A stretch of 64,000 bases of DNA, taken from the NCBI RefSeq assembly GCF_037040815.1, contig NZ_CP146232.1, forward strand, positions 2,846,501 to 2,910,500. Direction: 5' to 3'. Below are positions 1-64,000 of this stretch, piece by piece. The notes beneath the pieces were generated by a model, which did not search any database, was not told where the DNA came from, and saw only the letters and a program-made list of their open reading frames with translations. The DNA comes from Pararoseomonas sp. SCSIO 73927. Its GTDB lineage: Bacteria; Pseudomonadota; Alphaproteobacteria; Acetobacterales; Acetobacteraceae. Positions within the stretch are counted from its first letter, which is position 1. The number at the start of each line of letters is the position of its first letter. The position numbers and the translations under genes were made by a program.

Positions 1-1129
1 CGGCGGGGGCGGCCAGACCCTCGCGCTCCAGCCGGTCCAGGTCCACCGTGTCCGTCACGAAGCCGCCGTCCAGCGGGGCGAAGCTGATGGCCAGCGTCGC
101 CTCCGCCATGCCGTAGCTCGGCACGAAGGCACCGGCCCGGAACCCGTCCGGCGCGAAGGTCTCGGCGAAGCGGGCCAGCACCGCCGGGCGGATCATGTCG
201 CCCCCGATCCCCGCCGCGCGCCAGGAGGAGAGGTCGAGCGGCGCCTCCCGCGCCGGGTCGGGCCGGCCGCGGCGAGTGCAGAGCTCGTAGCCGAAGCTCG
301 GGCTGTAGGAGAGGGTGGCGCGGTGCGCGGAGATCAGCCGCAGCCAGAGCTGCGGCCGGCGCGCGAATTCCTGCGGTGAGAGGTAGTCCACCGTCACCTG
401 CCCCGCCAGCGGCGCCAGCATGAAGCCGACCAGCCCCATGTCGTGGTACAGCGGCAGCCAGGAGACGGCCCGGTCCTCCGGCCCCAGCCGGAGGCCGTGC
501 TGGAGAATGGAGCGGATGTTCTCCATCAGCGCGCGCCCGGTGACGGCGACGCCGACCGGGAAGCGCGTGCTGCCGGAGGAGAACTGCAGGTAGGCGACCT
601 CGTCCTCGCCCAGCGGGTGCGGCTCGGGCAGCGCCGCCTCCCGCGCCTCGTCCACGGGCATCCCCGCCACGGTGCCGAAGATCGCGAGCCCCGCCCCGGC
701 GGCGTAGGGCTCCAGCCAGGATTGCAGCGCGGCCGGCACGAAGAGGGCGGAGGCGCGGGACGCCTCCGTCAGTCGGGCGATGTGCTCGATGTAGGTCTCG
801 CGCCCGCCGAAGGCGGTGGGTAGGGGCAGCAGCGCGGGGACGAGCCCGGCGTACTGGCAGGCCAGGAACACGGCCACCACGTCCGGGTGCGTCTCGGCGA
901 CGATCGCCACGCGGTCCCCGCGCGCGAGGCCGGCGCCGAGCAGCCGGCGGGCCAGGGCCCGCGCCTCCGCGCGAAGGGCGGCGTAGGGCAGGGCGCGGGT
1001 GGGCGCGCCCCGGCCGTCGTAGAAGGTGAAGCCGGTCTCACCCCCCGCGGCGTAGTCCAGCGCCTCCGCCAGGGCGGCGAAGGTGCCGAGTCGCTGGGGA
1101 AGGGTGTTGCGTGTCGGGAGCGCCTCCAC
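1..1129 (-). CDS. Fatty-acyl-AMP ligase / acyl-CoA synthetase family protein (3' end cut by window)
   Basis: ANL-superfamily adenylating enzyme that would activate a fatty or aryl acid to its acyl-AMP. The reading frame is open from a GTG at 1129 to the window edge (376 codons), so the C-terminal subdomain is missing. Visible motifs are the P-loop LQFSSGSTRFPVGV and the WLPLYHDMGLVGFML segment; the latter, together with an SGSTR rather than SGTTG core, is typical of the FAAL branch used in lipid or polyketide loading. The GTG start lies one base after the stop of the upstream nucleotidyltransferase, so the two are probably co-translated. Substrate cannot be told. The antisense reading frames here are shadows. 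Confidence 0.85.
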   Translation of the reverse strand, partial: MEALPTRNTLPQRLGTFAALAEALDYAAGGETGFTFYDGRGAPTRALPYAALRAEARALARRLLGAGLARGDRVAIVAETHPDVVAVFLACQYAGLVPALLPLPTAFGGRETYIEHIARLTEASRASALFVPAALQSWLEPYAAGAGLAIFGTVAGMPVDEAREAALPEPHPLGEDEVAYLQFSSGSTRFPVGVAVTGRALMENIRSILQHGLRLGPEDRAVSWLPLYHDMGLVGFMLAPLAGQVTVDYLSPQEFARRPQLWLRLISAHRATLSYSPSFGYELCTRRGRPDPAREAPLDLSSWRAAGIGGDMIRPAVLARFAETFAPDGFRAGAFVPSYGMAEATLAISFAPLDGGFVTDTVDLDRLEREGLAAPA

Positions 1130-1130
1130 C

Positions 1131-1889
1131 TCAGCCCACCCCTGCCGCCAGCGCGGGCGCCGCCCAGGAGTGGACGAGCGCCTCCGCCTGCTCCAGGTCG
1201 CCCGGGTAATCCACCTCGCCCCAGCTCAGGCCCTCGATGGAGGTGACGCGCACCTCGCCGGTTTCGGCAAGGGCGTGGATGACCGAGAGGTACCAGCGCC
1301 GCAGCCCTTCCGGCTGGCGCAGCGCCGCCTCCAGCCCCGCGGCGAAGAGGGCGCCGCCGCCGGCCTGGAAGCGCAGCATGCCGATGGACTCGCCGTTCGT
1401 CTCCGCGGCCGACAGGGTCTTGCCGATGGCGCGCAGGCGCGTGCCCTCGACCGAGACCTTCATGTCGTCCGCGTCGTAGGCGGGCTTGCGGTCGATCGTC
1501 ACGGTGATCGGGGCGGCGGGCGCGGCCAGCAGGTGGCGCAGCACGGCGGGCTCGAAGAGGGTGTCGCCGTTCAGCAGCACCGTGTCGCCATCCTGCAGCA
1601 GGTCGCGCACCAGGAAGCAGCTGCCGATGTTCTCGGCCACCGCGAAGAAGGGGTTGAACCGCGTGCGGACACGCAGGCCCGGCGGGGTGATGCCGGGGAG
1701 CGCCGCCTCGATCGCCGCCGCCTCGAAGCCGGTGACGAGGGTGGCCTCCGCGATGCCGGCCGCGGCCAGGCCGCGGAGCTGCCACTCCAGGATGGACCGG
1801 CCGCCCACGCGCAGGAGGCACTTGGGCGCCCGCTCGGTCAGGGGAAGCAGTCGCTTGCCCTGACCGGCACAGAGGACGATGGCTTTCAA
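1131..1889 (-). CDS. NTP-transferase family nucleotidyltransferase (sugar- or choline-phosphate type)
   Basis: Transfers a nucleotidyl group to a sugar-phosphate or choline-phosphate-like substrate. The N-terminus LKAIVLCAGQGKRLLPLTE carries the GxGxRL nucleotide-binding signature followed by the APKCLL lysine, and LLNGDTLFEP supplies the metal-binding Asp. I start at TTG 1889 because family members begin directly at this beta strand; a GTG at 1943 would add 18 residues but overlap the TetR stop by 38 bases and has no clear ribosome site. Its downstream partner, one base away, is an acyl-AMP ligase, suggesting a joint role in building a modified lipid or surface glycan. That link is inference. 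Confidence 0.8.
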   Translation of the reverse strand: MKAIVLCAGQGKRLLPLTERAPKCLLRVGGRSILEWQLRGLAAAGIAEATLVTGFEAAAIEAALPGITPPGLRVRTRFNPFFAVAENIGSCFLVRDLLQDGDTVLLNGDTLFEPAVLRHLLAAPAAPITVTIDRKPAYDADDMKVSVEGTRLRAIGKTLSAAETNGESIGMLRFQAGGGALFAAGLEAALRQPEGLRRWYLSVIHALAETGEVRVTSIEGLSWGEVDYPGDLEQAEALVHSWAAPALAAGVG

Positions 1890-1905
1890 GGATGCTGATC
1901 CAGGT

Positions 1906-2652
1906 TCAGACAAGGGATTCTTCCTCGTGCCCGGTGCTGGCACGTTGTTTCATGCGGGCACGGTGGTCGGTGCCGGCCCTGTGGTCGGTGCCGGGGCAGG
2001 CCGGGGCCGATGGCGGCTGACGGGTCTCGGATGCTGCGAGAGGCGGGCCCTGCGGGCACCAGGCGCGGGTATCCGGGTCGTGGGGCCCGCCATCCTCGTC
2101 CTCGTCCGGCGGCGCGCCGTCCAGCAGCGCGAGGACATCGTGGCGAAGGCTGCGCCACTCCTCCTCGCCGAGCTGGATGAAGCCGAGGGCGCGCAGCATG
2201 TAGGCGCCCTCGGCGGCGAAGAGGGCGACCCGCGCCCGCCGTGCCTCCTCGGTCCGGAGGCCGAGGAGGCTGAAGCGGTCGCGATACCAGTTCTTGGTGC
2301 TGGCGAGGTGGTCGCGCGCCTCGATGAGGGCGGCCATCAGCCCGGCCGCGCGCGCCTTGCTCGCCTCGGTCATCGCGAGGCTGATCTCGATGTGCCCGCG
2401 CAGCGCATCCACGGGGCAGGAGGAGGCGCCGACGCAGGCCGCCAGCCGCGCCTCGTGCTCGCGCTCCCAGCGCTCCATCAGGGCGGCGATCAGGTCGTTC
2501 TTGGTGCCAAAACTGGATTGCAGGCCGCCCTTGGAACAGCCCGCGGCCCTGGCGACGGCGTCGATGGTCAGGCCCCGGGTCCCCTCGGAGAACAGGATGC
2601 CCTCGGCCAGGTCCAGGACCTTGTCGCGGTCGATCGTGGGGCGACGTCCCAT
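1906..2652 (-). CDS. TetR/AcrR family transcriptional regulator
   Basis: One-component repressor of 248 residues. The N-terminal helix-turn-helix reads TIDAVARAAGCSKGGLQSSF, a standard TetR_N segment. The ligand-binding half is all helical with no recognisable specificity. The ATG at 2652 is preceded by GGGGAGGG at good spacing. The C-terminus after about residue 195 is low-complexity, Asp/Glu/Pro rich, and includes a short tandem repeat (GTDHRA twice), which is odd for the family. A perfect 12-bp palindrome 27 bases upstream of the start is the likely self-operator. Downstream, same strand, are the nucleotidyltransferase and acyl-AMP ligase, which it may control. Confidence 0.9.
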   Translation of the reverse strand: MGRRPTIDRDKVLDLAEGILFSEGTRGLTIDAVARAAGCSKGGLQSSFGTKNDLIAALMERWEREHEARLAACVGASSCPVDALRGHIEISLAMTEASKARAAGLMAALIEARDHLASTKNWYRDRFSLLGLRTEEARRARVALFAAEGAYMLRALGFIQLGEEEWRSLRHDVLALLDGAPPDEDEDGGPHDPDTRAWCPQGPPLAASETRQPPSAPACPGTDHRAGTDHRARMKQRASTGHEEESLV

Positions 2653-2679
2653 GCGGCCCTCCCCGATCGGAACGAAAGA

Positions 2680-2691
2680 ATACGTACGTAT
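2680..2691. promoter_or_regulatory. Probable TetR operator (perfect 12-bp palindrome)
   Basis: ATACGTACGTAT is a perfect palindrome in an otherwise GC-rich gap, 27 bases upstream of the TetR start codon. TetR family members commonly bind such palindromes at their own promoters. Function is inferred from position and symmetry. Confidence 0.6.
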
Positions 2692-2932
2692 GGGCGTTTT
2701 CAGGCAGGGCCCCGCGAAATGCAAGATGCCGGGGGCGCGCCCGGAGCTGAGGGGCGGAAACCCGGCCGGGAGGCACCGGCGCCGGCCCGGCCACGCATGG
2801 GCGAAACCCGCGCGGCGGCCGGTGGGTTCGTGGAGCGTGGCGTCGGAGGGCGGGATGGCCGCAGCATCGTTGACCGGCTGGCTAACCGATGAGCGGGCCG
2901 CGGGTACCCCGCGCGGCCGCCCCGGCTGAGGA

Positions 2933-3415
2933 GTGCCGTCCTTGCCCCGCCGCCCCATCAGGCCGCGCCGGACCAGCTGCGGGGTCCTCGTCAGCGACGG
3001 GGCGCTTCTCCTGCTCGGCCACGCCGCGCGCTCCGTGCTCTGGGATATCCCGAAGGGGGTGGCGGAACCCGGCGAGACCTTCGCCGGGGCCGCGGCCCGC
3101 GAGCTGCGGGAGGAGACGGGGTTGCTGGCGGCGCCCGAGGCGCTGACCGATCTCGGGGTCCACTCCTACCTGCCGGGCAAGGACCTGGCCCTCTTCGCCT
3201 GGCGGGTGCCCGGCATGCCGGAACTGGATGCCCTGCGCTGCACCTCCCGCATCCCGCTGCGCGGCGGGGGATGGGTGCCGGAGTTCGACCGCTTCGCGAT
3301 CCTGCCCTGGGACGAGGCGCTGGGGCGGGTGGGCAAGAGCATGGCGCGGGTTCTGGGCGAGCTCCGCGCCGCGCCGGGATGGCCCTTCGGCGGGGGCGGC
3401 CCCAAGGAAGCCTAG
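2933..3415 (+). CDS. Nudix hydrolase
   Basis: Hydrolyses a nucleoside diphosphate linked to another moiety, using divalent metal. A complete Nudix box (G x5 E x7 REUxEExGU) is visible from about residue 41 to 63, ending in RELREETGLL. The protein has 160 residues, a normal single-domain length. The start is GTG 2933, with GAGG just upstream (GGCTGAGGAG). It is divergent from the TetR gene and convergent with the channel gene. Substrate is unknown; the domain ends in a Gly-rich tail. Confidence 0.85.
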   Translation: MPSLPRRPIRPRRTSCGVLVSDGALLLLGHAARSVLWDIPKGVAEPGETFAGAAARELREETGLLAAPEALTDLGVHSYLPGKDLALFAWRVPGMPELDALRCTSRIPLRGGGWVPEFDRFAILPWDEALGRVGKSMARVLGELRAAPGWPFGGGGPKEA

Positions 3416-3440
3416 ACTTGCCGGGCCCGCGCCCGCGGCC

Positions 3441-4301
3441 TTAGCCCCGCTCCGCCCGCAGCGCGGCGACCTCCGCCCGCAGGGCGCGCAGCTCCGACAG
3501 GAGCATCCCGCTGTCGGCATGGGCCGCGGAGGCGGCGGCGTCCGTGGCCGCCTGGGCCGCCCCGGCATCGGCGCTCTCGCGCGTCTCCCGCAGCGTCTGG
3601 ATGCTCTCCACGATGACGCCGAGGAAGAGGTTCAGGACCACGAAGGTGGAGATGACGATGAAGGGGATGAAGAAGAGCAGGGCCCAGGGATGGTTCTCCA
3701 GGGCGGGCTTGACGATGTCGTCCACCCATCCCTCCAGCGTCATGAGCTGGAACAGGGTGAAGATGGAGTCCCCGAGGCTGCCGAACTTCTCCGGCACGCT
3801 CTCGCCGAAGAGCTTCGTCGCCATCACGCCGGAGACGTAGAACATCAGCCCCATGAGCAGCACGATGCTGCCCATGCCGGGAAGGGCGGCCAGCATGGCC
3901 CCGACCACGTTGCGCAGCGACGGGACGACCGAGAGGAGGCGCAGCACCCGCAGCACGCGAAGGGACCGCAGCACCGCGAGATCCCCGCCCGAGGGGGCCC
4001 AGGAGATGCCGATCACGAGCAGGTCGAAGATACCCCAGGGGTCCCGGAAGAAGCGGCCGCGGAAGGCGAAGATCCGCAGCGCCAGCTCGGCCGTGAACAG
4101 GAGGAGAAGGGCGCCGTCGATGAACTCCAGCACCGGCCCGAAGCCCGCCATGACCGTGTCCGAGGTCTCCAGCCCCAGGGTGACGGCGTTGAGGAGGATG
4201 AGGCCGACCACGACCCGCTGGAACCCTTCCGAGGTGACCAGCCGGGCGGCGCGCGCGCGCGAGGTCGGCGCAAGGTCCTGCGTCGACAGAACTTCCTGCA
4301 A
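3441..4301 (-). CDS. Voltage-gated cation channel, NaChBac/NavAb-type six-helix subunit
   Basis: Inner-membrane channel of 286 residues that would work as a homotetramer. Helices S1-S3 span about residues 28-100. S4 carries the voltage-sensing repeat LRSLRVLRVLRLL (111-123), with arginines every third residue. S5 is near 140-162. The pore loop has the filter TLEGW (188-192), close to the TLESW of bacterial sodium channels. S6 is FFIPFIVISTFVVLNLFLGV. The tail ends in a heptad-like ELRALRAEVAALRAE coiled coil, as in NaChBac-type tetramers. Ser to Gly in the filter may change ion selectivity. It stands alone, between a Nudix gene and a glycosyltransferase. Confidence 0.92.
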   Translation of the reverse strand: MQEVLSTQDLAPTSRARAARLVTSEGFQRVVVGLILLNAVTLGLETSDTVMAGFGPVLEFIDGALLLLFTAELALRIFAFRGRFFRDPWGIFDLLVIGISWAPSGGDLAVLRSLRVLRVLRLLSVVPSLRNVVGAMLAALPGMGSIVLLMGLMFYVSGVMATKLFGESVPEKFGSLGDSIFTLFQLMTLEGWVDDIVKPALENHPWALLFFIPFIVISTFVVLNLFLGVIVESIQTLRETRESADAGAAQAATDAAASAAHADSGMLLSELRALRAEVAALRAERG

Positions 4302-4401
4302 AGCTGCAGCTCCGATGACAGGGAGTTAATGAGGGGCGGAGGGATTCCATCTTGTGCCGTGCGGCGCAAGAGGAGCCCCGCGCCGGGCGCGCGGCGGCGC
4401 C

Positions 4402-5250
4402 CTACTCCCGGCCGGCGCCGATGTTGCGCCAGTTTCGGCCGTCCTCGCGGTAGGACAGCTCCCAGCGCGTCCACCCCACCCGGTCCCAGTCGCGGATCAT
4501 CTCATAGTCCGGCGGCAGCCCGGCGAGCGCCCGCTCATGGGCGTGCTCCACCAGCGCTACCGTCAGGTTGCCCGGCCCCGTCGTGGCCTGGATCTCGACG
4601 GGGCCGGTGGCGCCGAGGAGCGCGTCGGTGGCCCGTTCGAGCGCCCGCCTCAGGACGGGGTGGCCGGCGGGCGCGACCAGGGGATTGTTGTTCACGTAGT
4701 ACAGGCGGTCGGGCCTCGGCCGGTCGAAGCGCCAGAAGCCCGCCACCTCCACCATGGACTGGCTGGGGATGTCGAAGGACAGGGGCTGCAGCTTCAGGCG
4801 GTCGTTGCCGTAGAGGAGGGGCCAGTCCCCCTCCGTCATCGCGTCGTCCGCATCCACGTAGAACCCGCCGGACGAGAGCAGGTAGCACAGGCGGAAGAGG
4901 TCGCTCCGCATCGCCGGGTGGTGGCACCGCGCGAAGGCCTCCAGGTGCCGCGGGCCGCAGGTCTCCCGGATATGCGCCGCGGCCGAGGCGTCGTCGAAGG
5001 TCAGGACCTCGAAGCCGTCCTCCCGCAGGGGGTTCCAGCTGTCCAGGCAGGCCTGGACGTCGGGCGGCACGGCGGCGGCGTCATCCCAGAAGCGGACGAG
5101 CACCTTCGGGATCCCGGCGGCGTTGGCGGAAGGATTTCCCTCGGCGCACTCCGCCACGAAGAGGCGGCGGACGAACTCCGAGCGCAGCGCGTCGACCTCG
5201 TGGAAGCCCCGGGGAAAGTCCGTCAGCGAGCGATCGGGGGCAAGGTTCAT
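4402..5250 (-). CDS. GT32-like glycosyltransferase (DXD sugar-binding region)
   Basis: Predicted nucleotide-sugar-dependent transferase of 282 residues from ATG 5250. The segment RSDLFRLCYLLSSGGFYVDA followed by DD is the DXD block seen in OCH1/capsular GT32 enzymes, where the aspartates bind metal and nucleotide sugar. The N-terminal part IPKVLVRFWDD resembles the IPKIIHQ-WxD entry of the family. No signal peptide or membrane helix is visible, so it is probably cytosolic or peripheral. Acceptor and donor are unknown. A longer reading frame reaches 5436, but its extra N-terminus is low-complexity Arg-rich and unlikely to be translated. Confidence 0.8.
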   Translation of the reverse strand: MNLAPDRSLTDFPRGFHEVDALRSEFVRRLFVAECAEGNPSANAAGIPKVLVRFWDDAAAVPPDVQACLDSWNPLREDGFEVLTFDDASAAAHIRETCGPRHLEAFARCHHPAMRSDLFRLCYLLSSGGFYVDADDAMTEGDWPLLYGNDRLKLQPLSFDIPSQSMVEVAGFWRFDRPRPDRLYYVNNNPLVAPAGHPVLRRALERATDALLGATGPVEIQATTGPGNLTVALVEHAHERALAGLPPDYEMIRDWDRVGWTRWELSYREDGRNWRNIGAGRE

Positions 5251-5340
5251 GCGCTCGGCCTTCCGTGGCGGGGAGGCCGGAGGATCCCACCCATCCCGCC
5301 GGCCTCCAAGCCACGCCCCCTGCCGGCGACACGGCCACGT

Positions 5341-5398
5341 CCCGGCTTGCCGCGCCGAGCGCGGCGATGCCCGGCTTGCCGCGCCGCGCGCGGCGATG
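5341..5398. repeat. Tandem duplication of a 29-bp unit
   Basis: Two adjacent 29-base copies (5341-5369 and 5370-5398), both starting CCCGGCTTGCCGCGCCG and ending GCGGCGATG, differ at one base. They lie between the glycosyltransferase start and the divergent Bug gene. No function is evident; it is probably a recent slippage or recombination product. Confidence 0.85.
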
Positions 5399-5522
5399 TT
5401 AGAGCGCCGTCGCGGGGCCCGGTGGGCGGCCGTCACGGGAACGCTGGTCGAAGATCAACGCGCGCGGGGTGGGGTGCTGGTCGGCATCGCGCCGCCGCGC
5501 GCCTGTCCGGGACCTTGCGACG

Positions 5523-6500
5523 ATGACGATCCTGAAGCGGCGCGGCGTGATCGCCGGCGCCCTCGGCCTTCCCTCCCTCCTGGCGCGCCCGGCCCTGGCG
5601 AACGGCTTTCCCGGCCGGCCGGTGCGCATCGTCGTGCCCTTTCCGCCCGGCGGCGCGACGGACGGCGCCGCCCGCGTCGTCGCCGAGTTCCTCGCCCAGC
5701 GCTACGGCACGCCCGTGATCGTCGAGAACCGCCCCGGCGCCAGCGGCGCCATCGGCGGCGAGGCCGTTGCGCGCTCGGCCCCGGACGGGCTGACCTGGCT
5801 CATCGCCTCCGCCTACCCCCTCGCCACGGGACCGCTGCTGAACACCAGGATGCCCTACGACCCCGGGCGCGACCTCACGCCGGTCTCAATGGTGTTCACG
5901 ACGGACCACGTGATCACGGTGAACAGCTCGATGCAGGCGCGCAGCCTCGCGGAGTTCATCCCCGAGGCGAGGGCGCGCCGCCAGCCCGTGCGCTACGGCT
6001 CGCCGGGGATCGGCACCGGCTCCCACCTGATGGGGGAGCTGCTGCAGATGAAGACCGGGGCGGAGCTCGTCCACATCCCCTATCGCGGCCTGGCCGCGGC
6101 GGTGACGGACCAGCTCGCGGGGACGATCGAGATGATGATCGACCAGATCCCCACCTCGCTGCCGCACATCCGCGCGGGCAAGGTGCGCGCGCTGGCTGTC
6201 ACGGGCACGAGGCGGCACCCCACCCTGCCGGAGGTGCCGACCGCGACGGAGCTCCTGCCGGGCTACGAGGCGCAGTCCTGGAACGCGATCGCGGTGAACG
6301 GCGCGACGCCGCCCGCGCTCGTCGAGCGCATCTCGGCCGACATCCGCGCCGCGCTGGCCGATCCCGCCACCCAGGCGAGACTGGCGCCCCTGGGCGCGGA
6401 CTACGCCGGCAGCACGCCCGCGGAGATGGCCGCCGTGCTGCGGGCCGAGGTCGAGCGCTGGGAGCCGGTGATCCGCACGGCCGGGATCACCATGCAGTAG
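5523..6500 (+). CDS. Bug/TctC-family periplasmic substrate-binding protein
   Basis: Periplasmic receptor of 325 residues for a carboxylate or similar small solute. ATG 5523 begins a Sec/Tat-like signal with KRR and cleavage after LLARPALA. The mature part opens with RPVRIVVPFPPGGATDGAAR and carries VIVENRPGASGAIGGEAVAR, the two Bug signatures that line the ligand pocket. No TctA/TctB membrane genes are nearby, so it is an orphan receptor, as is common in Acetobacteraceae and Burkholderiales. Ligand not predictable. Confidence 0.9.
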   Translation: MTILKRRGVIAGALGLPSLLARPALANGFPGRPVRIVVPFPPGGATDGAARVVAEFLAQRYGTPVIVENRPGASGAIGGEAVARSAPDGLTWLIASAYPLATGPLLNTRMPYDPGRDLTPVSMVFTTDHVITVNSSMQARSLAEFIPEARARRQPVRYGSPGIGTGSHLMGELLQMKTGAELVHIPYRGLAAAVTDQLAGTIEMMIDQIPTSLPHIRAGKVRALAVTGTRRHPTLPEVPTATELLPGYEAQSWNAIAVNGATPPALVERISADIRAALADPATQARLAPLGADYAGSTPAEMAAVLRAEVERWEPVIRTAGITMQ

Positions 6501-6531
6501 CCGGGGAAGGGGCTGTAGCAGCGGGGAAGGA

Positions 6532-6552
6532 CGGATGGTCCTCTGCCATCCG
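6532..6552 (+). terminator. Weak stem-loop after the Bug gene
   Basis: CGGATGG and CCATCCG form a 7-bp stem around a 7-base loop, 32 bases after the Bug stop codon. No T-run follows, so intrinsic termination is uncertain. Confidence 0.25.
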
Positions 6553-6599
6553 CATTGCACGGCGTTCATGTTTGCGTCAGGTCGCCGTAAGCCTACCCT

Positions 6600-8021
6600 G
6601 TGACGGTGTCAGGTCGGGAACCGCCGGTTTCCGTTGTGGGGCTGGCGGGGGATGCGCTTCCCGGCCGCTCGCATCCGCTGGAGGCTATTCTGCTCGAGAT
6701 TGCCGTCGTCCTCGTTCTCGTGGTCCTGAACGGGGTGTTCTCCCTCTCCGAGCTCGCAGTGGTCTCCGCCCGCCGCCCCCGGCTCCGGGCGATGGCGGAG
6801 GAGGGGCGGCCGGGGGCCAGGACCGCCCTGGCCCTCGCTTCCGACCCTGGCCGTTTCCTGTCCACCGTCCAGATCGGCATCACCCTGGTCGGCGTGCTGG
6901 CGGGCGCATTCTCCGGCTCCGCGCTCGGCGGGCGGCTCACGGCTTGGCTGATGGGGCTGGGTGTTCCCCAGTCCGTCGCCGACCCGGCCGGGTTCGGCGG
7001 CGTGGTGGCCGTGGTAACCTACCTCTCCATCGTGGTGGGCGAGCTGGTCCCCAAGCGCCTGGCCCTGAGCAACGCCGAGGGCCTGGCCTGTACCATGGCG
7101 CCCCTGATGAACGTGGTGTCCAGGGTCGCCGCCCCGCTGGTCTGGCTGCTGGACAACTCCACGGGACTGATCTTCCGCCTCATGGGCCGCGGCGACGAGC
7201 CGGAGGAGAAGGTCACCCAGGACGACGTGCGCTCGCTCGTTACCGAGGCGGAGCGGCACGGATCCATCGAGACCGCGGAACGCCACATGATCGCGGGCGT
7301 GCTGCGCCTGGGCGGCCGCCCGGTGAAGGGCGTGATGACGCCTCGCGGTGACGTGGACTGGATCGACGCCGCAGGAAGCCTTGACGCCATGAGGGAGGTG
7401 CTGATGCGGACGGCGCATTCGCGCCTGCCCGTGATCGATGGCTCCCCGGACATTGTCATCGGCGTCGTGCAGTCCCGCGCACTCCTGGCGGCCATGCTTC
7501 GCGGCGAGACGCTCGACCCGCGCGCCATGGCCCGCACCGCTCCCATGGTGCCGGACACGGCGGAGGCGCTGGAGATCCTGTCGACGCTCCGGAAGGCCGA
7601 GGTGCCGATGGCGCTCGTCCACGACGAGTACGGCCACTTCGAGGGGCTGGTGACGCCGACGGACCTGACGGGGGCCATCGTGGGCGGGTTCCGCTCCGAC
7701 GAGGATCCCGGTGACGAGCAGGCGGCGGTCCAGCGCGAGGACGGCTCCTGGCTGCTCGGCGGGTGGATGCCCGCGGACGAGATGGCGGACACGCTCCGCC
7801 TCACCCTTCCGGCGGACCGGCCCTACCAGACGGTCGCGGGCTTCGTGCTGGACGCGATGAAGCGCCTGCCGCAGGTGGGGGAGGGCGTGGAGGTGGATGG
7901 CTGGCGCTTCGAGGTGGTGGACCTCGACGGGCGCCGGATCGACAAGGTGCTGGCCGCCCCGGCCAGGCCAGGCACCGTGCTCGCCACCCACCGCCCCGGA
8001 GGCGGGCCGCCCGTGCGGTGA
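6600..8021 (+). CDS. CNNM/CorC-type (DUF21-CBS-CorC_HlyC) membrane protein
   Basis: Inner-membrane protein of 473 residues of the 'hemolysin' UPF0053 family, linked in characterised members to Mg2+/Co2+ efflux. The N-terminal DUF21 domain has hydrophobic helices at about 30-50, 85-110 and 130-160 (VVTYLSIVVGELVPKRLAL is the typical conserved piece). Two CBS motifs follow (around VKGVMTPRGDVDWID and MALVHDEYGHFEGLVTPTD), then a CorC/HlyC domain with DGSWLLGGWMPADEM. The start is GTG 6600; the upstream gap is short with no obvious riboswitch. It appears monocistronic. Confidence 0.9.
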   Translation: MTVSGREPPVSVVGLAGDALPGRSHPLEAILLEIAVVLVLVVLNGVFSLSELAVVSARRPRLRAMAEEGRPGARTALALASDPGRFLSTVQIGITLVGVLAGAFSGSALGGRLTAWLMGLGVPQSVADPAGFGGVVAVVTYLSIVVGELVPKRLALSNAEGLACTMAPLMNVVSRVAAPLVWLLDNSTGLIFRLMGRGDEPEEKVTQDDVRSLVTEAERHGSIETAERHMIAGVLRLGGRPVKGVMTPRGDVDWIDAAGSLDAMREVLMRTAHSRLPVIDGSPDIVIGVVQSRALLAAMLRGETLDPRAMARTAPMVPDTAEALEILSTLRKAEVPMALVHDEYGHFEGLVTPTDLTGAIVGGFRSDEDPGDEQAAVQREDGSWLLGGWMPADEMADTLRLTLPADRPYQTVAGFVLDAMKRLPQVGEGVEVDGWRFEVVDLDGRRIDKVLAAPARPGTVLATHRPGGGPPVR

Positions 8022-8097
8022 GCGCCGCCCGGACCGGGATCACGCACCCGGCGCCGCCCCGGCCAACGGGCGGGGGGCGCGGGGTTCGCCGGGCCGC

Positions 8098-9324
8098 TCA
8101 CCCCTGCGCGGCGGATCCGGCGGCCTCGCCCGCCCCGCCAAGGAAGGCGAGGTTCCGCTCCCTGAGCAGCGCCGCCTCCTCGTCGTACAGGAAGGGCAGG
8201 GTGGCGTAGCGGGTGCCGCGCGTCACCCGTGTCGCCTCGTGCAGCAGGGAGCAGGAGAAGACCACCGCGCCACCGACCGGCGCCCGGTAGCGCCGCGGCC
8301 CGAACTCCGGGAACCACAGATCCCCGCCGTCGAAGCTGTCGTTCAGGTTGATCGTCACCGCGAAGCGCCGATGGGCCGTGCCCTTGGTCGTGTTGTCGCG
8401 GTGCGCCCGGAAGTGGCCGCCATCGGCCGCGTCGTAGCAGGAGACGATGTAGCGCTCGATCCGGGTGGCCTTGAACTGGAACGCCCTCTGGATTTCGGGG
8501 AGGAGGCGCCGCTGGAGCTGGGCGCGCAGGGCGGCTCGCACGGGCTCCTCGGCGATCTCGTGGTCGCGCCGGCGCTTGTGGGCGGCGTCCAGCATCCCGA
8601 CCGTGCGCCCGTTCACCTCCCGCATGAAGCCGCTCTCCTGCCCGCCGTGCCGTTCATAGAGGGCGATCAGCTCCCGGCAGAACTCCGGATCCAGGATCCT
8701 CGGCAGTGCCAGCACGGGAGCGACCGGCTCGAAGCCGGCGGGCTGACCCGGCGGCGGAAGCGAGCGGAGATGGTCGAGGAGCGCGTTGAGCCCTCCCAAA
8801 GGGGCCGTGGCGAGAACCCGGAGCGCCGGGTCGAGCAGGAGGGCCGCCCCGTGATAGACGGGACGCTGGTCGGCGCCCTCGCCCGGCAGGAGGGCCCCGA
8901 AGAGGCGGCTGACGGCGAGGTCGTGGTCGCGGAAGACCCTCAGCCCCGGGTAGTGGTCGCGGACGGTCGCGAGCGGCCCGGCACCGCGGCGGGCGCTGTC
9001 GTCGCCGGCCGGGGGCGGGTCCGCGGTGACGGCGAAGGCGCAGGCCCGGCTGTCATCCAGAAGTCCGCTGGCCTGGGCCGCGCGCAGCATGTTCCAGGCG
9101 GCCGTGGTCTGGGCATGGGCCGGGACGGAGCCGAGGAAGACCAGCACCACGTACCGCCCGGCGACGCTGTCGAAGGTGTATCGCGGGTTGCTGTCGGTCC
9201 TGGCGCGGAACCTGGGAACGGGATCGCCCGGCCTGAAGCGATCGAGCGGGGGCAGGCCGGGTCTCGGAGCGCTGTCGTCGGGCATGGGCGTTCCAGCGGG
9301 TGTCGTCGCCAGCATGGCTACCAT
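8098..9324 (-). CDS. Redoxin-like domain fused to 2OG-Fe(II) prolyl-4-hydroxylase-type oxygenase
   Basis: Two-domain protein of about 408 residues. The N-terminal half (PGDPVPRFRARTD ... YVVLVFLGSVPAHA) has the layout of an AhpC/TSA redoxin but no Cys at the peroxidatic position. The C-terminal half is a P4Hc-type dioxygenase: HFRAHRDN gives the metal-binding HxD, the distal His is in CSLLHEATRV, and the following TRGTRYATLPF gives the 2-oxoglutarate-binding Arg. It would hydroxylate an unknown substrate with Fe(II) and 2OG. Start is uncertain among ATG 9324, 9315 and 9285; all precede the redoxin core. Confidence 0.82.
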   Translation of the reverse strand: MVAMLATTPAGTPMPDDSAPRPGLPPLDRFRPGDPVPRFRARTDSNPRYTFDSVAGRYVVLVFLGSVPAHAQTTAAWNMLRAAQASGLLDDSRACAFAVTADPPPAGDDSARRGAGPLATVRDHYPGLRVFRDHDLAVSRLFGALLPGEGADQRPVYHGAALLLDPALRVLATAPLGGLNALLDHLRSLPPPGQPAGFEPVAPVLALPRILDPEFCRELIALYERHGGQESGFMREVNGRTVGMLDAAHKRRRDHEIAEEPVRAALRAQLQRRLLPEIQRAFQFKATRIERYIVSCYDAADGGHFRAHRDNTTKGTAHRRFAVTINLNDSFDGGDLWFPEFGPRRYRAPVGGAVVFSCSLLHEATRVTRGTRYATLPFLYDEEAALLRERNLAFLGGAGEAAGSAAQG

Positions 9325-9724
9325 TCCGGGCCTGCTGTCCGGAATATCCGCTGCGGCCGGACGGGCTGCCCGGAGATCGCTGTCCCGGGAGGACGGAAGT
9401 ATGCGGGGTGTAGGTGACCCCATAACCGTACACTCGCGAACTGACCAAACTGCTGTTTTAGCTTACCCCAGATGCCAGTGTACCATTTTCGGGTTGAAGC
9501 CATAACCGGAGATTCCGGCGGCTTTCCCGGCCACTACCGTTCACTGCCCGGACCCCTCGCGAAGCACCGTTCCTCGAATGCTGACAGAGGCCGCCAGAAC
9601 TACTTCGAAGGTGGGAAGACCGGCTGGGCCTCCGCAGCATAACGGCTTGCGACGACCAAAATAAAATGCATTATCCGCCCCAACAAGAGGTTCTGCACTG
9701 CAGGACGAGGGGAGGCTGGCCGGA
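9325..9724. other. Intergenic stretch, divergent promoters
   Basis: About 400 bases with no convincing gene. The composition is less GC-rich than the genes around it, especially 9640-9680. It holds the short ATGCAT-type site described separately and, at 9709-9716, a GGGGAGGC ribosome-binding region for the Bug gene. Small open frames in it have no recognisable product. Confidence 0.6.
9664..9674. promoter_or_regulatory. Partial GntR-type operator (AAATGCATTAT)
   Basis: AATGCATTAT (9665-9674) matches ten bases of the 13-bp elements at 12331 and 16392. It lies 50 bases upstream of the Bug gene that precedes the GntR regulator. It may be a weaker operator for the same regulator. Confidence 0.4.
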
Positions 9725-10741
9725 ATGGTAGCTGTCATTCGCAAATCTGGCCTCCTGGGCCGTCGCGCCATGCTGCTCGGTGCCGGGGGCGGGCTGACCG
9801 CGGGGTGGCCGGGACTTGGAGCTGCGCAGCAATCCGAGGGGCGTTATCCCGGTCGTGCCATCCGCCTCGTTGTCCCTTATGGTGCGGGAACCAGCACCGA
9901 CACCATGGCGCGGCTTATCGGCCCCGTCATGGCCAAGGTTCTCGGCCAGCCGGTCGTCGTCGAGAACCGCCCCGGGGCGAGCGGCGCTGTTGGCAGCGAG
10001 GCGATCGCCAGGTCCGCGCCGGATGGTTACTCGCTCCTACTGGGGGCGGTCGCATCCCATGCGATCCTGCCTACGCTGATGCCGAGGTTGCCCTATGATC
10101 CGCTTCGCGATTTCACGGCCATCTCGCTGACGACGAACGCACCGAACCTGCTGGTGGTGAACCCGAAGGTCCGGGCGCGGACGTTGCCGGAGTTCCTCGA
10201 CTGGGCCCGCCAGCAGCGCGACAAGGTGGCCTACGCGTCCGCCGGGAACGGCACCTCTAGCCATCTCGCGGGAGAGCTCCTCGTGCTGCGCACGGGAGCT
10301 CCGCTGGAGCACGTGCCCTACAGCAGCGGGGCTCAGGCCGTGACGGACGTCATCTCTGGCCAGGTGCCGATGCTCGTCTACCAGGTCACGGCGGTCCTGC
10401 CTTACGTGCGCGAGGGATCCTTGCGAGCGCTGGCCACCACTTCAGACGCGCGGCTGAGCTGGACGCCCGACGTCCCAACCGTCCAGGAGGCGGGAATCCG
10501 CGATTTCGACGTGGCCGCCTGGCACGGGCTCTTCGGCCCGGCCGGACTTCCGGCGCCGATCGTCGACGCCGTCTACGCTGCACTCAGGACCGCACTGGAC
10601 GACCCTGGGCTGCGGCCCCGGATCCAGGACCTTGGGCTTGTGCCGGTGGGGATGCTCCCGGCGGAGTTCAGCCGCTTCTTGGCGACCGACATCGTCCGGT
10701 GGCGCGAGGTCATCCACGCCGCCAACGTCAAGGCGGACTAG
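9725..10741 (+). CDS. Bug/TctC-family periplasmic substrate-binding protein
   Basis: Periplasmic receptor of 338 residues. A twin-arginine-like stretch (LLGRRAMLLGAGGGL) begins the signal peptide, followed by IRLVVPYGAGTSTDTMARLI and VVVENRPGASGAVGSEAIAR, the family signatures. The start ATG 9725 has GGGGAGG upstream. It is the first gene of the GntR-linked cluster and sits behind a partial ATGCAT operator, so it is probably induced with the catabolic genes. Its ligand is likely the compound degraded by that cluster, but this is inference. Confidence 0.9.
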   Translation: MVAVIRKSGLLGRRAMLLGAGGGLTAGWPGLGAAQQSEGRYPGRAIRLVVPYGAGTSTDTMARLIGPVMAKVLGQPVVVENRPGASGAVGSEAIARSAPDGYSLLLGAVASHAILPTLMPRLPYDPLRDFTAISLTTNAPNLLVVNPKVRARTLPEFLDWARQQRDKVAYASAGNGTSSHLAGELLVLRTGAPLEHVPYSSGAQAVTDVISGQVPMLVYQVTAVLPYVREGSLRALATTSDARLSWTPDVPTVQEAGIRDFDVAAWHGLFGPAGLPAPIVDAVYAALRTALDDPGLRPRIQDLGLVPVGMLPAEFSRFLATDIVRWREVIHAANVKAD

Positions 10742-10847
10742 CCCGCAGGACGCAGTGAAGGAACTGGCGAGATTGTTCCTGCGACATCAGGCATCGTATG
10801 AGATCCCCTTAGGCCGGTCGGCCCAGCAAGAAGGGATCAAGGGAGCC

Positions 10848-11555
10848 GTGGAGTACCGCACCAAAGAGGAACAGGTCGCCGATCACCTCCGCGAGGCCAT
10901 CCTATCCGGCCACTTCCCTCGCGGCACACGCCTGAAGCAGGCCGAGGTTGCGAGAACGCTTCAGATCAGCATCACACCCGTGCGGGAGGCTCTCAAGCTT
11001 CTCGAGGCAGAGGGGTACATCAGCGGCAGCTCCTACAAGGGTGCGGTGGTGGCGCCTCTCGACGTCGCAGCCTCCGTAGAGACCTTGAACCTGCGGATCC
11101 TGCTTGAAGGGCAGCTGATCCGGCATGCGGTCGAGAGGGCCACCACGGAGGACCTGCGCCTGATCCGAGGCCTCGCCGACGAGTTCGCGGACGCGGTCAG
11201 GAGGAAGGACAGCGCCGAGGCCCGTGCCTCCAATTATCGTTTCCACAAGCAGATGTACGCTACGGCGAACCTGCCGCAGACCCTGCACTTCGTGCAGATC
11301 CTGTGGGCCCGCTACCCGTTCGACGTGATCAACCGGGTCGAGGGACGCGCGGTCACGGCCGTCGAGGAGCACGAGGAGCTCCTGCGGGCGATGATCGAGG
11401 GCGACCTCGCTGGCGCGATGCTCGCCCTGCGGCGCCACATCGAGGCGGGGTGGGCAACGGTGAAGGACGAAACGGAAGGCGGGGGGGACCACCCGCCTGC
11501 CATCCGTGTCCGTAGGACGCCGCGGAGCGGCAAGGAGGAGAGACGGAATGAGTGA
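10848..11555 (+). CDS. GntR family regulator, FadR-type (FCD ligand domain)
   Basis: Transcription factor of 235 residues from GTG 10848. The N-terminal winged helix-turn-helix runs through QVADHLREAILSGHFPRGTR and VARTLQISITPVREALKLLE. The C-terminal FCD domain is helical, with Asn/His residues (NYRFHKQMYA, EEHEELLRAM, LRRHIEAG) matching the metal/ligand site of FadR-type members. An in-frame GTG at 10755 could extend it by 31 residues. Its stop overlaps the start of the hydrolase gene by 8 bases, so both are one operon. The ATGCAT-based elements at 12331 and 16392 are its most likely operators. Confidence 0.9.
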   Translation: MEYRTKEEQVADHLREAILSGHFPRGTRLKQAEVARTLQISITPVREALKLLEAEGYISGSSYKGAVVAPLDVAASVETLNLRILLEGQLIRHAVERATTEDLRLIRGLADEFADAVRRKDSAEARASNYRFHKQMYATANLPQTLHFVQILWARYPFDVINRVEGRAVTAVEEHEELLRAMIEGDLAGAMLALRRHIEAGWATVKDETEGGGDHPPAIRVRRTPRSGKEERRNE

Positions 11556-12129
11556 CTCAGTGCTTCTCGTAATGGACATGATGAATGATCTGATCCATCC
11601 GGAGGGACCCAACGCGAAGACATACGCTCCAATCGTTGCGGAGCGCGGCGTCATCGAGCGGACGCGCGAGCTGATCCGCAAGGCGCGGGGAGCGAGGATG
11701 CGGGTGGGGTTCGTGCGCGTGGGTTTCTCGCCCGATTACGTCCAGTGCCCGCCCAACTCCCCGGTCTTCTCCGCTGCGCGGCAGAAAGGGCTGTTCAAGC
11801 TCGGCAGTTGGGGGACCGAGGTTCATCCGGCTCTGGAGCCCCAACATGATGACCTGGATATCGTGAAGCACAGGGTCAGCCCCTTCTACGGTACTTCGCT
11901 TGAACCCACCCTGAGAGCCCTTGGGGCAAAGCGCCTCTTCCTTACTGGCGTCTCGACGAACGGCGTCGTGCACACGGGCGTCCGCGAAGGACACGATCGC
12001 GACTATGCTTGTGTGGTCGTAGAAGACTGTTGCACCGGGATTTCCGACGAAGAGCATCGCAACGCCGTCTTCTGCATGCAGCGCTTCGCCAAGATCCAGA
12101 CCGTTGACGAGGTCGACCTCTCCACCTGA
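11548..12129 (+). CDS. Isochorismatase-family hydrolase lacking the usual nucleophilic Cys
   Basis: Isochorismatase-fold hydrolase of 193 residues; the ATG at 11548 has AGGAGGAG upstream. Asp10 (LLVMDMMND) and Lys106 (IVKHRVSPFYGT) of the triad are present. The strand that normally holds the nucleophile (TGVATNVCV) reads TGVSTNGVV, so the Cys is replaced by Val139. This departs from nicotinamidase/amidohydrolase members; enzymes such as EntB also lack this Cys and cleave an enol ether instead. The reaction is therefore uncertain. It is translationally coupled to the GntR regulator. Confidence 0.85.
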   Translation: MSDSVLLVMDMMNDLIHPEGPNAKTYAPIVAERGVIERTRELIRKARGARMRVGFVRVGFSPDYVQCPPNSPVFSAARQKGLFKLGSWGTEVHPALEPQHDDLDIVKHRVSPFYGTSLEPTLRALGAKRLFLTGVSTNGVVHTGVREGHDRDYACVVVEDCCTGISDEEHRNAVFCMQRFAKIQTVDEVDLST

Positions 12130-12200
12130 GCCGATACTGCTGCCTCAGGCACAGTGCCAAGCGGTCTGAACCATCCCGCCGTCGGGTGAGTGCCCGAGAC

Positions 12201-12217
12201 GGGAGATTTGAACTCCC
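12201..12217 (-). other. tRNA T-arm-like hairpin, possible tRNA remnant
   Basis: On the minus strand, GGGAG-TTCAAAT-CTCCC forms a perfect 5-bp stem with a 7-base loop and matches the GTTCRANYC T-loop consensus. Upstream on that strand lies a D-arm-like AGTTGGATGGGTA. I could not form a matching acceptor stem or a 5-bp anticodon stem, so it is not an intact tRNA. It could be a degraded tRNA or coincidence. Confidence 0.25.
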
Positions 12218-12330
12218 GGGAGACCGGATGTCGGGTGGCGCTTGTACCCATCCAACTCGCCCGCACCCTCCAGCGAATTGCAGAAGAAAACAGGCGCACG
12301 ACAATCAGCCCGCTTGTGAGCGCCAAAAGA

Positions 12331-12343
12331 ATGCATTATGCAT
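12331..12343. promoter_or_regulatory. Probable GntR operator (ATGCATTATGCAT)
   Basis: Two ATGCAT hexamers flank a single T. The same 13-mer, reverse-complemented, occurs at 16392-16404. Such sequence is rare in DNA this GC-rich. It lies upstream of the TauD-Bug-dehydrogenase operon. Confidence 0.6.
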
Positions 12344-12571
12344 CATCTATAGAGGCGCTCCACGATGCTGGTTCCGGTCGGTGTCGCCGGGGTGCTTCCC
12401 GAGATGCTTGGCGCGCCGGTTCTCAACCTGCCCCGGCGGGCATCGCCGGACGGATGCTCTGTCCGGGCGCCCTGGTGTTTGGCGGCGGAGCGCCTCTCCC
12501 CGTCCTGATGCACAATCTTATGGAGGAGACGACCATCATGACTTTCAATCACTCGAAGAAGTGGGGCCGCC

Positions 12572-13405
12572 ATGAATAGCATCACTCCGCAGATCACAGC
12601 CCGCCCCATTGCTGGGGCTCTCGGCGCCGAGGTCTACGGCGTCGGTCCGCTCGCCAAGGCCTCCGACGAGACCATCGCGCGTATCCGCGAGCTCTGGCTC
12701 GAGCACTCGGTCATCTTCTTTCGTGACCAGCCGCTGGAGCCCAAGGACTTCGTTGCTTTCGCCCGGCGCTTCGGGGACGTGGTCCACTATCCCTTCCTCA
12801 AGGGGCTGGACGAGGCGCCGGAGGTGATCACCGTCGCCAAGCGCGAGGACGAGCGCGTCAATTTCGGCGGCCTCTGGCACACGGACACGGCCTACCTGGA
12901 CCAGCCGCCCATGGCGACGATGCTGGTGGCGCGCGAGCTCCCGCCCTTTGGCGGCGACACGCTCTTCGCGAGCGCCTACGCGGCCTACGACGCGCTCTCG
13001 GACGGCATGAAGAAGCTGATCGACCCGCTGAAGGCCATCAACAGCTCCGCCAAGGCCGAGAAGACGCGCACGCGCGAGGACCGCAAGGCGGGCGAGGAGC
13101 GCAAGGTGCTGGAGGCCGCGCATCCGGTGGTGCGAACGCACCCCGAGACGGGGCGCAAGGCACTGTACGTCAACGGTGGCCATACGCTGCGCTTCGAGGG
13201 CATGTCGGAGGAGGAGAGCGCGGGCCTGCTCGCCTACTTGTTCGAGCACCAGGTCAAGCCCGAGTTCACCTGCCGCTTCCGCTGGGAGCCGGGGTCCATC
13301 GCGTTCTGGGACAATCGCTGCGCGCTGCACAACCCGGTGAACGACTACCACGGGTACCGGCGGATCATGCACCGCGTGACCCTCGCTGGAGATACGCCGA
13401 GGTGA
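12572..13405 (+). CDS. TauD/TfdA-family 2-oxoglutarate-dependent dioxygenase
   Basis: Fe(II)/2OG dioxygenase of 277 residues, the normal size. The facial triad is visible: His103 and Asp105 in LWHTDTAYL, and His253 in WDNRCALHN; an Arg in YRRIMHR serves 2OG binding. It would hydroxylate and often cleave a substrate such as a sulfonate, aryloxyacetate or related acid; which one cannot be read from sequence. Its stop overlaps the start of a Bug gene by 4 bases (GTGA), and a dehydrogenase follows, forming one operon behind the operator at 12331. Confidence 0.92.
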   Translation: MNSITPQITARPIAGALGAEVYGVGPLAKASDETIARIRELWLEHSVIFFRDQPLEPKDFVAFARRFGDVVHYPFLKGLDEAPEVITVAKREDERVNFGGLWHTDTAYLDQPPMATMLVARELPPFGGDTLFASAYAAYDALSDGMKKLIDPLKAINSSAKAEKTRTREDRKAGEERKVLEAAHPVVRTHPETGRKALYVNGGHTLRFEGMSEEESAGLLAYLFEHQVKPEFTCRFRWEPGSIAFWDNRCALHNPVNDYHGYRRIMHRVTLAGDTPR

Positions 13406-14394
13406 TACTTGCGCTGACCGGCGCATCCAGACGGGCGGTGTTGGCGGGGATACTGTCCCTGCCAGCGATCGCCCGGGCCCAGACGCCCTGGAGCGCGACG
13501 CGCTCCGTATCGCTGGTGGTGCCCTTCGCCGCGGGCGGGACCACGGACGTGATGGCGAGGCTCCTGGCCGAACAGCTCAGCCAGCGCCTCGGTCAGACCG
13601 TGGTGGTAGAGAACGTCACGGGCGCGGGTGGCAACATCGGTGCGGAGCGCGTTGCCCGGGCATCGGGCGACGGACACACGGCGCTCTTCGCCCACGTCGG
13701 GGTGTTCGCAATCAACGGCCACCTCTATCGCTCGCCGGGCTTCCAGAGCGAGCGGGACTTCGCGCCCGTGGGGGTGGTCTGCACCAACCCAATGGTGCTC
13801 CTGGTCTCCGCCCGGTCCGGAATAGCGGATCTTGAGGAGTTGCTTCGCCGGGCCAGGGGCGGGGACCTGCGGATTGCGACCTCTGGCGCGGGCTCGACCC
13901 TGCATCTCGCGGCGCTGCAGTTCCTGGATGCGGCGGGAGGGCGTGCGGATCTCATACCCTACCGCGGGGGAGCTCCCGCCGTGAACGACCTGCTAGCGGG
14001 GCAGGTGGACATGCTCATTGAGCAGGCCTTCAGCGCCGTCCCCAACTCCCGGGACGGCATGGCCAAGGCGCTCCTGGTCACAGGCGCCAAGCGGCTCGAT
14101 GTGCTGCCTGCGGTGCCCACGGCAGGCGAGGCTGGCCTGCCTGGCCTCGACATGGAGGTCTGGAATGCCCTCGCGTTGCCCTCCGCCGCGCCCATGCCGG
14201 TCCGGGCCGCCTGGGAAGCCGCCCTGGCGGCCTCGCTGAAGGAGCCGTCGCTGAGGCGCCGCTACGAGGGGATGATGGGCCGGATCCCGGCCGGGCAGGA
14301 GGCGACGGCCGCACATCTGGCCGTGCTGATCGCAAACGACACGAGCCGCTGGGGCGAGGTTCTGCGCCACATCAACGCGGCGAAGATGGATTGA
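13402..14394 (+). CDS. Bug/TctC-family periplasmic substrate-binding protein
   Basis: Periplasmic receptor of 330 residues. The signal peptide (SRRAVLAGILSLPAIARA) has a twin-Arg start. Family signatures are SLVVPFAAGGTTDVMARLL and VVVENVTGAGGNIGAERVAR. The GTG start at 13402 overlaps the TauD stop, so synthesis of receptor and dioxygenase is coupled, and this is good reason to think it delivers the dioxygenase substrate. It is the second Bug receptor in this cluster. Confidence 0.9.
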   Translation: MILALTGASRRAVLAGILSLPAIARAQTPWSATRSVSLVVPFAAGGTTDVMARLLAEQLSQRLGQTVVVENVTGAGGNIGAERVARASGDGHTALFAHVGVFAINGHLYRSPGFQSERDFAPVGVVCTNPMVLLVSARSGIADLEELLRRARGGDLRIATSGAGSTLHLAALQFLDAAGGRADLIPYRGGAPAVNDLLAGQVDMLIEQAFSAVPNSRDGMAKALLVTGAKRLDVLPAVPTAGEAGLPGLDMEVWNALALPSAAPMPVRAAWEAALAASLKEPSLRRRYEGMMGRIPAGQEATAAHLAVLIANDTSRWGEVLRHINAAKMD

Positions 14395-14399
14395 ACGAG

Positions 14400-15461
14400 A
14401 TGCGCATCCTGGTTCTCCCTGGGGACGGGGTCGGCCCTGAGATCACGGCTGCTACCCTGGCCGTGCTCGACGCGGCGCGGAGCCGCTTCTCCTTGTCCCT
14501 GGAGTTCAAGAACGACGTGGTCGGCCGGGAGAGCCACCGGCTCCACGGTACCACGGCCCGGGGTGAGCTGCTGGACGAGGCCCGCAGGTCGGACGGGGTC
14601 ATGCTCGGCCCGGCCGACATCCTGGAGAGCGACGACGAGCGGCGAGGGGAGATCAATCCCTCGAAATTCTTTCGCAAGGGCCTGGATCTCTTCGCCAATA
14701 TCCGCCCCTGCCGGACCTATCCCGGCTTCGTCGGGAAGGTCGGCGAGTTCGACCTGGTCGTAGTGAGGGAGAACACGGAGGGCTTCTACGCCGACCGCAA
14801 CATGGAGGCGGGGAACGGCGAGATCCTGGTCACGCCGGAGGTGGCCATCTCGCTGCGCCGGATCACCCGGGCCTGCAGCCTTCGCGTCGCGCGGGCTGCC
14901 TGCGAACTGGCCATGCGCCGCGGGCGCCACGTCACGGTCGTGCACAAGGCCAACGTGCTCAAGGTAACGGACGGTCTGTTCCTCGGTGCCTGCCGCGAGG
15001 TGGCCGCCGACTACCCGGACATCTCGCTCGAGACAGTGCTGGTGGACTCCATGATGGCCCATGTCGTGCGGGATCCCCGGCGCTTCGACGTGGTCGTCAC
15101 CACGAACATGTTCGGCGACATCCTCTCAGACCTAACAGCCGAGCTCTCGGGTAGCCTCGGGCTGGGCGGGTCGCTGAATGCCGGGGCGGAGCACGCCATG
15201 GCCCAGGCCGCTCACGGGTCGGCGCCGGACATCGCCGGAAAGGACTTGGCCAATCCCTTCTCGCTGGTGCTCTCGGCGGCGCTGCTCCTGTCCTGGTACG
15301 GGCGCCGGACCGGAAAGGGAGAGTTCGCGGCCGCCGGTGACGCAATCGAGGCCGCAGTCTCCGACGCCATCAGTGCGGGGGAGACGACACGGGACATCGG
15401 CGGCCACCTCGGCACGGCCGCGACCGCGGAAGCGCTCGCAGCCCGCATTCGCGCGCACTGA
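14400..15461 (+). CDS. Isocitrate/isopropylmalate dehydrogenase family protein
   Basis: NAD(P)-dependent, metal-dependent oxidative decarboxylase of a 2-hydroxyacid, 353 residues from ATG 14400 (a TTG at 14391 would add three). Conserved blocks are [25 protein letters not shown], the Lys-containing [15 protein letters not shown], and the metal-binding [32 protein letters not shown] is the nucleotide-binding loop. It resembles tartrate/3-isopropylmalate-type members rather than housekeeping LeuB, and its position directly behind the dioxygenase and Bug genes suggests a catabolic role. Confidence 0.88.
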
Positions 15462-15490
15462 CCCGCCCTCCTCCCACGCATGCGGAGGCC

Positions 15491-16348
15491 GTGGTGCCGC
15501 TGCTGCGCAGACTGCTGGAGGAGGCGGCGTCCTCGGGCGTGGCCCACGAGCCCAACACGGGGTCGGACCTCGGCAACCTTCGCACCCGCGCGGTGCGGGA
15601 GGGTGCGGTCTACAAGATCTACGGCGCCAAGACCTGGATCACCCACGGCTCGCGCTCCGACCTCATGACGCTGCTGGTGCGAACGGGCGCGCCGGGATCG
15701 GGCTACAAGGGCCTGTCCATGCTGCTGGCGGAGAAGCCGCGCGGCACGGAGGGCGATCCCTTCCCTGCCCCGGGCATGAGCGGGGCGGAGATCCCCGTGC
15801 TCGGCTACCGCGGCATGAAGGAGTACGAGATCGGCTTCGACGGCTTCGAGGTGCCCGCCTCCTCCCTGCTGGGCGGGGTGGAGGGCCAGGGCTTCAAGCA
15901 GCTGATGGAGACCTTCGAGAGCGCGCGCATCCAGACCGCGGCGCGGGCCCTGGGCGTGGCGCAGAACGCGATGGAGCTGGGCGCCGCCTACGCCACCACG
16001 CGCGAGCAGTTCGGGCGGCCCATCCTGAAGTTCCCGCGCGTGCACGCGAAGCTGGCCTGGATGGCGACGGAGACGATGATGGCGCGCCAGCTCTCCTACT
16101 TCGCCGCGCGCACGAAGGACTCCGGCCAGCGCTGCGACATGGAGGCGGGGATGGCGAAGCTGCTGGCCGCGCGCGTGGCGTGGAGCAACGCGGACGCCGC
16201 GCTGCAGATCCATGGCGGCAACGGCTACGCCATCGAGTACCCCATCAGCCGCGTGCTCTGCGACGCGCGCATCCTCTCCATCTTCGAGGGCGCGGCGGAG
16301 ATCCAGGCGCAGGTGATCGCGCGGGGACTGCTGGGACGGGTGAGTTAG
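15491..16348 (+). pseudogene. Acyl-CoA dehydrogenase, N-terminal half missing
   Basis: The frame matches an acyl-CoA dehydrogenase from the FAD-binding middle domain onward: [23 protein letters not shown], then the C-terminal helical domain with [12 protein letters not shown] and the end segment [19 protein letters not shown]. The N-terminal helical domain, about half of the usual protein, is absent; the first 20 codons before HEPNTGSD do not look like the family. GTG 15491 is the first possible start but has no clear ribosome site. Codon use is more GC-extreme than in the preceding operon. I read it as a deletion remnant; a shortened product cannot be excluded. Confidence 0.65.
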
Positions 16349-16391
16349 TGCTCCGACGAGGGACGGAGAGCCGAACTGCTCACAAGCTTGG

Positions 16392-16404
16392 ATGCATAAT
16401 GCAT
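16392..16404. promoter_or_regulatory. Probable GntR operator (ATGCATAATGCAT)
   Basis: Exact reverse complement of the element at 12331-12343, placed 121 bases upstream of the ABC binding-protein gene that opens the second operon of the cluster. Two identical copies at two operon heads argue for common control. Confidence 0.6.
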
Positions 16405-16524
16405 TATTCGTTGACGTTCGGCCAAGTTGCGACGAAGCTCCTGGGAAAGGTTGGCCGGGCAGGATGTTGCGCGGGCGCCATCAGAAAGGGCCACCGGAAA
16501 GGCGGCCACTGGGGATCCAAGAAG

Positions 16525-17736
16525 ATGACAATGAGCCGAGCCCAGTTCCTGTCGGCATTGGCTGCGTCGGCGCTGGCACCGTTGGCGCGCCCCGCGCGGG
16601 CACAGGGTGCCGTGCCGGGAATCGACGCTGCAACGAAGACGGTCACGGTCGGCGCCTTCACGCCCGTCACTGGGCCCGTGCCCTTCTATGCCATCCTGAC
16701 CCGGGCCGCCGATGCATTCTTCAGGTACAAGAACGAGAATGGCGGGATCCGGGGGTGGCAGGTCCGGTACGCCACCATGGATGACGGATACGAGCCCTCC
16801 CGCAGCGTCGCCGTGACCCGTCGACTGGTGGAGGAGCAGGGCATCTTCGCCCTGGTCGCGCCGGTCGGCACCGCGACGAACGTGGCCGTCATCCCCTACG
16901 CCCGGGAGCAGGGCCTGCCGATGATCGGCCCGATCGGGGGCGCCTCTGCCTTCTTCACGGAGAAGCACGTCTTCCCGCTGTTGCCGGACTATGGCTGGTC
17001 GGCCGCCGCGAACACCGAGCACGCGATCGACGGGCTGAAGCTCCAGCGCGTTGCGCTCCTGTGGGAGAACGACGAGCTCGGCCGCTCCGCAAAGCGCGGC
17101 TTCGACAAGTACATGGCGTCGCGCAACATGGAGCCTGCGGAGTCGCAGTCCTTCGACGTGCGGGCGACCGACTTCACGCCGCAGATCCGCCGCCTGATCA
17201 GCGCGAGGGCAAAGGCGGTGGTGATGTTCGGCTCCAATGCCAACCTCGCCGCCGCCCTGCGTTCGGCGAGCCGCAGCGGCTTCCGCGCCACCTGGTTCGC
17301 ACCCTTCTTCACCGCCGACCCATCCACCTACCGCCTCGCCTCCGAGCTGCTGGACGGGACCTACTTCTCCTCATGGCTGCTGCCCGTCAGCGGGTCGGAG
17401 CCGGAGGTGGAGGCCTACCGCCAGTCCGCCGCGAAGTACGCTCCCAACGACCCGATCGGGGTCTTCGGGCTGAATGGGTGGAGCAACGCGGCCCTCTTCG
17501 CCTCCGGGTTTGAGCGGCTCTTGGACAGCGGCAAGCCGCTGACGCGCCCCAACCTGATCGAGGCAATGGAGGGGCTGACGAACGCTGCGGTCGGCGGCGC
17601 CCGCAATGTTTCCTTCCAGCCCGGCGACCACCGCGGCACCCGTCAGGAAGGAATCATCCAGGCCAAGGGCGGGCAGTTCAGCCTCGTCCGGGAGTTCCGG
17701 CCCTACCCGGCCGCGGCGTTCGACCTCCCGACCTGA
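16525..17736 (+). CDS. Branched-chain amino acid-type ABC transporter substrate-binding protein
   Basis: Periplasmic binding protein (Peripla_BP_6 type) of 403 residues, the receptor for the LivHMGF-like importer downstream. ATG 16525 starts a signal peptide ending ARPARAQ. The mature part begins VTVGAFTPVTGPVPFYA and shows the two-lobe layout (MDDGYEPSRSVAVTRRLVEE, LQRVALLWENDELGRS, FDVRATDFTPQIRRL). Liv-type receptors also bind aromatic acids, urea or other amides, so the ligand may not be an amino acid. It lies behind the operator at 16392. Confidence 0.92.
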   Translation: MTMSRAQFLSALAASALAPLARPARAQGAVPGIDAATKTVTVGAFTPVTGPVPFYAILTRAADAFFRYKNENGGIRGWQVRYATMDDGYEPSRSVAVTRRLVEEQGIFALVAPVGTATNVAVIPYAREQGLPMIGPIGGASAFFTEKHVFPLLPDYGWSAAANTEHAIDGLKLQRVALLWENDELGRSAKRGFDKYMASRNMEPAESQSFDVRATDFTPQIRRLISARAKAVVMFGSNANLAAALRSASRSGFRATWFAPFFTADPSTYRLASELLDGTYFSSWLLPVSGSEPEVEAYRQSAAKYAPNDPIGVFGLNGWSNAALFASGFERLLDSGKPLTRPNLIEAMEGLTNAAVGGARNVSFQPGDHRGTRQEGIIQAKGGQFSLVREFRPYPAAAFDLPT

Positions 17737-17785
17737 GCAGGCAACGACTGCGTCCGACCGACGAAGCAGCCAAGACAGGACAGAC

Positions 17786-18541
17786 ATGACAAGCATTCCG
17801 ATCAGCGCGCCCGCGCGGATGGACGGCCGAGTGGCCATCGTGACCGGCGGGACCGGCGGCATTGGGCGGGCCGTCTGCGCCGCCCTTGCGGAAGCCGGGG
17901 CGAAGGTCGTGGCCACGGACCTCCACCAGGCTCCCGCCGGAACGGTGATGACGCCGGGAGTCACCTTCATGCGGTGCGACGTAACGTCCCGGGCCGGGAC
18001 GGAGGCGATGATCGACGCGGTCCTTGCGGAGCATGGGCGGGTGGACGCGCTGGTCCTCTGCGCGGGCACGATCGCGAACACGCCCCTGGCGGAGAGCGAG
18101 GACGACGAGTGGAGGTCCATCCTCGACGTCAACCTCATGGGCGTGGTGAACCCGCTGCGAAAGCTCTACCCCCTTATGGTGCAGAGCGGCGGCGGCAAGA
18201 TCGTCGCCCTGGGCTCCATCGCCGCCAAGATCGGCGGCGTGGCGTCCGGGCCCGCCTACGTCTCCGCCAAGTCGGCGGTGCACGGGCTGATGAAGTGGGT
18301 CGCGAAGTCTGGTGCCCAGCACGGCGTCTTCGCCAACACCATCGCGCCCGGCCCGGTGGAGACGCCCATGTGGCAGACCGTGACCGGCCGCGCGCCGCCC
18401 TCTGCCAACGGCAGCGTTCCGCTCGGGCGCTTCGGCCAGCCCGAGGACATTGCGCAGGCCATCCTGTTTCTCTGCTCGCCCGCGTCGAACTGGATCACGG
18501 GAACCGTGCTCGACGTGAACGGCGGCATGTTGATGGATTGA
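17786..18541 (+). CDS. Short-chain dehydrogenase/reductase (SDR)
   Basis: NAD(P)-dependent oxidoreductase of 251 residues. The Rossmann motif is TGGTGGIGRA; the catalytic Ser, Tyr and Lys are in LGSIAAKIGG and AYVSAKSAVHG. The C-terminus (LGRFGQPEDIAQAILFLCSP ... VLDVNGGMLMD) is typical of classical SDRs. It lies between the binding protein and the 3-hydroxyisobutyrate-type dehydrogenase and probably oxidises a hydroxy intermediate of the imported compound. Confidence 0.92.
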   Translation: MTSIPISAPARMDGRVAIVTGGTGGIGRAVCAALAEAGAKVVATDLHQAPAGTVMTPGVTFMRCDVTSRAGTEAMIDAVLAEHGRVDALVLCAGTIANTPLAESEDDEWRSILDVNLMGVVNPLRKLYPLMVQSGGGKIVALGSIAAKIGGVASGPAYVSAKSAVHGLMKWVAKSGAQHGVFANTIAPGPVETPMWQTVTGRAPPSANGSVPLGRFGQPEDIAQAILFLCSPASNWITGTVLDVNGGMLMD

Positions 18542-18548
18542 GGCGAAC

Positions 18549-19460
18549 ATGACAGCAGCGGAAACCATCGGCTTCATCGGCCTCGGCGTCATGGGCGGGC
18601 CCATGTGCCGCAACACCGCCACCAAGCACGCGGGCGAGGTGCGTGCCTTCGACATGGGCGCGGCCGCGCGCGACGCGCTGCGGGACACCCGGGCCGTGGT
18701 GGTGGAGGGCGCGGCGGAGGCCGTGCGCGGGGCGGACATCGTCTTCCTCTCCCTGCCGGGGCCGCCGCAGGTGGAGGCGGTCTGCCTCGGCGAGGACGGG
18801 ATCCTGCGCCACGGCAAGCCCGGCCTCCTCGTCGTGGACCTCAGCACCACCACGGTCGCCTCGGCCCGGGACGTCGCGCGGCGGCTGGCGGACGGCGGGA
18901 TGGGCTTCGCCGACGCCCCCGTGGCCCGCACCCGCGAGGCCGCGATCCGCGGCGAGCTGAGCATCATGGTCGGCGCGGACGAGGCGACCTTCGCCCGTTT
19001 GCGCCCGCTCCTCGGCTACATGGCCACCGACGTCACGCACTGCGGCGGCACCGGCACGGGCCAGGCCGTGAAGCTCATCAACAACGCCCTGGTCTTCGAG
19101 CACGTCGCGGCGCTTGCCGAGATGATGGCCATAGGGGAGCGGGCCGGGGTGGAGCCTGCGAGGCTGCTGGAGGCCGTCTCGCGGGGGTCCGGCGACAGCT
19201 TCGTGCTCCGCAATCACGGCCTAAAGGCGATGGTACCCCGGAACTACCCGGAGCGCGCCTTCCCCTCCACCTACGTCCTCAAGGATCTGGCCGGGGCGCT
19301 GGAGCTGGCCCGCGACACGGGCGTTCAGGCCCGCGTCACGGAGACGGCGCGCGACTACTACGCCGAGCTCGTCCGCGTCGGCGCGGGCAGCCAGTACTTC
19401 CCGGTCCTGCTGGAGCTGGTGGCGGGGCGCCTCACCGTGACGGAGCCCGCCGTGACATGA
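18549..19460 (+). CDS. 3-hydroxyisobutyrate dehydrogenase-family NAD(P)-dependent oxidoreductase
   Basis: Beta-hydroxyacid dehydrogenase of 303 residues. The N-terminus IGFIGLGVMGGPMCRN binds the dinucleotide; VVDLSTTTVASAR is the substrate-binding block, although the canonical DAPVSGG loop reads DAPVARTRE; the catalytic Lys is in GTGQAVKLINN. It belongs to the HIBADH / tartronate semialdehyde reductase group. Substrate is open. Its stop overlaps the LivH start (ATGA), so enzyme and importer are translated together. Confidence 0.92.
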   Translation: MTAAETIGFIGLGVMGGPMCRNTATKHAGEVRAFDMGAAARDALRDTRAVVVEGAAEAVRGADIVFLSLPGPPQVEAVCLGEDGILRHGKPGLLVVDLSTTTVASARDVARRLADGGMGFADAPVARTREAAIRGELSIMVGADEATFARLRPLLGYMATDVTHCGGTGTGQAVKLINNALVFEHVAALAEMMAIGERAGVEPARLLEAVSRGSGDSFVLRNHGLKAMVPRNYPERAFPSTYVLKDLAGALELARDTGVQARVTETARDYYAELVRVGAGSQYFPVLLELVAGRLTVTEPAVT

Positions 19461-20347
19461 GCGACCTCCTCCAGGACCTTCTTTCCCTCGTCTGGACGGG
19501 GATCGTCACGGGCTGCCTCTACGCCATGGGGGCCCTCGGCCTGGTGATGATCTTCAAGGCGACCCGGGTGGTGAACTTCGCGCACGGCAACCTGGCGGCC
19601 CTCGCGGGCTTCGTGGTCTATGGCTTGACGGCCATGGGAGGCGGCCTCGGCTGGTTCGCCTCCGTCCTCGTCGCGCTGGCGATCGTGATCGTCCTGGCGC
19701 TCGTCTCCTACGGCCTGATCGCCCGCGTCTCGGAGGCATCGGACCTCCGCGGGACCATCGCGACCCTCGGCATCAGCCTCGTCCTGCAGGGGGCGGTGCA
19801 GGTCCTGTTCGGAGCCGACATCGTCAACCTCGACCTGCCCGTGCCGAGCTGGAGCGCGACGGTCGCGGGCCTCCGCATCACCTCCTACGACGTCGCCGTG
19901 CTGGCGGTCTCCGGCTCCGTCATCGCGGTCCTCTTCTTCGTCATCGAGCGGACCAGGGTCGGCATCGCCTTCCGCGCGGTCTCGACCAGCGCCTTCGCCA
20001 GCCGGGTCTGCGGGCTGAACATCCACGCCGTCCAGGGCCTTGCCTGGGGCGTGGCGGCAGGGCTGGGCGTGACGGCGGCGCTGCTCATCATCCCCAGCAC
20101 CTTCCTAAGCTCCACGACGGTCGCGTCCTTCATGCTGCAGTCCTTCGCCGCCGCGGTGCTCGGCGGCTTCTCCAGCCTGCCGGGCAGCATCGTCGGCGGG
20201 CTGATCGTGGGGGTGACGATGAACCTGTTCAGCTACTTCGTGACCTCGGAGCTGAGCGCCACCTTCCTGCTCGTCCTGATGCTCGTGGCCCTCAACCTGT
20301 TTCCGGGCGGCATCCTGCCCCAGCGCGGAGGAGGCTCGCGTGCCTGA
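19457..20347 (+). CDS. ABC transporter permease, LivH type
   Basis: Inner-membrane permease of 296 residues with about eight hydrophobic helices. KATRVVNFAHGNLAALAGFV is the LivH signature near the N-terminus, and VCGLNIHAVQGLAWGVAAGL is the cytoplasmic EAA-like loop region that contacts the ATPases. ATG 19457 overlaps the stop of the preceding dehydrogenase. Pairs with LivM. Confidence 0.93.
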   Translation: MSDLLQDLLSLVWTGIVTGCLYAMGALGLVMIFKATRVVNFAHGNLAALAGFVVYGLTAMGGGLGWFASVLVALAIVIVLALVSYGLIARVSEASDLRGTIATLGISLVLQGAVQVLFGADIVNLDLPVPSWSATVAGLRITSYDVAVLAVSGSVIAVLFFVIERTRVGIAFRAVSTSAFASRVCGLNIHAVQGLAWGVAAGLGVTAALLIIPSTFLSSTTVASFMLQSFAAAVLGGFSSLPGSIVGGLIVGVTMNLFSYFVTSELSATFLLVLMLVALNLFPGGILPQRGGGSRA

Positions 20348-21329
20348 GGCGGTCGGCGTGGTGGCTCCGATGGCCACGAGCGAAGGGCGCGCGATGCCGC
20401 GCCACCTGGCGAGCTGGGTCATGCTGGTGATCCTGGCCGCCGTCCCCGCCCTGGCGGGCGGCTTCTGGACCTACAGCCTGGGCGTCTGCATGGCGAACGC
20501 CGTGGCGGTGCTCTCCGTCGGCTTCCTGCTCCGCTACGGTGGAGAGGTCTCCATCGGGCACAGCTTCTTCCTGGCCTTCGGCGCCTACTGCACCGCCATC
20601 CTGGAACGGCAACTGGGCCTGTCGGTCGGGATGGGGCTCCCGGTCGCGGCGGTCGCGGGCGCGGTGCTCGGTATTGCCTTTGCCTGGCCGTCCCGCGCGT
20701 TGTCCGGCATCTACCTTGCCATCGCCACCATGGCGCTGGCGCTGGCGGTGCCCGAGCTGATCCTGCAGGCGGGACCTGTCGCTGGCGGCTACGAGGGTCT
20801 CTACGTCTCGCGGCCCCTGGTGCCCGGCCTGTCCATCGAGCTGCAGCGCTACTACCTCCCGCTCGTCGTGCTGGGGCTGGTCGTCCTGCTGCTGGCGCGC
20901 TTCCGGCGCTCCCGGCAAGGGCTGGTGCTGCTCACGGCCCGAGACCATCCACGGGCGGCCGAGGCCTTCGGCTTCTCCCGCGGCTACGCACGCCTCGCGG
21001 CCTTCGCCATCAGCGCCGCCGTCGCCTCCGTCGCCGGGTCGCTCCTCGCCTTCGCGGCATCCACCGTGTCGCCGAACAGCTTCACCCTCTCGACGGCCAT
21101 CTACCTCCTGGTGGGCACGGTGGTCAGCTTCGGGTCGCTCGGGCTCATCGGAGCCCTGGCCGGGGGCGCCTTCATCACCCTTGTCCCGCAGGTTTTCGCG
21201 GCCTGGGGGGATTGGGTGCCGATCATCTACGGCGCCGCGCTGCTGTTGGTCGTCACCCTCGGCCACCGGCCGTCGGAGGTCCTGGCGGCACTGTGGGCGC
21301 GTCTGGGGGGAGGGCGGCGGAATGCTTGA
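20340..21329 (+). CDS. ABC transporter permease, LivM type
   Basis: Second membrane subunit of the Liv-type importer, 329 residues. LLRYGGEVSIGHSFFLAFGA and SGIYLAIATMALALAVPEL are the LivM signatures. The loop ARDHPRAAEAFGFSRGYARL contains the coupling region. GTG 20340 overlaps the end of livH by 8 bases. An internal ATG at 20394 is a possible alternative start close to the first membrane helix. Confidence 0.93.
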   Translation: MPEAVGVVAPMATSEGRAMPRHLASWVMLVILAAVPALAGGFWTYSLGVCMANAVAVLSVGFLLRYGGEVSIGHSFFLAFGAYCTAILERQLGLSVGMGLPVAAVAGAVLGIAFAWPSRALSGIYLAIATMALALAVPELILQAGPVAGGYEGLYVSRPLVPGLSIELQRYYLPLVVLGLVVLLLARFRRSRQGLVLLTARDHPRAAEAFGFSRGYARLAAFAISAAVASVAGSLLAFAASTVSPNSFTLSTAIYLLVGTVVSFGSLGLIGALAGGAFITLVPQVFAAWGDWVPIIYGAALLLVVTLGHRPSEVLAALWARLGGGRRNA

Positions 21330-22110
21330 CGCCCTGGCAGCCGGGAGTGCGGACCTGACGGTCGCCTCCGTCTCCCTCGCCTTCGGCGGGCACCGGGTTC
21401 TCAAGGACGTCAGCATGGACTTCCGGCCCGGCCAGGTCACCGGGCTCATCGGGCCGAACGGGGCGGGCAAGACGAGCCTGTTCAACTGCCTCACCGGGCT
21501 TTACCGCCCGCAACAGGGCACGATCGCCCTGGGTGGCGAGCCGTTGGAACGGCTGCCCCCCGCGCAACGGGCCCGGGTCGGCCTGTCGCGCAGCTTCCAG
21601 CACGTGGCCCTCTGCCCGGAGCTGGACGTGGTGGAGAACGTGATGTTCGGCCGGGCGCGGCTCGGCCGCTCCGGCTGGGCGGACGCCTTCCTGCCCCTTT
21701 CCCGCGGGCGGGCGGAGGCGGAGGAGGCCCGGGCGGCGGCCATGGAGGTGCTCCGCCGCCTGGATCTTGCGGCCTACGCGGAGACCACGCCCGCCGGGCT
21801 GCCCCCGGGCACCCAGCGCCTCGTGGAGATTGCCCGTGCCATTGTCTCGCGCCCCCGCGTCCTGCTGCTGGACGAGCCTGCGGCGGGGCTGAACCCGGCA
21901 GAGACCCGGCAACTCATGGCGGTGCTGCGGGGCCTCGTCTCGCCGGAGCTGATGATCGTGGTGGTGGAGCATGACATGGACCTCATCATGCAGCTCTGCC
22001 ACCGCATCCACGTGCTGAACTTCGGCCAGCGGATTGCGACGGGCACGCCGGAGGAGATCCGGGCCGACCCCGAGGTCATCCGCGTCTACCTGGGGGACTC
22101 CGATGACTGA
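21322..22110 (+). CDS. ABC transporter ATP-binding protein, LivG type
   Basis: ATPase subunit of 262 residues. Walker A is GPNGAGKTS and Walker B is VLLLDEPAAGLNP; the H-loop is in VVVEHDMDLIM. The LivG-specific insert (FQHVALCPELDVVENVMFGR) is present. The ABC signature, normally LSxGQ, reads LPPGTQRLVEIARAI, a clear deviation. ATG 21322 overlaps livM by 8 bases. Heterodimer partner of the LivF-type protein. Confidence 0.93.
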   Translation: MLDALAAGSADLTVASVSLAFGGHRVLKDVSMDFRPGQVTGLIGPNGAGKTSLFNCLTGLYRPQQGTIALGGEPLERLPPAQRARVGLSRSFQHVALCPELDVVENVMFGRARLGRSGWADAFLPLSRGRAEAEEARAAAMEVLRRLDLAAYAETTPAGLPPGTQRLVEIARAIVSRPRVLLLDEPAAGLNPAETRQLMAVLRGLVSPELMIVVVEHDMDLIMQLCHRIHVLNFGQRIATGTPEEIRADPEVIRVYLGDSDD

Positions 22111-22840
22111 ACTTCTCCGGGTGGAAGGGCTCGAGGTCCGCTACGGCGCCGCCACCGCGGTGCGCGGGATTGCGCTGACCGTGCCGCAGCGCGGCACGGT
22201 GGGGCTGCTGGGCGCCAACGGGGCGGGCAAGTCCACGGTGCTGAAGGCCATCGCGGGGCTGGTCCCGAAGGCCGCGGGCCGCGTGCTGCTGGAGGGCGCG
22301 GACATCACGGCGCAGGACGCGCGGGCGCTGGTGCGGGCCGGGATCGTCTACGTGCCGGAGGGGAGGGAGATCGTGCCCAACCTGTCGGTGGACGAGAACC
22401 TCGTGCTCGGGGGGTTCCACCTCGACGGGGCGACGCGGCGCCGGCGCCGGGACATGGTGCTGGGCATCTTCACCGAGATCGCCGGGCGGGCCGGGAGCCC
22501 GGCCTGGCGCCTGAGCGGCGGGGAGCAGCAGATGCTCGCCATCGGCCGCGCGCTGATGGCGGGGCCCCGGCTCCTGCTGCTGGACGAGCCCTCCCTCGGC
22601 CTCGCGCCGCTGCTGGTGCGCCGCGTCTTCGAGAAGCTGGAGGCGGTGCGGGCCGAGACCGGGCTCGCGATGATCCTGGTGGAGCAGAACTTCCGCCTCA
22701 CCGTCCGCGTGTCCGATGCGGTGCACTTCATGCGGGGAGGGCGGATGCTCGGGCGACGGGAGGCCGCGGAACTACGCGACCCTGCGGCCATGGAGGAGGC
22801 CATCGCCGCCTATCTCGGGGCGGGGGAGGTGGCGGCGTGA
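22103..22840 (+). CDS. ABC transporter ATP-binding protein, LivF type
   Basis: Second ATPase of the importer, 245 residues. Walker A GANGAGKST, signature LSGGEQQMLAIGRAL, Walker B LLLLDEPSLGLAP, and VPEGREIVPNLSVDENLVLG, a stretch characteristic of LivF. It overlaps livG by 8 bases (ATGACTGA). Unlike its partner it has a regular signature motif. Confidence 0.94.
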   Translation: MTELLRVEGLEVRYGAATAVRGIALTVPQRGTVGLLGANGAGKSTVLKAIAGLVPKAAGRVLLEGADITAQDARALVRAGIVYVPEGREIVPNLSVDENLVLGGFHLDGATRRRRRDMVLGIFTEIAGRAGSPAWRLSGGEQQMLAIGRALMAGPRLLLLDEPSLGLAPLLVRRVFEKLEAVRAETGLAMILVEQNFRLTVRVSDAVHFMRGGRMLGRREAAELRDPAAMEEAIAAYLGAGEVAA

Positions 22841-22851
22841 ATGCATTCACG
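22836..22851. promoter_or_regulatory. Perfect 16-bp palindrome at the livF/SMP-30 junction
   Basis: CGTGAATGCATTCACG is fully self-complementary and contains the AATGCATT core of the upstream operator candidates. It spans the livF stop and the GTG start of the next gene, so it could be an internal regulatory site, an RNA hairpin over the start codon, or coincidence. Confidence 0.35.
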
Positions 22852-23793
22852 AAGGGTGGCATGATGGATCTGGCTGGGCGCGAGGTCGCGCGCGGGCTGC
22901 GCTTTCCGGAAGGGCCGATCTGGCTGCCCGACGGCAGCCTGCTTGTGGTGGAGATCGAGGGCGGGACGCTGACGCGGATTGCCCCATCCGGCCGCACGGA
23001 AGTGGTGGCAAGGCTGGGCGGCGGGCCGAACGGGGCCGCTATCGGGCCGGACGGCGCCTGCTACGTCTGCAACAACGGCGGCTTCCGCTGGCTGGAGCAG
23101 GCGGACGGCTACCTGCGCCCCGTCGGCATTGCGGAGGACTACGTTGGCGGCCGGATCGAGCGCGTGGACCTTGGGACGGGCCGCGCGGAGGTTCTCTACG
23201 CCGAATGCGACGGCAAGCCCCTGAATGGGCCAAACGACATCGTCTTCGATGGCCATGGCGGCTTCTGGTTCACGGATCTAGGCAAGGTGCGAGCCCGCAG
23301 CATGGACCGTGGCGCCGTCTACTATGCCCGCTGTGACGGCAGCCTTATACGGGAGGTGATCTTCCCCTCCTTGACCCCGAACGGGGTAGGGCTTTCCCCG
23401 GATGGCCGCACGCTCTACGTGGCGGAGACGGAGACGAGCCGCCTTTGGTCCTATCCGGTGACCGCGCCGGGTGAGGTGGGCCTGGAGACCTGGCCGTCAC
23501 CCAACGGTGGGCGCCTCCTTTACGGCCCTCCGGGTTACCAGCGCTTCGATTCTCTTGCCGTGGAGGCGGACGGGAACATCTGCGTGGCGACACTGGTCCG
23601 TGCCGGCATCTCGGTCATCTCCCCCGCGGGCGAGCTGGTGGAGTTCCATGCCGCGCCCGAGCCGTACTGCACGAACATCTGCTTCGGCGGTGACGGTCTC
23701 CGGACGGCATTCATCACCCTGTCCGGGACCGGGCGCCTGATCGCGGTTGACTGGCCCAGAAGTGGGTTGCCGCTGCAGCCGAGGCTCGGATGA
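22837..23793 (+). CDS. SMP-30/gluconolactonase-family lactone hydrolase
   Basis: Six-bladed beta-propeller enzyme of up to 318 residues. GLRFPEGPIWLPDGSLLVVE holds the metal-binding Glu, LNGPNDIVFDGHGGFWFTD the Asn and Asp residues, and LTPNGVGLSPDGRTLYVAET another typical blade. It would open a lactone formed by the dehydrogenases of this operon. The GTG at 22837 overlaps the livF stop; an ATG at 22861 is an alternative start. Last gene of the operon. Confidence 0.9.
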   Translation: MNAFTKGGMMDLAGREVARGLRFPEGPIWLPDGSLLVVEIEGGTLTRIAPSGRTEVVARLGGGPNGAAIGPDGACYVCNNGGFRWLEQADGYLRPVGIAEDYVGGRIERVDLGTGRAEVLYAECDGKPLNGPNDIVFDGHGGFWFTDLGKVRARSMDRGAVYYARCDGSLIREVIFPSLTPNGVGLSPDGRTLYVAETETSRLWSYPVTAPGEVGLETWPSPNGGRLLYGPPGYQRFDSLAVEADGNICVATLVRAGISVISPAGELVEFHAAPEPYCTNICFGGDGLRTAFITLSGTGRLIAVDWPRSGLPLQPRLG

Positions 23794-23974
23794 CCCTCGC
23801 CCGGTCAAGCTCGCGCTGCGGGTGGCCTCACCGCCCGGACCGGGACATCGCGGCTGCCGCTCTCGCGAGGCTCGGGGCATCGCCGTCGCCCAGGTGTGTC
23901 GGCCTGACCGGCACGGAGCCCGGTCCTGGTCAGGGCGACGGAGTGGTGGGGTCATGCCGTGAGTAGCATTCTTA

Positions 23975-23991
23975 GAGCCCGCTTCATAACG
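23975..23991 (+). repeat. Left terminal inverted repeat of the IS
   Basis: GAGCCCGCTTCATAACG pairs with the right end with one mismatch (C/T at position 11). If the flanking TTA/TAA bases belong to the element, the repeat is 20 bp. Confidence 0.85.
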
Positions 23992-24802
23992 CCTGAGCCA
24001 GACGCCTGACGAGGACCATGGTGGCGGCGAGGGTGAAGAATGCGATGGCAGAGCTGATGGTGGTCTCGTGGTCGCGGGCGAGGCGTCGACAGCGGCCGAA
24101 CCAAGCGAAGGACCTCTCCACCACCCAGCGCCTGGGTTGGACGGCGAAACCCTTCTGGCCGGGCGCGCTGCCGACGATGGTGATGGCAACCGGCGAGGCC
24201 CATGCCACGCGGGATCCGGTATAGGCGCGGCCGGCGAAGCAGCGGGCCAGGAACGGCCACGGACGGCGCGACATGGCGAGGAGCGCGGCACCGCCCCGGC
24301 TGTCGTGCAGGGAAGCCGGTGAGACGGCGGCCAGCAAGAGCCTGCCGTCGGTGTCCACCAGGGCGTGGCGTTTGCGCCCCGTCACCTTCTTCCCGGCGTC
24401 ATGGCCGCGGACGCCCTTCACGCCGACACCGCCCGAGCGGGCGGACTGAGCATCCAGCACGGCCGCCGTCGGCGAGGCCTCCCGGCCGACACGCTCGCGG
24501 TCGGCCATGGTGAGGGCGTGCGCCAGTCGCTCGAAGGTGCCCGAACGCGAGAGGCGCAGGAACCAGCAATGCACGGTCCCGGGTGGCGGGAAGTCGCGGG
24601 GCAGATGCGCCGGGGCACAACCCGTCCGGAGAACGTCGAGGGTGGAATCGACCAACAGTCGCATCGGCCAGGATCGCGGCCGCCCTGTGTGCGCTGGATC
24701 GGGCAGGAAGGGCTCGACCAGCGCCCACTCGGCATCGGTCAGGCACGTTGCATAGGGCTGGGAACCACGCGCAAGCTGCGCGCGGGCGGCAGGGGTCCAC
24801 AT
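23984..24802 (-). CDS. IS5-family DDE transposase
   Basis: Transposase of 272 residues. The N-terminal DUF4096-like part shows LTDAEWALVEPFLPDP; catalytic acids are in AVLDAQSARSGG, the LVDTDGRLL strand and WVVERSFAWFGRCRRLARDH (Glu). The C-terminus ISSAIAFFTLAATMVLVRRL is usual for the group. Many relatives use a frameshift; this one is a single uninterrupted frame and is probably active. The stop codon lies inside the left inverted repeat. Confidence 0.93.
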   Translation of the reverse strand: MWTPAARAQLARGSQPYATCLTDAEWALVEPFLPDPAHTGRPRSWPMRLLVDSTLDVLRTGCAPAHLPRDFPPPGTVHCWFLRLSRSGTFERLAHALTMADRERVGREASPTAAVLDAQSARSGGVGVKGVRGHDAGKKVTGRKRHALVDTDGRLLLAAVSPASLHDSRGGAALLAMSRRPWPFLARCFAGRAYTGSRVAWASPVAITIVGSAPGQKGFAVQPRRWVVERSFAWFGRCRRLARDHETTISSAIAFFTLAATMVLVRRLAQAL

Positions 24803-24865
24803 GGGCCACCTAGAAGGACGTCAGACACCCTCCGAACGCGCAGAACCGCCGTCGCTCACCTCAGC

Positions 24866-24882
24866 CGTTATAAAGCGGGCTC
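24866..24882 (-). repeat. Right terminal inverted repeat of the IS
   Basis: Reads GAGCCCGCTTTATAACG on the minus strand, 16 of 17 bases identical to the left end. Confidence 0.85.
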
Positions 24883-24884
24883 TA

Positions 24885-25503
24885 ATACATTAAAATTTTT
24901 ATTTGCCCGTATCTACTTGAGGCGACGCTGGAGGTGCCAGATACTCCAGAATTTCCCACGGACATCTTGCCGGACGTCTCCAGAATACTCCGACCTGTTG
25001 CGCGGACTACTTGCGACGCCCACGGAGTGCCGGGGCGAGGCGCCGGTTAATGGGTCAACCCACAGGCGTCATGTCAGTCCATCCATAACCTCACTCTGCC
25101 CAAGCCGGTAACCCATTGATCTGTATTGGTCCCACTTCGGAGTGAGATTTCCCGCCACCCCCCACATCCCAGCTTCAGGCCAGGACTGCCTGCCATAACG
25201 CTGCTCCGGGACATACGCGTGGCGGGCGGACATCCATATTACTGGACGGTTGATGCCCATTACTTGAGAAACCGTCCTGGACGGGTCGGGCGGCGATCTG
25301 GATACTGCCTGATGCCCGATACAGGGTTCGGGAGGCCCGCTGACAGGGACGGTCTCCGGGCATCGGTGTGACGCCGCCCGGCAAGGCTTCGGCCAGCCTG
25401 TGGATTTGTGCGGGCAAGGACCGGCCAGGGGCTTCATGCCAGGCATGCGAGGTCGTCTCCTGGCTTGATCGGCGGCGGGTAGGAGGCGGCAGCCCACGCG
25501 GAT
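24885..25503. other. Intergenic stretch left of the defence island
   Basis: About 620 bases with no credible gene; the first 40 bases are unusually AT-rich. Between 25240 and 25370 several short repeats occur: GGACGGT at 25244 and 25347, its inverse AACCGTCC at 25270 (an 8-bp inverted repeat with 25244), and GATGCCC at 25252 and 25311, with its inverse near 25358. Arrays of short sites are what a Tn7-like transposase binds at element ends, so the island's left end may lie here. I could not fix the terminal bases. Confidence 0.4.
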
Positions 25504-28500
25504 ATGTTCGTCACCGTAGTAGCGAGGTGCTCCAGCTTCATGTCGAGCGGATCAGGAATGACCGCCTCCCCCGCGCCCCTGGAGGTACTCCGGCTAGCAC
25601 TGCTGGCGATGCCCGAAGCCGAGACGCTCGAGAAACTCGCCGCCGCCCTGCTCGGCCGCCTTCTCGATGTGCCGGTCCTTGTCGCCGCGCGGGGATGGCA
25701 GCAGGGGGGGGACGCTGGTACGTCCGGGCGGACCGGACGGCGGCTTAGATTGGAGGCCAAGCGTTACGCGGCAGAATCCTCGCTCCCCCGCCGCGAACTC
25801 CTTGGCCAAGTCGACTACGCGGTGGAACGGGATGCCGCCCTCGAGGCCTGGATCCTAGTCACGACACGGGATGTCCCTGAGCAGGTCGGGGACGACCTGC
25901 GTGCGAAGGGCGAGCGCGAGGGATGCCCGGTCGTCATCCTTGACTACCCGAGAGACGATGTGGGCTTCCTGGCCGCCCTGTGCTCCTCCGCGCCAGACCT
26001 TGTCGAGAAGTACGTCTCCCCGGCAGCAGGGGACGCCGCGCGTGCCCTAACCACTGTGTCGACTTTAGTCGTCGCCCAGCTCCGGCGCGACCTCGAATCC
26101 TGGAACCTCGGCTTCGCATCCCTTCGAAATCGCGCTGCCGCTTTTCTAAGGGAAATGTCGTCCTCTGTGTCAGAGGCCCAGGCCCGTTTTGCCCAGGATG
26201 TCGCGGTCCGCGCCCGCGCGAACCGCATCCGTCGGCAGGCACCTCATGGGGCGTTAAGCGAATGGTGGAGTTCCACACCGTCTACCCTGCCCTTCGTCGC
26301 GCTCGGAGAGGAGGGCGTCGGGAAGACCTGGGCCATAATGGACTGGGTAGTCGAGAGACTTGACGACCTGCCGATCGTGGTGGCCATCCCGGCGCCCTCG
26401 CTCGGCGTGGACGACTTCTCGTCTGCCCTGGCGGTCAAGCGCCTCCTCGCGACCCGCCTGCGCGAGATGACGGATGGCGCCCGCGACGAACCCTACTGGC
26501 TCAAGCGGGTCGAACGCATCCTGTCCAGCCCGCTTGAAGAGGGTCCCGGGTTCCTCCTGTTCTTCGACGGAATGAACCAAAGGGCGGAACTGGACTGGAT
26601 CCAGCTCCTCAGAATTCTCCAGGCTAAACCCTTCGCGGAACGGGTGCGCGTGATCTGCACCACGCGGATGCACCATCTGACCGATCGCCTCGCCGAACTT
26701 CGAGGACTGACTACCGGGCCTACGACAGTCGAGGTCGCGCCGTTCGGCACCGAGGAAGGTGGCGAACTAGACAAGATGCTTGCTCTCGAGGGCATACCGC
26801 CCGATGGGCTGGGACCCGGCCTCCGAGAGGTGGCCTCCAATCCACGGCTCTTCCAATTGGCCGTTAAGATGAGAAGCAGCCTCCGTGACGTCCGTGAGGT
26901 GACGGTCCACCGTTTACTCTGGGAGTATGGACGCGACACTCTCGGTGTCCGTGCGGGGCGGTCGTTCAGCCCGGCGGAATGGGCGGACTGGCTCGCCAAG
27001 GTGGCTGCTGACTACCGCAGGGAGATCACCAACTATTCCTCCAGGGATATCGGCGCTGCCGTCGTAAGGGCTGACCTCTCGCCGGAAGCAGTCTACGCGC
27101 GGCTGAGCGACATCGTCGACGCTCCCTTGACCCAGCGGGTTGCCGACGATCGCTTTCAGCCGTCGCCGCTGCTGGCCCAGCAGGCGCTGGGTCTGGCCCT
27201 CGTCAAGCATCTCGGGGAAATGGCGACCTGGGGGGCAGAGGCGATCGATGCGGCGCTGCATGCCTGGATCGGCCCGATCGCCGCCCTCACGGCGGCGCCA
27301 GAGGTATTGAGAGCGGCCGCATCAATCGCTGTCGCGCGCCGCGACCACGTGCCCTCGTCCGTCATGGGTTCCATTCTGACGGCTTGGCTCCAGTCACAGA
27401 ACCTGCCGGAGGCGCATCTCGAGGAACTGCAGGGGATCGCGCCGGACCTAATCCCTGAACTCCTCACTGTCGTGGAACAATCCACCGGACGAGCGTCGGT
27501 CTCCATCCGGATCGCAGCCATCAACCTGTTGCGCTGCATTCCTGAAAACGATGCTCGTTTCGCGGTCGAAGTCTCCCCACGCTGCACCCGGTGGCTTGCG
27601 ACCATCTCTCGGGGAGTCAGTCATTTCTATTCCCAGCATGAGATGCTGGAACGCAGACGCCATGACAGGCTCGTGGGCCTAGTCGGCCATGACGTTTCGG
27701 GGCCTGCGGTCGTGCTCGGACAGGATGTCCGGTTCGTCGATTTTGACGACGGCACTCTCCTGTCAGCGATCCCCTCGATCATCGAGGGACGTCGCCTGTC
27801 GGAATGGGAAGGCCTGCTCCGCATGGCCGCGATCGTCCGGGTGGTTCGCGGGGACGACACGGGCTGGCAGGGACTCCGCTGGCTTTGCATCCTGAACGAA
27901 GCAGATCCCGCCGAGACGACCGTACTCCTACGTCGACTTGCAACCGAAATGGCGGAGCGGACGGCGGAGCCGGAACAGGACGCCTCGTTGCCCGCGCGTG
28001 TTGCAGCAGTCCTTCTTGAACTCACGGGAGACGAGGTGGACGAAATCAGATCTTTTCAGCTAAGCGAGGGGCCATTCGCCGACTCGCCCGCGGGGCAGAG
28101 TGCGATCATGCTCGAGCATCGCGCTCTGCAACATGTCTCGCGAGGGCTGGCTGCCGAAAGTCTGTTGGACCGAGAGAAGTCGATCGGTGATCGAGTGCGG
28201 CGGCATGCAGATCTTTGGCTCGACCCCACCTTCGACACCCCGCCTGAGTTCGCTGCCGAGTTACGCGACCACGTCCTGGATCAACTCCGCGACCATCCTG
28301 CCGTCGCCCGCTGGTATCGGGAGCAGGTTCGTCTCGGTGGCCTGATCGTGCCGCTCGCCCGTATCGCTCCCGATCTTCTCGCGGAAATCGTAAGGACCTT
28401 CCTCCACCGGCTCGGATCGACGCCGCCCGAAGGGAGATACGAAGCCGCGTCCCGGGTCCCGGGTCTCCATCTGCTTGTCGATGAGAGCGCGCGGCGGGAG

Positions 28501-30207
28501 GCAGAAGCGTTGCGGAGGGGCGGGAGCGAGAAGGACGACAACAATGAAGGCATCGCGGCAGGAGACCTGCTCACGGCCGAGATGCGTGGTCGGTCCGCGC
28601 TCGACCAGATCGCCCTCTTGGTCGAGGCCGACCTTCGATACGTGCCGCTCGACCTAGCCGCACCTCTCACGATCCCCTCCTCATCGGATCTCATTGAGCT
28701 CGTCACGCGGTACCGGGAGGATAAGCCAGATCGGCAGAAGACGTTGCTTGTGCTGATCTCGGAGATCGGCGTTCCGCTTGAGGGCGAGGTTTTGCAGTGG
28801 GTCGAAGCGTTCAGGGCGAGCGAGGATCTCAACGTTCGCGGCGCCGCGTTCCGGGCAATCCACCGATCGGACCCAGCGTCCTTCGGCGCGAGGCTCCTCG
28901 CGGAGGACTGGACCTGGAGTCCGACTGAGGAGTTCTGGGTAAACCACTATGGCAGCGAGGCTATCCTGGCCGCAGCGTCGAACCAGCCGTTCCACGAAAT
29001 CGCGCACCGCGTCGCTCCCTGGATGCTTCTTCAGGCCACACGAACGAGGGGGGCACGTCCTTCCGAGGTTCTGCTTGCCGCCTCGATCATCGGTCGAGTT
29101 CTCCGTGCCGAGCACGGCGGCGACGTCGAACCCGGCGCGGAGATCAGAGTCCAGGAGGGCGACGTCGAGCGGGGGACGATGTTCCAGGTCGTGACGACTG
29201 GTGATGGTGGACCGACGGGCGATGACGCGCGACGCCTGTCGGCAATCGTGGGGAACCCAGCCGCAGAACACGAGGCGCGCCTCAGGACGGCCGAGATCGC
29301 CTTCGAGCGGATTAGGGCGGCCCGGCAAAATGGTGCCGAACTCTTCGCCTTCTTCTTTCCCTCCGACGACTTCGAGGGCGTCCTCGATCACGCGCCGGAC
29401 GTCGTTGAAGGCTGGCTCGACGGCATGGAGCAGATCACCGACGCGTTCCGATCGCGGGTGAGGGCTGCCGATGGTGCCTACATCGCCCTGTGCGGCGCCC
29501 TGCTGTGCAAGCGTCCCGAGAAGGGCGTCACGCTCTGGCATGCCCTCCAGAGGGCGGTCAGGACGAATTACATCGGGGCATCCGGCGTCGAGGAACTGCT
29601 CCATGTCGTTTTCCGGGCGCCGGACTCCGTGGCCGTCGAGGCACTACGCGCTGATGTTGTCGGTCTGCGCTACGCCAGAACGGACGCCTGCCTCATGCGC
29701 GTCGCCGTCGCAGCCTTGGCGAACGGCAGGAAGGACTGGCTCGAAGCGGTAGTCGCCGACGATGCGCGATCGCCGCTCGTCTGGCGTCGTAGACGCGGAC
29801 TAGTGCTTCAAGGCTTCTCGACTGACGCATCCCTCGCCGTTCCGCAAGCTTGGCCCAACGATCCGCCAGTTGGGTCATGGGCACGGTTGCGCCACCGTTC
29901 AGGGATGGCACTGTCGCTTGAGGCATCTGCCTGTCACTGGTGGGCCTTGCTGAGAGGCGCCCGAACCGAAGCGGCGGGCTTCGCATCTTGGATCCTGTTC
30001 CAGTCATCTGCCGATAGACGTGCATGGACGGCCATGAGGCGAGATCCCCTTCCTGCAGAACGAACCGGCCATCCGACCGATACGATTGCGACCCATGTCG
30101 AGATTAACCGTGAGACATTGAAGCTCGCGATAGAAAATAGGAGCAAAGGGCTGGACAAAGTCTACCTTGGTCTTCCGGTCATCGAGGGCATTGGTCCTTG
30201 GACATAG
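25504..30207 (+). CDS. Mrr-like nuclease + STAND NTPase + long helical C-terminus (Avs-like candidate defence protein)
   Basis: Protein of 1,567 residues. Residues 20-170 resemble an Mrr-type PD-(D/E)XK nuclease: Asp70 in QQGGDAGTSG, then Glu84 and Lys86 in LRLEAKRYA, then helix EQVGDDLRAKGEREGCPVVI. A P-loop NTPase follows: Walker A GEEGVGKT (268-275), Walker B FLLFFDG (Asp355), and sensor-like VICTTR (388). The remaining ~1,100 residues are helical-repeat-like with no other recognisable domain. Nuclease-STAND-repeat is the architecture of Avs-type antiphage proteins, where the C-terminus senses a phage protein and the nuclease kills the cell. Start ATG 25504 is uncertain; 25540 and 25558 are alternatives. 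It converges on the TniB gene. Family membership is inferred from domain order only. Confidence 0.8.
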   Translation: MFVTVVARCSSFMSSGSGMTASPAPLEVLRLALLAMPEAETLEKLAAALLGRLLDVPVLVAARGWQQGGDAGTSGRTGRRLRLEAKRYAAESSLPRRELLGQVDYAVERDAALEAWILVTTRDVPEQVGDDLRAKGEREGCPVVILDYPRDDVGFLAALCSSAPDLVEKYVSPAAGDAARALTTVSTLVVAQLRRDLESWNLGFASLRNRAAAFLREMSSSVSEAQARFAQDVAVRARANRIRRQAPHGALSEWWSSTPSTLPFVALGEEGVGKTWAIMDWVVERLDDLPIVVAIPAPSLGVDDFSSALAVKRLLATRLREMTDGARDEPYWLKRVERILSSPLEEGPGFLLFFDGMNQRAELDWIQLLRILQAKPFAERVRVICTTRMHHLTDRLAELRGLTTGPTTVEVAPFGTEEGGELDKMLALEGIPPDGLGPGLREVASNPRLFQLAVKMRSSLRDVREVTVHRLLWEYGRDTLGVRAGRSFSPAEWADWLAKVAADYRREITNYSSRDIGAAVVRADLSPEAVYARLSDIVDAPLTQRVADDRFQPSPLLAQQALGLALVKHLGEMATWGAEAIDAALHAWIGPIAALTAAPEVLRAAASIAVARRDHVPSSVMGSILTAWLQSQNLPEAHLEELQGIAPDLIPELLTVVEQSTGRASVSIRIAAINLLRCIPENDARFAVEVSPRCTRWLATISRGVSHFYSQHEMLERRRHDRLVGLVGHDVSGPAVVLGQDVRFVDFDDGTLLSAIPSIIEGRRLSEWEGLLRMAAIVRVVRGDDTGWQGLRWLCILNEADPAETTVLLRRLATEMAERTAEPEQDASLPARVAAVLLELTGDEVDEIRSFQLSEGPFADSPAGQSAIMLEHRALQHVSRGLAAESLLDREKSIGDRVRRHADLWLDPTFDTPPEFAAELRDHVLDQLRDHPAVARWYREQVRLGGLIVPLARIAPDLLAEIVRTFLHRLGSTPPEGRYEAASRVPGLHLLVDESARREAEALRRGGSEKDDNNEGIAAGDLLTAEMRGRSALDQIALLVEADLRYVPLDLAAPLTIPSSSDLIELVTRYREDKPDRQKTLLVLISEIGVPLEGEVLQWVEAFRASEDLNVRGAAFRAIHRSDPASFGARLLAEDWTWSPTEEFWVNHYGSEAILAAASNQPFHEIAHRVAPWMLLQATRTRGARPSEVLLAASIIGRVLRAEHGGDVEPGAEIRVQEGDVERGTMFQVVTTGDGGPTGDDARRLSAIVGNPAAEHEARLRTAEIAFERIRAARQNGAELFAFFFPSDDFEGVLDHAPDVVEGWLDGMEQITDAFRSRVRAADGAYIALCGALLCKRPEKGVTLWHALQRAVRTNYIGASGVEELLHVVFRAPDSVAVEALRADVVGLRYARTDACLMRVAVAALANGRKDWLEAVVADDARSPLVWRRRRGLVLQGFSTDASLAVPQAWPNDPPVGSWARLRHRSGMALSLEASACHWWALLRGARTEAAGFASWILFQSSADRRAWTAMRRDPLPAERTGHPTDTIATHVEINRETLKLAIENRSKGLDKVYLGLPVIEGIGPWT

Positions 30208-30252
30208 GCAGCAAACCGTAGTGCAGGGTAAGGACGAAGGCGGAGGTATTGA

Positions 30253-31221
30253 CTACCCATCCTCCGGCAGCCGGAACCCCTCACCGTACTGTCTGATCGC
30301 CGCCTTTAGATCCTGGACCTCGAAGGGATTGAAGCGGAGGTCGCCCCAGCTGTTCCGCATGCGCTCCACCGCCGCCGCCAGGACCTCGGTGGTCAGCTTG
30401 GAATGCTTGAGCCTGCGGGCTTCCTGGCGGGCGTTGGTCAGCAGGTTCTCCAGCAGGCCGAGACGGCCCCCGCACGCGACGAGCAGGCGCGCCGCCTTGT
30501 CCGGCTCGGACAGCCCGGACGCGAGCGGCATTCCGAGCGCCTCCTCGAAGGACTGGAGCACGAACTGGAACGTATCGAAGCTCTGCGGATCGCTGGACGA
30601 GTAGGGCTTCAGCGGGTCTGCGGCGAACAGGCGTCCACCGAGGAACCCGTTCTCCCGGAGGATGGACGAGAAGCGGTCGTAGCCGATCAGGACCATCGGA
30701 CAGCGGGTGCCGTCCATGACCAGGGTCAGCCAATGCGAGCCGTTGTCCCGGACACGCTTGGTGTCGGAACTCGTGAGGTGGTGGACCTCGTCGTAGACCA
30801 CGACGTCGTAGGCACCCTCCCCGATCATGTCGATGACAGCCTGCGTCTGCGCGTGAGGCTTACCAGCGAAGGGTGCGGGATGCCCCAACCCATGCAGGGT
30901 CTGGGACGGGATGGTGGCGAGGCGGGTGCCCGGCTGGAGTCGAACGTAAAGATACTTCAGGGGGCGCCGGACGACGTCCTCGCCCTCCCGGTCCTCGGCA
31001 TCCCCCTCCATGCACCGCCGAAGGTACTCCTGGACCAGGAGCGTCTTGCCGCAGCGTGGAGGGCCAAGCACGGCGATGCCGCGCCCGTTGGTCGGCGTCC
31101 GGGGGCTGTCGAACAGGTCGTCCAGGCCTCGGAAGACCGCCTTCGTCTCCAGGGTGTCGACGAAGACGTGCCCCAGGGAGTCAGAGGGCAGATCGCTCGT
31201 GTCGAGGAAGTCCCGCATCAA
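30253..31221 (-). CDS. TniB/TnsC-type AAA+ transposition ATPase
   Basis: Target-selection ATPase of 322 residues that would recruit and regulate the transposase. Walker A is GPPRCGKTLL, Walker B is YDVVVYDEVHHLT, and sensor-like VLIGYDRF follows, all as in TniB/TnsC. The C-terminus is a helical lid plus FEVQDLKAAIRQYG. Its ATG overlaps the transposase stop by 4 bases, so it is translated with it. No TniQ/TnsD target-site protein follows; the next gene is the convergent nuclease-STAND gene. Confidence 0.92.
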   Translation of the reverse strand: MMRDFLDTSDLPSDSLGHVFVDTLETKAVFRGLDDLFDSPRTPTNGRGIAVLGPPRCGKTLLVQEYLRRCMEGDAEDREGEDVVRRPLKYLYVRLQPGTRLATIPSQTLHGLGHPAPFAGKPHAQTQAVIDMIGEGAYDVVVYDEVHHLTSSDTKRVRDNGSHWLTLVMDGTRCPMVLIGYDRFSSILRENGFLGGRLFAADPLKPYSSSDPQSFDTFQFVLQSFEEALGMPLASGLSEPDKAARLLVACGGRLGLLENLLTNARQEARRLKHSKLTTEVLAAAVERMRNSWGDLRFNPFEVQDLKAAIRQYGEGFRLPEDG

Positions 31222-33359
31222 CGGGGCTTCCCATCCCGCCGCCGGACAGACAAGCCCTTGCCGAACTCGGCAGACACCGCACCGTCACCCGTCGAGGTCT
31301 TCCCGGACGTCGCGGGAGGTACAGGATCCGTGGAAGAAGGCAGCTTCGCCGGGGTCGCGACACCCAGGGTAGACTGGAGGTCGTCGCCGGTGGGTCCCTC
31401 CGCCACCTCGTTCAGGCGCGCGACCGTGTACTCGGCCTGCTTGACCTTCTTCTCCAGCCGCCCCTCCGCCCGCACGCGGTCGGTCAGCTTGGGGCTGGCG
31501 GCATCGTCCTCAAGGGTCTGGCGGGCAGCTTCGCGGGCGGACGTCCACTCCGGGTCGTCGTTCGCGAAGGCGTCCGGGTTCTGGCGGCGCAGCGCCCGCG
31601 CGAGGCGATACTCCAGCAGGGTCAGACCCTCGACACGGGGGCGGTGCTCCGGGCAGATCGTCGCGACATGCCAGCGCTCCTCGGAAAGTTCCGTGACGCG
31701 GGCATCCAGGAAGGAGATGGTCGTCAGGTCCCCCGGATCGCGCCGCACGACCACCTCGCGGTCGCTCGGAGACGTGGCCTTCATCTCCATACGCAGGCCG
31801 TGCGGGGTCAGGTAGCGCAGCTCGTCGACGACGATGCCTCCTCGGCGGATCCTGCGGCCGACCGAGAGCGAGGTCGCGTTAATAATGTCCGCCCGGGTCA
31901 GGGGCATGCGCTGGTCGTGGTCCTTCATGCTCCTCTCCCACATGTTCAAGGGCGTGTCCTGGATGCCGCGATGGGGACGGCGCATGTACTCGTTCAGGAG
32001 CCAGCCAAGGAGCTTGATCTCCGCCTCCTCCAGGGTCGCCTCGGCGACCAGCTCCGGCGCGATCTCGTCGGCGTCTCGGTCGTAGAAGTTGGAGCGAGTG
32101 GACCCCGCCACGAGATGGAAGACCTCCCGCATGGCGGTCCCGAACACGCGTTCGACCGTTCCCTTGTACCAAGCCTTGAGTCGCGGGAGGGTATGGTGAG
32201 GGATCCCGAGGCGCATCATGGACGCTTTGAAGCCCTTCGAGTTGTAGGGCTTTCCCTGATCCACGTGGATCTCGTCCGGACGTCCCTGGGCGGGCCAGAA
32301 CTTGCCCAGACCCGGTTCGCGCCCGGAGAAGAACTTCTTGGGCAGCATGGCGAGCCGGACTGCCTCGAGCGCCGTCTCGGTATCGGGCGGCGAGAAGGTC
32401 AGCACGTAGCTCATGATCATCCGGGTATGCCGGTCGATTACGAAGGTCAGCCACGGGCGCCCGATGACGGTCTTGCCGTCCTTGCCAAGGCAGATGAGGT
32501 CGACGCGGGTGTCGTCGATCTCCCAGATCTCGTTGGCATGGGTGGTCAGCCATCCACCCTGATCGAGGCGGAATCGTTCGTCGGCTACCGTCTTGCCTTC
32601 ACGGCAGAACACCAGCGTGTACGCGCAGATGCGCTTCACGTGGGCGTTCACCGCTTCGTAGCTCGGCTCGGCATGCCGGGCCTCGGGGGCGAGATCCGCG
32701 TTCTTCTTCTCGATCTCCTTGCCGATCGCGCGATGCAGCTTCGCGATCGAGACGCCGTTCAGCTTGAGGAAGATGGCATCCGTCACCTGCCACATGATCT
32801 CGGTGACCGTCGCACTGAGACGGGTTCGGTAGTTCCCGCGGAATCGCTGCTGGGTGACGATCGCGTCCGCCTTCTCTCCCCCCATCTTCCAGATCCGGAT
32901 GAGCTGGCGCAGGCGGCTCCCGGACATGCACAGCGGCTCGGCGAACTTGCGCTTGTCCTTCGCGGCCTTCTCCACGCGGCGGGCATGGACGACCTCGCAG
33001 AGCTTCTTCAGCTCCTTGTCCGTCCTGGGAACATGCTGGTTGTTCACCCACTCCATGACGTACTCGTGGGCACGCTCGACCAGGAACCGCTCCTTTTCGG
33101 TTGCGCTGTCATAGGTGACGCGAGCACGACGGATCTGCCGGTCGCCTCCCACAGTGGCGACGGAGACACCGGACCAGTCGCGGAGGCGGTCCTCGGCGCG
33201 GGCGAGGATCACCTCGTCAGGAGGCAGCGCGTAAGGGATCCGGTTCTCGTCCTCGAAGACGTAGGAACGGTCGGCGTCCTTCGCGCGGTAGCGGAAGGCG
33301 ATGGTGGCGCCGCCGTAGACGAACATCTGGCCGGGCAGGATCGTGACGGAGGGCGTCAT
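31218..33359 (-). CDS. TnsB/TniA-type DDE transposase
   Basis: Retroviral-integrase-fold transposase of 713 residues from ATG 33359, an 8-codon-longer start (33383) being possible. The catalytic triad is readable: Asp282 in WEIDDTRVD, Asp367 in IHVDQGKPY and Glu403 in AWYKGTVERVFGT, giving a D-35-E spacing. The N-terminal 270 residues contain helix-turn-helix-like DNA-binding segments; after residue 500 come the Mu-type beta-barrel region and a disordered Pro/Thr-rich tail that probably contacts TniB. ATGA overlaps link it to both neighbours. Confidence 0.93.
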   Translation of the reverse strand: MTPSVTILPGQMFVYGGATIAFRYRAKDADRSYVFEDENRIPYALPPDEVILARAEDRLRDWSGVSVATVGGDRQIRRARVTYDSATEKERFLVERAHEYVMEWVNNQHVPRTDKELKKLCEVVHARRVEKAAKDKRKFAEPLCMSGSRLRQLIRIWKMGGEKADAIVTQQRFRGNYRTRLSATVTEIMWQVTDAIFLKLNGVSIAKLHRAIGKEIEKKNADLAPEARHAEPSYEAVNAHVKRICAYTLVFCREGKTVADERFRLDQGGWLTTHANEIWEIDDTRVDLICLGKDGKTVIGRPWLTFVIDRHTRMIMSYVLTFSPPDTETALEAVRLAMLPKKFFSGREPGLGKFWPAQGRPDEIHVDQGKPYNSKGFKASMMRLGIPHHTLPRLKAWYKGTVERVFGTAMREVFHLVAGSTRSNFYDRDADEIAPELVAEATLEEAEIKLLGWLLNEYMRRPHRGIQDTPLNMWERSMKDHDQRMPLTRADIINATSLSVGRRIRRGGIVVDELRYLTPHGLRMEMKATSPSDREVVVRRDPGDLTTISFLDARVTELSEERWHVATICPEHRPRVEGLTLLEYRLARALRRQNPDAFANDDPEWTSAREAARQTLEDDAASPKLTDRVRAEGRLEKKVKQAEYTVARLNEVAEGPTGDDLQSTLGVATPAKLPSSTDPVPPATSGKTSTGDGAVSAEFGKGLSVRRRDGKPR

Positions 33360-34054
33360 GCGGCGCCTCCCTCGAAGCCGCATAGGCTGACCGTCGATGC
33401 CGCTAGGCCTCCAACGTCCAGGCCGAGAAGGAGGCGACGCCGCATGCCGAGCACGCAGGCCTGTGCCATGCGGAGCACGCCGTCCTCGCCGGAGGTCCGG
33501 ATCTGCCCCAGGGTCATCCGGCCGCCATGACGCCCGATCAGACCACGGAGCTGCTCGGCATCTTCGGCAGGCACCGACGTGCCGACGTAGCGGGCCATCT
33601 GCCGCGCGATGACGACCTTGCGATCCGTGGCGAGATGGATCTCCCGCATCCGTACGAGACGGATACCACGCGCATCGAGCGCCTCCTCCAGGAGGTGGTC
33701 GAAGTCCATGGCGATCCGGTCGTCCATGTCATGGTCGTGGACCACGTCGATGGCGACCTGGCTTCCGTCCATGGTCGTGAAGCCCATGGCGGGCCAGTAC
33801 TCGAACGGCTGGCTCCATCCCGCCCGCAGAGTTACCTTGAACGGCCAAGGGCCGTAGGAGACGGCGCCGTGCGTCACCTCGAGAAGACCCCCGAGGCGGG
33901 CTTGGCTGGGGGTAGTCCAGGTGGTGGGGTAGCCGAGCTTCTCGCTCGGTGCGCGACCCATCAGGTTGCGGTGGCGGCACCGGAGGACGAAGGGCGGCGG
34001 GTCGTCCTGAACGGGGACGGGGCAAGGGGCTGAGGATTGAAGGGCGGGGTACAT
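33356..34054 (-). CDS. Second TnsA-like protein with degenerate nuclease site
   Basis: 232 residues. The layout resembles TnsA: a segment LGGLLEVTHGAVSYGPWPFK, then FEYWPAMGFTTMDGSQVAID where active TnsA has a PDF...VEVK core, then a C-terminal winged-helix-like region (GGRMTLGQIRTSGEDGVLRM, RRRLLLGLD) like the TnsC-binding part. The Asp and Lys expected in the nuclease core are replaced (Ala in WPAMGF, Asp-Val-Val in AIDVV), so it is unlikely to cut DNA. It may be a structural partner of the active TnsA encoded just upstream. Start ATG 34054 or 33961. Assignment is by weak pattern plus position. Confidence 0.6.
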   Translation of the reverse strand: MYPALQSSAPCPVPVQDDPPPFVLRCRHRNLMGRAPSEKLGYPTTWTTPSQARLGGLLEVTHGAVSYGPWPFKVTLRAGWSQPFEYWPAMGFTTMDGSQVAIDVVHDHDMDDRIAMDFDHLLEEALDARGIRLVRMREIHLATDRKVVIARQMARYVGTSVPAEDAEQLRGLIGRHGGRMTLGQIRTSGEDGVLRMAQACVLGMRRRLLLGLDVGGLAASTVSLCGFEGGAA

Positions 34055-34187
34055 GGCGGGTCTCGCATGGATAGCGTCGCTCGTTCGGTCCCTCCTCGGG
34101 GCCGTGGGTGGATCGGGTTCGAGCGACGTATCGGCCGCGCCGTGATGGTGAGGTGCATGGGACGATCTCTTCCTGGTCTGCCTGGTG

Positions 34188-34952
34188 TCAGAAGCCGCCG
34201 GACGTCGCGCCCGGACGCGGCGCGCGGACCCGCGTGTCAGGGCCGAGCGGAGCGGTGTGGATGTCTGCCGCCAGCCCGCCCTGGCCGACGAGCGCGACGA
34301 GCGAGGTCATCGGGCAGTCCAGCTGCTCGCTGATCTGGCCCAGGGTCTCGGCACCCGAACCGACGGATTGCAGGACCGCCCGACCGACGCTCTCGGTGAT
34401 GATCCGGTCGGCATGGCGCCAGATCGTCTGGGCATTCGATGCGCGCGGCTCCTGGAGGAGCCAGCCGGGAAACCGGATCCGGTAGTGGATGTCGATCTCG
34501 TCGAGGGCGCAGTGCAGCGAGACCAGCCGATCGAGGACCTCGGCGCGGAGCGCGGGGTTGGCCTTGCACTCCCACATCTCGAGCTGCCCATCGACCGTCT
34601 CGATCGCGACATCGGGGTAGGCGTTGCAGACCTTGCCCTTGTGCAGGAAGCGCACCTGGACTGCCTGAACGCTGAAGTGGAGAACCCATTCGGCGACATC
34701 GGCCAGCAGCAGTGCGCGGTGCTCCTTGCGGGATTCCACGACGAAGGCGGCCTTCATCTTGTTGCTCGGAAAGGAGCCGGTGATCGCCCCATGGGAGTAG
34801 CTCGCGGCCGTCCGGGCCGTTCCCCGGCTGCGGATGGCATCCCGCAGCGTTGCCCGTGCTTCGGCAGGAGACTGGTCAGCGAAGGTGCCGGAACGATGCC
34901 GGGCGATGCTGAACGGGGAGTTGTCCAGGTGCGTAAGGACGTTGACGGGCAT
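34188..34952 (-). CDS. TnsA-like transposon endonuclease
   Basis: Predicted 5'-strand-cutting subunit of a Tn7-like transposase, 254 residues, with strong AAGGAGA before ATG 34952. The PD-(D/E)XK residues are visible: Glu73/Glu77 in VVESRKEHRALLL, Asp114 in AYPDVAIET, and Glu128-Cys-Lys130 in MWECKANP. The C-terminal winged-helix-like part (AETLGQISEQLDCPMTSLVA ... ADIHTAPLGPDTRV) matches the TnsC-contact domain. It is the first gene of the transposition operon, 134 bases before the second TnsA-like gene. With an active TnsA, transposition should be cut-and-paste. Confidence 0.78.
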   Translation of the reverse strand: MPVNVLTHLDNSPFSIARHRSGTFADQSPAEARATLRDAIRSRGTARTAASYSHGAITGSFPSNKMKAAFVVESRKEHRALLLADVAEWVLHFSVQAVQVRFLHKGKVCNAYPDVAIETVDGQLEMWECKANPALRAEVLDRLVSLHCALDEIDIHYRIRFPGWLLQEPRASNAQTIWRHADRIITESVGRAVLQSVGSGAETLGQISEQLDCPMTSLVALVGQGGLAADIHTAPLGPDTRVRAPRPGATSGGF

Positions 34953-35262
34953 AGGTCTCCTTTGTCGCCTCGAGGGCGATCTCCGATGTCGCGGAATGGG
35001 GATGACCTGACGCAGGGACGTACGTCGCCGAGCGTCGCGGGGTGCGACGCTGGCTCGGTCCTGCCCTGGTTGTCAGATCAGTGGAGGGATGGGCCGCGGG
35101 GGCGGCCCCTCTTCACTCGCCCGCTATCGTGGCGGGGGCGAAGGAGGCTCCCCGCATCTCGTGGGCGGGGGCCTCGTGCTGGTCAGCTCGATGGCTCATG
35201 TCCATCGTGATGGAGCCCTTTCCGGAATCGTGGAAGAAAGACTTGAGGGGTTCGGGCAAACT
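34953..35262. other. Intergenic stretch between tnsA-like and abiEii genes
   Basis: 310 bases, GC-rich, no gene. It should carry the tnsA promoter. No ACA trinucleotide is present on the plus strand, so a conventional TGT...ACA Tn7 end is not located here. The last 40 bases before the toxin stop are AT-richer (CTTTATTTTC). Confidence 0.5.
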
Positions 35263-36261
35263 TTATTTTCGGCCGACCCCCATCATCACTATTGCGGCTT
35301 TCCGGAAATCTGATCTCGCCACCGTGTCGGGGTGCCACGTCCGCCCTGGCCGACGAGCCGTCGTCGCCACCCAGCCGGTCCCCGGTTCCCACCCCGTCCC
35401 GAGGTCGGCCCCATGTCGGAGTGCCTGGAGGACCGGGACCAGGAACCGCGCCAGGCTCCCCAACGTGGCCGCCAGGCTCCTGGGCCGGGCATCTGGCCCC
35501 GCCGTCCCGGACAGGTCGGCCCATCGGGCTTCATCGGCTGGCGTCACGCGGCGAGGGTTGAAGGCGCCTTGCCAGTAGCCGTCGTCACGGCCGAGCATTC
35601 GGGCGGCATCCCGTCCCTCGAACACAGCCGCCATCGCGTCGACCAGGGCTGACCCGTCGAAGCGGATCCGCCGCGAGAGGAGCCGGAGGTCGAAGACGTC
35701 CTGGAGGCGCGTGTGGTCGGCCCCGTACGTCACGAGCAGGGCGGCCTTCTCGGCCACGATCTCCTCGGCCGGGCAGCACGCTGCCCAGATCGAGGCCGAC
35801 CGTGTGGAACGGGAGCGCAGGGGGCGGAACTCAATCTCCGAGACGGCCGTGCGCGCTACCGTGACGTCGATCCGGAGGTCGAGCCGTCGCCTTCCCAGCC
35901 ACGCCGGTATGCTGATCCGGTGGAGGGGAGACCGGCGGGCGGCCTTGGTGCGGACCCGCACGTCGGCCCAGTCCAGGAGCAGGCCGCGAGGGCACGGTCC
36001 CAGGGCCGACTGCAGGGCTTCGACTACCTCGTCCGCGGATCCGCGCCCTCGATCCAGGAGATCGATGCCCTGCGTCGGCCGCGGCAGCTCTCCGATCCAT
36101 GCCCCGACCGCCCACGCCCCATGCAGGGGAAACCGGGCGCGGTATGGGGAGGTGCCCAGCTCCGTGATGGCGATCTCCGCCGCCGCGTGGGCCAGGTCGT
36201 CGCTGCCCGGCAGACCCCCCGTGGCCGAGGGACATCCTCCCCAGGAGGTCCCGTCGGCCAT
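35263..36261 (-). CDS. AbiEii-family nucleotidyltransferase toxin
   Basis: Type IV toxin of about 332 residues. The most diagnostic part is AEEIVAEKAALLVTYGADHT followed by RLQDVFDLRLLSRRI, as in AbiEii/AbiGii proteins, which carry a nucleotidyltransferase fold and modify tRNA or other targets to stop growth on phage infection. The N-terminal GSxxD-like motif expected in the fold reads GIDLLDRGRGS, with RLDLRIDVT as the strand that carries the later acidic residue. ATG 36261 shares one base with the antitoxin stop (TGATG), so they are coupled. Last gene of the AbiE operon. Confidence 0.8.
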   Translation of the reverse strand: MADGTSWGGCPSATGGLPGSDDLAHAAAEIAITELGTSPYRARFPLHGAWAVGAWIGELPRPTQGIDLLDRGRGSADEVVEALQSALGPCPRGLLLDWADVRVRTKAARRSPLHRISIPAWLGRRRLDLRIDVTVARTAVSEIEFRPLRSRSTRSASIWAACCPAEEIVAEKAALLVTYGADHTRLQDVFDLRLLSRRIRFDGSALVDAMAAVFEGRDAARMLGRDDGYWQGAFNPRRVTPADEARWADLSGTAGPDARPRSLAATLGSLARFLVPVLQALRHGADLGTGWEPGTGWVATTARRPGRTWHPDTVARSDFRKAAIVMMGVGRK

Positions 36262-36854
36262 CACGACGGCGCACTCACGCTGGGTAGCAGGATATCCAGA
36301 ACCAGCCGAGCCGGGTGGGGGATACGGACAGAGTCCGCCATCTCTCGGATCGCCTCAAGGCTCCCGCCGCTGGCGACATAGGCCTTGAGGCAACGCGCGG
36401 CCGTTGCCGGGCCACCCAGGTGACGGCCATAGCGGGCCAGGTCCACGACCGTTCGCTCCCTGGTCGTGCATAGAATGGTGACGTCACAGTAGAGGAACTG
36501 CTCGACCCCGGCCTCGAAGCTCGGCCGGTTGCTCCAGCGAAGCGTGCGAAGGGCAGATGGATCGCGCTTGGGGACGTGCGCCTTTATAGGAGCCGCCAGC
36601 CATAGTGGGCCATCGGCGTGAGGCAGAAGGCCATGGATCTCGGCCGCCGATACCAGACAGATCACGGCACCTCGGTTCCTGGGATAGTGGTCCCGGATCG
36701 CCTGGGCGATCGCTTCGAGGTGGACCGTTGGAGGCCCTGGCCTTTCGTCCTGGCCAGGGGCGCATCCCTGTGCTGGGCGGAAGAGATCCGGCTGTGCAGG
36801 CTTTCGGAAGAGCGGTTCGGACCACCACGCCCTGCTGTCGCTTGCCCAGTCCAT
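36261..36854 (-). CDS. AbiEi-like antitoxin lacking the N-terminal winged helix
   Basis: 197 residues. The C-terminal antitoxin domain is clear: VICLVSAAEIHGLLPHADGP, then SFEAGVEQFLYCDVTI and RTVVDLARYGRHLGG. It is a paralogue of the gene at 36995. Unlike that one, it has no DNA-binding winged helix; the first 45 residues are Pro/Arg-rich and unlike any AbiEi, and other frames do not restore the domain. It may still neutralise the toxin but probably cannot repress the promoter. Coupled to the toxin by TGATG. Confidence 0.75.
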   Translation of the reverse strand: MDWASDSRAWWSEPLFRKPAQPDLFRPAQGCAPGQDERPGPPTVHLEAIAQAIRDHYPRNRGAVICLVSAAEIHGLLPHADGPLWLAAPIKAHVPKRDPSALRTLRWSNRPSFEAGVEQFLYCDVTILCTTRERTVVDLARYGRHLGGPATAARCLKAYVASGGSLEAIREMADSVRIPHPARLVLDILLPSVSAPS

Positions 36855-36994
36855 CGTCGGCTCTCCCTTTCATTCTGGGATCGTGACGTGCGGGAGGTAC
36901 GGAGGTCGACTCAAAATTTAGCAGATTATTCCGTGCGGCCGGGCAGGCGCATTCCTTGTTCCTGGCCTCTGGTCCAGGGCGAGGCAGGGATGTC

Positions 36995-37657
36995 CTACCG
37001 ACGGTGACCGGGCGCGGGCTGCAGGTCGCCCAGGGCCGCTGTCAGCGCACGCACCGTCCTGGAGGGAGCCGCCACCTCCTCAGCCACCCTGAGCAGGGCG
37101 GGCTGCTCCCCACCTTGACGCAGATATCGGTCGGCAGCCCGGAGACTGGCGTCCTCGCCCTGGAGGTGGCGGGCGTATCGGAACAGGTCGACGACCGTTC
37201 GCGCGGCAGACGTGTGCCGTACGGGTACTCCGCAGACCTCCGCCTCGATCACACCTGCCTCGAAGGCCGAGGGATGGCTCCAGTGGAGCACCTGCTCCCG
37301 CCTGCTTCCCTGCTTGGGAGGATGTGATCCCACGGGCAGTGCAAGCCATGTGACATCAGGGAGAGCGTCGGCGAGGTCGCACAGGTATGCCGCGGACAGT
37401 AGGCACACCACCGCCCGTGGTGCCCTCGCACATGCGACGGCGATGGCGAGCAGCTCGGGCGGTGCCGTCGTTGAAGCAGCATGGTAGGCACCGGGAGCTG
37501 CTCTCGTGATCACGCCCGCCCTCACGGCATCGGAGATAGCCTGGGGCTGCACACCCTCCGCGATGAGCTGCGCCGACCGGCGGACGCATCCATCCGACAG
37601 GAGCCGTTCCAGCATGGCTCGCTGCGACATGCCCTCAGGTGGTCGAGCACCTGACAT
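36995..37657 (-). CDS. AbiEi-type antitoxin/repressor, full length, without its own toxin
   Basis: 220 residues from ATG 37657 (37630 is an alternative). An N-terminal winged helix (MLERLLSDGCVRRSAQLIAE, then GVITRAAPGAYHA) precedes the antitoxin domain VVCLLSAAYLCDLADALPDV and RTVVDLFRYARHLQG. AbiEi proteins repress their own operon and counter AbiEii by an indirect, type IV mechanism. No toxin directly follows; the next gene is the shortened paralogue, then the toxin. Possibly the pair has divided repression and antitoxin roles. Confidence 0.8.
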   Translation of the reverse strand: MSGARPPEGMSQRAMLERLLSDGCVRRSAQLIAEGVQPQAISDAVRAGVITRAAPGAYHAASTTAPPELLAIAVACARAPRAVVCLLSAAYLCDLADALPDVTWLALPVGSHPPKQGSRREQVLHWSHPSAFEAGVIEAEVCGVPVRHTSAARTVVDLFRYARHLQGEDASLRAADRYLRQGGEQPALLRVAEEVAAPSRTVRALTAALGDLQPAPGHRR

Positions 37658-37923
37658 GGATCCCCTACGAGAAATGCTGTCCTGCGCGGAAATATTGGTT
37701 CCTGTCGGGAACGACCGCAACAGTCCTCTGTAATGACCCTCAAGGACGCCGGAGGATCGCCACCGAATCCTTCAGCCTCCAGTCCGACGTCCGAGGAACG
37801 GCTTATGAGTCCTGCAGGAAGGATTCGTGCCGTCTCGCCCGGGCAATCGTCACCGTCTGCGCCGGAGGGACTGTACCCACCGCGATCCCGAGGAGGCCGC
37901 ATGCCCTCACGACCCGTGGCGGG

Positions 37924-38157
37924 TCAGCCGCGGACATCCAGCCATGCCAGGACAGTCGCCAGTCCTTGCGAGACCTGGACAAGACGGCCGCCGGGCAGGA
38001 GCAGGAGTGCTCCTCCATCGTCCTCGCACACTGCTGCGACCGACAGGGGCGAGATGGCGTGCAGGACGCCCGCGACATCCCGGATCAGCACGTAGCGGCC
38101 GATGCGGGATCCCTCCTCCAGGGGTTCGACGTGACGTCCGGCGAGCAGCGTGCTCAC
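37924..38157 (-). CDS. Small protein of unknown function (77 aa)
   Basis: Starts with GTG overlapping the protease stop (GTGA), so it is translated with the M41 protease. It is acidic to neutral, beta-rich by appearance (RIGRYVLIRDVAGVLHAISP, GGALLLLPGGRLVQVSQ) and has no signal peptide or membrane helix. I recognise no family. Its tight coupling suggests a partner, adaptor or inhibitor of the protease, which is inference. Confidence 0.6.
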   Translation of the reverse strand: MSTLLAGRHVEPLEEGSRIGRYVLIRDVAGVLHAISPLSVAAVCEDDGGALLLLPGGRLVQVSQGLATVLAWLDVRG

Positions 38158-40433
38158 GACAGGCCGTCCACGACATCGCTGGCGGGTGCCCGCAACGACA
38201 GCATGGCCTCCACCTCCTGACCTGACAGGTGTCCCATCTCGACGAGAGCAGCAGCCACACGCTCGACGGCGTCACGGTGCTTCCGGACGAGGTCCAGGGC
38301 TTCCGCATAGCCCTGCGAGATGACGGCACTGACCCGGTGGCGGATCTCCGGTACGAGCAGGAGATGCCCCAGCCGTACCGGATCATCGGCAGGGGCAAGG
38401 AATAGTAGCGCTTCAGGGTGGTCATCCAGGCCGGACGATACCACGATCGCGCAGGCCAGCTGCGTCGCGCGCGCGAGATCCGAACCCTGGGAACCGCCAG
38501 CGCCACCGCTCGGGGCGCCAAGAAGCACTTCTTCTGCGGCGCGCCCTGCAAGGATCGCGCGCAGCTGTTCGCCGACGTCCCGCCTCGTTGCGTAGGGCAT
38601 GCCGCGCACGAGTTCGGCAATGTCAACGGTGGTCGAGGAGAGGCCGCCCACCGTAGGCTCGACGACCACCTGTTCCACGAGGCAGACGCCGAGCGAAGCA
38701 AAGCCGAGAGCGTGCCCCGCCTCGTGGGCCGCCATCCGCCGGACTGCATCTGGATGATGCACCGATGGCGCGGGTCCGACCTCCTGGATGAGATCGTCCA
38801 CGACCATCAAGCGGCCTGCTGCTCTGGCTCGGCGCCTTGCTCCACGGCACCAGCGTTCGATGTCAGCACCTACAGCCTGCCGGAGAGCAGCCGTCCTTGC
38901 GACGGGCAGGAGGTCCTCCGTCTGGAGAGCGCCGTGGAGATGGACGCGCAGGATCTGCTGGAGAGCAGGCGCATCGGGTCGGTCCAGCCGGATGATGCGT
39001 TCCAGACGTCCCGCCCGGGTCATGGCAGGATCGAGGTTGGACGCGTCGTTGCACGTGGCGATGACCACTACGCCGTCCCGCTTGACGGCCCCATCAAGCT
39101 GCTCGAGCAGCCCATTGATGACTTCTACGACGTAGTCCCGGTGCTTGTGCGTCACAGATGCGCGGCTGGGAAACGAGTCAACCTCGTCGATGAGGATGAT
39201 CGCTGGCGCCTTCCGCCGCGCCTCGTCGAAGGTAGCCTTCATTGCGCTCAGTAGGTGCCCGAGATGCCCCTCGCGAGCGCCCTGCCACTGCGCGAGGGAT
39301 GCGCTGACCAAGGGCACCCCGGCCGATCCTGCCAACGCCCTGGCAAAGCTCGATTTCCCACAGCCCGGCGGTCCCTCGAGGATCACGCCACGATCCACAT
39401 CCGACCAGTCGAGTTCCCCGCGCGCGAAGGCAGTCAGATCCGTGACGAGCTGTCGTCCCCAGGCCGTGGCTTCACCCTGTCCGGGCAGGTCGTCTAGGGT
39501 CAACGTCGATTCCTGCTTCGCCGCGGCGAGACGTGCCTTGGACCTGTCGACCAAGGTGCAGAGACGGCCAAGGAAGGTCGCTGCATCCTGTCCTCTCCGA
39601 TGAGCCAGGTTCACAAGAATAGGCGACACGTCCGTCCCGTCCGGGGACGATCCGGTGACATCGGGCAGGCAGCACAATGGGACGGTTGCACCCGTTTCCA
39701 GGGCGGCCGCCAGCAGCGCCAGGACACCGCTGCCAGGAGGCTCCACCACCAGCCTTGCGTCCTCGGCGAGCAGGATGTCAGGCGAGAGCAGCGTGTCAGG
39801 AGCATGCGAGAGGACGTGGATGGCTGTCCCTCGGCCAACGGCATCGCGGAAGACTTCGACATTGTGCGCAGGGCGTACAGGCAGGTCGAAGATCTGGAAC
39901 TGGTCGGGGCCGCGGAGATCCCTTGACGGTGACGACGCACTGGAACGGGCGTCCTGACGACTGATCCCGGACGTACCCAAGGCCGGTGCCCTGCTGTCGC
40001 TCTTGGGAGGGGTGTCGAGTGCTTCGACCACCAGATCCAAGGCCCGTGCGACATTCCTTCCCCACAGCACATCGGGAACCTGGATGATGCTGACTGTGCC
40101 GGGCTGCATGGCACCGGTCAGGAAGTCAGGCGCCTGCAGCAGGGCATCCCGGAGCATGAGCAGAGCGCACAGCGTCGCTGGTTCATGCTCGAGCGATCGA
40201 CGGAGTGGATCGACCTCCGGCCCGACCTGGCCCCACGGCTCGACTGCGCCCTCGGCCACCTCGGGACCTGGTGAACGCATACTCCGAGGGCGTCTCGTGG
40301 TCCCGCTGTCACGGCCGGGGGCGAGCATCAGGTCATCGTCGTCGTAGACTGCCCGGAGAAGGTCGGCAGAGATCCCTTCCAGTGCTGCCTCGACGGACGA
40401 AACGGCGCCTGACTGCTTGACCCTACGCGGCAT
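38154..40433 (-). CDS. FtsH-like AAA+ / M41 metalloprotease without membrane anchor
   Basis: ATP-dependent zinc protease of about 759 residues. The AAA+ module has Walker A EGPPGCGKSS (354-361) and Walker B IILIDEVDS (Asp416, Glu417), then CNDASNLDPAMTRAGRLERI with the arginine-finger region. The M41 site is AAHEAGHALGF (HEAGH 570-574), with the third zinc-ligand region near GSDLARATQLA. The N-terminal 340 residues are not the two-helix membrane anchor of FtsH but a soluble, largely unrecognised region. It probably degrades a specific cytosolic target within this island. ATG 40442 is an alternative start; both overlap the DUF6634 gene. Confidence 0.88.
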   Translation of the reverse strand: MPRRVKQSGAVSSVEAALEGISADLLRAVYDDDDLMLAPGRDSGTTRRPRSMRSPGPEVAEGAVEPWGQVGPEVDPLRRSLEHEPATLCALLMLRDALLQAPDFLTGAMQPGTVSIIQVPDVLWGRNVARALDLVVEALDTPPKSDSRAPALGTSGISRQDARSSASSPSRDLRGPDQFQIFDLPVRPAHNVEVFRDAVGRGTAIHVLSHAPDTLLSPDILLAEDARLVVEPPGSGVLALLAAALETGATVPLCCLPDVTGSSPDGTDVSPILVNLAHRRGQDAATFLGRLCTLVDRSKARLAAAKQESTLTLDDLPGQGEATAWGRQLVTDLTAFARGELDWSDVDRGVILEGPPGCGKSSFARALAGSAGVPLVSASLAQWQGAREGHLGHLLSAMKATFDEARRKAPAIILIDEVDSFPSRASVTHKHRDYVVEVINGLLEQLDGAVKRDGVVVIATCNDASNLDPAMTRAGRLERIIRLDRPDAPALQQILRVHLHGALQTEDLLPVARTAALRQAVGADIERWCRGARRRARAAGRLMVVDDLIQEVGPAPSVHHPDAVRRMAAHEAGHALGFASLGVCLVEQVVVEPTVGGLSSTTVDIAELVRGMPYATRRDVGEQLRAILAGRAAEEVLLGAPSGGAGGSQGSDLARATQLACAIVVSSGLDDHPEALLFLAPADDPVRLGHLLLVPEIRHRVSAVISQGYAEALDLVRKHRDAVERVAAALVEMGHLSGQEVEAMLSLRAPASDVVDGLS

Positions 40434-40761
40434 GGCCACCATCCGACCGCTGGTTGCCGAGCGCATAGTAGCGGGACAGCGTCCTTGCCCAGCCCTGGGT
40501 GGTGCTGATGGCCCAGATCTCCGTCGTGTGCACGGATCCATCGGGCAGCCGGGGATGACCGACCAGATTGCCGACCATCGTCGTCATCGTCCTCTGACTG
40601 AACTGCCACCGATCCAGCACGGGGGCGCTGTCGAGTTCCGAGGCGGTGGGAGCGGTGCCCTCGGCGATGGCGCGGAGGTCGCGTGCCAGGGCGGCGAGAC
40701 GGTCCGCTTCCAGGAGGAGGAGCAGGCGTGCGTGTTCCCGCCCGGGATGGACGTGAATCAT
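40423..40761 (-). CDS. DUF6634-like protein
   Basis: 112 residues. The arrangement LLLLEADRLAALARDLRAIA, TASELDSAPVLDRWQFSQ, LVGHPRLPDGSVHTTEIWAI and GWARTLSRYYALG matches the uncharacterised DUF6634 pattern I know from alphaproteobacterial accessory regions. It is the first gene of the protease operon and its end overlaps the protease start. Function unknown. Confidence 0.65.
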   Translation of the reverse strand: MIHVHPGREHARLLLLLEADRLAALARDLRAIAEGTAPTASELDSAPVLDRWQFSQRTMTTMVGNLVGHPRLPDGSVHTTEIWAISTTQGWARTLSRYYALGNQRSDGGHAA

Positions 40762-41128
40762 CAGGGAGGTCCTGTCGGAGGGATTGGATGCCGTCGAGGA
40801 GAGGGTCTGCCGACCCCTGCTACGGGAATCCTATTCGGGCGGTGGAGAGCGCTTCCATGGGAAACAGATAGGGAACTTCGGTGCGGTGGCGCCAACCCTA
40901 ATTTCCGGGATTTTTCCGCGTGCGGCCGTCCTGCGGGCGGATCGGCCATGGCCATGGCTGACCTCCCGAGATGCTGGCTTCAGGAGGACGCGTGGGTCCG
41001 GTCCGGTCGGAGCTGGGCAAGATCCAGACCGTAGGCGATGCGGCTTTGACATCCCCGACCAAGGGAACCAGCGCGCAACTCGCACGATACCGAGGACTTC
41101 CTGCTCGACTGCCGTCAGAGGGGTGTTG
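40762..41128. other. Intergenic stretch at the right edge of the island
   Basis: 367 bases without a convincing gene, between the minus-strand island operon and the plus-strand MFS gene; it should hold divergent promoters and perhaps the right end of the mobile region. A short AT-richer piece occurs near 40895-40915. The MFS reading frame is open back to 40784, but that upstream part does not look like protein. Confidence 0.5.
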
Positions 41129-42280
41129 ATGTCGTCCTCCACGCGAGCCATGCCTGACCGCGCGATTGATGCCCAACAGTTGGCAAGCCGCCTCTCCTTC
41201 CTGATCGCAGGTCTCGGCACTGGCGCGTGGGCGCCGATGGTCCCCTATGCCAAGACCAGGGCCGGGCTGGACGACGGCACCCTCGGGCTGCTCCTGCTGT
41301 GCCTCGGCCTTGGGTCCATCGTCGCCATGCCGGTCGCCGGTGCCCTGGTCACTAGGCTGGGCTGCCGCCGGGTGACGACCCCGGCGGTCGTGTGCATGAT
41401 CCTAGTGCTGCCCCTCCTGGCCGTGCTCTCCGACTTCACGGTCCTGGCGCTTGCGCTGCTCGTGTTCGGGGTCGGCGTCGGAACGCTCGACTGCGCGATG
41501 AACGTCCAGGCCATCCTGATCGAGCGCGCCGCAGGCCGTCCCATCATGTCAGGCCTCCACGGCCTCTACAGCCTGGGCGGCATCCTCGGTGCGGCGGGCG
41601 TCAGCGGCATCCTCGGCCTGGGTACCTCGCCGCTCGCAGCCAGCCTCTGCGCCGCGGCCGTCCTGGCCGTTGCACTCCTGGCCGCCTGGCCGGGCATGCT
41701 GACCTACGGATCTGCCGGAGGCGGTCCTGCATTCGCCATCCCGCGCGGTCCCATCCTCCTGATCGGGCTGCTGTGCTTCACGGTGTTCCTGGCCGAGGGA
41801 GCGATGCTCGACTGGAGCGCGGTGTTCCTCACCACCGAGCGCGATCTCGACCCCGCCTGGGCCGGGCTTGGCTATGCGGCCTTCTCGCTGACCATGACCA
41901 TCTGCCGTCTCACGGGCGACCTCATCGTGACAAGGGTCGGCCGGACCCGCGTGATCATGCTTGGGGCGCTGTGCGCAGCCTCAGGGCTGGCGATGGCCGC
42001 GATCCTGCCCGCAACCCTGGTCGCGGTCCTGGGGTTCGCGCTGGTCGGGATCGGCTGCGCCAACATCGTGCCGGTGCTCTTCACCGCCGTCGGCAGGCAG
42101 AGATTGATGCCCGAGGGTGCCGCAGTCGCCGCGGTGACAACCCTCGGGTATGCGGGCGTCCTCATCGGCCCCGCAGGTATCGGCCTCCTTGCCCACGCCA
42201 CGGACCTATCTGCGGCCTTCCTCTTGGTAGCGGCCATGCTTGTCGGAGTTGCCGCAAGTGCGCGCAGCGTGCGGGTATGA
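41129..42280 (+). CDS. MFS transporter
   Basis: Inner-membrane transporter of 383 residues, twelve hydrophobic segments. The start region LSFLIAGLGTGAWAPMVPYA with ALVTRLGCRRV after helix 2 and SGLHGLYSLGGILGAAGVSG in helix 5 match the FucP/YbjJ-like group of MFS proteins often annotated as hexose or drug exporters. ATG 41129 or 41150 could start it. It stands alone beside the island; substrate unknown. Confidence 0.88.
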   Translation: MSSSTRAMPDRAIDAQQLASRLSFLIAGLGTGAWAPMVPYAKTRAGLDDGTLGLLLLCLGLGSIVAMPVAGALVTRLGCRRVTTPAVVCMILVLPLLAVLSDFTVLALALLVFGVGVGTLDCAMNVQAILIERAAGRPIMSGLHGLYSLGGILGAAGVSGILGLGTSPLAASLCAAAVLAVALLAAWPGMLTYGSAGGGPAFAIPRGPILLIGLLCFTVFLAEGAMLDWSAVFLTTERDLDPAWAGLGYAAFSLTMTICRLTGDLIVTRVGRTRVIMLGALCAASGLAMAAILPATLVAVLGFALVGIGCANIVPVLFTAVGRQRLMPEGAAVAAVTTLGYAGVLIGPAGIGLLAHATDLSAAFLLVAAMLVGVAASARSVRV

Positions 42281-42401
42281 GCGTGTCCTACAGCATGCCG
42301 AGAAGCAGACATTCGCCCCGACGGGAATGCTCCTACGAGGAGGCCACCTGCATCACGGAAACAGCGTTGGATCAGCAGAGGATACCGCGCAGTCTGCGAG
42401 A

Positions 42402-42884
42402 TCATGGTGCAATGCTGCCCATATCGGCCACGATCGACGACGGATCGCAGCGGAGCCTGACGATCTCGTTGCCTCGCTTGCTGTTCGTAAAGGCTTCGAT
42501 CGAGCTGTAGGCACGGACTTCGGCACCTCTGACATTGCCGGGCCTGCGGCGGTCGTCGGTGATGAAGAAGCTGTAGACGTAGTTCCCGCGAGGATAGCCG
42601 ATGCCGCTGGTGATCTCGGAGGGGCGATCGGCACCCATCTGCTTGGTCGAGAAGATGTAGTGATCGGCCTCGAAGTACAGCTCCGCAGGTTGAGTTCCCG
42701 TCACGAAGGTGTAGTAGACTTCCGCCCGGCCCGCGCGCAGCCGCGCATCGGCAATGCGGCAGAATTCCACACGCGCGTTCCGCTCAGGGATGTTGCAGGC
42801 GAACTGGGTCTGCCAGGGCGGGAGGCAGTTCGCCAAGGCCATCGTGGGCATCAGTGCGATGGCTAGGGCAGCAAGCAGCTTCAT
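42402..42884 (-). CDS. Secreted protein of unknown function
   Basis: 160 residues from ATG 42884. A clear Sec signal peptide (MKLLAALAIALMPTMALA) ends before Asn-Cys. The mature part has three Cys (CLPPWQTQFACNIPERNA, VEFCRIAD) and a late fourth in RLRCDPSS, which could form disulfides in the periplasm, and several Tyr-rich strands (AEVYYTFVTG, GNYVYSFFITDD). I recognise no family. It converges on the MFS gene. Confidence 0.75.
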   Translation of the reverse strand: MKLLAALAIALMPTMALANCLPPWQTQFACNIPERNARVEFCRIADARLRAGRAEVYYTFVTGTQPAELYFEADHYIFSTKQMGADRPSEITSGIGYPRGNYVYSFFITDDRRRPGNVRGAEVRAYSSIEAFTNSKRGNEIVRLRCDPSSIVADMGSIAP

Positions 42885-43138
42885 GTGGTCTCCACCATGG
42901 ACCTTCACAGCATAGGGCCACGCCGGACTACCAAGGTGAAGACCACTCCCGCCGGGAACCGGATGTAGGTGGTCTGCCTCACGCGGCAGTGTCGCGGTTC
43001 CGCTCCCGGGTGCAGCTCCGCAGGATGCCTCAGGCGCAGGCCTTGGACCGCACAGCCGTCCCGACGACGCAACCGGCGGGGCTGGGGAAGCTCCACCGCA
43101 CAGGTCGGCGCCATGTGTCACCAGGGACGTACACTTGT

Positions 43139-43912
43139 TCAGCGCCTCCAGGACGGCTCCCGCTTTTCAATGAAGGCGGCCAGTCCCTCCTGGGCCTCGT
43201 CCGTCGTTGCCAGATTGCAGAAGTCCTCGACCGCGTTGGCCACGCTGCGGCGGTAATCCAGGTCGTTGGCGCGCATGAAGGCGGCTCGGCCGAGGCGCAT
43301 CGCGACCGGCGGCTTGGCGGCGAATTCGGCGGCCAGGGCGCGGGCCGCACCGTCCAGCGCGTCGTCGGGCACGACCCGGCTGACCAGCCCCATAGCCGCG
43401 GCCTCCGCTGCCTCGAAACGCCGTCCCGTGAAAAGGAGGTCGAAGGCACGGTGGCGGCCGACGATGCGCGGCAGGTGGGCGAAGTGGATGGCCGGGATAA
43501 GGCCCAGCTCGATCTCCGGATAGCCGAAACTCCCCCCTTCGGCGGCCAGGATTACGTCGCAGGAGATGGCGAGCGTCATCCCGCCACCGCGCGCGGCACC
43601 GTTCACCGCGGCAATGGTGGTCTTGCCCATCCCGTACTGGACGTCGGCCAGCCCGACATAGAGGCGCTCCAGGAAGCGGCGTACTTCCAGGCCGCTCTTA
43701 CCCATGAGGATGTCGAGATCCAGCCCGGCGGAGAAGCGGCGCGGCAGGGCGCTGCGCAGGATCACCGCACGCACTGCGTCGTCGGCGGCGGCACGGCGGA
43801 AGCCGTCCAGGATGGCCTCCAGGAAGTCCACGCTGAGTGCGTTGACCGGGCCGCGAGCGAGGGTGATCTCGGCGATGCCATCCGCCGCCGAGTAGGTGAC
43901 CTCATCCGTCAT
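43139..43912 (-). CDS. Enoyl-CoA hydratase/isomerase family protein
   Basis: Crotonase-fold protein of 257 residues. FSAGLDLD gives an oxyanion-hole strand and AVNGAARGGGMTLAISCD the second. The first catalytic Glu of crotonase (GGGxELA) is Thr here, while the second is kept in YPEIELGLIPA. So it may act as an isomerase or other crotonase-type enzyme rather than a hydratase. Its ATG overlaps the CoA-transferase stop by 4 bases; it ends the operon Bug-Bug-MaoC-CaiB-ECH. Confidence 0.88.
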   Translation of the reverse strand: MTDEVTYSAADGIAEITLARGPVNALSVDFLEAILDGFRRAAADDAVRAVILRSALPRRFSAGLDLDILMGKSGLEVRRFLERLYVGLADVQYGMGKTTIAAVNGAARGGGMTLAISCDVILAAEGGSFGYPEIELGLIPAIHFAHLPRIVGRHRAFDLLFTGRRFEAAEAAAMGLVSRVVPDDALDGAARALAAEFAAKPPVAMRLGRAAFMRANDLDYRRSVANAVEDFCNLATTDEAQEGLAAFIEKREPSWRR

Positions 43913-45117
43913 GCGGAGACCTCCTCCTGGGGCAGGTGGATGGCGCCCTGAGCGGCCAGGTCAGCGATGGCGGCGTCGTCGTAGCCGAGGCCCCGCAGGA
44001 TCTCCGCGGTGTGCTGGCCATGGAGCGGCGGGGGCCGCTGCCCCTCGCGCGGCGCCCCATCGAAGGCCACGGGGAAGCCCATCTGCGGCATGGGGCCGAG
44101 CACGGGGTGGTCCGTTTCTAGAACCAGCCCGCGGCTGGCGAGCTGGGGATGGGCCAGGGCCTGGTCGAGGGTCTGGATGGCGGCGCAGGGCACGCCTGCG
44201 GCGGCCAGAGCCTCTAGCCAGTGGGCGACGGGCTGCCCCGCGATGCGCTCCTGCACCAGGCGGACCGTCTCGTCGAAGTTGGCGACGCGGGCGTTGTTGG
44301 TCGCGAAGCGCGGGTCCTCGGCCAGGTCCCCCAGCCCGAGCAGCCCGGCGAGGCGGCGCCACTGGGCGTCGTTGCCCGCCCCGATCATGAGGCTGCCATC
44401 GGCCGCGTCGAAGGCCTGATAGGGGGCGAGGGAGGGGTGGGCAGTGCCCATCCGTTGGGGCGGCTTCCCGGTGAGCCAGAAATTCTGGGCCAGGTAGGTC
44501 ATCAGCCCCATAGCGGTGTCGAGGAGGGACAGCTCCACGTAGGCGCCCTGGCCCGTCTTCTCGCGCTCCAGCAGGGCGGCGAGGATGCCGCTGAGGGCGA
44601 ACATGCCGGTCCCCAGGTCCACCGGCGAGAAGCTGGCCCGCGCGAAGGGGCCGCCGGGCTGGCCCATGGTGCTGATCATGCCGCTGAAGGCCTGCAGCAT
44701 CACGTCGTAGCCAGGCTGGTAGCCCAGCGGGCCGCTGCGCCCGAAGCCGGAGATCTCGCAGTAGATCAGTCGGGGGTTCAGGGCGCGCAGCGTGTCGCTG
44801 TCCACGCCGAGCTTCCGGGCGGTGCCGCCGCCGAAGCCCTGGATCACCACATCCACGTCGGCCGCCAGTCTATGGACGATTGCCCGGCCCGCCTCGGACT
44901 TCAGGTCGAGCGAGAGGCTCCTCTTGTTGCGGTTCAGCGCCATGAAGGTGGCGGACTGGCCCTCCTTCTGGGGCGCCCAGGCGCGGGTGTCGTCGCCGCC
45001 CTTCACCGGCTCCACTTTGATGACATCGGCGCCGAGGTCACCGAGGTACTGGCCGCAGAGGGGACCCGCGAAGACCTTGCTGAGGTCGAGGATCCTGACG
45101 TCGCGCAAGGGCTTCAT
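43909..45117 (-). CDS. CaiB/BaiF family III CoA-transferase
   Basis: Moves CoA between carboxylic acids, 402 residues. The N-terminus VRILDLSKVFAGPLCGQYLG and GADVIKVE are family hallmarks, and FSPVDLGTGMFALSGILAAL holds the catalytic Asp. EISGFGRSGPLGYQPGYD is the glycine loop. With the MaoC hydratase and crotonase next to it, it would activate and process a small organic acid taken up via the adjacent Bug receptors. Substrate unknown. Confidence 0.93.
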   Translation of the reverse strand: MKPLRDVRILDLSKVFAGPLCGQYLGDLGADVIKVEPVKGGDDTRAWAPQKEGQSATFMALNRNKRSLSLDLKSEAGRAIVHRLAADVDVVIQGFGGGTARKLGVDSDTLRALNPRLIYCEISGFGRSGPLGYQPGYDVMLQAFSGMISTMGQPGGPFARASFSPVDLGTGMFALSGILAALLEREKTGQGAYVELSLLDTAMGLMTYLAQNFWLTGKPPQRMGTAHPSLAPYQAFDAADGSLMIGAGNDAQWRRLAGLLGLGDLAEDPRFATNNARVANFDETVRLVQERIAGQPVAHWLEALAAAGVPCAAIQTLDQALAHPQLASRGLVLETDHPVLGPMPQMGFPVAFDGAPREGQRPPPLHGQHTAEILRGLGYDDAAIADLAAQGAIHLPQEEVSA

Positions 45118-45172
45118 GACGGCGCTCCGGGATGGCGATGGCCCGCTGCGGGGCGAAGAGGCGCGCGGCCGT

Positions 45173-45670
45173 TCACGGGGTTACCGGGCGGCGCCGCAGG
45201 AGGTAGCGGTGGCGTCCATCCAGGACGAGGACACCGTCGCCGTTGTGGACAGTGCTGCGCAGGCCGACGACGCCGGTCGTCCGGTTCGGCGACAGCTCGT
45301 CGACTTCCAGCGCCGGGTACAGCGTGTCCCCGGCGAAGACCGGGTGGAGGAAGCGGGTGGATTGCTCGAGGAAGGCCTTGAGGGACTCCTCGACGAGGTG
45401 CGGGAAGATGCCCGCCCCAGCTGCTGTCTGAATTGCCACCTGATAGCCATGGGCCAGCATGTCCGGCATCCCGTGCGCCCGGCAGAATTCCCGGTTGTAG
45501 TGGATGGGGTGGTTGTCGCCGCTGACTGCCTGGAAGGCGAGGAAGACGGCATCCGTCATGGTGCGGCTGGGAAGGGGGAAGCGCTCCCCCATGCGGAAGT
45601 CCTCGAACCAGCGCTGCTCCGGCATCATGCGGTGGGAGCGAGGGTCGAAGGGGTTGTCCGTAACAGTCAC
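45173..45670 (-). CDS. MaoC-family (hot-dog) enoyl-CoA hydratase/dehydratase
   Basis: 165 residues from GTG 45670, which overlaps the Bug stop (GTGA). AVSGDNHPIHYNREFCRAHG is the hydratase-2 motif with catalytic Asp and His. MLAHGYQVAIQTAAGAG is the following helix. It hydrates or dehydrates an acyl-CoA formed by the neighbouring CoA-transferase. Confidence 0.9.
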   Translation of the reverse strand: MTVTDNPFDPRSHRMMPEQRWFEDFRMGERFPLPSRTMTDAVFLAFQAVSGDNHPIHYNREFCRAHGMPDMLAHGYQVAIQTAAGAGIFPHLVEESLKAFLEQSTRFLHPVFAGDTLYPALEVDELSPNRTTGVVGLRSTVHNGDGVLVLDGRHRYLLRRRPVTP

Positions 45671-46635
45671 TGCGTGCTCATCCCGGTCTGGCGGACGACG
45701 TTGCGCCACTTCTCGATCTCGGACGATACGAAGCGGGCCAGGTCTTCCGGCGGACCCGGCTCCGCAAGCTCGGCACCCAGTTCGGCGAAGCGCGCCTGAA
45801 GGGCCGGTGCCGCCATGGCCTCTCGGGCAGCCGCGTTGATCCGGAGGACGATCTCCCGCGGTGTCGCGGCGGGGGCGAAGACGCCGGACCAGGTGTAGGC
45901 CTCGTACCCGGGGATGCCGCTCTCGTCGAACGTTGGCAGCTCCGGGGCGGCCGGGCTGCGCTTCAGCATGGACCAGCCCAGGGCACGTCCCGTTCCGGCC
46001 TTGGCCTGCGCCAGGGCGCTGGTGGCCGCGTCGACGTAGAAATCCAGGCGCCCGGCCGCCAGGTCGCTCATCGCCGGGCCGGAGCCGCGGTAGGGGATGT
46101 GGACGGCGTCCAGCTTGGCCATCATCAGCAGCAGTGCTGCCCCGAGATGCGGTGCGCTGCCGACGCCAGCAGACCCGTAGGTGGCCTGCCCCTTGCAGGA
46201 CCGCACCCACTCGACGAAGTCGCCGACGTCGCGGACAGGAAGGTCCTTGCGCACGAGCAGGACGAGGGGAACCTTCGCGATCAGCGCGACGGGGGCGAAG
46301 TCCTTCTCGGTATCGAAGGGCAGGTTCGGAAAGAGGGTGGGGTTGATGGCGTGGGCCACCGTCGTCAGCAGGATGGTCTGGCCGTCCGGCGCCGCCTTCG
46401 CTACCGCCTCCGTCCCAACCACCACTCCGGCGCCGGTCCGGTTCTCCACCACCACACGTTGGCGCAGCGGCTCCGCCATCGTCTCGGCGAGGATCCTCGC
46501 CTGGATGTCGGTCGGCCCGCCCGCGGCATAGGGCACGATCATCCGGACCGCGCCGGACTGCGCCCGCGCCGGAGAGAGGGCAGTACCAAGACCGATACCG
46601 GTCCCGGCCGCCACGATGGAGCGTCTGGTCAGCAA
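45667..46635 (-). CDS. Bug/TctC-family periplasmic substrate-binding protein
   Basis: 322 residues with a Tat-like signal (TRRSIVAAGTGIGLG, cleavage after SPARA). Signatures are RMIVPYAAGGPTDIQARIL and VVVENRTGAGVVVGTEAVAK. It is translationally coupled to the MaoC gene and preceded by another Bug gene 89 bases upstream, so this operon has two receptors, perhaps for related acids. Confidence 0.9.
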   Translation of the reverse strand: MLTRRSIVAAGTGIGLGTALSPARAQSGAVRMIVPYAAGGPTDIQARILAETMAEPLRQRVVVENRTGAGVVVGTEAVAKAAPDGQTILLTTVAHAINPTLFPNLPFDTEKDFAPVALIAKVPLVLLVRKDLPVRDVGDFVEWVRSCKGQATYGSAGVGSAPHLGAALLLMMAKLDAVHIPYRGSGPAMSDLAAGRLDFYVDAATSALAQAKAGTGRALGWSMLKRSPAAPELPTFDESGIPGYEAYTWSGVFAPAATPREIVLRINAAAREAMAAPALQARFAELGAELAEPGPPEDLARFVSSEIEKWRNVVRQTGMSTQ

Positions 46636-46724
46636 AGCCTTGTCATCCCTGGTCGAGAGTGTCGGCGCCTGCGGTCCTGGAGGTCCGGCAGCGCGGAGGC
46701 GACATCCGGTTCGTCGCAGTGGTG

Positions 46725-47696
46725 CTACTCGCGCCGGATCCCGGCCTCCTCGGCGAGCCTGACCCAGCGGTCCTTCTCCCGGGCCAGGAAGCCTTCGAGG
46801 TCGGCGTCAGGCGTCACGAACGGCTCTGCACCCCGCGCGCGCAGGCTCGCCGCGTACTCGGGCGCACGGGCTGCGGCCGCCATTGCGGCACGCAGTCGCG
46901 GCAGGACCTCGGCCGGGGTCTTCCTGGAGGCGAAGGCCGCGAACCAGCCGCTGAACTCGAAGTCGGCCAGCCCCGCTTCCTGCAGCGTCGGGACGTCGGG
47001 CAGGCCGGAGGTGCGGAACGCGGAGGTGACACCCAGCGCGCGAACGGACCCGGCCTGGATCTGTGGCGTCGAGGTGGTGACGTTGTCGAACAGGAAGTCC
47101 ACGTCCCCCGCCAGCACGGCATTCAGCGCCGGGGCACTGCCGTTGTAGGGCACGTTGACCGCCTCGAACCCGCCGAGCTTCTGCAGCAGGGTGGCCGTGA
47201 CATGGGGCGAACTGCCGACCCCGAAAGTCGCGTAGGTCAGTGCGCCCGCACTCCTGCGCCCGCGCTCGATGAGCTGCTGCACCGAGGTGACGTCAAGCTT
47301 CCTGGGGTTCACCACCAGCACGTTCGGCAGGGCGGCGACCGTGGCCAGGCCGACGCAGTCACGGGAGAGATCGACCTGCGACGTGCCGTAGAGCGTCGGG
47401 TTCAGCGTGTACATCGTGCCCGTGGAGAACAGCACGGTGTGGCCATCGGTCTCGTTCGCGGCGACGGCCGAGCCGATGTTGCCGTTCGCACCAGGCCGGT
47501 TCTCGACGATAGCGGTACCGCCGATCTCCTGGCCCAGCCGCTCGGCGACGAGACGTCCGATCAGGTCGGTCGGGCCACCCGGCGCGAAAGGGACGATGAC
47601 GCGCACGGGCTTGGACGGCCAGGCAGGCTGGGCATGGATGGCCGGAGCAGCGAGGAGCGCCGGGCCGAGCGCGAGCGTGAGACGGCGGGTGATCAT
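46725..47696 (-). CDS. Bug/TctC-family periplasmic substrate-binding protein
   Basis: 323 residues from ATG 47696, signal ITRRLTLALGPALLAAPAIH. Signatures are VRVIVPFAPGGPTDLIGRLV and AIVENRPGANGNIGSAVAAN. It is the first gene of the minus-strand operon and is divergent from a LysR regulator, with a T-N11-A box between them; it is likely LysR-controlled. Confidence 0.9.
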   Translation of the reverse strand: MITRRLTLALGPALLAAPAIHAQPAWPSKPVRVIVPFAPGGPTDLIGRLVAERLGQEIGGTAIVENRPGANGNIGSAVAANETDGHTVLFSTGTMYTLNPTLYGTSQVDLSRDCVGLATVAALPNVLVVNPRKLDVTSVQQLIERGRRSAGALTYATFGVGSSPHVTATLLQKLGGFEAVNVPYNGSAPALNAVLAGDVDFLFDNVTTSTPQIQAGSVRALGVTSAFRTSGLPDVPTLQEAGLADFEFSGWFAAFASRKTPAEVLPRLRAAMAAAARAPEYAASLRARGAEPFVTPDADLEGFLAREKDRWVRLAEEAGIRRE

Positions 47697-47805
47697 GGTC
47701 GGTTCCCCTGCGAGCGCCCTCCGGTCGTTGCCGCGGCGCTGTGCTCCCGAGCGGGAGTGGCGGGGAACCTCCGCCAGATCCTCCCAGAACACAAAGACAT
47801 GGTAT

Positions 47806-47820
47806 ATCTAGGTAGTAGAT
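47806..47820. promoter_or_regulatory. LysR-type box between divergent Bug and LysR genes
   Basis: ATCTA-GGTAG-TAGAT is a 15-bp interrupted palindrome with the T-N11-A form that LysR regulators bind. It lies 20 bases before the LysR ATG and about 110 bases before the Bug start, an arrangement typical of autoregulation plus activation. Confidence 0.5.
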
Positions 47821-47839
47821 GTCTCCGTTATAGGTGGTC

Positions 47840-48793
47840 ATGGATCTCCGGGTCCTGCGGGTGTTCGTGGCGGTCGTGGAGGAGGGTTCCTTCTCCGCGG
47901 CAGCTGGGCGGTTGCGGATCGCCCAGCCTGCACTGAGCCTGCAGCTACGGAAGCTGGAGGAGGAACTGGGCTGCCAACTCGTCCAGCGCCTGCCACGTGG
48001 CGTGGCGCCTACGCCCGCCGGGCTGAAGCTGCTCGCTCACGCCCGCGATCTCCTTGCCCGTGCGGCCGCCGCCCGGGACGACCTGCGCGGCGAGGCGGCG
48101 GAACCTACAGGAGAGGTGACGGTCGGCCTCCCGCAGTCCGTAGCGGCCATGCTGACCATCCCCCTGCTGGGCCGCGTGCTGACGGAACTGCCCCAGGTGA
48201 GGCTACGGATCATCGAGAGCATGACCGGCTACATCCCGGACTGGGTCCGCGAGGGAAGGCTCGACCTGGGGATGGTATTTCGCGCCGAGGTCGGCAGCGG
48301 CCTCGTCCTGGACCGCTTGCTGGAGGAGCAGCTCTTCTTGGTCGGGCCAGCCGGTTCGCCATTGGCGCCGTCCGCGTCAGGAGACGGGCAGATCGGTCAC
48401 GTCACCTTCAGGGAGATGATGCACCTGCCGATGATCTTGCCCGGCGTGCCGCACGGGCTGCGGGAGCTGATCGACCAGCGTGCACGCCGGAGCGGGATGA
48501 AGCTCCACGTCGTGGCCGAGGTGGACGCCCTGGCCCAGCTGCCTGCCGCGGCCAGCGCGGGACTTGGATGGTCGATCCTTTCCTTCACGTCCATTCGGGA
48601 GGCACTGGAGGCTGGCCGGATTGGCGCATGGCGCATCGAGGATCCTGCCATCACCCGGTCCATCTATCTCTGCCGCCCATCGGACCGGCCCGGCACCCAT
48701 GCAGTACGGGCCGTAGGGCATCTTCTGCGGCGGGTGCTCGGTGAACTCGTGCAGGATGGCAGCTGGCCAGCGACGCTGGTGCCTGCTCCCTGA
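47840..48793 (+). CDS. LysR family transcriptional regulator
   Basis: 317 residues. The N-terminal helix-turn-helix reads FVAVVEEGSFSAAAGRLRIA then QPALSLQLRKLEEELG, and the effector domain follows (GEVTVGLPQSVAAML, REGRLDLGMVF). It resembles the nitrogen-assimilation-control/CynR-like branch. ATG 47840 has AGGTGG upstream. Divergent to the Bug-Bug-MaoC-CaiB-ECH operon and probably its activator, with the acid or its CoA ester as inducer. Confidence 0.92.
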   Translation: MDLRVLRVFVAVVEEGSFSAAAGRLRIAQPALSLQLRKLEEELGCQLVQRLPRGVAPTPAGLKLLAHARDLLARAAAARDDLRGEAAEPTGEVTVGLPQSVAAMLTIPLLGRVLTELPQVRLRIIESMTGYIPDWVREGRLDLGMVFRAEVGSGLVLDRLLEEQLFLVGPAGSPLAPSASGDGQIGHVTFREMMHLPMILPGVPHGLRELIDQRARRSGMKLHVVAEVDALAQLPAAASAGLGWSILSFTSIREALEAGRIGAWRIEDPAITRSIYLCRPSDRPGTHAVRAVGHLLRRVLGELVQDGSWPATLVPAP

Positions 48794-48923
48794 TATCGTC
48801 CTCGGCCGTCACGCAGCCAACGATCGGCCTTCTGTGCCCTGGCGAAAGACGATGTGCGCATGGGGCACTCACCCAGATCCAGCCTTCGCACCGTGGCTGT
48901 GCAATAAATGCTGTGTTGGGCGG

Positions 48924-49304
48924 TCATGGCTCACAGAGTGCCAGAGGAGCTGGACCGGTCAGGGACCAAGCCTGTCCGCGCACGGCAGGGAGTAGCCGCG
49001 ACAGGCTCATCAGGCTGCCGAGTACGGCGATGGGGCAGCCGACCCAAACGGCCAGTCCGGCTCCTCCCGTCGGCAATGCGGAGAGACAGAGCGCCACCAG
49101 GGCCGCACCGAGTGCCTGGCCCAGGAGACGCGATGTCGCGACTATGCCACTAACTCCGCCGCCCCGCTCCCGGGGCGCGCTGGCCATGATCGCCTTCACG
49201 CTCGGAGCCTGGAAGAAGCCGAACCCGATGCCGCACAGGGCCAGCAGGCCCCCACCCCCGAGCAGGCCGGGAGAGTGCCGGTCCGACAGGGGTGCGGCAA
49301 TCAG
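48924..49304 (-). pseudogene. C-terminal remnant of a DHA2-type MFS transporter
   Basis: The frame is open for 126 codons from a stop at 49305-49307 and reads like the last helices of a 14-helix drug exporter: LIAAPLSDRHSPGLLGGGG, GIGFGFFQAPSVKAIMASAP, GGGVSGIVATSRLLGQALGA. No start codon or N-terminal two-thirds exists; it directly abuts the MaoC stop. It is a deletion remnant. Confidence 0.7.
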
Positions 49305-49707
49305 TCACACAAGAGTGGAGTTCTGGCGCAGGAAGAGCGTGCCTCGCAGGACGACCTCTCCCCGAACCATCGATTCGATTTCCATGATGGCAGAGTGCTC
49401 CGTGGCATCACGTACCGTGATGGTCACATCGATCACGTCACCGACCATGACGGGCGAGAGGAAGCGAGCCGAGACTTCCTCTGTGATCGCATGGGAACCT
49501 GCTACCTGCTACCTGCAGCGCGCAGCCGACGCTGATTCCCATCGTCAACATCCCGTGCGCGAGGACAGCACTCAGTCCGGCCTCCTGGGCATAAGGAAGG
49601 TCGAAGTGGATGCGGTTGAAGTCGCCTGACGCACCGGCATACATCACGAGCTGGGTCGTCGTGACGGGACCACGCTGGAAGCGGTGCACATCCCCTACGC
49701 GGGTCAT
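49305..49707 (-). pseudogene. MaoC-family dehydratase with a +1 frameshift
   Basis: From ATG 49707 the frame reads as a MaoC hot-dog protein (YAGASGDFNRIHFDLPYAQE, LSAVLAHGMLTMGISVGCAL) up to LQVAG. Beyond that point the family-like sequence continues in another frame (HAITEEVSARFLSPVMVGDV ... RGTLFLRQNSTLV, stop at 49305). A 7-bp tandem duplication at the junction explains the shift exactly: removing one unit restores a 133-residue protein. It pairs with the FAS1-like dehydratase just upstream, so the heteromeric hydratase is probably inactive in this strain, unless slippage restores the frame. Confidence 0.8.
49498..49511. repeat. 7-bp tandem duplication causing a frameshift
   Basis: CCTGCTA occurs twice in tandem and is followed by a partial third copy (CCTGC). 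On the coding strand this is TAGCAGG-TAGCAGG within the MaoC gene. Loss or gain of one unit would switch the reading frame. Confidence 0.85.
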
Positions 49708-49719
49708 TTTCCCGCCCCC

Positions 49720-50253
49720 TCAGGCCGGAGAGGAGGTCGGGACGGCAGCTGGCTTGTACAGGACGACACGCCTGTTCCGCACGACCAGGGCGCCTAACTG
49801 GTCCACGGCGAAAAGCTCCTGATCGAACACCTGCATGATGCCGCTGCGTCCCACCTTCTCCTGGATGTCCTTCAGGTAGAGAGTGCATTCCAGACGGTCG
49901 CCCGCGACGATCGGGCGCGCGTAGGAGAAGCCCTGCTCACCCGCCAGGATCGCGCCATTTGTGAGAGGGGCGAGCCAGGGCGGCGGAGCAGGAAGCCGGA
50001 ACGTCGTTGGGAAGGTAGGCGGCGTCAGGACGCCCGAGTAGCCATGCCGCCGCGCGAACTCCTCGTCGAGGTACAGGGGGTTCGTCTCGCCGAGTGCCTC
50101 ACAGAAGCGGCGGATGGCACCCTTCTCCACGTCCACGATGAAGCTCTTGTCGGCTATGCCGACGTAGTCCCGACTGATCCCGGACACGCAGGTGCTCCTC
50201 AGGGTCCATCCCTGGGGCAGGCTGGTGGACACGCGGTCGCCCAGCCTGCCCAC
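49720..50253 (-). CDS. FAS1-like dehydratase / MaoC N-terminal domain protein
   Basis: 177 residues. VEKGAIRRFCEALGETNPLY and YSGVLTPPTFPTTFRLPAPP are the hallmarks of the non-catalytic-type hot-dog subunit (ChsH2-N/FAS1_DH) that forms a heteromeric enoyl-CoA hydratase with a small MaoC protein. The partner, 12 bases downstream, is frameshifted. ILAGEQGFSYARPIVAGDRL is the usual central strand. Probably part of the operon with the CoA-transferase, crotonase and Bug genes upstream. Confidence 0.85.
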   Translation of the reverse strand: MGRLGDRVSTSLPQGWTLRSTCVSGISRDYVGIADKSFIVDVEKGAIRRFCEALGETNPLYLDEEFARRHGYSGVLTPPTFPTTFRLPAPPPWLAPLTNGAILAGEQGFSYARPIVAGDRLECTLYLKDIQEKVGRSGIMQVFDQELFAVDQLGALVVRNRRVVLYKPAAVPTSSPA

Positions 50254-50285
50254 AGGGATGGGTTCAGCACGACCGGGGTTGGCCG

Positions 50286-51254
50286 CTACTGCGGCTCGAT
50301 CCCGGCATCCCGTACGAACCCGCCCCAGCGGACGAGTTCGGATCGGAGGAGCGAGGTCCAGTCATCGGGAGACCCACCCTTGGGACGGAAGCCCTGCTCC
50401 GCGAGGCGACGCTGCAGGGTGGGCTGCTCAAGCGCGGTGCGAAGCACCCTGCCGATCTGCTCCCCGATCGCGGGCGGCATGGCGGCCGGGGCTGACAGCC
50501 CGAACCAAATGATCATCTCGAAGCCGGGTATGACCTCCGCGATGGGAGGGATGTCCGGAGCCAGGCTGTATGGCTCGCGGGAGGTGACGCCAAGGGCGCG
50601 GACCTTGCCCTCGCGGGCGTTGGCGAGGCCGTTGCTGAAGTCCGTGAACGTCGCGTGCACCCGGCCCGCCATGACGTCCGTCAGAGCCTCCGGACCGCCG
50701 CGGTAGGGCACGCCCAGCATCTGGACCTTCGCTTCCTTCGCGAGGACCGCCCCCGCGATCTGGGCGCTCTGGTTGCCGTAGCTGTAGGTGAACTCGCTGG
50801 GCCGCTGCCGGGCAAGTTCCAGGAACTCCCTCAGGTTTCGCGCCGGGAGGGATGGGTCGATCACCAGGAGGTAGGGGCACTCGCAGATCTGCCCCACGGG
50901 CGCGAAGTCCCGGATCGGGTCGTAGGAGAGACGCCGCAGGAGGTGCGGATTCAGGGCTGCCGAGGTCGGCGTGAGCATGACAAGGGTGTAGCCGTCCGGG
51001 GCGGCGCCCGCCGCGGCCATGGTCCCGACCACGGCGCTTCCACCCGGGCGGTTTTCCACCACCACGGGCCTTCCGGCCACCTGGGAGAGGGAGTCCGCCA
51101 CGATGCGGGCGACGACGTCGGTGACGCTGCCCGGCGTGAAGGGCACGATCAGCCGGACCGGGCGTTCCGGCCAGTCGGCGCGGGCAGCACCCGTCATGGC
51201 CAGCAGGGACGGCAGGGCGAGGGCAGCGCGGCGCCCCAGACGCGGCGCGCTCAT
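50286..51254 (-). CDS. Bug/TctC-family periplasmic substrate-binding protein
   Basis: 322 residues from ATG 51254, which overlaps the crotonase stop (ATGA). The signal is GRRAALALPSLLAMTGAARA. Signatures: VRLIVPFTPGSVTDVVARIV and VVVENRPGGSAVVGTMAAAG. It is third in an operon CaiB-ECH-Bug-FAS1DH-MaoC, so receptor and CoA-ester enzymes are co-expressed. Confidence 0.9.
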   Translation of the reverse strand: MSAPRLGRRAALALPSLLAMTGAARADWPERPVRLIVPFTPGSVTDVVARIVADSLSQVAGRPVVVENRPGGSAVVGTMAAAGAAPDGYTLVMLTPTSAALNPHLLRRLSYDPIRDFAPVGQICECPYLLVIDPSLPARNLREFLELARQRPSEFTYSYGNQSAQIAGAVLAKEAKVQMLGVPYRGGPEALTDVMAGRVHATFTDFSNGLANAREGKVRALGVTSREPYSLAPDIPPIAEVIPGFEMIIWFGLSAPAAMPPAIGEQIGRVLRTALEQPTLQRRLAEQGFRPKGGSPDDWTSLLRSELVRWGGFVRDAGIEPQ

Positions 51255-52045
51255 GCCACGGCTTCCGCGGCGCGGCGCTTGGCCTTCGCGTCCAGGAAGG
51301 CCTGCATGGCGCGCTGCGGCTCCCCCGTCGTGAAGGCGCGCCCGAAGACCGGCACGCTGACCTCGATGGCGGACGAGAGGGGCAGCTCCTCCCATTCCCG
51401 CATCAACGCCTTCTGGGAGGCGATCACCTCGGGGCCGCACTCCAGGATGGGGGAGAGGGCGTCCGCCACGGCGGCGTCCAGCCCCGCCTCTCCCGACACC
51501 ATGTCCACGAGGCCCCAGTCGAGCGCCTTCGCCGCATCGATGGCGGCGCCGGTCAGGATCATCCACCGCGTGCGCCCCATGCCGATCAGGCGCGGCATCA
51601 GGGCGGCATGGATGACAGAGGGGATCCCCACCTTCACCTCCGGCATGGCGAAGTGCGCCCCGGGGGACGCGATCCGCATGTCGCAGGCCATGGCCAGTTC
51701 CAGGCCGCCTCCAAGGCACCAGCCCTGGATGCGCGCCACGACTGGGGCTGGAAAGTATCGCACGGCCTCGCACAGGCCGCTCAGCCGACGGATGAAGGCC
51801 TCGCCGCTGGCCTGTTCGAGACGCGCCATTTCCCCGATGTCGGCCCCGCCGATAAAGCTCCGGTCACCAGTGCCGGTGAGCACGAGGGCACGCAGCCCGG
51901 CCTCCCGGGACAGCTCGGCCAGACCATCGGTCAGAGCCTCGATCACCGGCGTCGAGAGGATGTTCGCCTTGCCTGCATCGGCGATGGTGAGGCGCACCAC
52001 CCCGTTCGCCGCCCGCTCGATCGAGCAGTGCGCGTTGAGCTTCAT
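51251..52045 (-). CDS. Enoyl-CoA hydratase/isomerase family protein
   Basis: Crotonase-fold enzyme of 264 residues. GGADIGEMARLEQ gives the first oxyanion strand; both catalytic Glu positions are kept (GWCLGGGLELAMACD and FAMPEVKVGIP), unlike the paralogue at 43139. The loop after it (SVIHAALMPRLIG) differs from the GGTQRL loop of classic hydratases, so the acyl substrate may be unusual. Operon member with CaiB and Bug genes. Confidence 0.9.
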   Translation of the reverse strand: MKLNAHCSIERAANGVVRLTIADAGKANILSTPVIEALTDGLAELSREAGLRALVLTGTGDRSFIGGADIGEMARLEQASGEAFIRRLSGLCEAVRYFPAPVVARIQGWCLGGGLELAMACDMRIASPGAHFAMPEVKVGIPSVIHAALMPRLIGMGRTRWMILTGAAIDAAKALDWGLVDMVSGEAGLDAAVADALSPILECGPEVIASQKALMREWEELPLSSAIEVSVPVFGRAFTTGEPQRAMQAFLDAKAKRRAAEAVA

Positions 52046-52074
52046 GGATGTTCCCTCCTGTTCTTGTCGGTGTG

Positions 52075-53322
52075 CTAGGCGACGGCCCCGCAGGCGCGCA
52101 GCGAGCCGACCTCGTCCGGGGACAGTCCGAGCTGCCGGAGAACGGCGTCCGTGTGCTCGCCCAGGAGTGGCGGAGGGGCGGCCTGGGCGGCCTCCTCGCC
52201 GGTCACCATAGGGTTGCGGACCTGAGGAATGCTGCCGAAGTCCGGGTGCTCTACGGTCTGCAGGATGCCGCGGTGCTTCACCTGTTCGTCCGCGAAGACC
52301 TCGTCGAGGGCGCGGATCGGACCCCAGGGAACGCCAGCGGCCTCGAAGGCGGTACCCCAGGTGTCCCGGTCCCGCTGCTTCAGGATGGAGGTGACCTCCT
52401 CCCGCAGGACCGGCAGGTTCTCGATCCGGCCGGAGTTCCGCTGAAACCGTGGATCCTCGGCGAGGTCCTCCCGAGCTGCGACCCGGCAGAACCTCGCGAA
52501 CTGGGAGTCGTTGCCGATCGCAAGGATGAGGTGTCCATCCCGGCAGGGGAACACCTCGTAGGGCGCGCAGTTGGGGTGGGCATTCCCGCTCCGGCGAGGT
52601 GGCTGGCCGGAGAGCAGATAGTTCATGTTCTGGTTCGCGTTCAGCGCGACCGCCACGTCGAGCAGGGCCAGGTCGATGTGCTGGCCCTCGCCCGTCCGGC
52701 CACGCTCAATGAGGGCCGCCAGCACCGCGCTGGTCGCGTACATGCCGGTCATAAGGTCGTTGATGGCGACGCCCGTCCGCAGGGGTGCGGCGCCGGGCTG
52801 CCCGTCCGGGATGCCCGTGTAGCTCATCAGGCCCGCCATGCCCTGGAACACGTAGTCGTAGCCAGGCCGGGCGGCGAGCGGGCCGTCCTGGCCGAAGCCG
52901 GTGATGGAGACGTAGATCAGCCTCGGGTTGAGTGCCCGCAGGGCAACGTGGTCGAGACCGAACTTCTCCAGCGAGCCTGCCTTGAAGTTCTCGACCACGA
53001 CGTCCGCCCAGTCGACAAGACGCCGGATCAGCGCCTGGCCCTCTGGCCGTGCAAAGTCCACGACGATTGAGCGCTTTCCCCGATTGCAGGCGAGGAAGTA
53101 GGCGGAGAGCCGGTCCTGGCTCTCGTTCGTCAGGTAGGGAGGACCCCAGCCACGGGTATCATCCCCTGTTCCTGGCCCCTCGACCTTGACGACGTCCGCG
53201 CCAAGGTCCGCCAGGTTCTGGGTGCACCAGGGTCCGGCCAGGATGCGGGACAGATCCAGGACCTTGATCCCTGAAAGTGCGGCGTTCACGGCGACGTTCG
53301 CTCCCCGGCCTGGGCCGATCAT
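52075..53322 (-). CDS. CaiB/BaiF family III CoA-transferase
   Basis: About 415 residues from ATG 53322; a GTG at 53289 is also possible and the frame is open further upstream to 53481. IKVLDLSRILAGPWCTQNLA and GADVVKVEGPGTGDDTRGWG are the N-terminal signatures; the catalytic Asp is in GVAINDLMTGMYATSAVLAA. ITGFGQDGPLAARPGYDYVF is the glycine loop. First gene of the minus-strand operon CaiB-ECH-Bug-FAS1DH-MaoC and divergent from another Bug gene. Confidence 0.92.
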   Translation of the reverse strand: MIGPGRGANVAVNAALSGIKVLDLSRILAGPWCTQNLADLGADVVKVEGPGTGDDTRGWGPPYLTNESQDRLSAYFLACNRGKRSIVVDFARPEGQALIRRLVDWADVVVENFKAGSLEKFGLDHVALRALNPRLIYVSITGFGQDGPLAARPGYDYVFQGMAGLMSYTGIPDGQPGAAPLRTGVAINDLMTGMYATSAVLAALIERGRTGEGQHIDLALLDVAVALNANQNMNYLLSGQPPRRSGNAHPNCAPYEVFPCRDGHLILAIGNDSQFARFCRVAAREDLAEDPRFQRNSGRIENLPVLREEVTSILKQRDRDTWGTAFEAAGVPWGPIRALDEVFADEQVKHRGILQTVEHPDFGSIPQVRNPMVTGEEAAQAAPPPLLGEHTDAVLRQLGLSPDEVGSLRACGAVA

Positions 53323-53525
53323 TCGTTCCGCCCATTTCGCTCCCCCCGTGACGCTTGGCCATGCGGAAATGCCGAACCGACGATTGGCCCGCACCGAAGC
53401 CTTCGGAGCAGCCAAAACCTGACTTCCGGCCATTCGCATGGCCCGAGGTGCAAGGGCGGCGGTATGGCAGGTGTCAGACAAGCACGAGCGCCGCCAGGCA
53501 AGGCGCGCCGGAAGAGGACGTCTCC

Positions 53526-54503
53526 ATGATCTCCAGACGGATGTTTTGCACCGCGTCGGCTGCGGTGGCGGGAGCCGCGGCCCTGCCGTCCTCCCCGGCC
53601 CGCGCTGCCGGATACCCCGAGAAGCCAGTCACGATGGTGGTGTCCTTCGCGCCGGGCGGCATGACGGACGTGGTCGGCAGGCTGGTGGGCAACGAGCTGT
53701 CGAAGGCCATGGGCCAGTCGTTCGTCGTCGAGAACCGTCCCGGCGCAGCTGGTCAGGTCGGCACCGAGTACGTCGCAAGGCGTCCGCCCGACGGCTACAC
53801 GCTGCTCGTCAGCGCGACAGGGCACGTGATCGGCCCCGCCGTGCAGGCCGTGCGCTACCACCCGGTGACGGACTTCGCGCCGGTCGCGCTCCTGGCGCGG
53901 GCGCCGAACATGGTCCTGGTGCACAAGTCCGTCCCGGCGCGCACTGTGCCGGAGTTCCTGGACTGGGTCCGCTCGCAGGGACAGGTGCCCTACGGCTCCG
54001 CTGGTGCGGGCGGCTCGACCCACCTCGGCGGCGAGACCCTGCGGGTACAGGGCAAGCTGCCCCTTGTGCACGTTCCCTACCGCGGGGCCGCACCTGCCAT
54101 CTCTGACCTCGTGGCGGGACAGATCAAGATGGCCTTCCAGGACTCCATGAGCGTCTCCAGCTTCCTCGCGAGCGGCGACGTGAGGGCGATCGCGGTGACC
54201 ACCCTCGAGCGGTCTCCCCTCTTCCCGGACGTGCCGACCCTGGCGGAATCCGGATTCCCCGGCTTCGACCTCTACACTTGGCTCGGCCTCTATGCCCCTG
54301 CTGGTACTGACCAGGCGATCGTCTCCAGGCTGAACCAGGAGGCCAACCGGATCGTCACCTCGCCCGACGCCGTGCAGTGGCTCCGCCAGAGCAACGCCGA
54401 GCCTGGCGGCGGCATGGATCCCGTGCAGTTCCGGGCCTTTGTCGACGAGGAGCAGAGGAAGTGGGCCAGGGTCGTGCAGGAGAGCGGCGTGCGGGTGGAG
54501 TGA
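53526..54503 (+). CDS. Bug/TctC-family periplasmic substrate-binding protein
   Basis: 325 residues. The signal ISRRMFCTASAAVAGAAALP has a Tat-type SRRMF. Signatures: TMVVSFAPGGMTDVVGRLVG and VVENRPGAAGQVGTEYVARR. Its stop overlaps the start of the DUF35 gene (TGATG), so it leads the operon DUF35-thiolase-CoA-transferase-FadJ. The 203-base divergent gap before it holds a 13-base interrupted palindrome CCGAAG-C-CTTCGG (53394-53406), a possible operator. Confidence 0.9.
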   Translation: MISRRMFCTASAAVAGAAALPSSPARAAGYPEKPVTMVVSFAPGGMTDVVGRLVGNELSKAMGQSFVVENRPGAAGQVGTEYVARRPPDGYTLLVSATGHVIGPAVQAVRYHPVTDFAPVALLARAPNMVLVHKSVPARTVPEFLDWVRSQGQVPYGSAGAGGSTHLGGETLRVQGKLPLVHVPYRGAAPAISDLVAGQIKMAFQDSMSVSSFLASGDVRAIAVTTLERSPLFPDVPTLAESGFPGFDLYTWLGLYAPAGTDQAIVSRLNQEANRIVTSPDAVQWLRQSNAEPGGGMDPVQFRAFVDEEQRKWARVVQESGVRVE

Positions 54504-54892
54504 TGCCGGTCATGGACGACGTTCACGCGACCGAGGCGCAGGGCGCCGACGCCGAGTACCGGGCACGCCTGGGGCGGGGCGAGTTCGCCATCCCCGAGTG
54601 CAGGGAGTGCCGGAAGGTCATCTTCTATCCGCGGGTGGTCTGCCCGCACTGCGGGTCGGAGCGGCTCGCCTGGATCCAGCCCTCGGGCAATGGAACCGTC
54701 TACTCGACGACCGTGGTCCGGGGCCGTGAGGGGGCGCACAACGTCGCCCTCATCGACCTCGCCGAGGGGGCGCGCCTGATGAGCCGCGTCGTCGGACTCC
54801 CGCCCGAGGAGGTCCGGATCGGCATGGCCGTCCGCGCCAAGGTCGAGGGACGGGGCGACGACGCGTTGCTGGTGTTCGAGGCGGCGCAATGA
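54503..54892 (+). CDS. DUF35 (Zn-ribbon + OB-fold) acyl-CoA-associated protein
   Basis: 129 residues. A four-Cys zinc ribbon (CRECRKVIFYPRVVCPHCGS) is followed by an OB fold (GNGTVYSTTVVRGREGAHNV). DUF35 proteins pair with thiolase-like enzymes and are needed for channelling acyl-CoA, as in Ltp2-ChsH2 aldolases and archaeal acetoacetyl-CoA thiolase/HMG-CoA synthase. Its stop overlaps the start of the thiolase-like gene (ATGA), strong support for a complex. Confidence 0.9.
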   Translation: MPVMDDVHATEAQGADAEYRARLGRGEFAIPECRECRKVIFYPRVVCPHCGSERLAWIQPSGNGTVYSTTVVRGREGAHNVALIDLAEGARLMSRVVGLPPEEVRIGMAVRAKVEGRGDDALLVFEAAQ

Positions 54893-56052
54893 TCGACACC
54901 TTCCCCCACCGCTCCATCGCCATCCTCGGCGCCGAGCAGGCTGGTCTCGGCGATGCCCGAGGCTTCTCGGAGCAGGAGATCATCGCCCAGGCGGCAACTC
55001 GCGCCATCGCGGCCAGCGGTCTCCGCAAGGACGAGATCGACGGCATCATGACCTCGAGCCTCACCTCGCCGTGGTGGGTGATGCGCATGGCCGAGTACCT
55101 CGGTATCCGGCCGCGCTTCTCCGACAACACGATGCACGGCGGGTCGTCCTTCATCGCCCAGCTGCACATGGCCGCGCTGGCGCTCCAGGCGCGCGAGTGC
55201 AACGCGGTGCTGATCTGCTACGGGGCGACGCCGCGGAGTGCGCCGAGCAGCAGCCGGATCAATGCCATGCGGGCGGAACTCGATCCCCAGCCCTACGAGC
55301 ACCCCTACAAGCCGTTCAACCCGGTCACGAGCTACGCCCTGGCCGCCGCGCGCCACATGCACCAGTTCGGCACGACGCGCGAGCAGCTGGCCGAGGTAGC
55401 CGTCGCGGCGCGGGAATGGGCGCGGCTGAACCCCGAAGCCTTCCTGCGCGATCCGCTCGGCATCGGCGACGTGCTCGGCTCGAAGATGATCTCCGACCCC
55501 CTGACGGTGCGGGATTGCTGCCTCGTGACTGACGGTGCCGGAGCGTTCGTGGTCATGCGTGCCGAGGACGCCCGTGCCGTCCATCCCAAGCCGGTCCACG
55601 TGCTCGGCACCGGCGTCGCGCACTGGCACCGCCAGATCTCCAGCATGGACGATCTCACGGTCACGCCCGCCGTCCAGTCTGGCCAGGCCGCCTTCTCGGC
55701 CGCAGGCCTCGGTCCGGCCGACATCGACCTGGTCGAGCTCTACGACGCCTTCACCATCAACCCCGTCCTCTTCCTCGAGGACCTCGGCTTCTGCGCCAAG
55801 GGCGAGGGAGGAGCCTTCATCTCGGGAGGGCGGACGGCGCCGGGCGGGGCGCTGCCGATGAACACCAACGGCGGCGGCCTCTCCTTCGGGCACCCTGGCA
55901 TGTACAGCATCTTCTTGGTGATCGAGGCGGTGCGCCAGCTCCGCGGAGAGGCGGGTGACCGCCAGGTGCCGGAAGCGGAGGTCGCCCTGGTGCACGGCAA
56001 CGGTGGGGTCCTCTCGGCCCAGGCCACCGCCATCCTGTCCCGTTCGACCTGA
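54889..56052 (+). CDS. Thiolase-like protein, SCP-x/Ltp type without catalytic Cys
   Basis: 387 residues, thiolase fold. The nucleophilic Cys position reads TMHGGSSFIAQL and the C-terminal Cys motif reads VHGNGGVLSAQ, so both catalytic Cys are missing, while GHPGMYS is kept. VELYDAFTINPVLFLEDLGF is typical of the SCP-x/Ltp branch. Ltp-type members with a DUF35 partner perform retro-aldol cleavage of 3-hydroxyacyl-CoA instead of thiolysis; that is the likeliest role here, but no residue proves it. Tight coupling to DUF35. Confidence 0.85.
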   Translation: MIDTFPHRSIAILGAEQAGLGDARGFSEQEIIAQAATRAIAASGLRKDEIDGIMTSSLTSPWWVMRMAEYLGIRPRFSDNTMHGGSSFIAQLHMAALALQARECNAVLICYGATPRSAPSSSRINAMRAELDPQPYEHPYKPFNPVTSYALAAARHMHQFGTTREQLAEVAVAAREWARLNPEAFLRDPLGIGDVLGSKMISDPLTVRDCCLVTDGAGAFVVMRAEDARAVHPKPVHVLGTGVAHWHRQISSMDDLTVTPAVQSGQAAFSAAGLGPADIDLVELYDAFTINPVLFLEDLGFCAKGEGGAFISGGRTAPGGALPMNTNGGGLSFGHPGMYSIFLVIEAVRQLRGEAGDRQVPEAEVALVHGNGGVLSAQATAILSRST

Positions 56053-56073
56053 GCGCCGCCGAGGGGAGTGACG

Positions 56074-56742
56074 ATGCCCGAGAAGTTCTGTGCCTCCTTG
56101 GACGAGGCAGTGGCCGACATCCCAGACGGGGCGACCTTGCTGGTCGGAGGCTTCGGCACGGCCGGTCAGCCGATGGAGCTGCTGGCGGCCGTGGCGCGGC
56201 AGGGAGCACGTGACCTGACGGTGGTCTGCAACAACGGTGGCACAGGGGAGGAAGGCCTTGCCCTCCTGATGAAGCTCCGGCGCGTGCGGAAGCTGATCTG
56301 TTCCTACCCTCGCGGCCCGCAGGCCTACGTCTTCGAGGAACTGTTCCGACAGGGCGAGATCGAGCTCGAGTGCGTCCCGCAGGGCACCGTCGCGGAGCGG
56401 CTCCGGGCTGCCGGGGCCGGGCTGGGCGGCTTCTTCACTCCCACTGCCTTCGGGACGGCCCTGGCCGAGGGCAAGGAGACCCGGATGATCGATGGGCGCG
56501 GTCATGTCTTCGAGGCGCCGCTGCCGGGCGACTTTGCCCTGATCAAGGCCGACTGCGCCGATGACTGGGGCAATCTCACCTACAGCAAGACGGCCCGCAA
56601 CTTCGGGCCTGTCATGGCCATGGCGGCCGCCTGCACCATCGCGCAGGTCGCCCGCCGGGTTCCGCTGGGCGGCATCGACCCGGAACAGGTCGTCACCCCG
56701 GGAATCTTCGTCAGGCGGGCCGTTGTCGTGGAGGCGGCGTGA
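56074..56742 (+). CDS. pcaI: 3-oxoacid/3-oxoadipate CoA-transferase subunit A
   Basis: Alpha subunit, 222 residues. GATLLVGGFGTAGQPMELLA is the CoA-binding glycine motif, and IELECVPQGTVAERLRAAGA plus GNLTYSKTARNFGPVMA match PcaI-type transferases, which move CoA from succinyl-CoA to 3-oxoadipate. The ATG at 56074 has GGGGAG upstream. Its stop overlaps the beta-subunit start. The actual acid may differ, since no other beta-ketoadipate genes are present; the symbol is by resemblance. Confidence 0.85.
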   Translation: MPEKFCASLDEAVADIPDGATLLVGGFGTAGQPMELLAAVARQGARDLTVVCNNGGTGEEGLALLMKLRRVRKLICSYPRGPQAYVFEELFRQGEIELECVPQGTVAERLRAAGAGLGGFFTPTAFGTALAEGKETRMIDGRGHVFEAPLPGDFALIKADCADDWGNLTYSKTARNFGPVMAMAAACTIAQVARRVPLGGIDPEQVVTPGIFVRRAVVVEAA

Positions 56743-57395
56743 TGTCGGATATCCAGGTGCAGCGCCGCTCTCGTGGCGCCATGGCAGCGATGGTCGCGCG
56801 CGACATCCCCGACGGGTCATTCATCAATCTCGGCATCGGCATGCCCGTCCTCGTGCTCGACCACCTCGGCCTGGACCGGAAGGTGATGGTGCACAGCGAG
56901 AACGGCGTCCTTGGCATGCGGCCGCTCGGGCAGGACGAGCCGGTCGATCCGGAGATGACCAACGCGGCGAAGCTGCCGGTCGGCATCCGCCCTGGCGCCA
57001 GCTTCTTCCACCACGCGGACTCCTTCGCGATGATGCGCGGCGGCCACCTCGACTACGCCGTCCTTGGTGCCTACCAGGTCTCGGCCACGGGCGACCTGGC
57101 GAACTGGTCACTCGGGGAGCCGGGGGTCGCCACCGCGGTCGGTGGAGCCATGGACCTGGCCGTCGGGGCGAAGCAGGTCTTCGTCATGATGGAGCACCAG
57201 ACGCGGGAGGGTACGCCCCGGCTGCTGGAGCGGTGCACGCTGCCGCTGACCGGCCTCGGCGCCGTGCGCCGTGTCTACACCGATCTCGCGACGCTGGACG
57301 TCACGCCGCAGGGCTTCCTCGTCCGCGACATGGCCGAGGGTCTGACACCCGAGGCGCTGCAGTCCTGTACCGGCGCGCCGCTGCGCTTCGCCTGA
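56742..57395 (+). CDS. pcaJ: 3-oxoacid/3-oxoadipate CoA-transferase subunit B
   Basis: Beta subunit, 217 residues. The catalytic Glu is in HSENGVLGMRP; FINLGIGMPVLVLDHL and SFFHHADSFAMMRGGHLDYA are the family blocks, the latter close to PcaJ. VGGAMDLAVGAKQVFVMMEH is also conserved. A GTG three bases before the ATG is an alternative start. It forms the heteromer with the preceding gene. Confidence 0.87.
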   Translation: MSDIQVQRRSRGAMAAMVARDIPDGSFINLGIGMPVLVLDHLGLDRKVMVHSENGVLGMRPLGQDEPVDPEMTNAAKLPVGIRPGASFFHHADSFAMMRGGHLDYAVLGAYQVSATGDLANWSLGEPGVATAVGGAMDLAVGAKQVFVMMEHQTREGTPRLLERCTLPLTGLGAVRRVYTDLATLDVTPQGFLVRDMAEGLTPEALQSCTGAPLRFA

Positions 57396-57467
57396 TCGTG
57401 GTGTGGCCGTCGAGGCGCACCGGCGCCCGCGGTTGCCGCTAGCCATAGAAGGAACTCTCCGTCCGTC

Positions 57468-59570
<2,103 letters not shown>

Positions 59571-59653
59571 ATCGCAACCAGTACCTCCCAGGCTGGCCCG
59601 CCTCGGGCTGGCCTGTCATCCTCCTGCCAAGAACACTGGGGTGGGAGGAAGCG

Positions 59654-60550
59654 TTGCGGTACGACCTGACGGACCTGAGGCTCTTCCGCGCCATCGCGGA
59701 GGCGTCCAGCCTCTCCGTCGGTGCGGCGAAGGTCTACCTCTCCGCCGGGTCCGCCAGTGCGCGGCTCAAGAACCTTGAGCATACCGCGGGCACCCAGCTC
59801 TTCCACCGGACCACACGCGGGATGGACCTGACCCCGGCAGGCGAGATGCTGCTGCAGCACGTCGCCCGGGTTCTCTCCGATCTCGAGGTGATGCACGGAG
59901 AACTGGCTGCCTTCGCCAAGGGGATGCGGGGCAGCATCCGCCTGCAGGCCAACAGCAGCTCGATCAGCAGCCATCTCCCCAAGGCGCTCGCGACGTTCCT
60001 GGCGGACAACCCTCAGGTCAACATCGAGTTGGACGAGCAGAACAGCGACGAGATCGTGCTGGCAGTGCGTGATGGCGCTGCCGACTTGGGTGTCCTTGCG
60101 AGCGAGACGGAGTCCGGCGGCCTCCAGTCGTTCCCGTTTGCCCAGGACCGCCTGGTGATCGTCACGCCCAAGGGGCACGCCCTGGCGGATGCTGGCCAGA
60201 TCAGGTTGCTGGATGCCCTGGACCACGACTTCGTTGGGATGAGCCGCAGCAGCAGCAACTTCCAGTTCCTGGTACAGACGGCAACCCGCCTTGGACGTCA
60301 CCCGAACGTCCGTATCCACGTGGACAGCTTCCAGGTGCTGCTGCAGTTTGTCGCCAGCAACGTGGGCATAGGTCTCGTACCTTACAGCATCTACCAGAAC
60401 CTCAACGCCTCTTCAGGCTGCGTTGCGATTGAACTGGTGGACGCCTGGGCACGCCGCTCGCTGAAGATCGTGACGCGGGACGTCGATCGCCAGCCGCCGT
60501 TCATGCGGTCCCTTCTCGAGCACCTTCTGAAATTCTCGGAGAGAGGATGA
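59654..60550 (+). CDS. LysR family transcriptional regulator
   Basis: 298 residues from TTG 59654, chosen because GGGAGGA precedes it and homologues begin near RYDLTDLRLFRAIAEASSLS. The helix-turn-helix continues with AGSASARLKNLEHTAGTQLF. The effector domain is complete (GSIRLQANSSSISSHLPKAL, VRDGAADLGVLA). It follows the FadJ-type gene and overlaps the MFS gene by 4 bases, so it may regulate this catabolic unit and the transporter. Confidence 0.9.
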   Translation: MRYDLTDLRLFRAIAEASSLSVGAAKVYLSAGSASARLKNLEHTAGTQLFHRTTRGMDLTPAGEMLLQHVARVLSDLEVMHGELAAFAKGMRGSIRLQANSSSISSHLPKALATFLADNPQVNIELDEQNSDEIVLAVRDGAADLGVLASETESGGLQSFPFAQDRLVIVTPKGHALADAGQIRLLDALDHDFVGMSRSSSNFQFLVQTATRLGRHPNVRIHVDSFQVLLQFVASNVGIGLVPYSIYQNLNASSGCVAIELVDAWARRSLKIVTRDVDRQPPFMRSLLEHLLKFSERG

Positions 60551-61788
60551 GGCCATCTTTCGGCGTGGCAGAGATGACCCAAGATCAGCGGCTTGACTCC
60601 CGGATCGCCTGGGTCCGTCTCTGCGTCATTGTGGCGCTCTCGACGATTGGCGGGGTGGGCATGTGGTCAGCCATCGTGACGATGCCCTATGTGCAAGCGG
60701 AGTTCGGAGTGTCCCGCGGGGCCGCATCCCTCGCCTATACGCTCACCATGCTGGGTTCCGGGGCCGGTGGCATTCTGATGGGCCGCCTCTCCGACCAGTT
60801 CGGCCCGATGAGGCCGCTGCTGGGCGCGACGGTGATGCTGGCCTGCGGGTATGCCCTCGCGGGACTAGCGCCGGGCCTCACCGCCTACACCCTGGCGCAG
60901 GGCCTGCTCATCGGGATGCTCGGCGCCTCCGCGGTGTTCGGGCCGCTGATGGCGGAGGCGTCTCTCTGGTTCCAGCGGCGCCGGGGCATTGCCGTGGCCA
61001 TCGCAGCGTCCGGCAACTATCTGGCGGGCGCCGTCTGGCCACCCATCCTGAGCTGGCTGATCTCGGCGCATGGCTGGCGCATGGCACATCTGATCGTCGG
61101 CGCCACATGCCTGGTGATGATGCTGCCTCTCTCCCTGATGCTGCGGGCGCGTGCGCCAGGGTTCGGGGGCGGGGTATCGCGAGAGGCCTCGGACGGGGTC
61201 AGGCCCCTAGGCCTCTCGCGCGGGGGACTGACGGTCATACTGTCCGCCGCTGGCGTGGCCTGCTGTGTCGCGATGGCCATGCCCCAGGTCCACATCGTCG
61301 CCTACTGTGGCGACCTCGGCTATGGCGTCGCGCGGGGCGCGGAGATGCTCTCGGTCATGCTCGCCTGCGGGATCGTGTCCCGCCTGGGATCCGGCTTCGT
61401 CGCCGATCGCATCGGCGGGCTTCGCACGCTGCTGCTCGGCTCCGTCCTGCAGGGATCCGCCCTGTCGCTCTTCCTGTTCTTCGACGGCCTTGCCTCGCTC
61501 TTCGTGCTGTCCGCCCTCTTCGGCCTGGTCCAGGGGGGCATCGTGCCGTCCTACGCCGTGATCGTGCGGGAGACCTTCCCCGCTTCCGAGGCCGGGATGC
61601 GGGTCGGCATCGTCCTGATGGCGACCCTCGCCGGGATGGCCCTGGGTGGCTGGCTCTCCGGCGTCATCTTCGATGTGACCGGCAGCTACGCCGCGGCCTT
61701 CCTCAACGGCGTCGTCTGGAACATGGCGAATGTGCTGATCATCACGACGCTGGTGTTGCGCAGCCGCGCTCGCCTTACTGCCGCGTAG
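60547..61788 (+). CDS. MFS transporter (OFA/monocarboxylate-like)
   Basis: 413 residues, twelve membrane helices. MPYVQAEFGVSRGAASLAYT then GGILMGRLSDQFGPMRPLLG carries the helix 2-3 motif A (GRLSDQFG). The middle repeat SRLGSGFVADRIGGLRTLLL is the second copy. The overall pattern is that of oxalate/formate or monocarboxylate MFS carriers, often fed by organic-acid operons. Starts at ATG 60547 or 60574; overlap ATGA with the LysR gene. Confidence 0.9.
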   Translation: MRPSFGVAEMTQDQRLDSRIAWVRLCVIVALSTIGGVGMWSAIVTMPYVQAEFGVSRGAASLAYTLTMLGSGAGGILMGRLSDQFGPMRPLLGATVMLACGYALAGLAPGLTAYTLAQGLLIGMLGASAVFGPLMAEASLWFQRRRGIAVAIAASGNYLAGAVWPPILSWLISAHGWRMAHLIVGATCLVMMLPLSLMLRARAPGFGGGVSREASDGVRPLGLSRGGLTVILSAAGVACCVAMAMPQVHIVAYCGDLGYGVARGAEMLSVMLACGIVSRLGSGFVADRIGGLRTLLLGSVLQGSALSLFLFFDGLASLFVLSALFGLVQGGIVPSYAVIVRETFPASEAGMRVGIVLMATLAGMALGGWLSGVIFDVTGSYAAAFLNGVVWNMANVLIITTLVLRSRARLTAA

Positions 61789-61965
61789 ATTTAAGTCAGG
61801 ATACCCGATTGGAAAGGTCAGCGAAGACCGTCTTAGGCGCTCAACCGGCATCGCCGTATCTGGCCGGAAGCAGCAGTTCCGATGTCCGGCGGCTCGTGGG
61901 AGAATGCTCTATGACCTGCTTCTCGTGAGCCACGACAGCATGCCGCGTAGCAAGGAGGTGCAGCA

Positions 61966-62862
61966 TCAGGAGGGGGCAAGCTCTGGGCAGCGCATCGCCT
62001 CAACCAGGCGGCGCCAGCTTGCGACGAGTGGCGATTGGTCGTCCGCACGCCATGCTGCCAGCAGCTCGACACGCTGGTCACCCGCAATGTCGCTCAGGTT
62101 TCGGAAGACCACACCCTGAATGGCGTGGCGCCTGGCGGAGGCCGGAACGAGCGCCACCCCCATTCCGGCGACGACGAACGAGAGCAGGGTCGGCATGACG
62201 GCCCTCTGCACGATCCGGGGCTGTACGCCACCATCCCGCAGGACAGACTGGATCAGTTGAGACAGGTATGGCGAGGCCTCCTCGGAGAAGGCAACGAGCG
62301 GCTCGCCCGCGAGATCCGGGATTCCGATCAGGCGCCGCGCCGCCAGTGGATGGTCACTCGGCAGGACCAACATCAGCTCCTCGCGCTGGACGACGCATGA
62401 GCTGATGTCAGGCCCTTCCAGCAACGGCCGGACCAGGGCGACGTCGAGCGATCCGGAGCGAAGACCGGCCAGCAGCGGGATGGATGTCATCTCCCGCAGG
62501 TCAAGTTCGATCCCGGGACGGGCGGCGCGGAAGGCGCGGATCATCTCGGGCAAGAAGTCGTAGGCGGTGCTGGCGGTGAAGCCGATCGACAGGCGCGATG
62601 GCCCCTCCTCGGCCGCCCGGCGGGCCGCCTGTGCCGCGAGTTCCACTATCTCCGGAACGGAACGGATCTTCTCGAGGAAGGCTCCACCTGCCGGTGTCAG
62701 CGAGACGGACCGGGTCGTGCGGCTCAGCAACGGCGTTTCAACGAGGTGCTCCAGCTGCCGGATGATCTGGCTTAGCGGCGGCTGGGTCATGTTCAGGCGC
62801 CGTGCGGCCCGGCCGAAATGCAACTCCTCCGCAAGGGCCATGAAGGCCTGGATGTGTCGCAT
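61966..62862 (-). CDS. LysR family transcriptional regulator
   Basis: 298 residues from ATG 62862 (TTG 62883 is an upstream alternative). MRHIQAFMALAEELHFGRAA and RRLNMTQPPLSQIIRQLEHL form the helix-turn-helix of the CatR/CbbR-like branch. The effector domain is typical (SIGFTASTAYDFLPEMIRAF, LRSGSLDVALVRP). It is divergent from the last Bug gene; the gap contains GTAATTAC (62918-62925), a small palindrome that could be part of its box. Probably controls that receptor. Confidence 0.92.
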   Translation of the reverse strand: MRHIQAFMALAEELHFGRAARRLNMTQPPLSQIIRQLEHLVETPLLSRTTRSVSLTPAGGAFLEKIRSVPEIVELAAQAARRAAEEGPSRLSIGFTASTAYDFLPEMIRAFRAARPGIELDLREMTSIPLLAGLRSGSLDVALVRPLLEGPDISSCVVQREELMLVLPSDHPLAARRLIGIPDLAGEPLVAFSEEASPYLSQLIQSVLRDGGVQPRIVQRAVMPTLLSFVVAGMGVALVPASARRHAIQGVVFRNLSDIAGDQRVELLAAWRADDQSPLVASWRRLVEAMRCPELAPS

Positions 62863-63006
62863 CTCGATCACCTCACCCTCCAACTAGGATTGAGTGCGTC
62901 CACCACCTAATATGGTCGTAATTACAATTGGCAGGGTCCGAATGAAACGGGTAGGTGTCTCGCAAGGAAATCGGCACACGAGCCCACGTCCAGCAGGGGT
63001 GTCCCC

Positions 63007-63981
63007 ATGCAAGCCTTGTCCCGTCGCGGCCTTCTCGGCGCGGCTGCCCTCCTGTCCTGCGCCTCCGCTTCCCTGGCGCAGGAGGACGCCTACCCCACGC
63101 GTCCGATCCGCCTGATCGTTCCCTTCGGTCCGGGCAGCACCACCGACATCCTCGCCCGCCTCGTCGCGCAGAAGCTGACCGACGAGCTCGGCCAGCCGGT
63201 TGTCGTGGAGAACCGGGCCGGGGCGGGCGGCAATATCGGCACGGAGGTCGCGGCGCGCGCCGCGGCGGACGGCTACACGCTCCTTCTCGGGGCGGCGAGC
63301 ACCAACGCCGTCAATCCGAGCCTCTACAGCAACCTGCGCTTCGACCCGATCCGGGACTTCACGCCCGTAATCCACGTCGCCTCCGTGACGAACGTGCTGG
63401 TCGTCCATCCGGACCTGCCGGTGAGGACCGTCGCTGAGCTGATCGCCCTCGCGAAGCGGCAGGACCTCTCCTACGCCTCGGGCGGTGCGGGCGGCACGAT
63501 CCATCTCTCGGGCGAGCTGTTCAAGAATCTCGCAGGCGTGGACATGGTGCACGTGCCCTATAACGGCAGCGCCGCCGCCTACCCGGACCTGCTCAGCGGT
63601 CGGGTGCCGGTGATGTTTGACTCCATCGCTACCTGCCTGCCTCACATCCAGGGCGGGCGTCTCCACGCGCTGGCGGTGACGGCCCCCTACCCGTCGCCGC
63701 TGCTTCCCGGCCTGAAGCCGATCGCCGAGTCCGGATTGCCGGGATACGCGGTGGAGGGGTGGTACGGCCTCTTCGCACCCTCCGGCACGCCCGGGCCGAT
63801 CGTCGCCCGGCTGAACGCCGCGCTGGTCCGGGCGCTGTCCGAACCGGCGACCCAGCAGGCGCTGCTGCAACAGGGCGCTCAGCAGAAGGCGGACACGCCG
63901 GAGGCTTTTCGCACCTTCGTCCTGTCGGAGCGTGACAAGTGGGCCGCCCTAATCAAGGCGGCGGGCATCACCCAAAACTGA
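63007..63981 (+). CDS. Bug/TctC-family periplasmic substrate-binding protein
   Basis: 324 residues. Signal LSRRGLLGAAALLSCASASL, cleaved near LAQ. Signatures: IRLIVPFGPGSTTDILARLV and VVVENRAGAGGNIGTEVAAR; GGTIHLSGELFKNLAGVDMV is the usual mid-domain. Divergent from a LysR gene. Eighth Bug receptor of the window; no membrane partner genes follow before the window ends. Confidence 0.9.
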   Translation: MQALSRRGLLGAAALLSCASASLAQEDAYPTRPIRLIVPFGPGSTTDILARLVAQKLTDELGQPVVVENRAGAGGNIGTEVAARAAADGYTLLLGAASTNAVNPSLYSNLRFDPIRDFTPVIHVASVTNVLVVHPDLPVRTVAELIALAKRQDLSYASGGAGGTIHLSGELFKNLAGVDMVHVPYNGSAAAYPDLLSGRVPVMFDSIATCLPHIQGGRLHALAVTAPYPSPLLPGLKPIAESGLPGYAVEGWYGLFAPSGTPGPIVARLNAALVRALSEPATQQALLQQGAQQKADTPEAFRTFVLSERDKWAALIKAAGITQN

Positions 63982-64000
63982 CGCGGGCGCCGCGCTGCTC

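Follow-up and report, generated by a model that had tools for sequence, protein, structure and literature searches.

Avs proteins directly bind a conserved phage protein, for example the terminase or the portal, and we take the ligand of Avs4 to be the portal from the title of structure 8dgf. Animal NLRs, which share the central nucleotide-binding switch, carry leucine-rich repeats at the C-terminus and different effectors. Among bacterial NACHT proteins, bNACHT25 and bNACHT32 of clade 6 are described as a PD-(D/E)XK DNase joined to a NACHT module, in which the nuclease is required for defence and DNA is degraded on activation; bNACHT25 is triggered via the host DnaJ (PMC12169576). In NLRs the Walker B motif has the form hhhhDGxDE, in which a small residue follows the Mg-binding Asp and is itself followed by one or more acidic residues, according to two reports (PMC9633759, PMC7583971).

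In a window of 64,000 nucleotides from Pararoseomonas sp. SCSIO 73927, an uninterrupted 1567-residue frame with an ATG start encodes a probable nuclease-STAND-solenoid defence protein of the NLR-like kind, Avs-like in its likely working and outside the shown membership of Avs1-5. We read the gene, with a probability of about 0.72, as a one-protein NLR-like infection sensor of the nuclease-STAND abortive-infection type. The unusual feature of its switch is a Gln in place of the catalytic Glu in Walker B. The features of the gene, in window coordinates, are as follows.

25504..30207, +, whole gene (1567 residues; start possibly 25540 or 25558): probable nuclease, NACHT-like STAND NTPase and alpha-solenoid sensor
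25588..25983, +, probable Mrr-like PD-(D/E)XK nuclease, residues 29-160, with E43, G64xQxG68xD70, E84xK86 and Y88
25984..26238, +, helical linker between nuclease and NTPase, residues 161-245, from model m3adb8caa8ca3; boundaries approximate
26239..26883, +, NACHT-like nucleotide-binding domain, residues 246-460
26305..26328, +, Walker A GEEGVGKT, residues 268-275, followed by W276 (conserved as GKTW)
26554..26580, +, Walker B LLFFDGMNQ, residues 351-359 (DGxDE in NACHT proteins)
26665..26667, +, sensor-1 arginine R388 (TTR)
26884..27423, +, helical/winged-helix arm of the NTPase module, residues 461-640; boundary approximate
27424..30204, +, alpha-solenoid sensor, residues ~641-1567, from model m30aa1d39e9c7
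29089..29358, +, most variable stretch of the sensor, residues 1196-1285, with two short strands

The frame itself, D70, E84-A85-K86, GEEGVGKT (268-275) and FLLFFDG (350-356), all picked out by the initial annotation, lie exactly where it had put them. The genome holds a single copy of the gene, with zero internal stops. We are unsure of the start codon: the ATG at 25504 has TAGGAGG 17 nt upstream, that at 25540 has GAGGTG 10 nt upstream, and the varied N-termini of the relatives leave the choice undecided. A scan for promoters and terminators was uninformative.

A search of 5.8 billion proteins, with 7991 candidates scored, gave 329 at E<=1e-3 (the window protein and 328 others), 120 of which were listed. 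The alignment spans 94-100% of the 1567-residue query in 104 of the 120, and in the other 16, mostly near 1480 residues, the best local alignment spans 73-77%; the window protein shares 37-43% identity with the other listed members, three of the 120 bearing the UniRef name 'NACHT domain-containing'. A collection of genomes from 84,980 species contained 71 related loci, whose labels include Pseudomonadota, Myxococcota, Spirochaetota, Latescibacterota and Nitrospinota; 61 have a frame of more than 1200 residues and 8 are split into at least two frames; of the remaining two, one sits on a 3-kb contig and the other had no match to the profile. The window protein matched nothing in Pfam, PADLOC or NCBIfam at E<=1, and the family profile found nothing relevant among PDB sequences. 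Among the titles and abstract openings listed in literature searches, none describes the family, and the clades of the 2023 bacterial NACHT survey may include relatives. The family is a sizeable one, with hundreds of proteins in several phyla, of nuclease-armed NLR-like proteins that no library model matches in the window copy. All three parts are conserved together across it, with a mean identity over 2500 random pairs of listed proteins of 0.69 in the nuclease, 0.62 in the NTPase, 0.49-0.55 in the sensor and 0.43 in the insert at residues 1196-1285.

Residues 29-160 probably fold as an Mrr-like PD-(D/E)XK nuclease, as had been proposed, judging from their motifs, the order of elements in the model and profile matches in relatives. 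The motif set is of the Mrr type: E43, G64, Q66, D70 and Y88 are invariant in 27 diverse members, and G68, E84 and K86 are kept in at least 90% of them. The annotated motifs are no chance occurrences: D/E/K occupies the D70/E84/K86 columns in 119 of the 120 listed proteins, a count that includes the window protein, and in 57 of the 61 genome-contig relatives above 1200 residues, the exceptions being one V/E/K, two D/Q/K, one D/E/R and one without the region, and GKTW is present in 119 of 120 (GKSW in the other) and in 61 of 61. In a confident AlphaFold2 model of the N-terminal half (m3adb8caa8ca3, pLDDT 89.3), strand 81-86 bears both E84 and K86, and the elements of the N-terminal domain follow the order of the restriction-endonuclease fold. 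Of 32 diverse members compared with Pfam, 5 matched Mrr_cat at E<=1, with 0.0015 as the best value, and a profile of the nuclease domain alone found nothing relevant among PDB sequences.

The central module contains a P-loop, a Walker B motif, a sensor-1 arginine (R388, kept in all 120 listed proteins and 57 of the 61 genome-contig relatives) and a helical/winged-helix arm in the NLR/AP-ATPase arrangement, which bears out the STAND assignment of the initial annotation. A NACHT-like type is favoured by a structure search, in which the N-terminal half resembled Avs4 and the NACHT modules of NLRC4, NOD2 and NLRP3, and by Pfam NACHT (PF05729), which at E<=1 matched 15 of the 32 diverse members (best 1.6e-9) but not the window protein; Pfam AAA_22 matched 23 of the 32. 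From its sequence we class the protein as NACHT-like STAND rather than canonical NACHT, because the acidic pair of DGxDE, present in NLRP3, is missing: the DG is kept and the motif reads DGMNQ.

The place of the catalytic Glu is taken by Gln in all 120 listed proteins, 118 of which read N-Q and two DGLIQ, and by Gln in 45 and Glu in 16 of the 61 genome-contig relatives, so that a residue whose change makes NLRP3 hyperactive is fixed as Gln across the listed family and is Glu in many distant members. In a midpoint-rooted tree of the NTPase region (72 rows, six of them long-branched and of unsure place), a core group of 49 rows that includes the window protein is entirely Gln with a support of 100/100, and the Gln/Glu label changes at least four times, so Gln is also present in some distant lines. 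In NLRP3, E306Q leaves 0.22 of turnover, increases ASC specks and is hyperactive, with a cell death that the authors describe as the strongest they had observed in their laboratory; D305A/E306Q retains 0.42 of turnover, and no inflammasome assembly is possible with G303E, D305A/E306A and a triple change. In PaAvs5, defence survives a Gln replacement of the only acidic residue in a Walker B-like motif, at a different position (PMC12931631).

Because Gln occupies the NACHT catalytic-Glu place, the switch may, though we are less sure of this, rest on ATP binding with slow hydrolysis and hence reset poorly once on. Extending the analogy, a whole clade of bacterial nuclease-STAND sensors with a fixed Gln could be the natural counterpart of NLRP3 E306Q, a binding-driven one-way trigger restrained by its solenoid sensor instead of by an ATP-hydrolysis reset. 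We hold this only tentatively, the more so because D305A/E306Q, nearer to the double change found here, keeps 0.42 of turnover and the other multiple changes are inactive in cells. The occurrence of both residues makes the family a natural test case for the need of NACHT-type switches for ATP hydrolysis.

The C-terminal part was modelled with confidence (AlphaFold2 model m30aa1d39e9c7, residues 540-1567, pLDDT 90.6, pTM 0.91) and is almost wholly helical, its last ~930 residues folding as an alpha-solenoid. The very long helical C-terminus recorded earlier is thus helical indeed, with a length of ~930 rather than ~1,100 residues, and the suggestion of a new sensor class holds in that no library model matches the sensor but not in its shape, since the alpha-solenoid is a common one. 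A structure search with the sensor gave no specific match and no Avs among the 50 best matches listed, a result that excludes nothing. In variability the sensor exceeds the NTPase by no more than a moderate margin, which would suit a conserved ligand without demonstrating one. Five near-identical loci from Novosphingobium and Sphingobium (L053, L058, L059, L066 and the split L057) match the window protein by tblastn over residues ~13-698 only, and their sensor therefore appears to have been replaced or to have strongly diverged; Sphingobium plasmids carry sequence similar to these loci.

From these parts and by analogy, we infer a course of sensing, oligomerisation and killing. At rest, the solenoid would hold the NTPase module closed, until an invader-derived protein, or a host protein reporting infection, engaged the solenoid. 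The NTPase would then bind ATP and oligomerise, as in NLR and Avs structures, and the oligomer would gather the Mrr-like nuclease domains, leading to DNA cutting that stops both the infection and the cell, comparable to what is reported for bNACHT25/32 (PMC12169576). The likeness to those two proteins is by description and lies in the shared DNase and NACHT build; unlike the solenoid here, their C-terminus is described there as an NCH1 helical domain.

The protein might instead be a remote type of Avs proper, its solenoid making direct contact with a conserved protein of the phage, for instance terminase or portal, a reading that we regard as possible and clearly less probable than the general NLR-like one. 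It draws on the best structural match of the N-terminal half, which is Avs4 bound to the portal (8dgf), and on a relatively conserved sensor (0.49-0.55 outside the insert against 0.62 in the NTPase). Two of the 32 diverse members matched PADLOC Avs2 at E<=1 (best 3.6e-5), and a profile of the 32 gave a weak alignment, confined to the NTPase (probability 29.5%, E 5.7e-4), with an Avs2 homologue (L122, which matches PADLOC Avs2 and PDB Avs2 9o4e at 1.4e-194), D355/N358 falling at its Walker B DAINE; the likeness to this homologue is the STAND NTPase alignment and the difference its Glu against Q359 here. A further point in favour is an Azospirillum oryzae plasmid (L124, NZ_CP054617.1) on which a family member begins 117 nt after a 1735-residue Avs4-like protein (L124:6556-11763), perhaps two NLR-like proteins in tandem; the latter matches Avs4 models over residues ~860-1284 only (PADLOC 1.4e-23; NCBIfam 2e-33, 114.8 bits against a cut-off of 1500). 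Against direct membership, no Avs model of PADLOC or NCBIfam matched the window protein at E<=1, the core-family profile failed to align with the Avs2 homologue (hhalign 0.2%), and Avs4 did not appear among the 50 best sensor matches listed, though this last point excludes nothing. The triggering of bNACHT25 through host DnaJ, as reported (PMC12169576), also argues that direct binding is not the sole way in such proteins. The Avs-like label of the initial annotation thus stands for the nuclease-STAND-helical build and the fold match to Avs4, and falls short on these profile comparisons.

The family is patchily distributed: the window copy is the sole one among 100 genomes (its own and 99 relatives) and among 385 sampled genomes of the class. 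None of 50,697 phage records held a relative at E<=1e-5, 54 pattern matches in viral contigs yielded 0 confirmed, and 11 plasmid records out of 72,556 contained relatives, of which one spans 80% or more of the query. To survey the neighbours, 118 ORFs were drawn at random from 200 eligible ones (150-1200 residues, within ~4.5 kb) that 32 of 33 chosen loci provided. At E<=1e-10 these matched 335 PADLOC families, including GajB (1.3e-267), type I RM, oligonucleotide cyclase and SAVED, against 9 for 103 control ORFs from ten stretches of the host's relatives; the control is from other taxa and smaller (38,474 against 49,407 residues), and the counts are of families, not proteins, GajB alone matching 29. 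In Pfam the same neighbours gave carbamoyl-phosphate synthase, HipA-like and transposase genes, 2 each. That Gabija, CBASS or type I RM genes are found close to some relatives agrees with the proposed defence role.

No partner gene recurs beside the family: the largest neighbour cluster comprised 7 loci at varied distances and the next 5, several of these loci being the near-identical Novosphingobium and Sphingobium ones, and no listed cluster held a window gene. This absence, together with an NTPase and long solenoid that are the build of Avs and NLR proteins, makes it unlikely that the protein is a restriction-like sensor whose solenoid or nuclease recognises modified or foreign DNA while ATP gates cutting. 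Type IV systems, with DNA recognition and ATP-gated cutting, are the model for such a protein. We rate as about equally improbable, if marginally less so, a guard against plasmids, transposons or gene transfer agents, or a programmed death of other cause than phage; the window copy lies in a variable stretch, the Azospirillum relative sits between IS elements on its plasmid, and another NLR-like system is reported to control gene-transfer-agent release (PMC13236601), but the neighbours of relatives include known anti-phage genes.

We consider it very unlikely that the gene has decayed or persists in the window as an inactive passenger. Of the 71 related loci, 8 carry the gene in two or more frames (L019, L023, L029, L032, L036, L040, L051 and L057, decayed copies or assembly errors), and the window copy deviates at conserved positions, for example with Q560 where 99% have His; yet its 1567 codons are open and its D/E/K, P-loop and sensor-1 residues are retained. 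The surroundings of the gene contain the following.

23972..24885, -, IS4/5-type insertion sequence with 26-nt inverted repeats (92% complementary)
30253..31221, -, TniB/TnsC-like ATPase, convergent, 45 nt from the gene's end
31218..33383, -, TnsB-like rve transposase
34188..34952, -, TnsA-like endonuclease (NCBIfam NF033179, E 5e-7, 29.4 bits against a cut-off of 110)
35263-36264, -, AbiEii-like gene
36261-36854 and 36995-37720, -, two AbiEi-like genes

The GC content is 0.63-0.67 over the gene, 0.70-0.73 at 18-22.5 kb and 0.65-0.71 to the right. Three genus relatives lose synteny at 23854 or slightly earlier, and in one other relative the match resumes from 43139 (1.9 kb); between these edges lie the IS4/5 element, this gene, the TnsC-, TnsB- and TnsA-like genes, the AbiE genes and an FtsH-like AAA protease. 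As no relative compared spans both sides, an empty site was not seen. The first suggestion, that the gene is defence cargo of a Tn7-like island, was not supported, the link to the Tn7-like genes being one of adjacency. The window contains no TniQ, the genome's two TniQ matches lying ~116 kb and ~57 kb outside it, and no convincing pair of terminal repeats was found between 23800-25510 and 34900-35700 (14-mers, two mismatches), the repeat search giving 36 weak 15-mer pairs towards 40300-43200. Among 72 related stretches (the 71 loci and L124), TnsB-like sequence occurs in one and TnsA- or TnsC-like sequence in none.

A 232-residue frame between the TnsB- and TnsA-like genes (33356-34054) has a TnsA-like model as its best match (E 0.091). 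The AbiE-type locus at 35263-37720 has its two AbiEi-like genes before one AbiEii-like gene, and at 38154-40541 a 795-residue FtsH-like AAA protein with an M41 peptidase scores 178 of 600 bits, far below the FtsH cut-off, and is weakly similar to the anti-phage ATPase IetA/IteA. Elsewhere in the genome, beyond the window (G000:C1:2726549-2730078), another TnsB-like gene, 27% identical, lies near a TniQ match and seems to belong to a Tn7-like element of its own.
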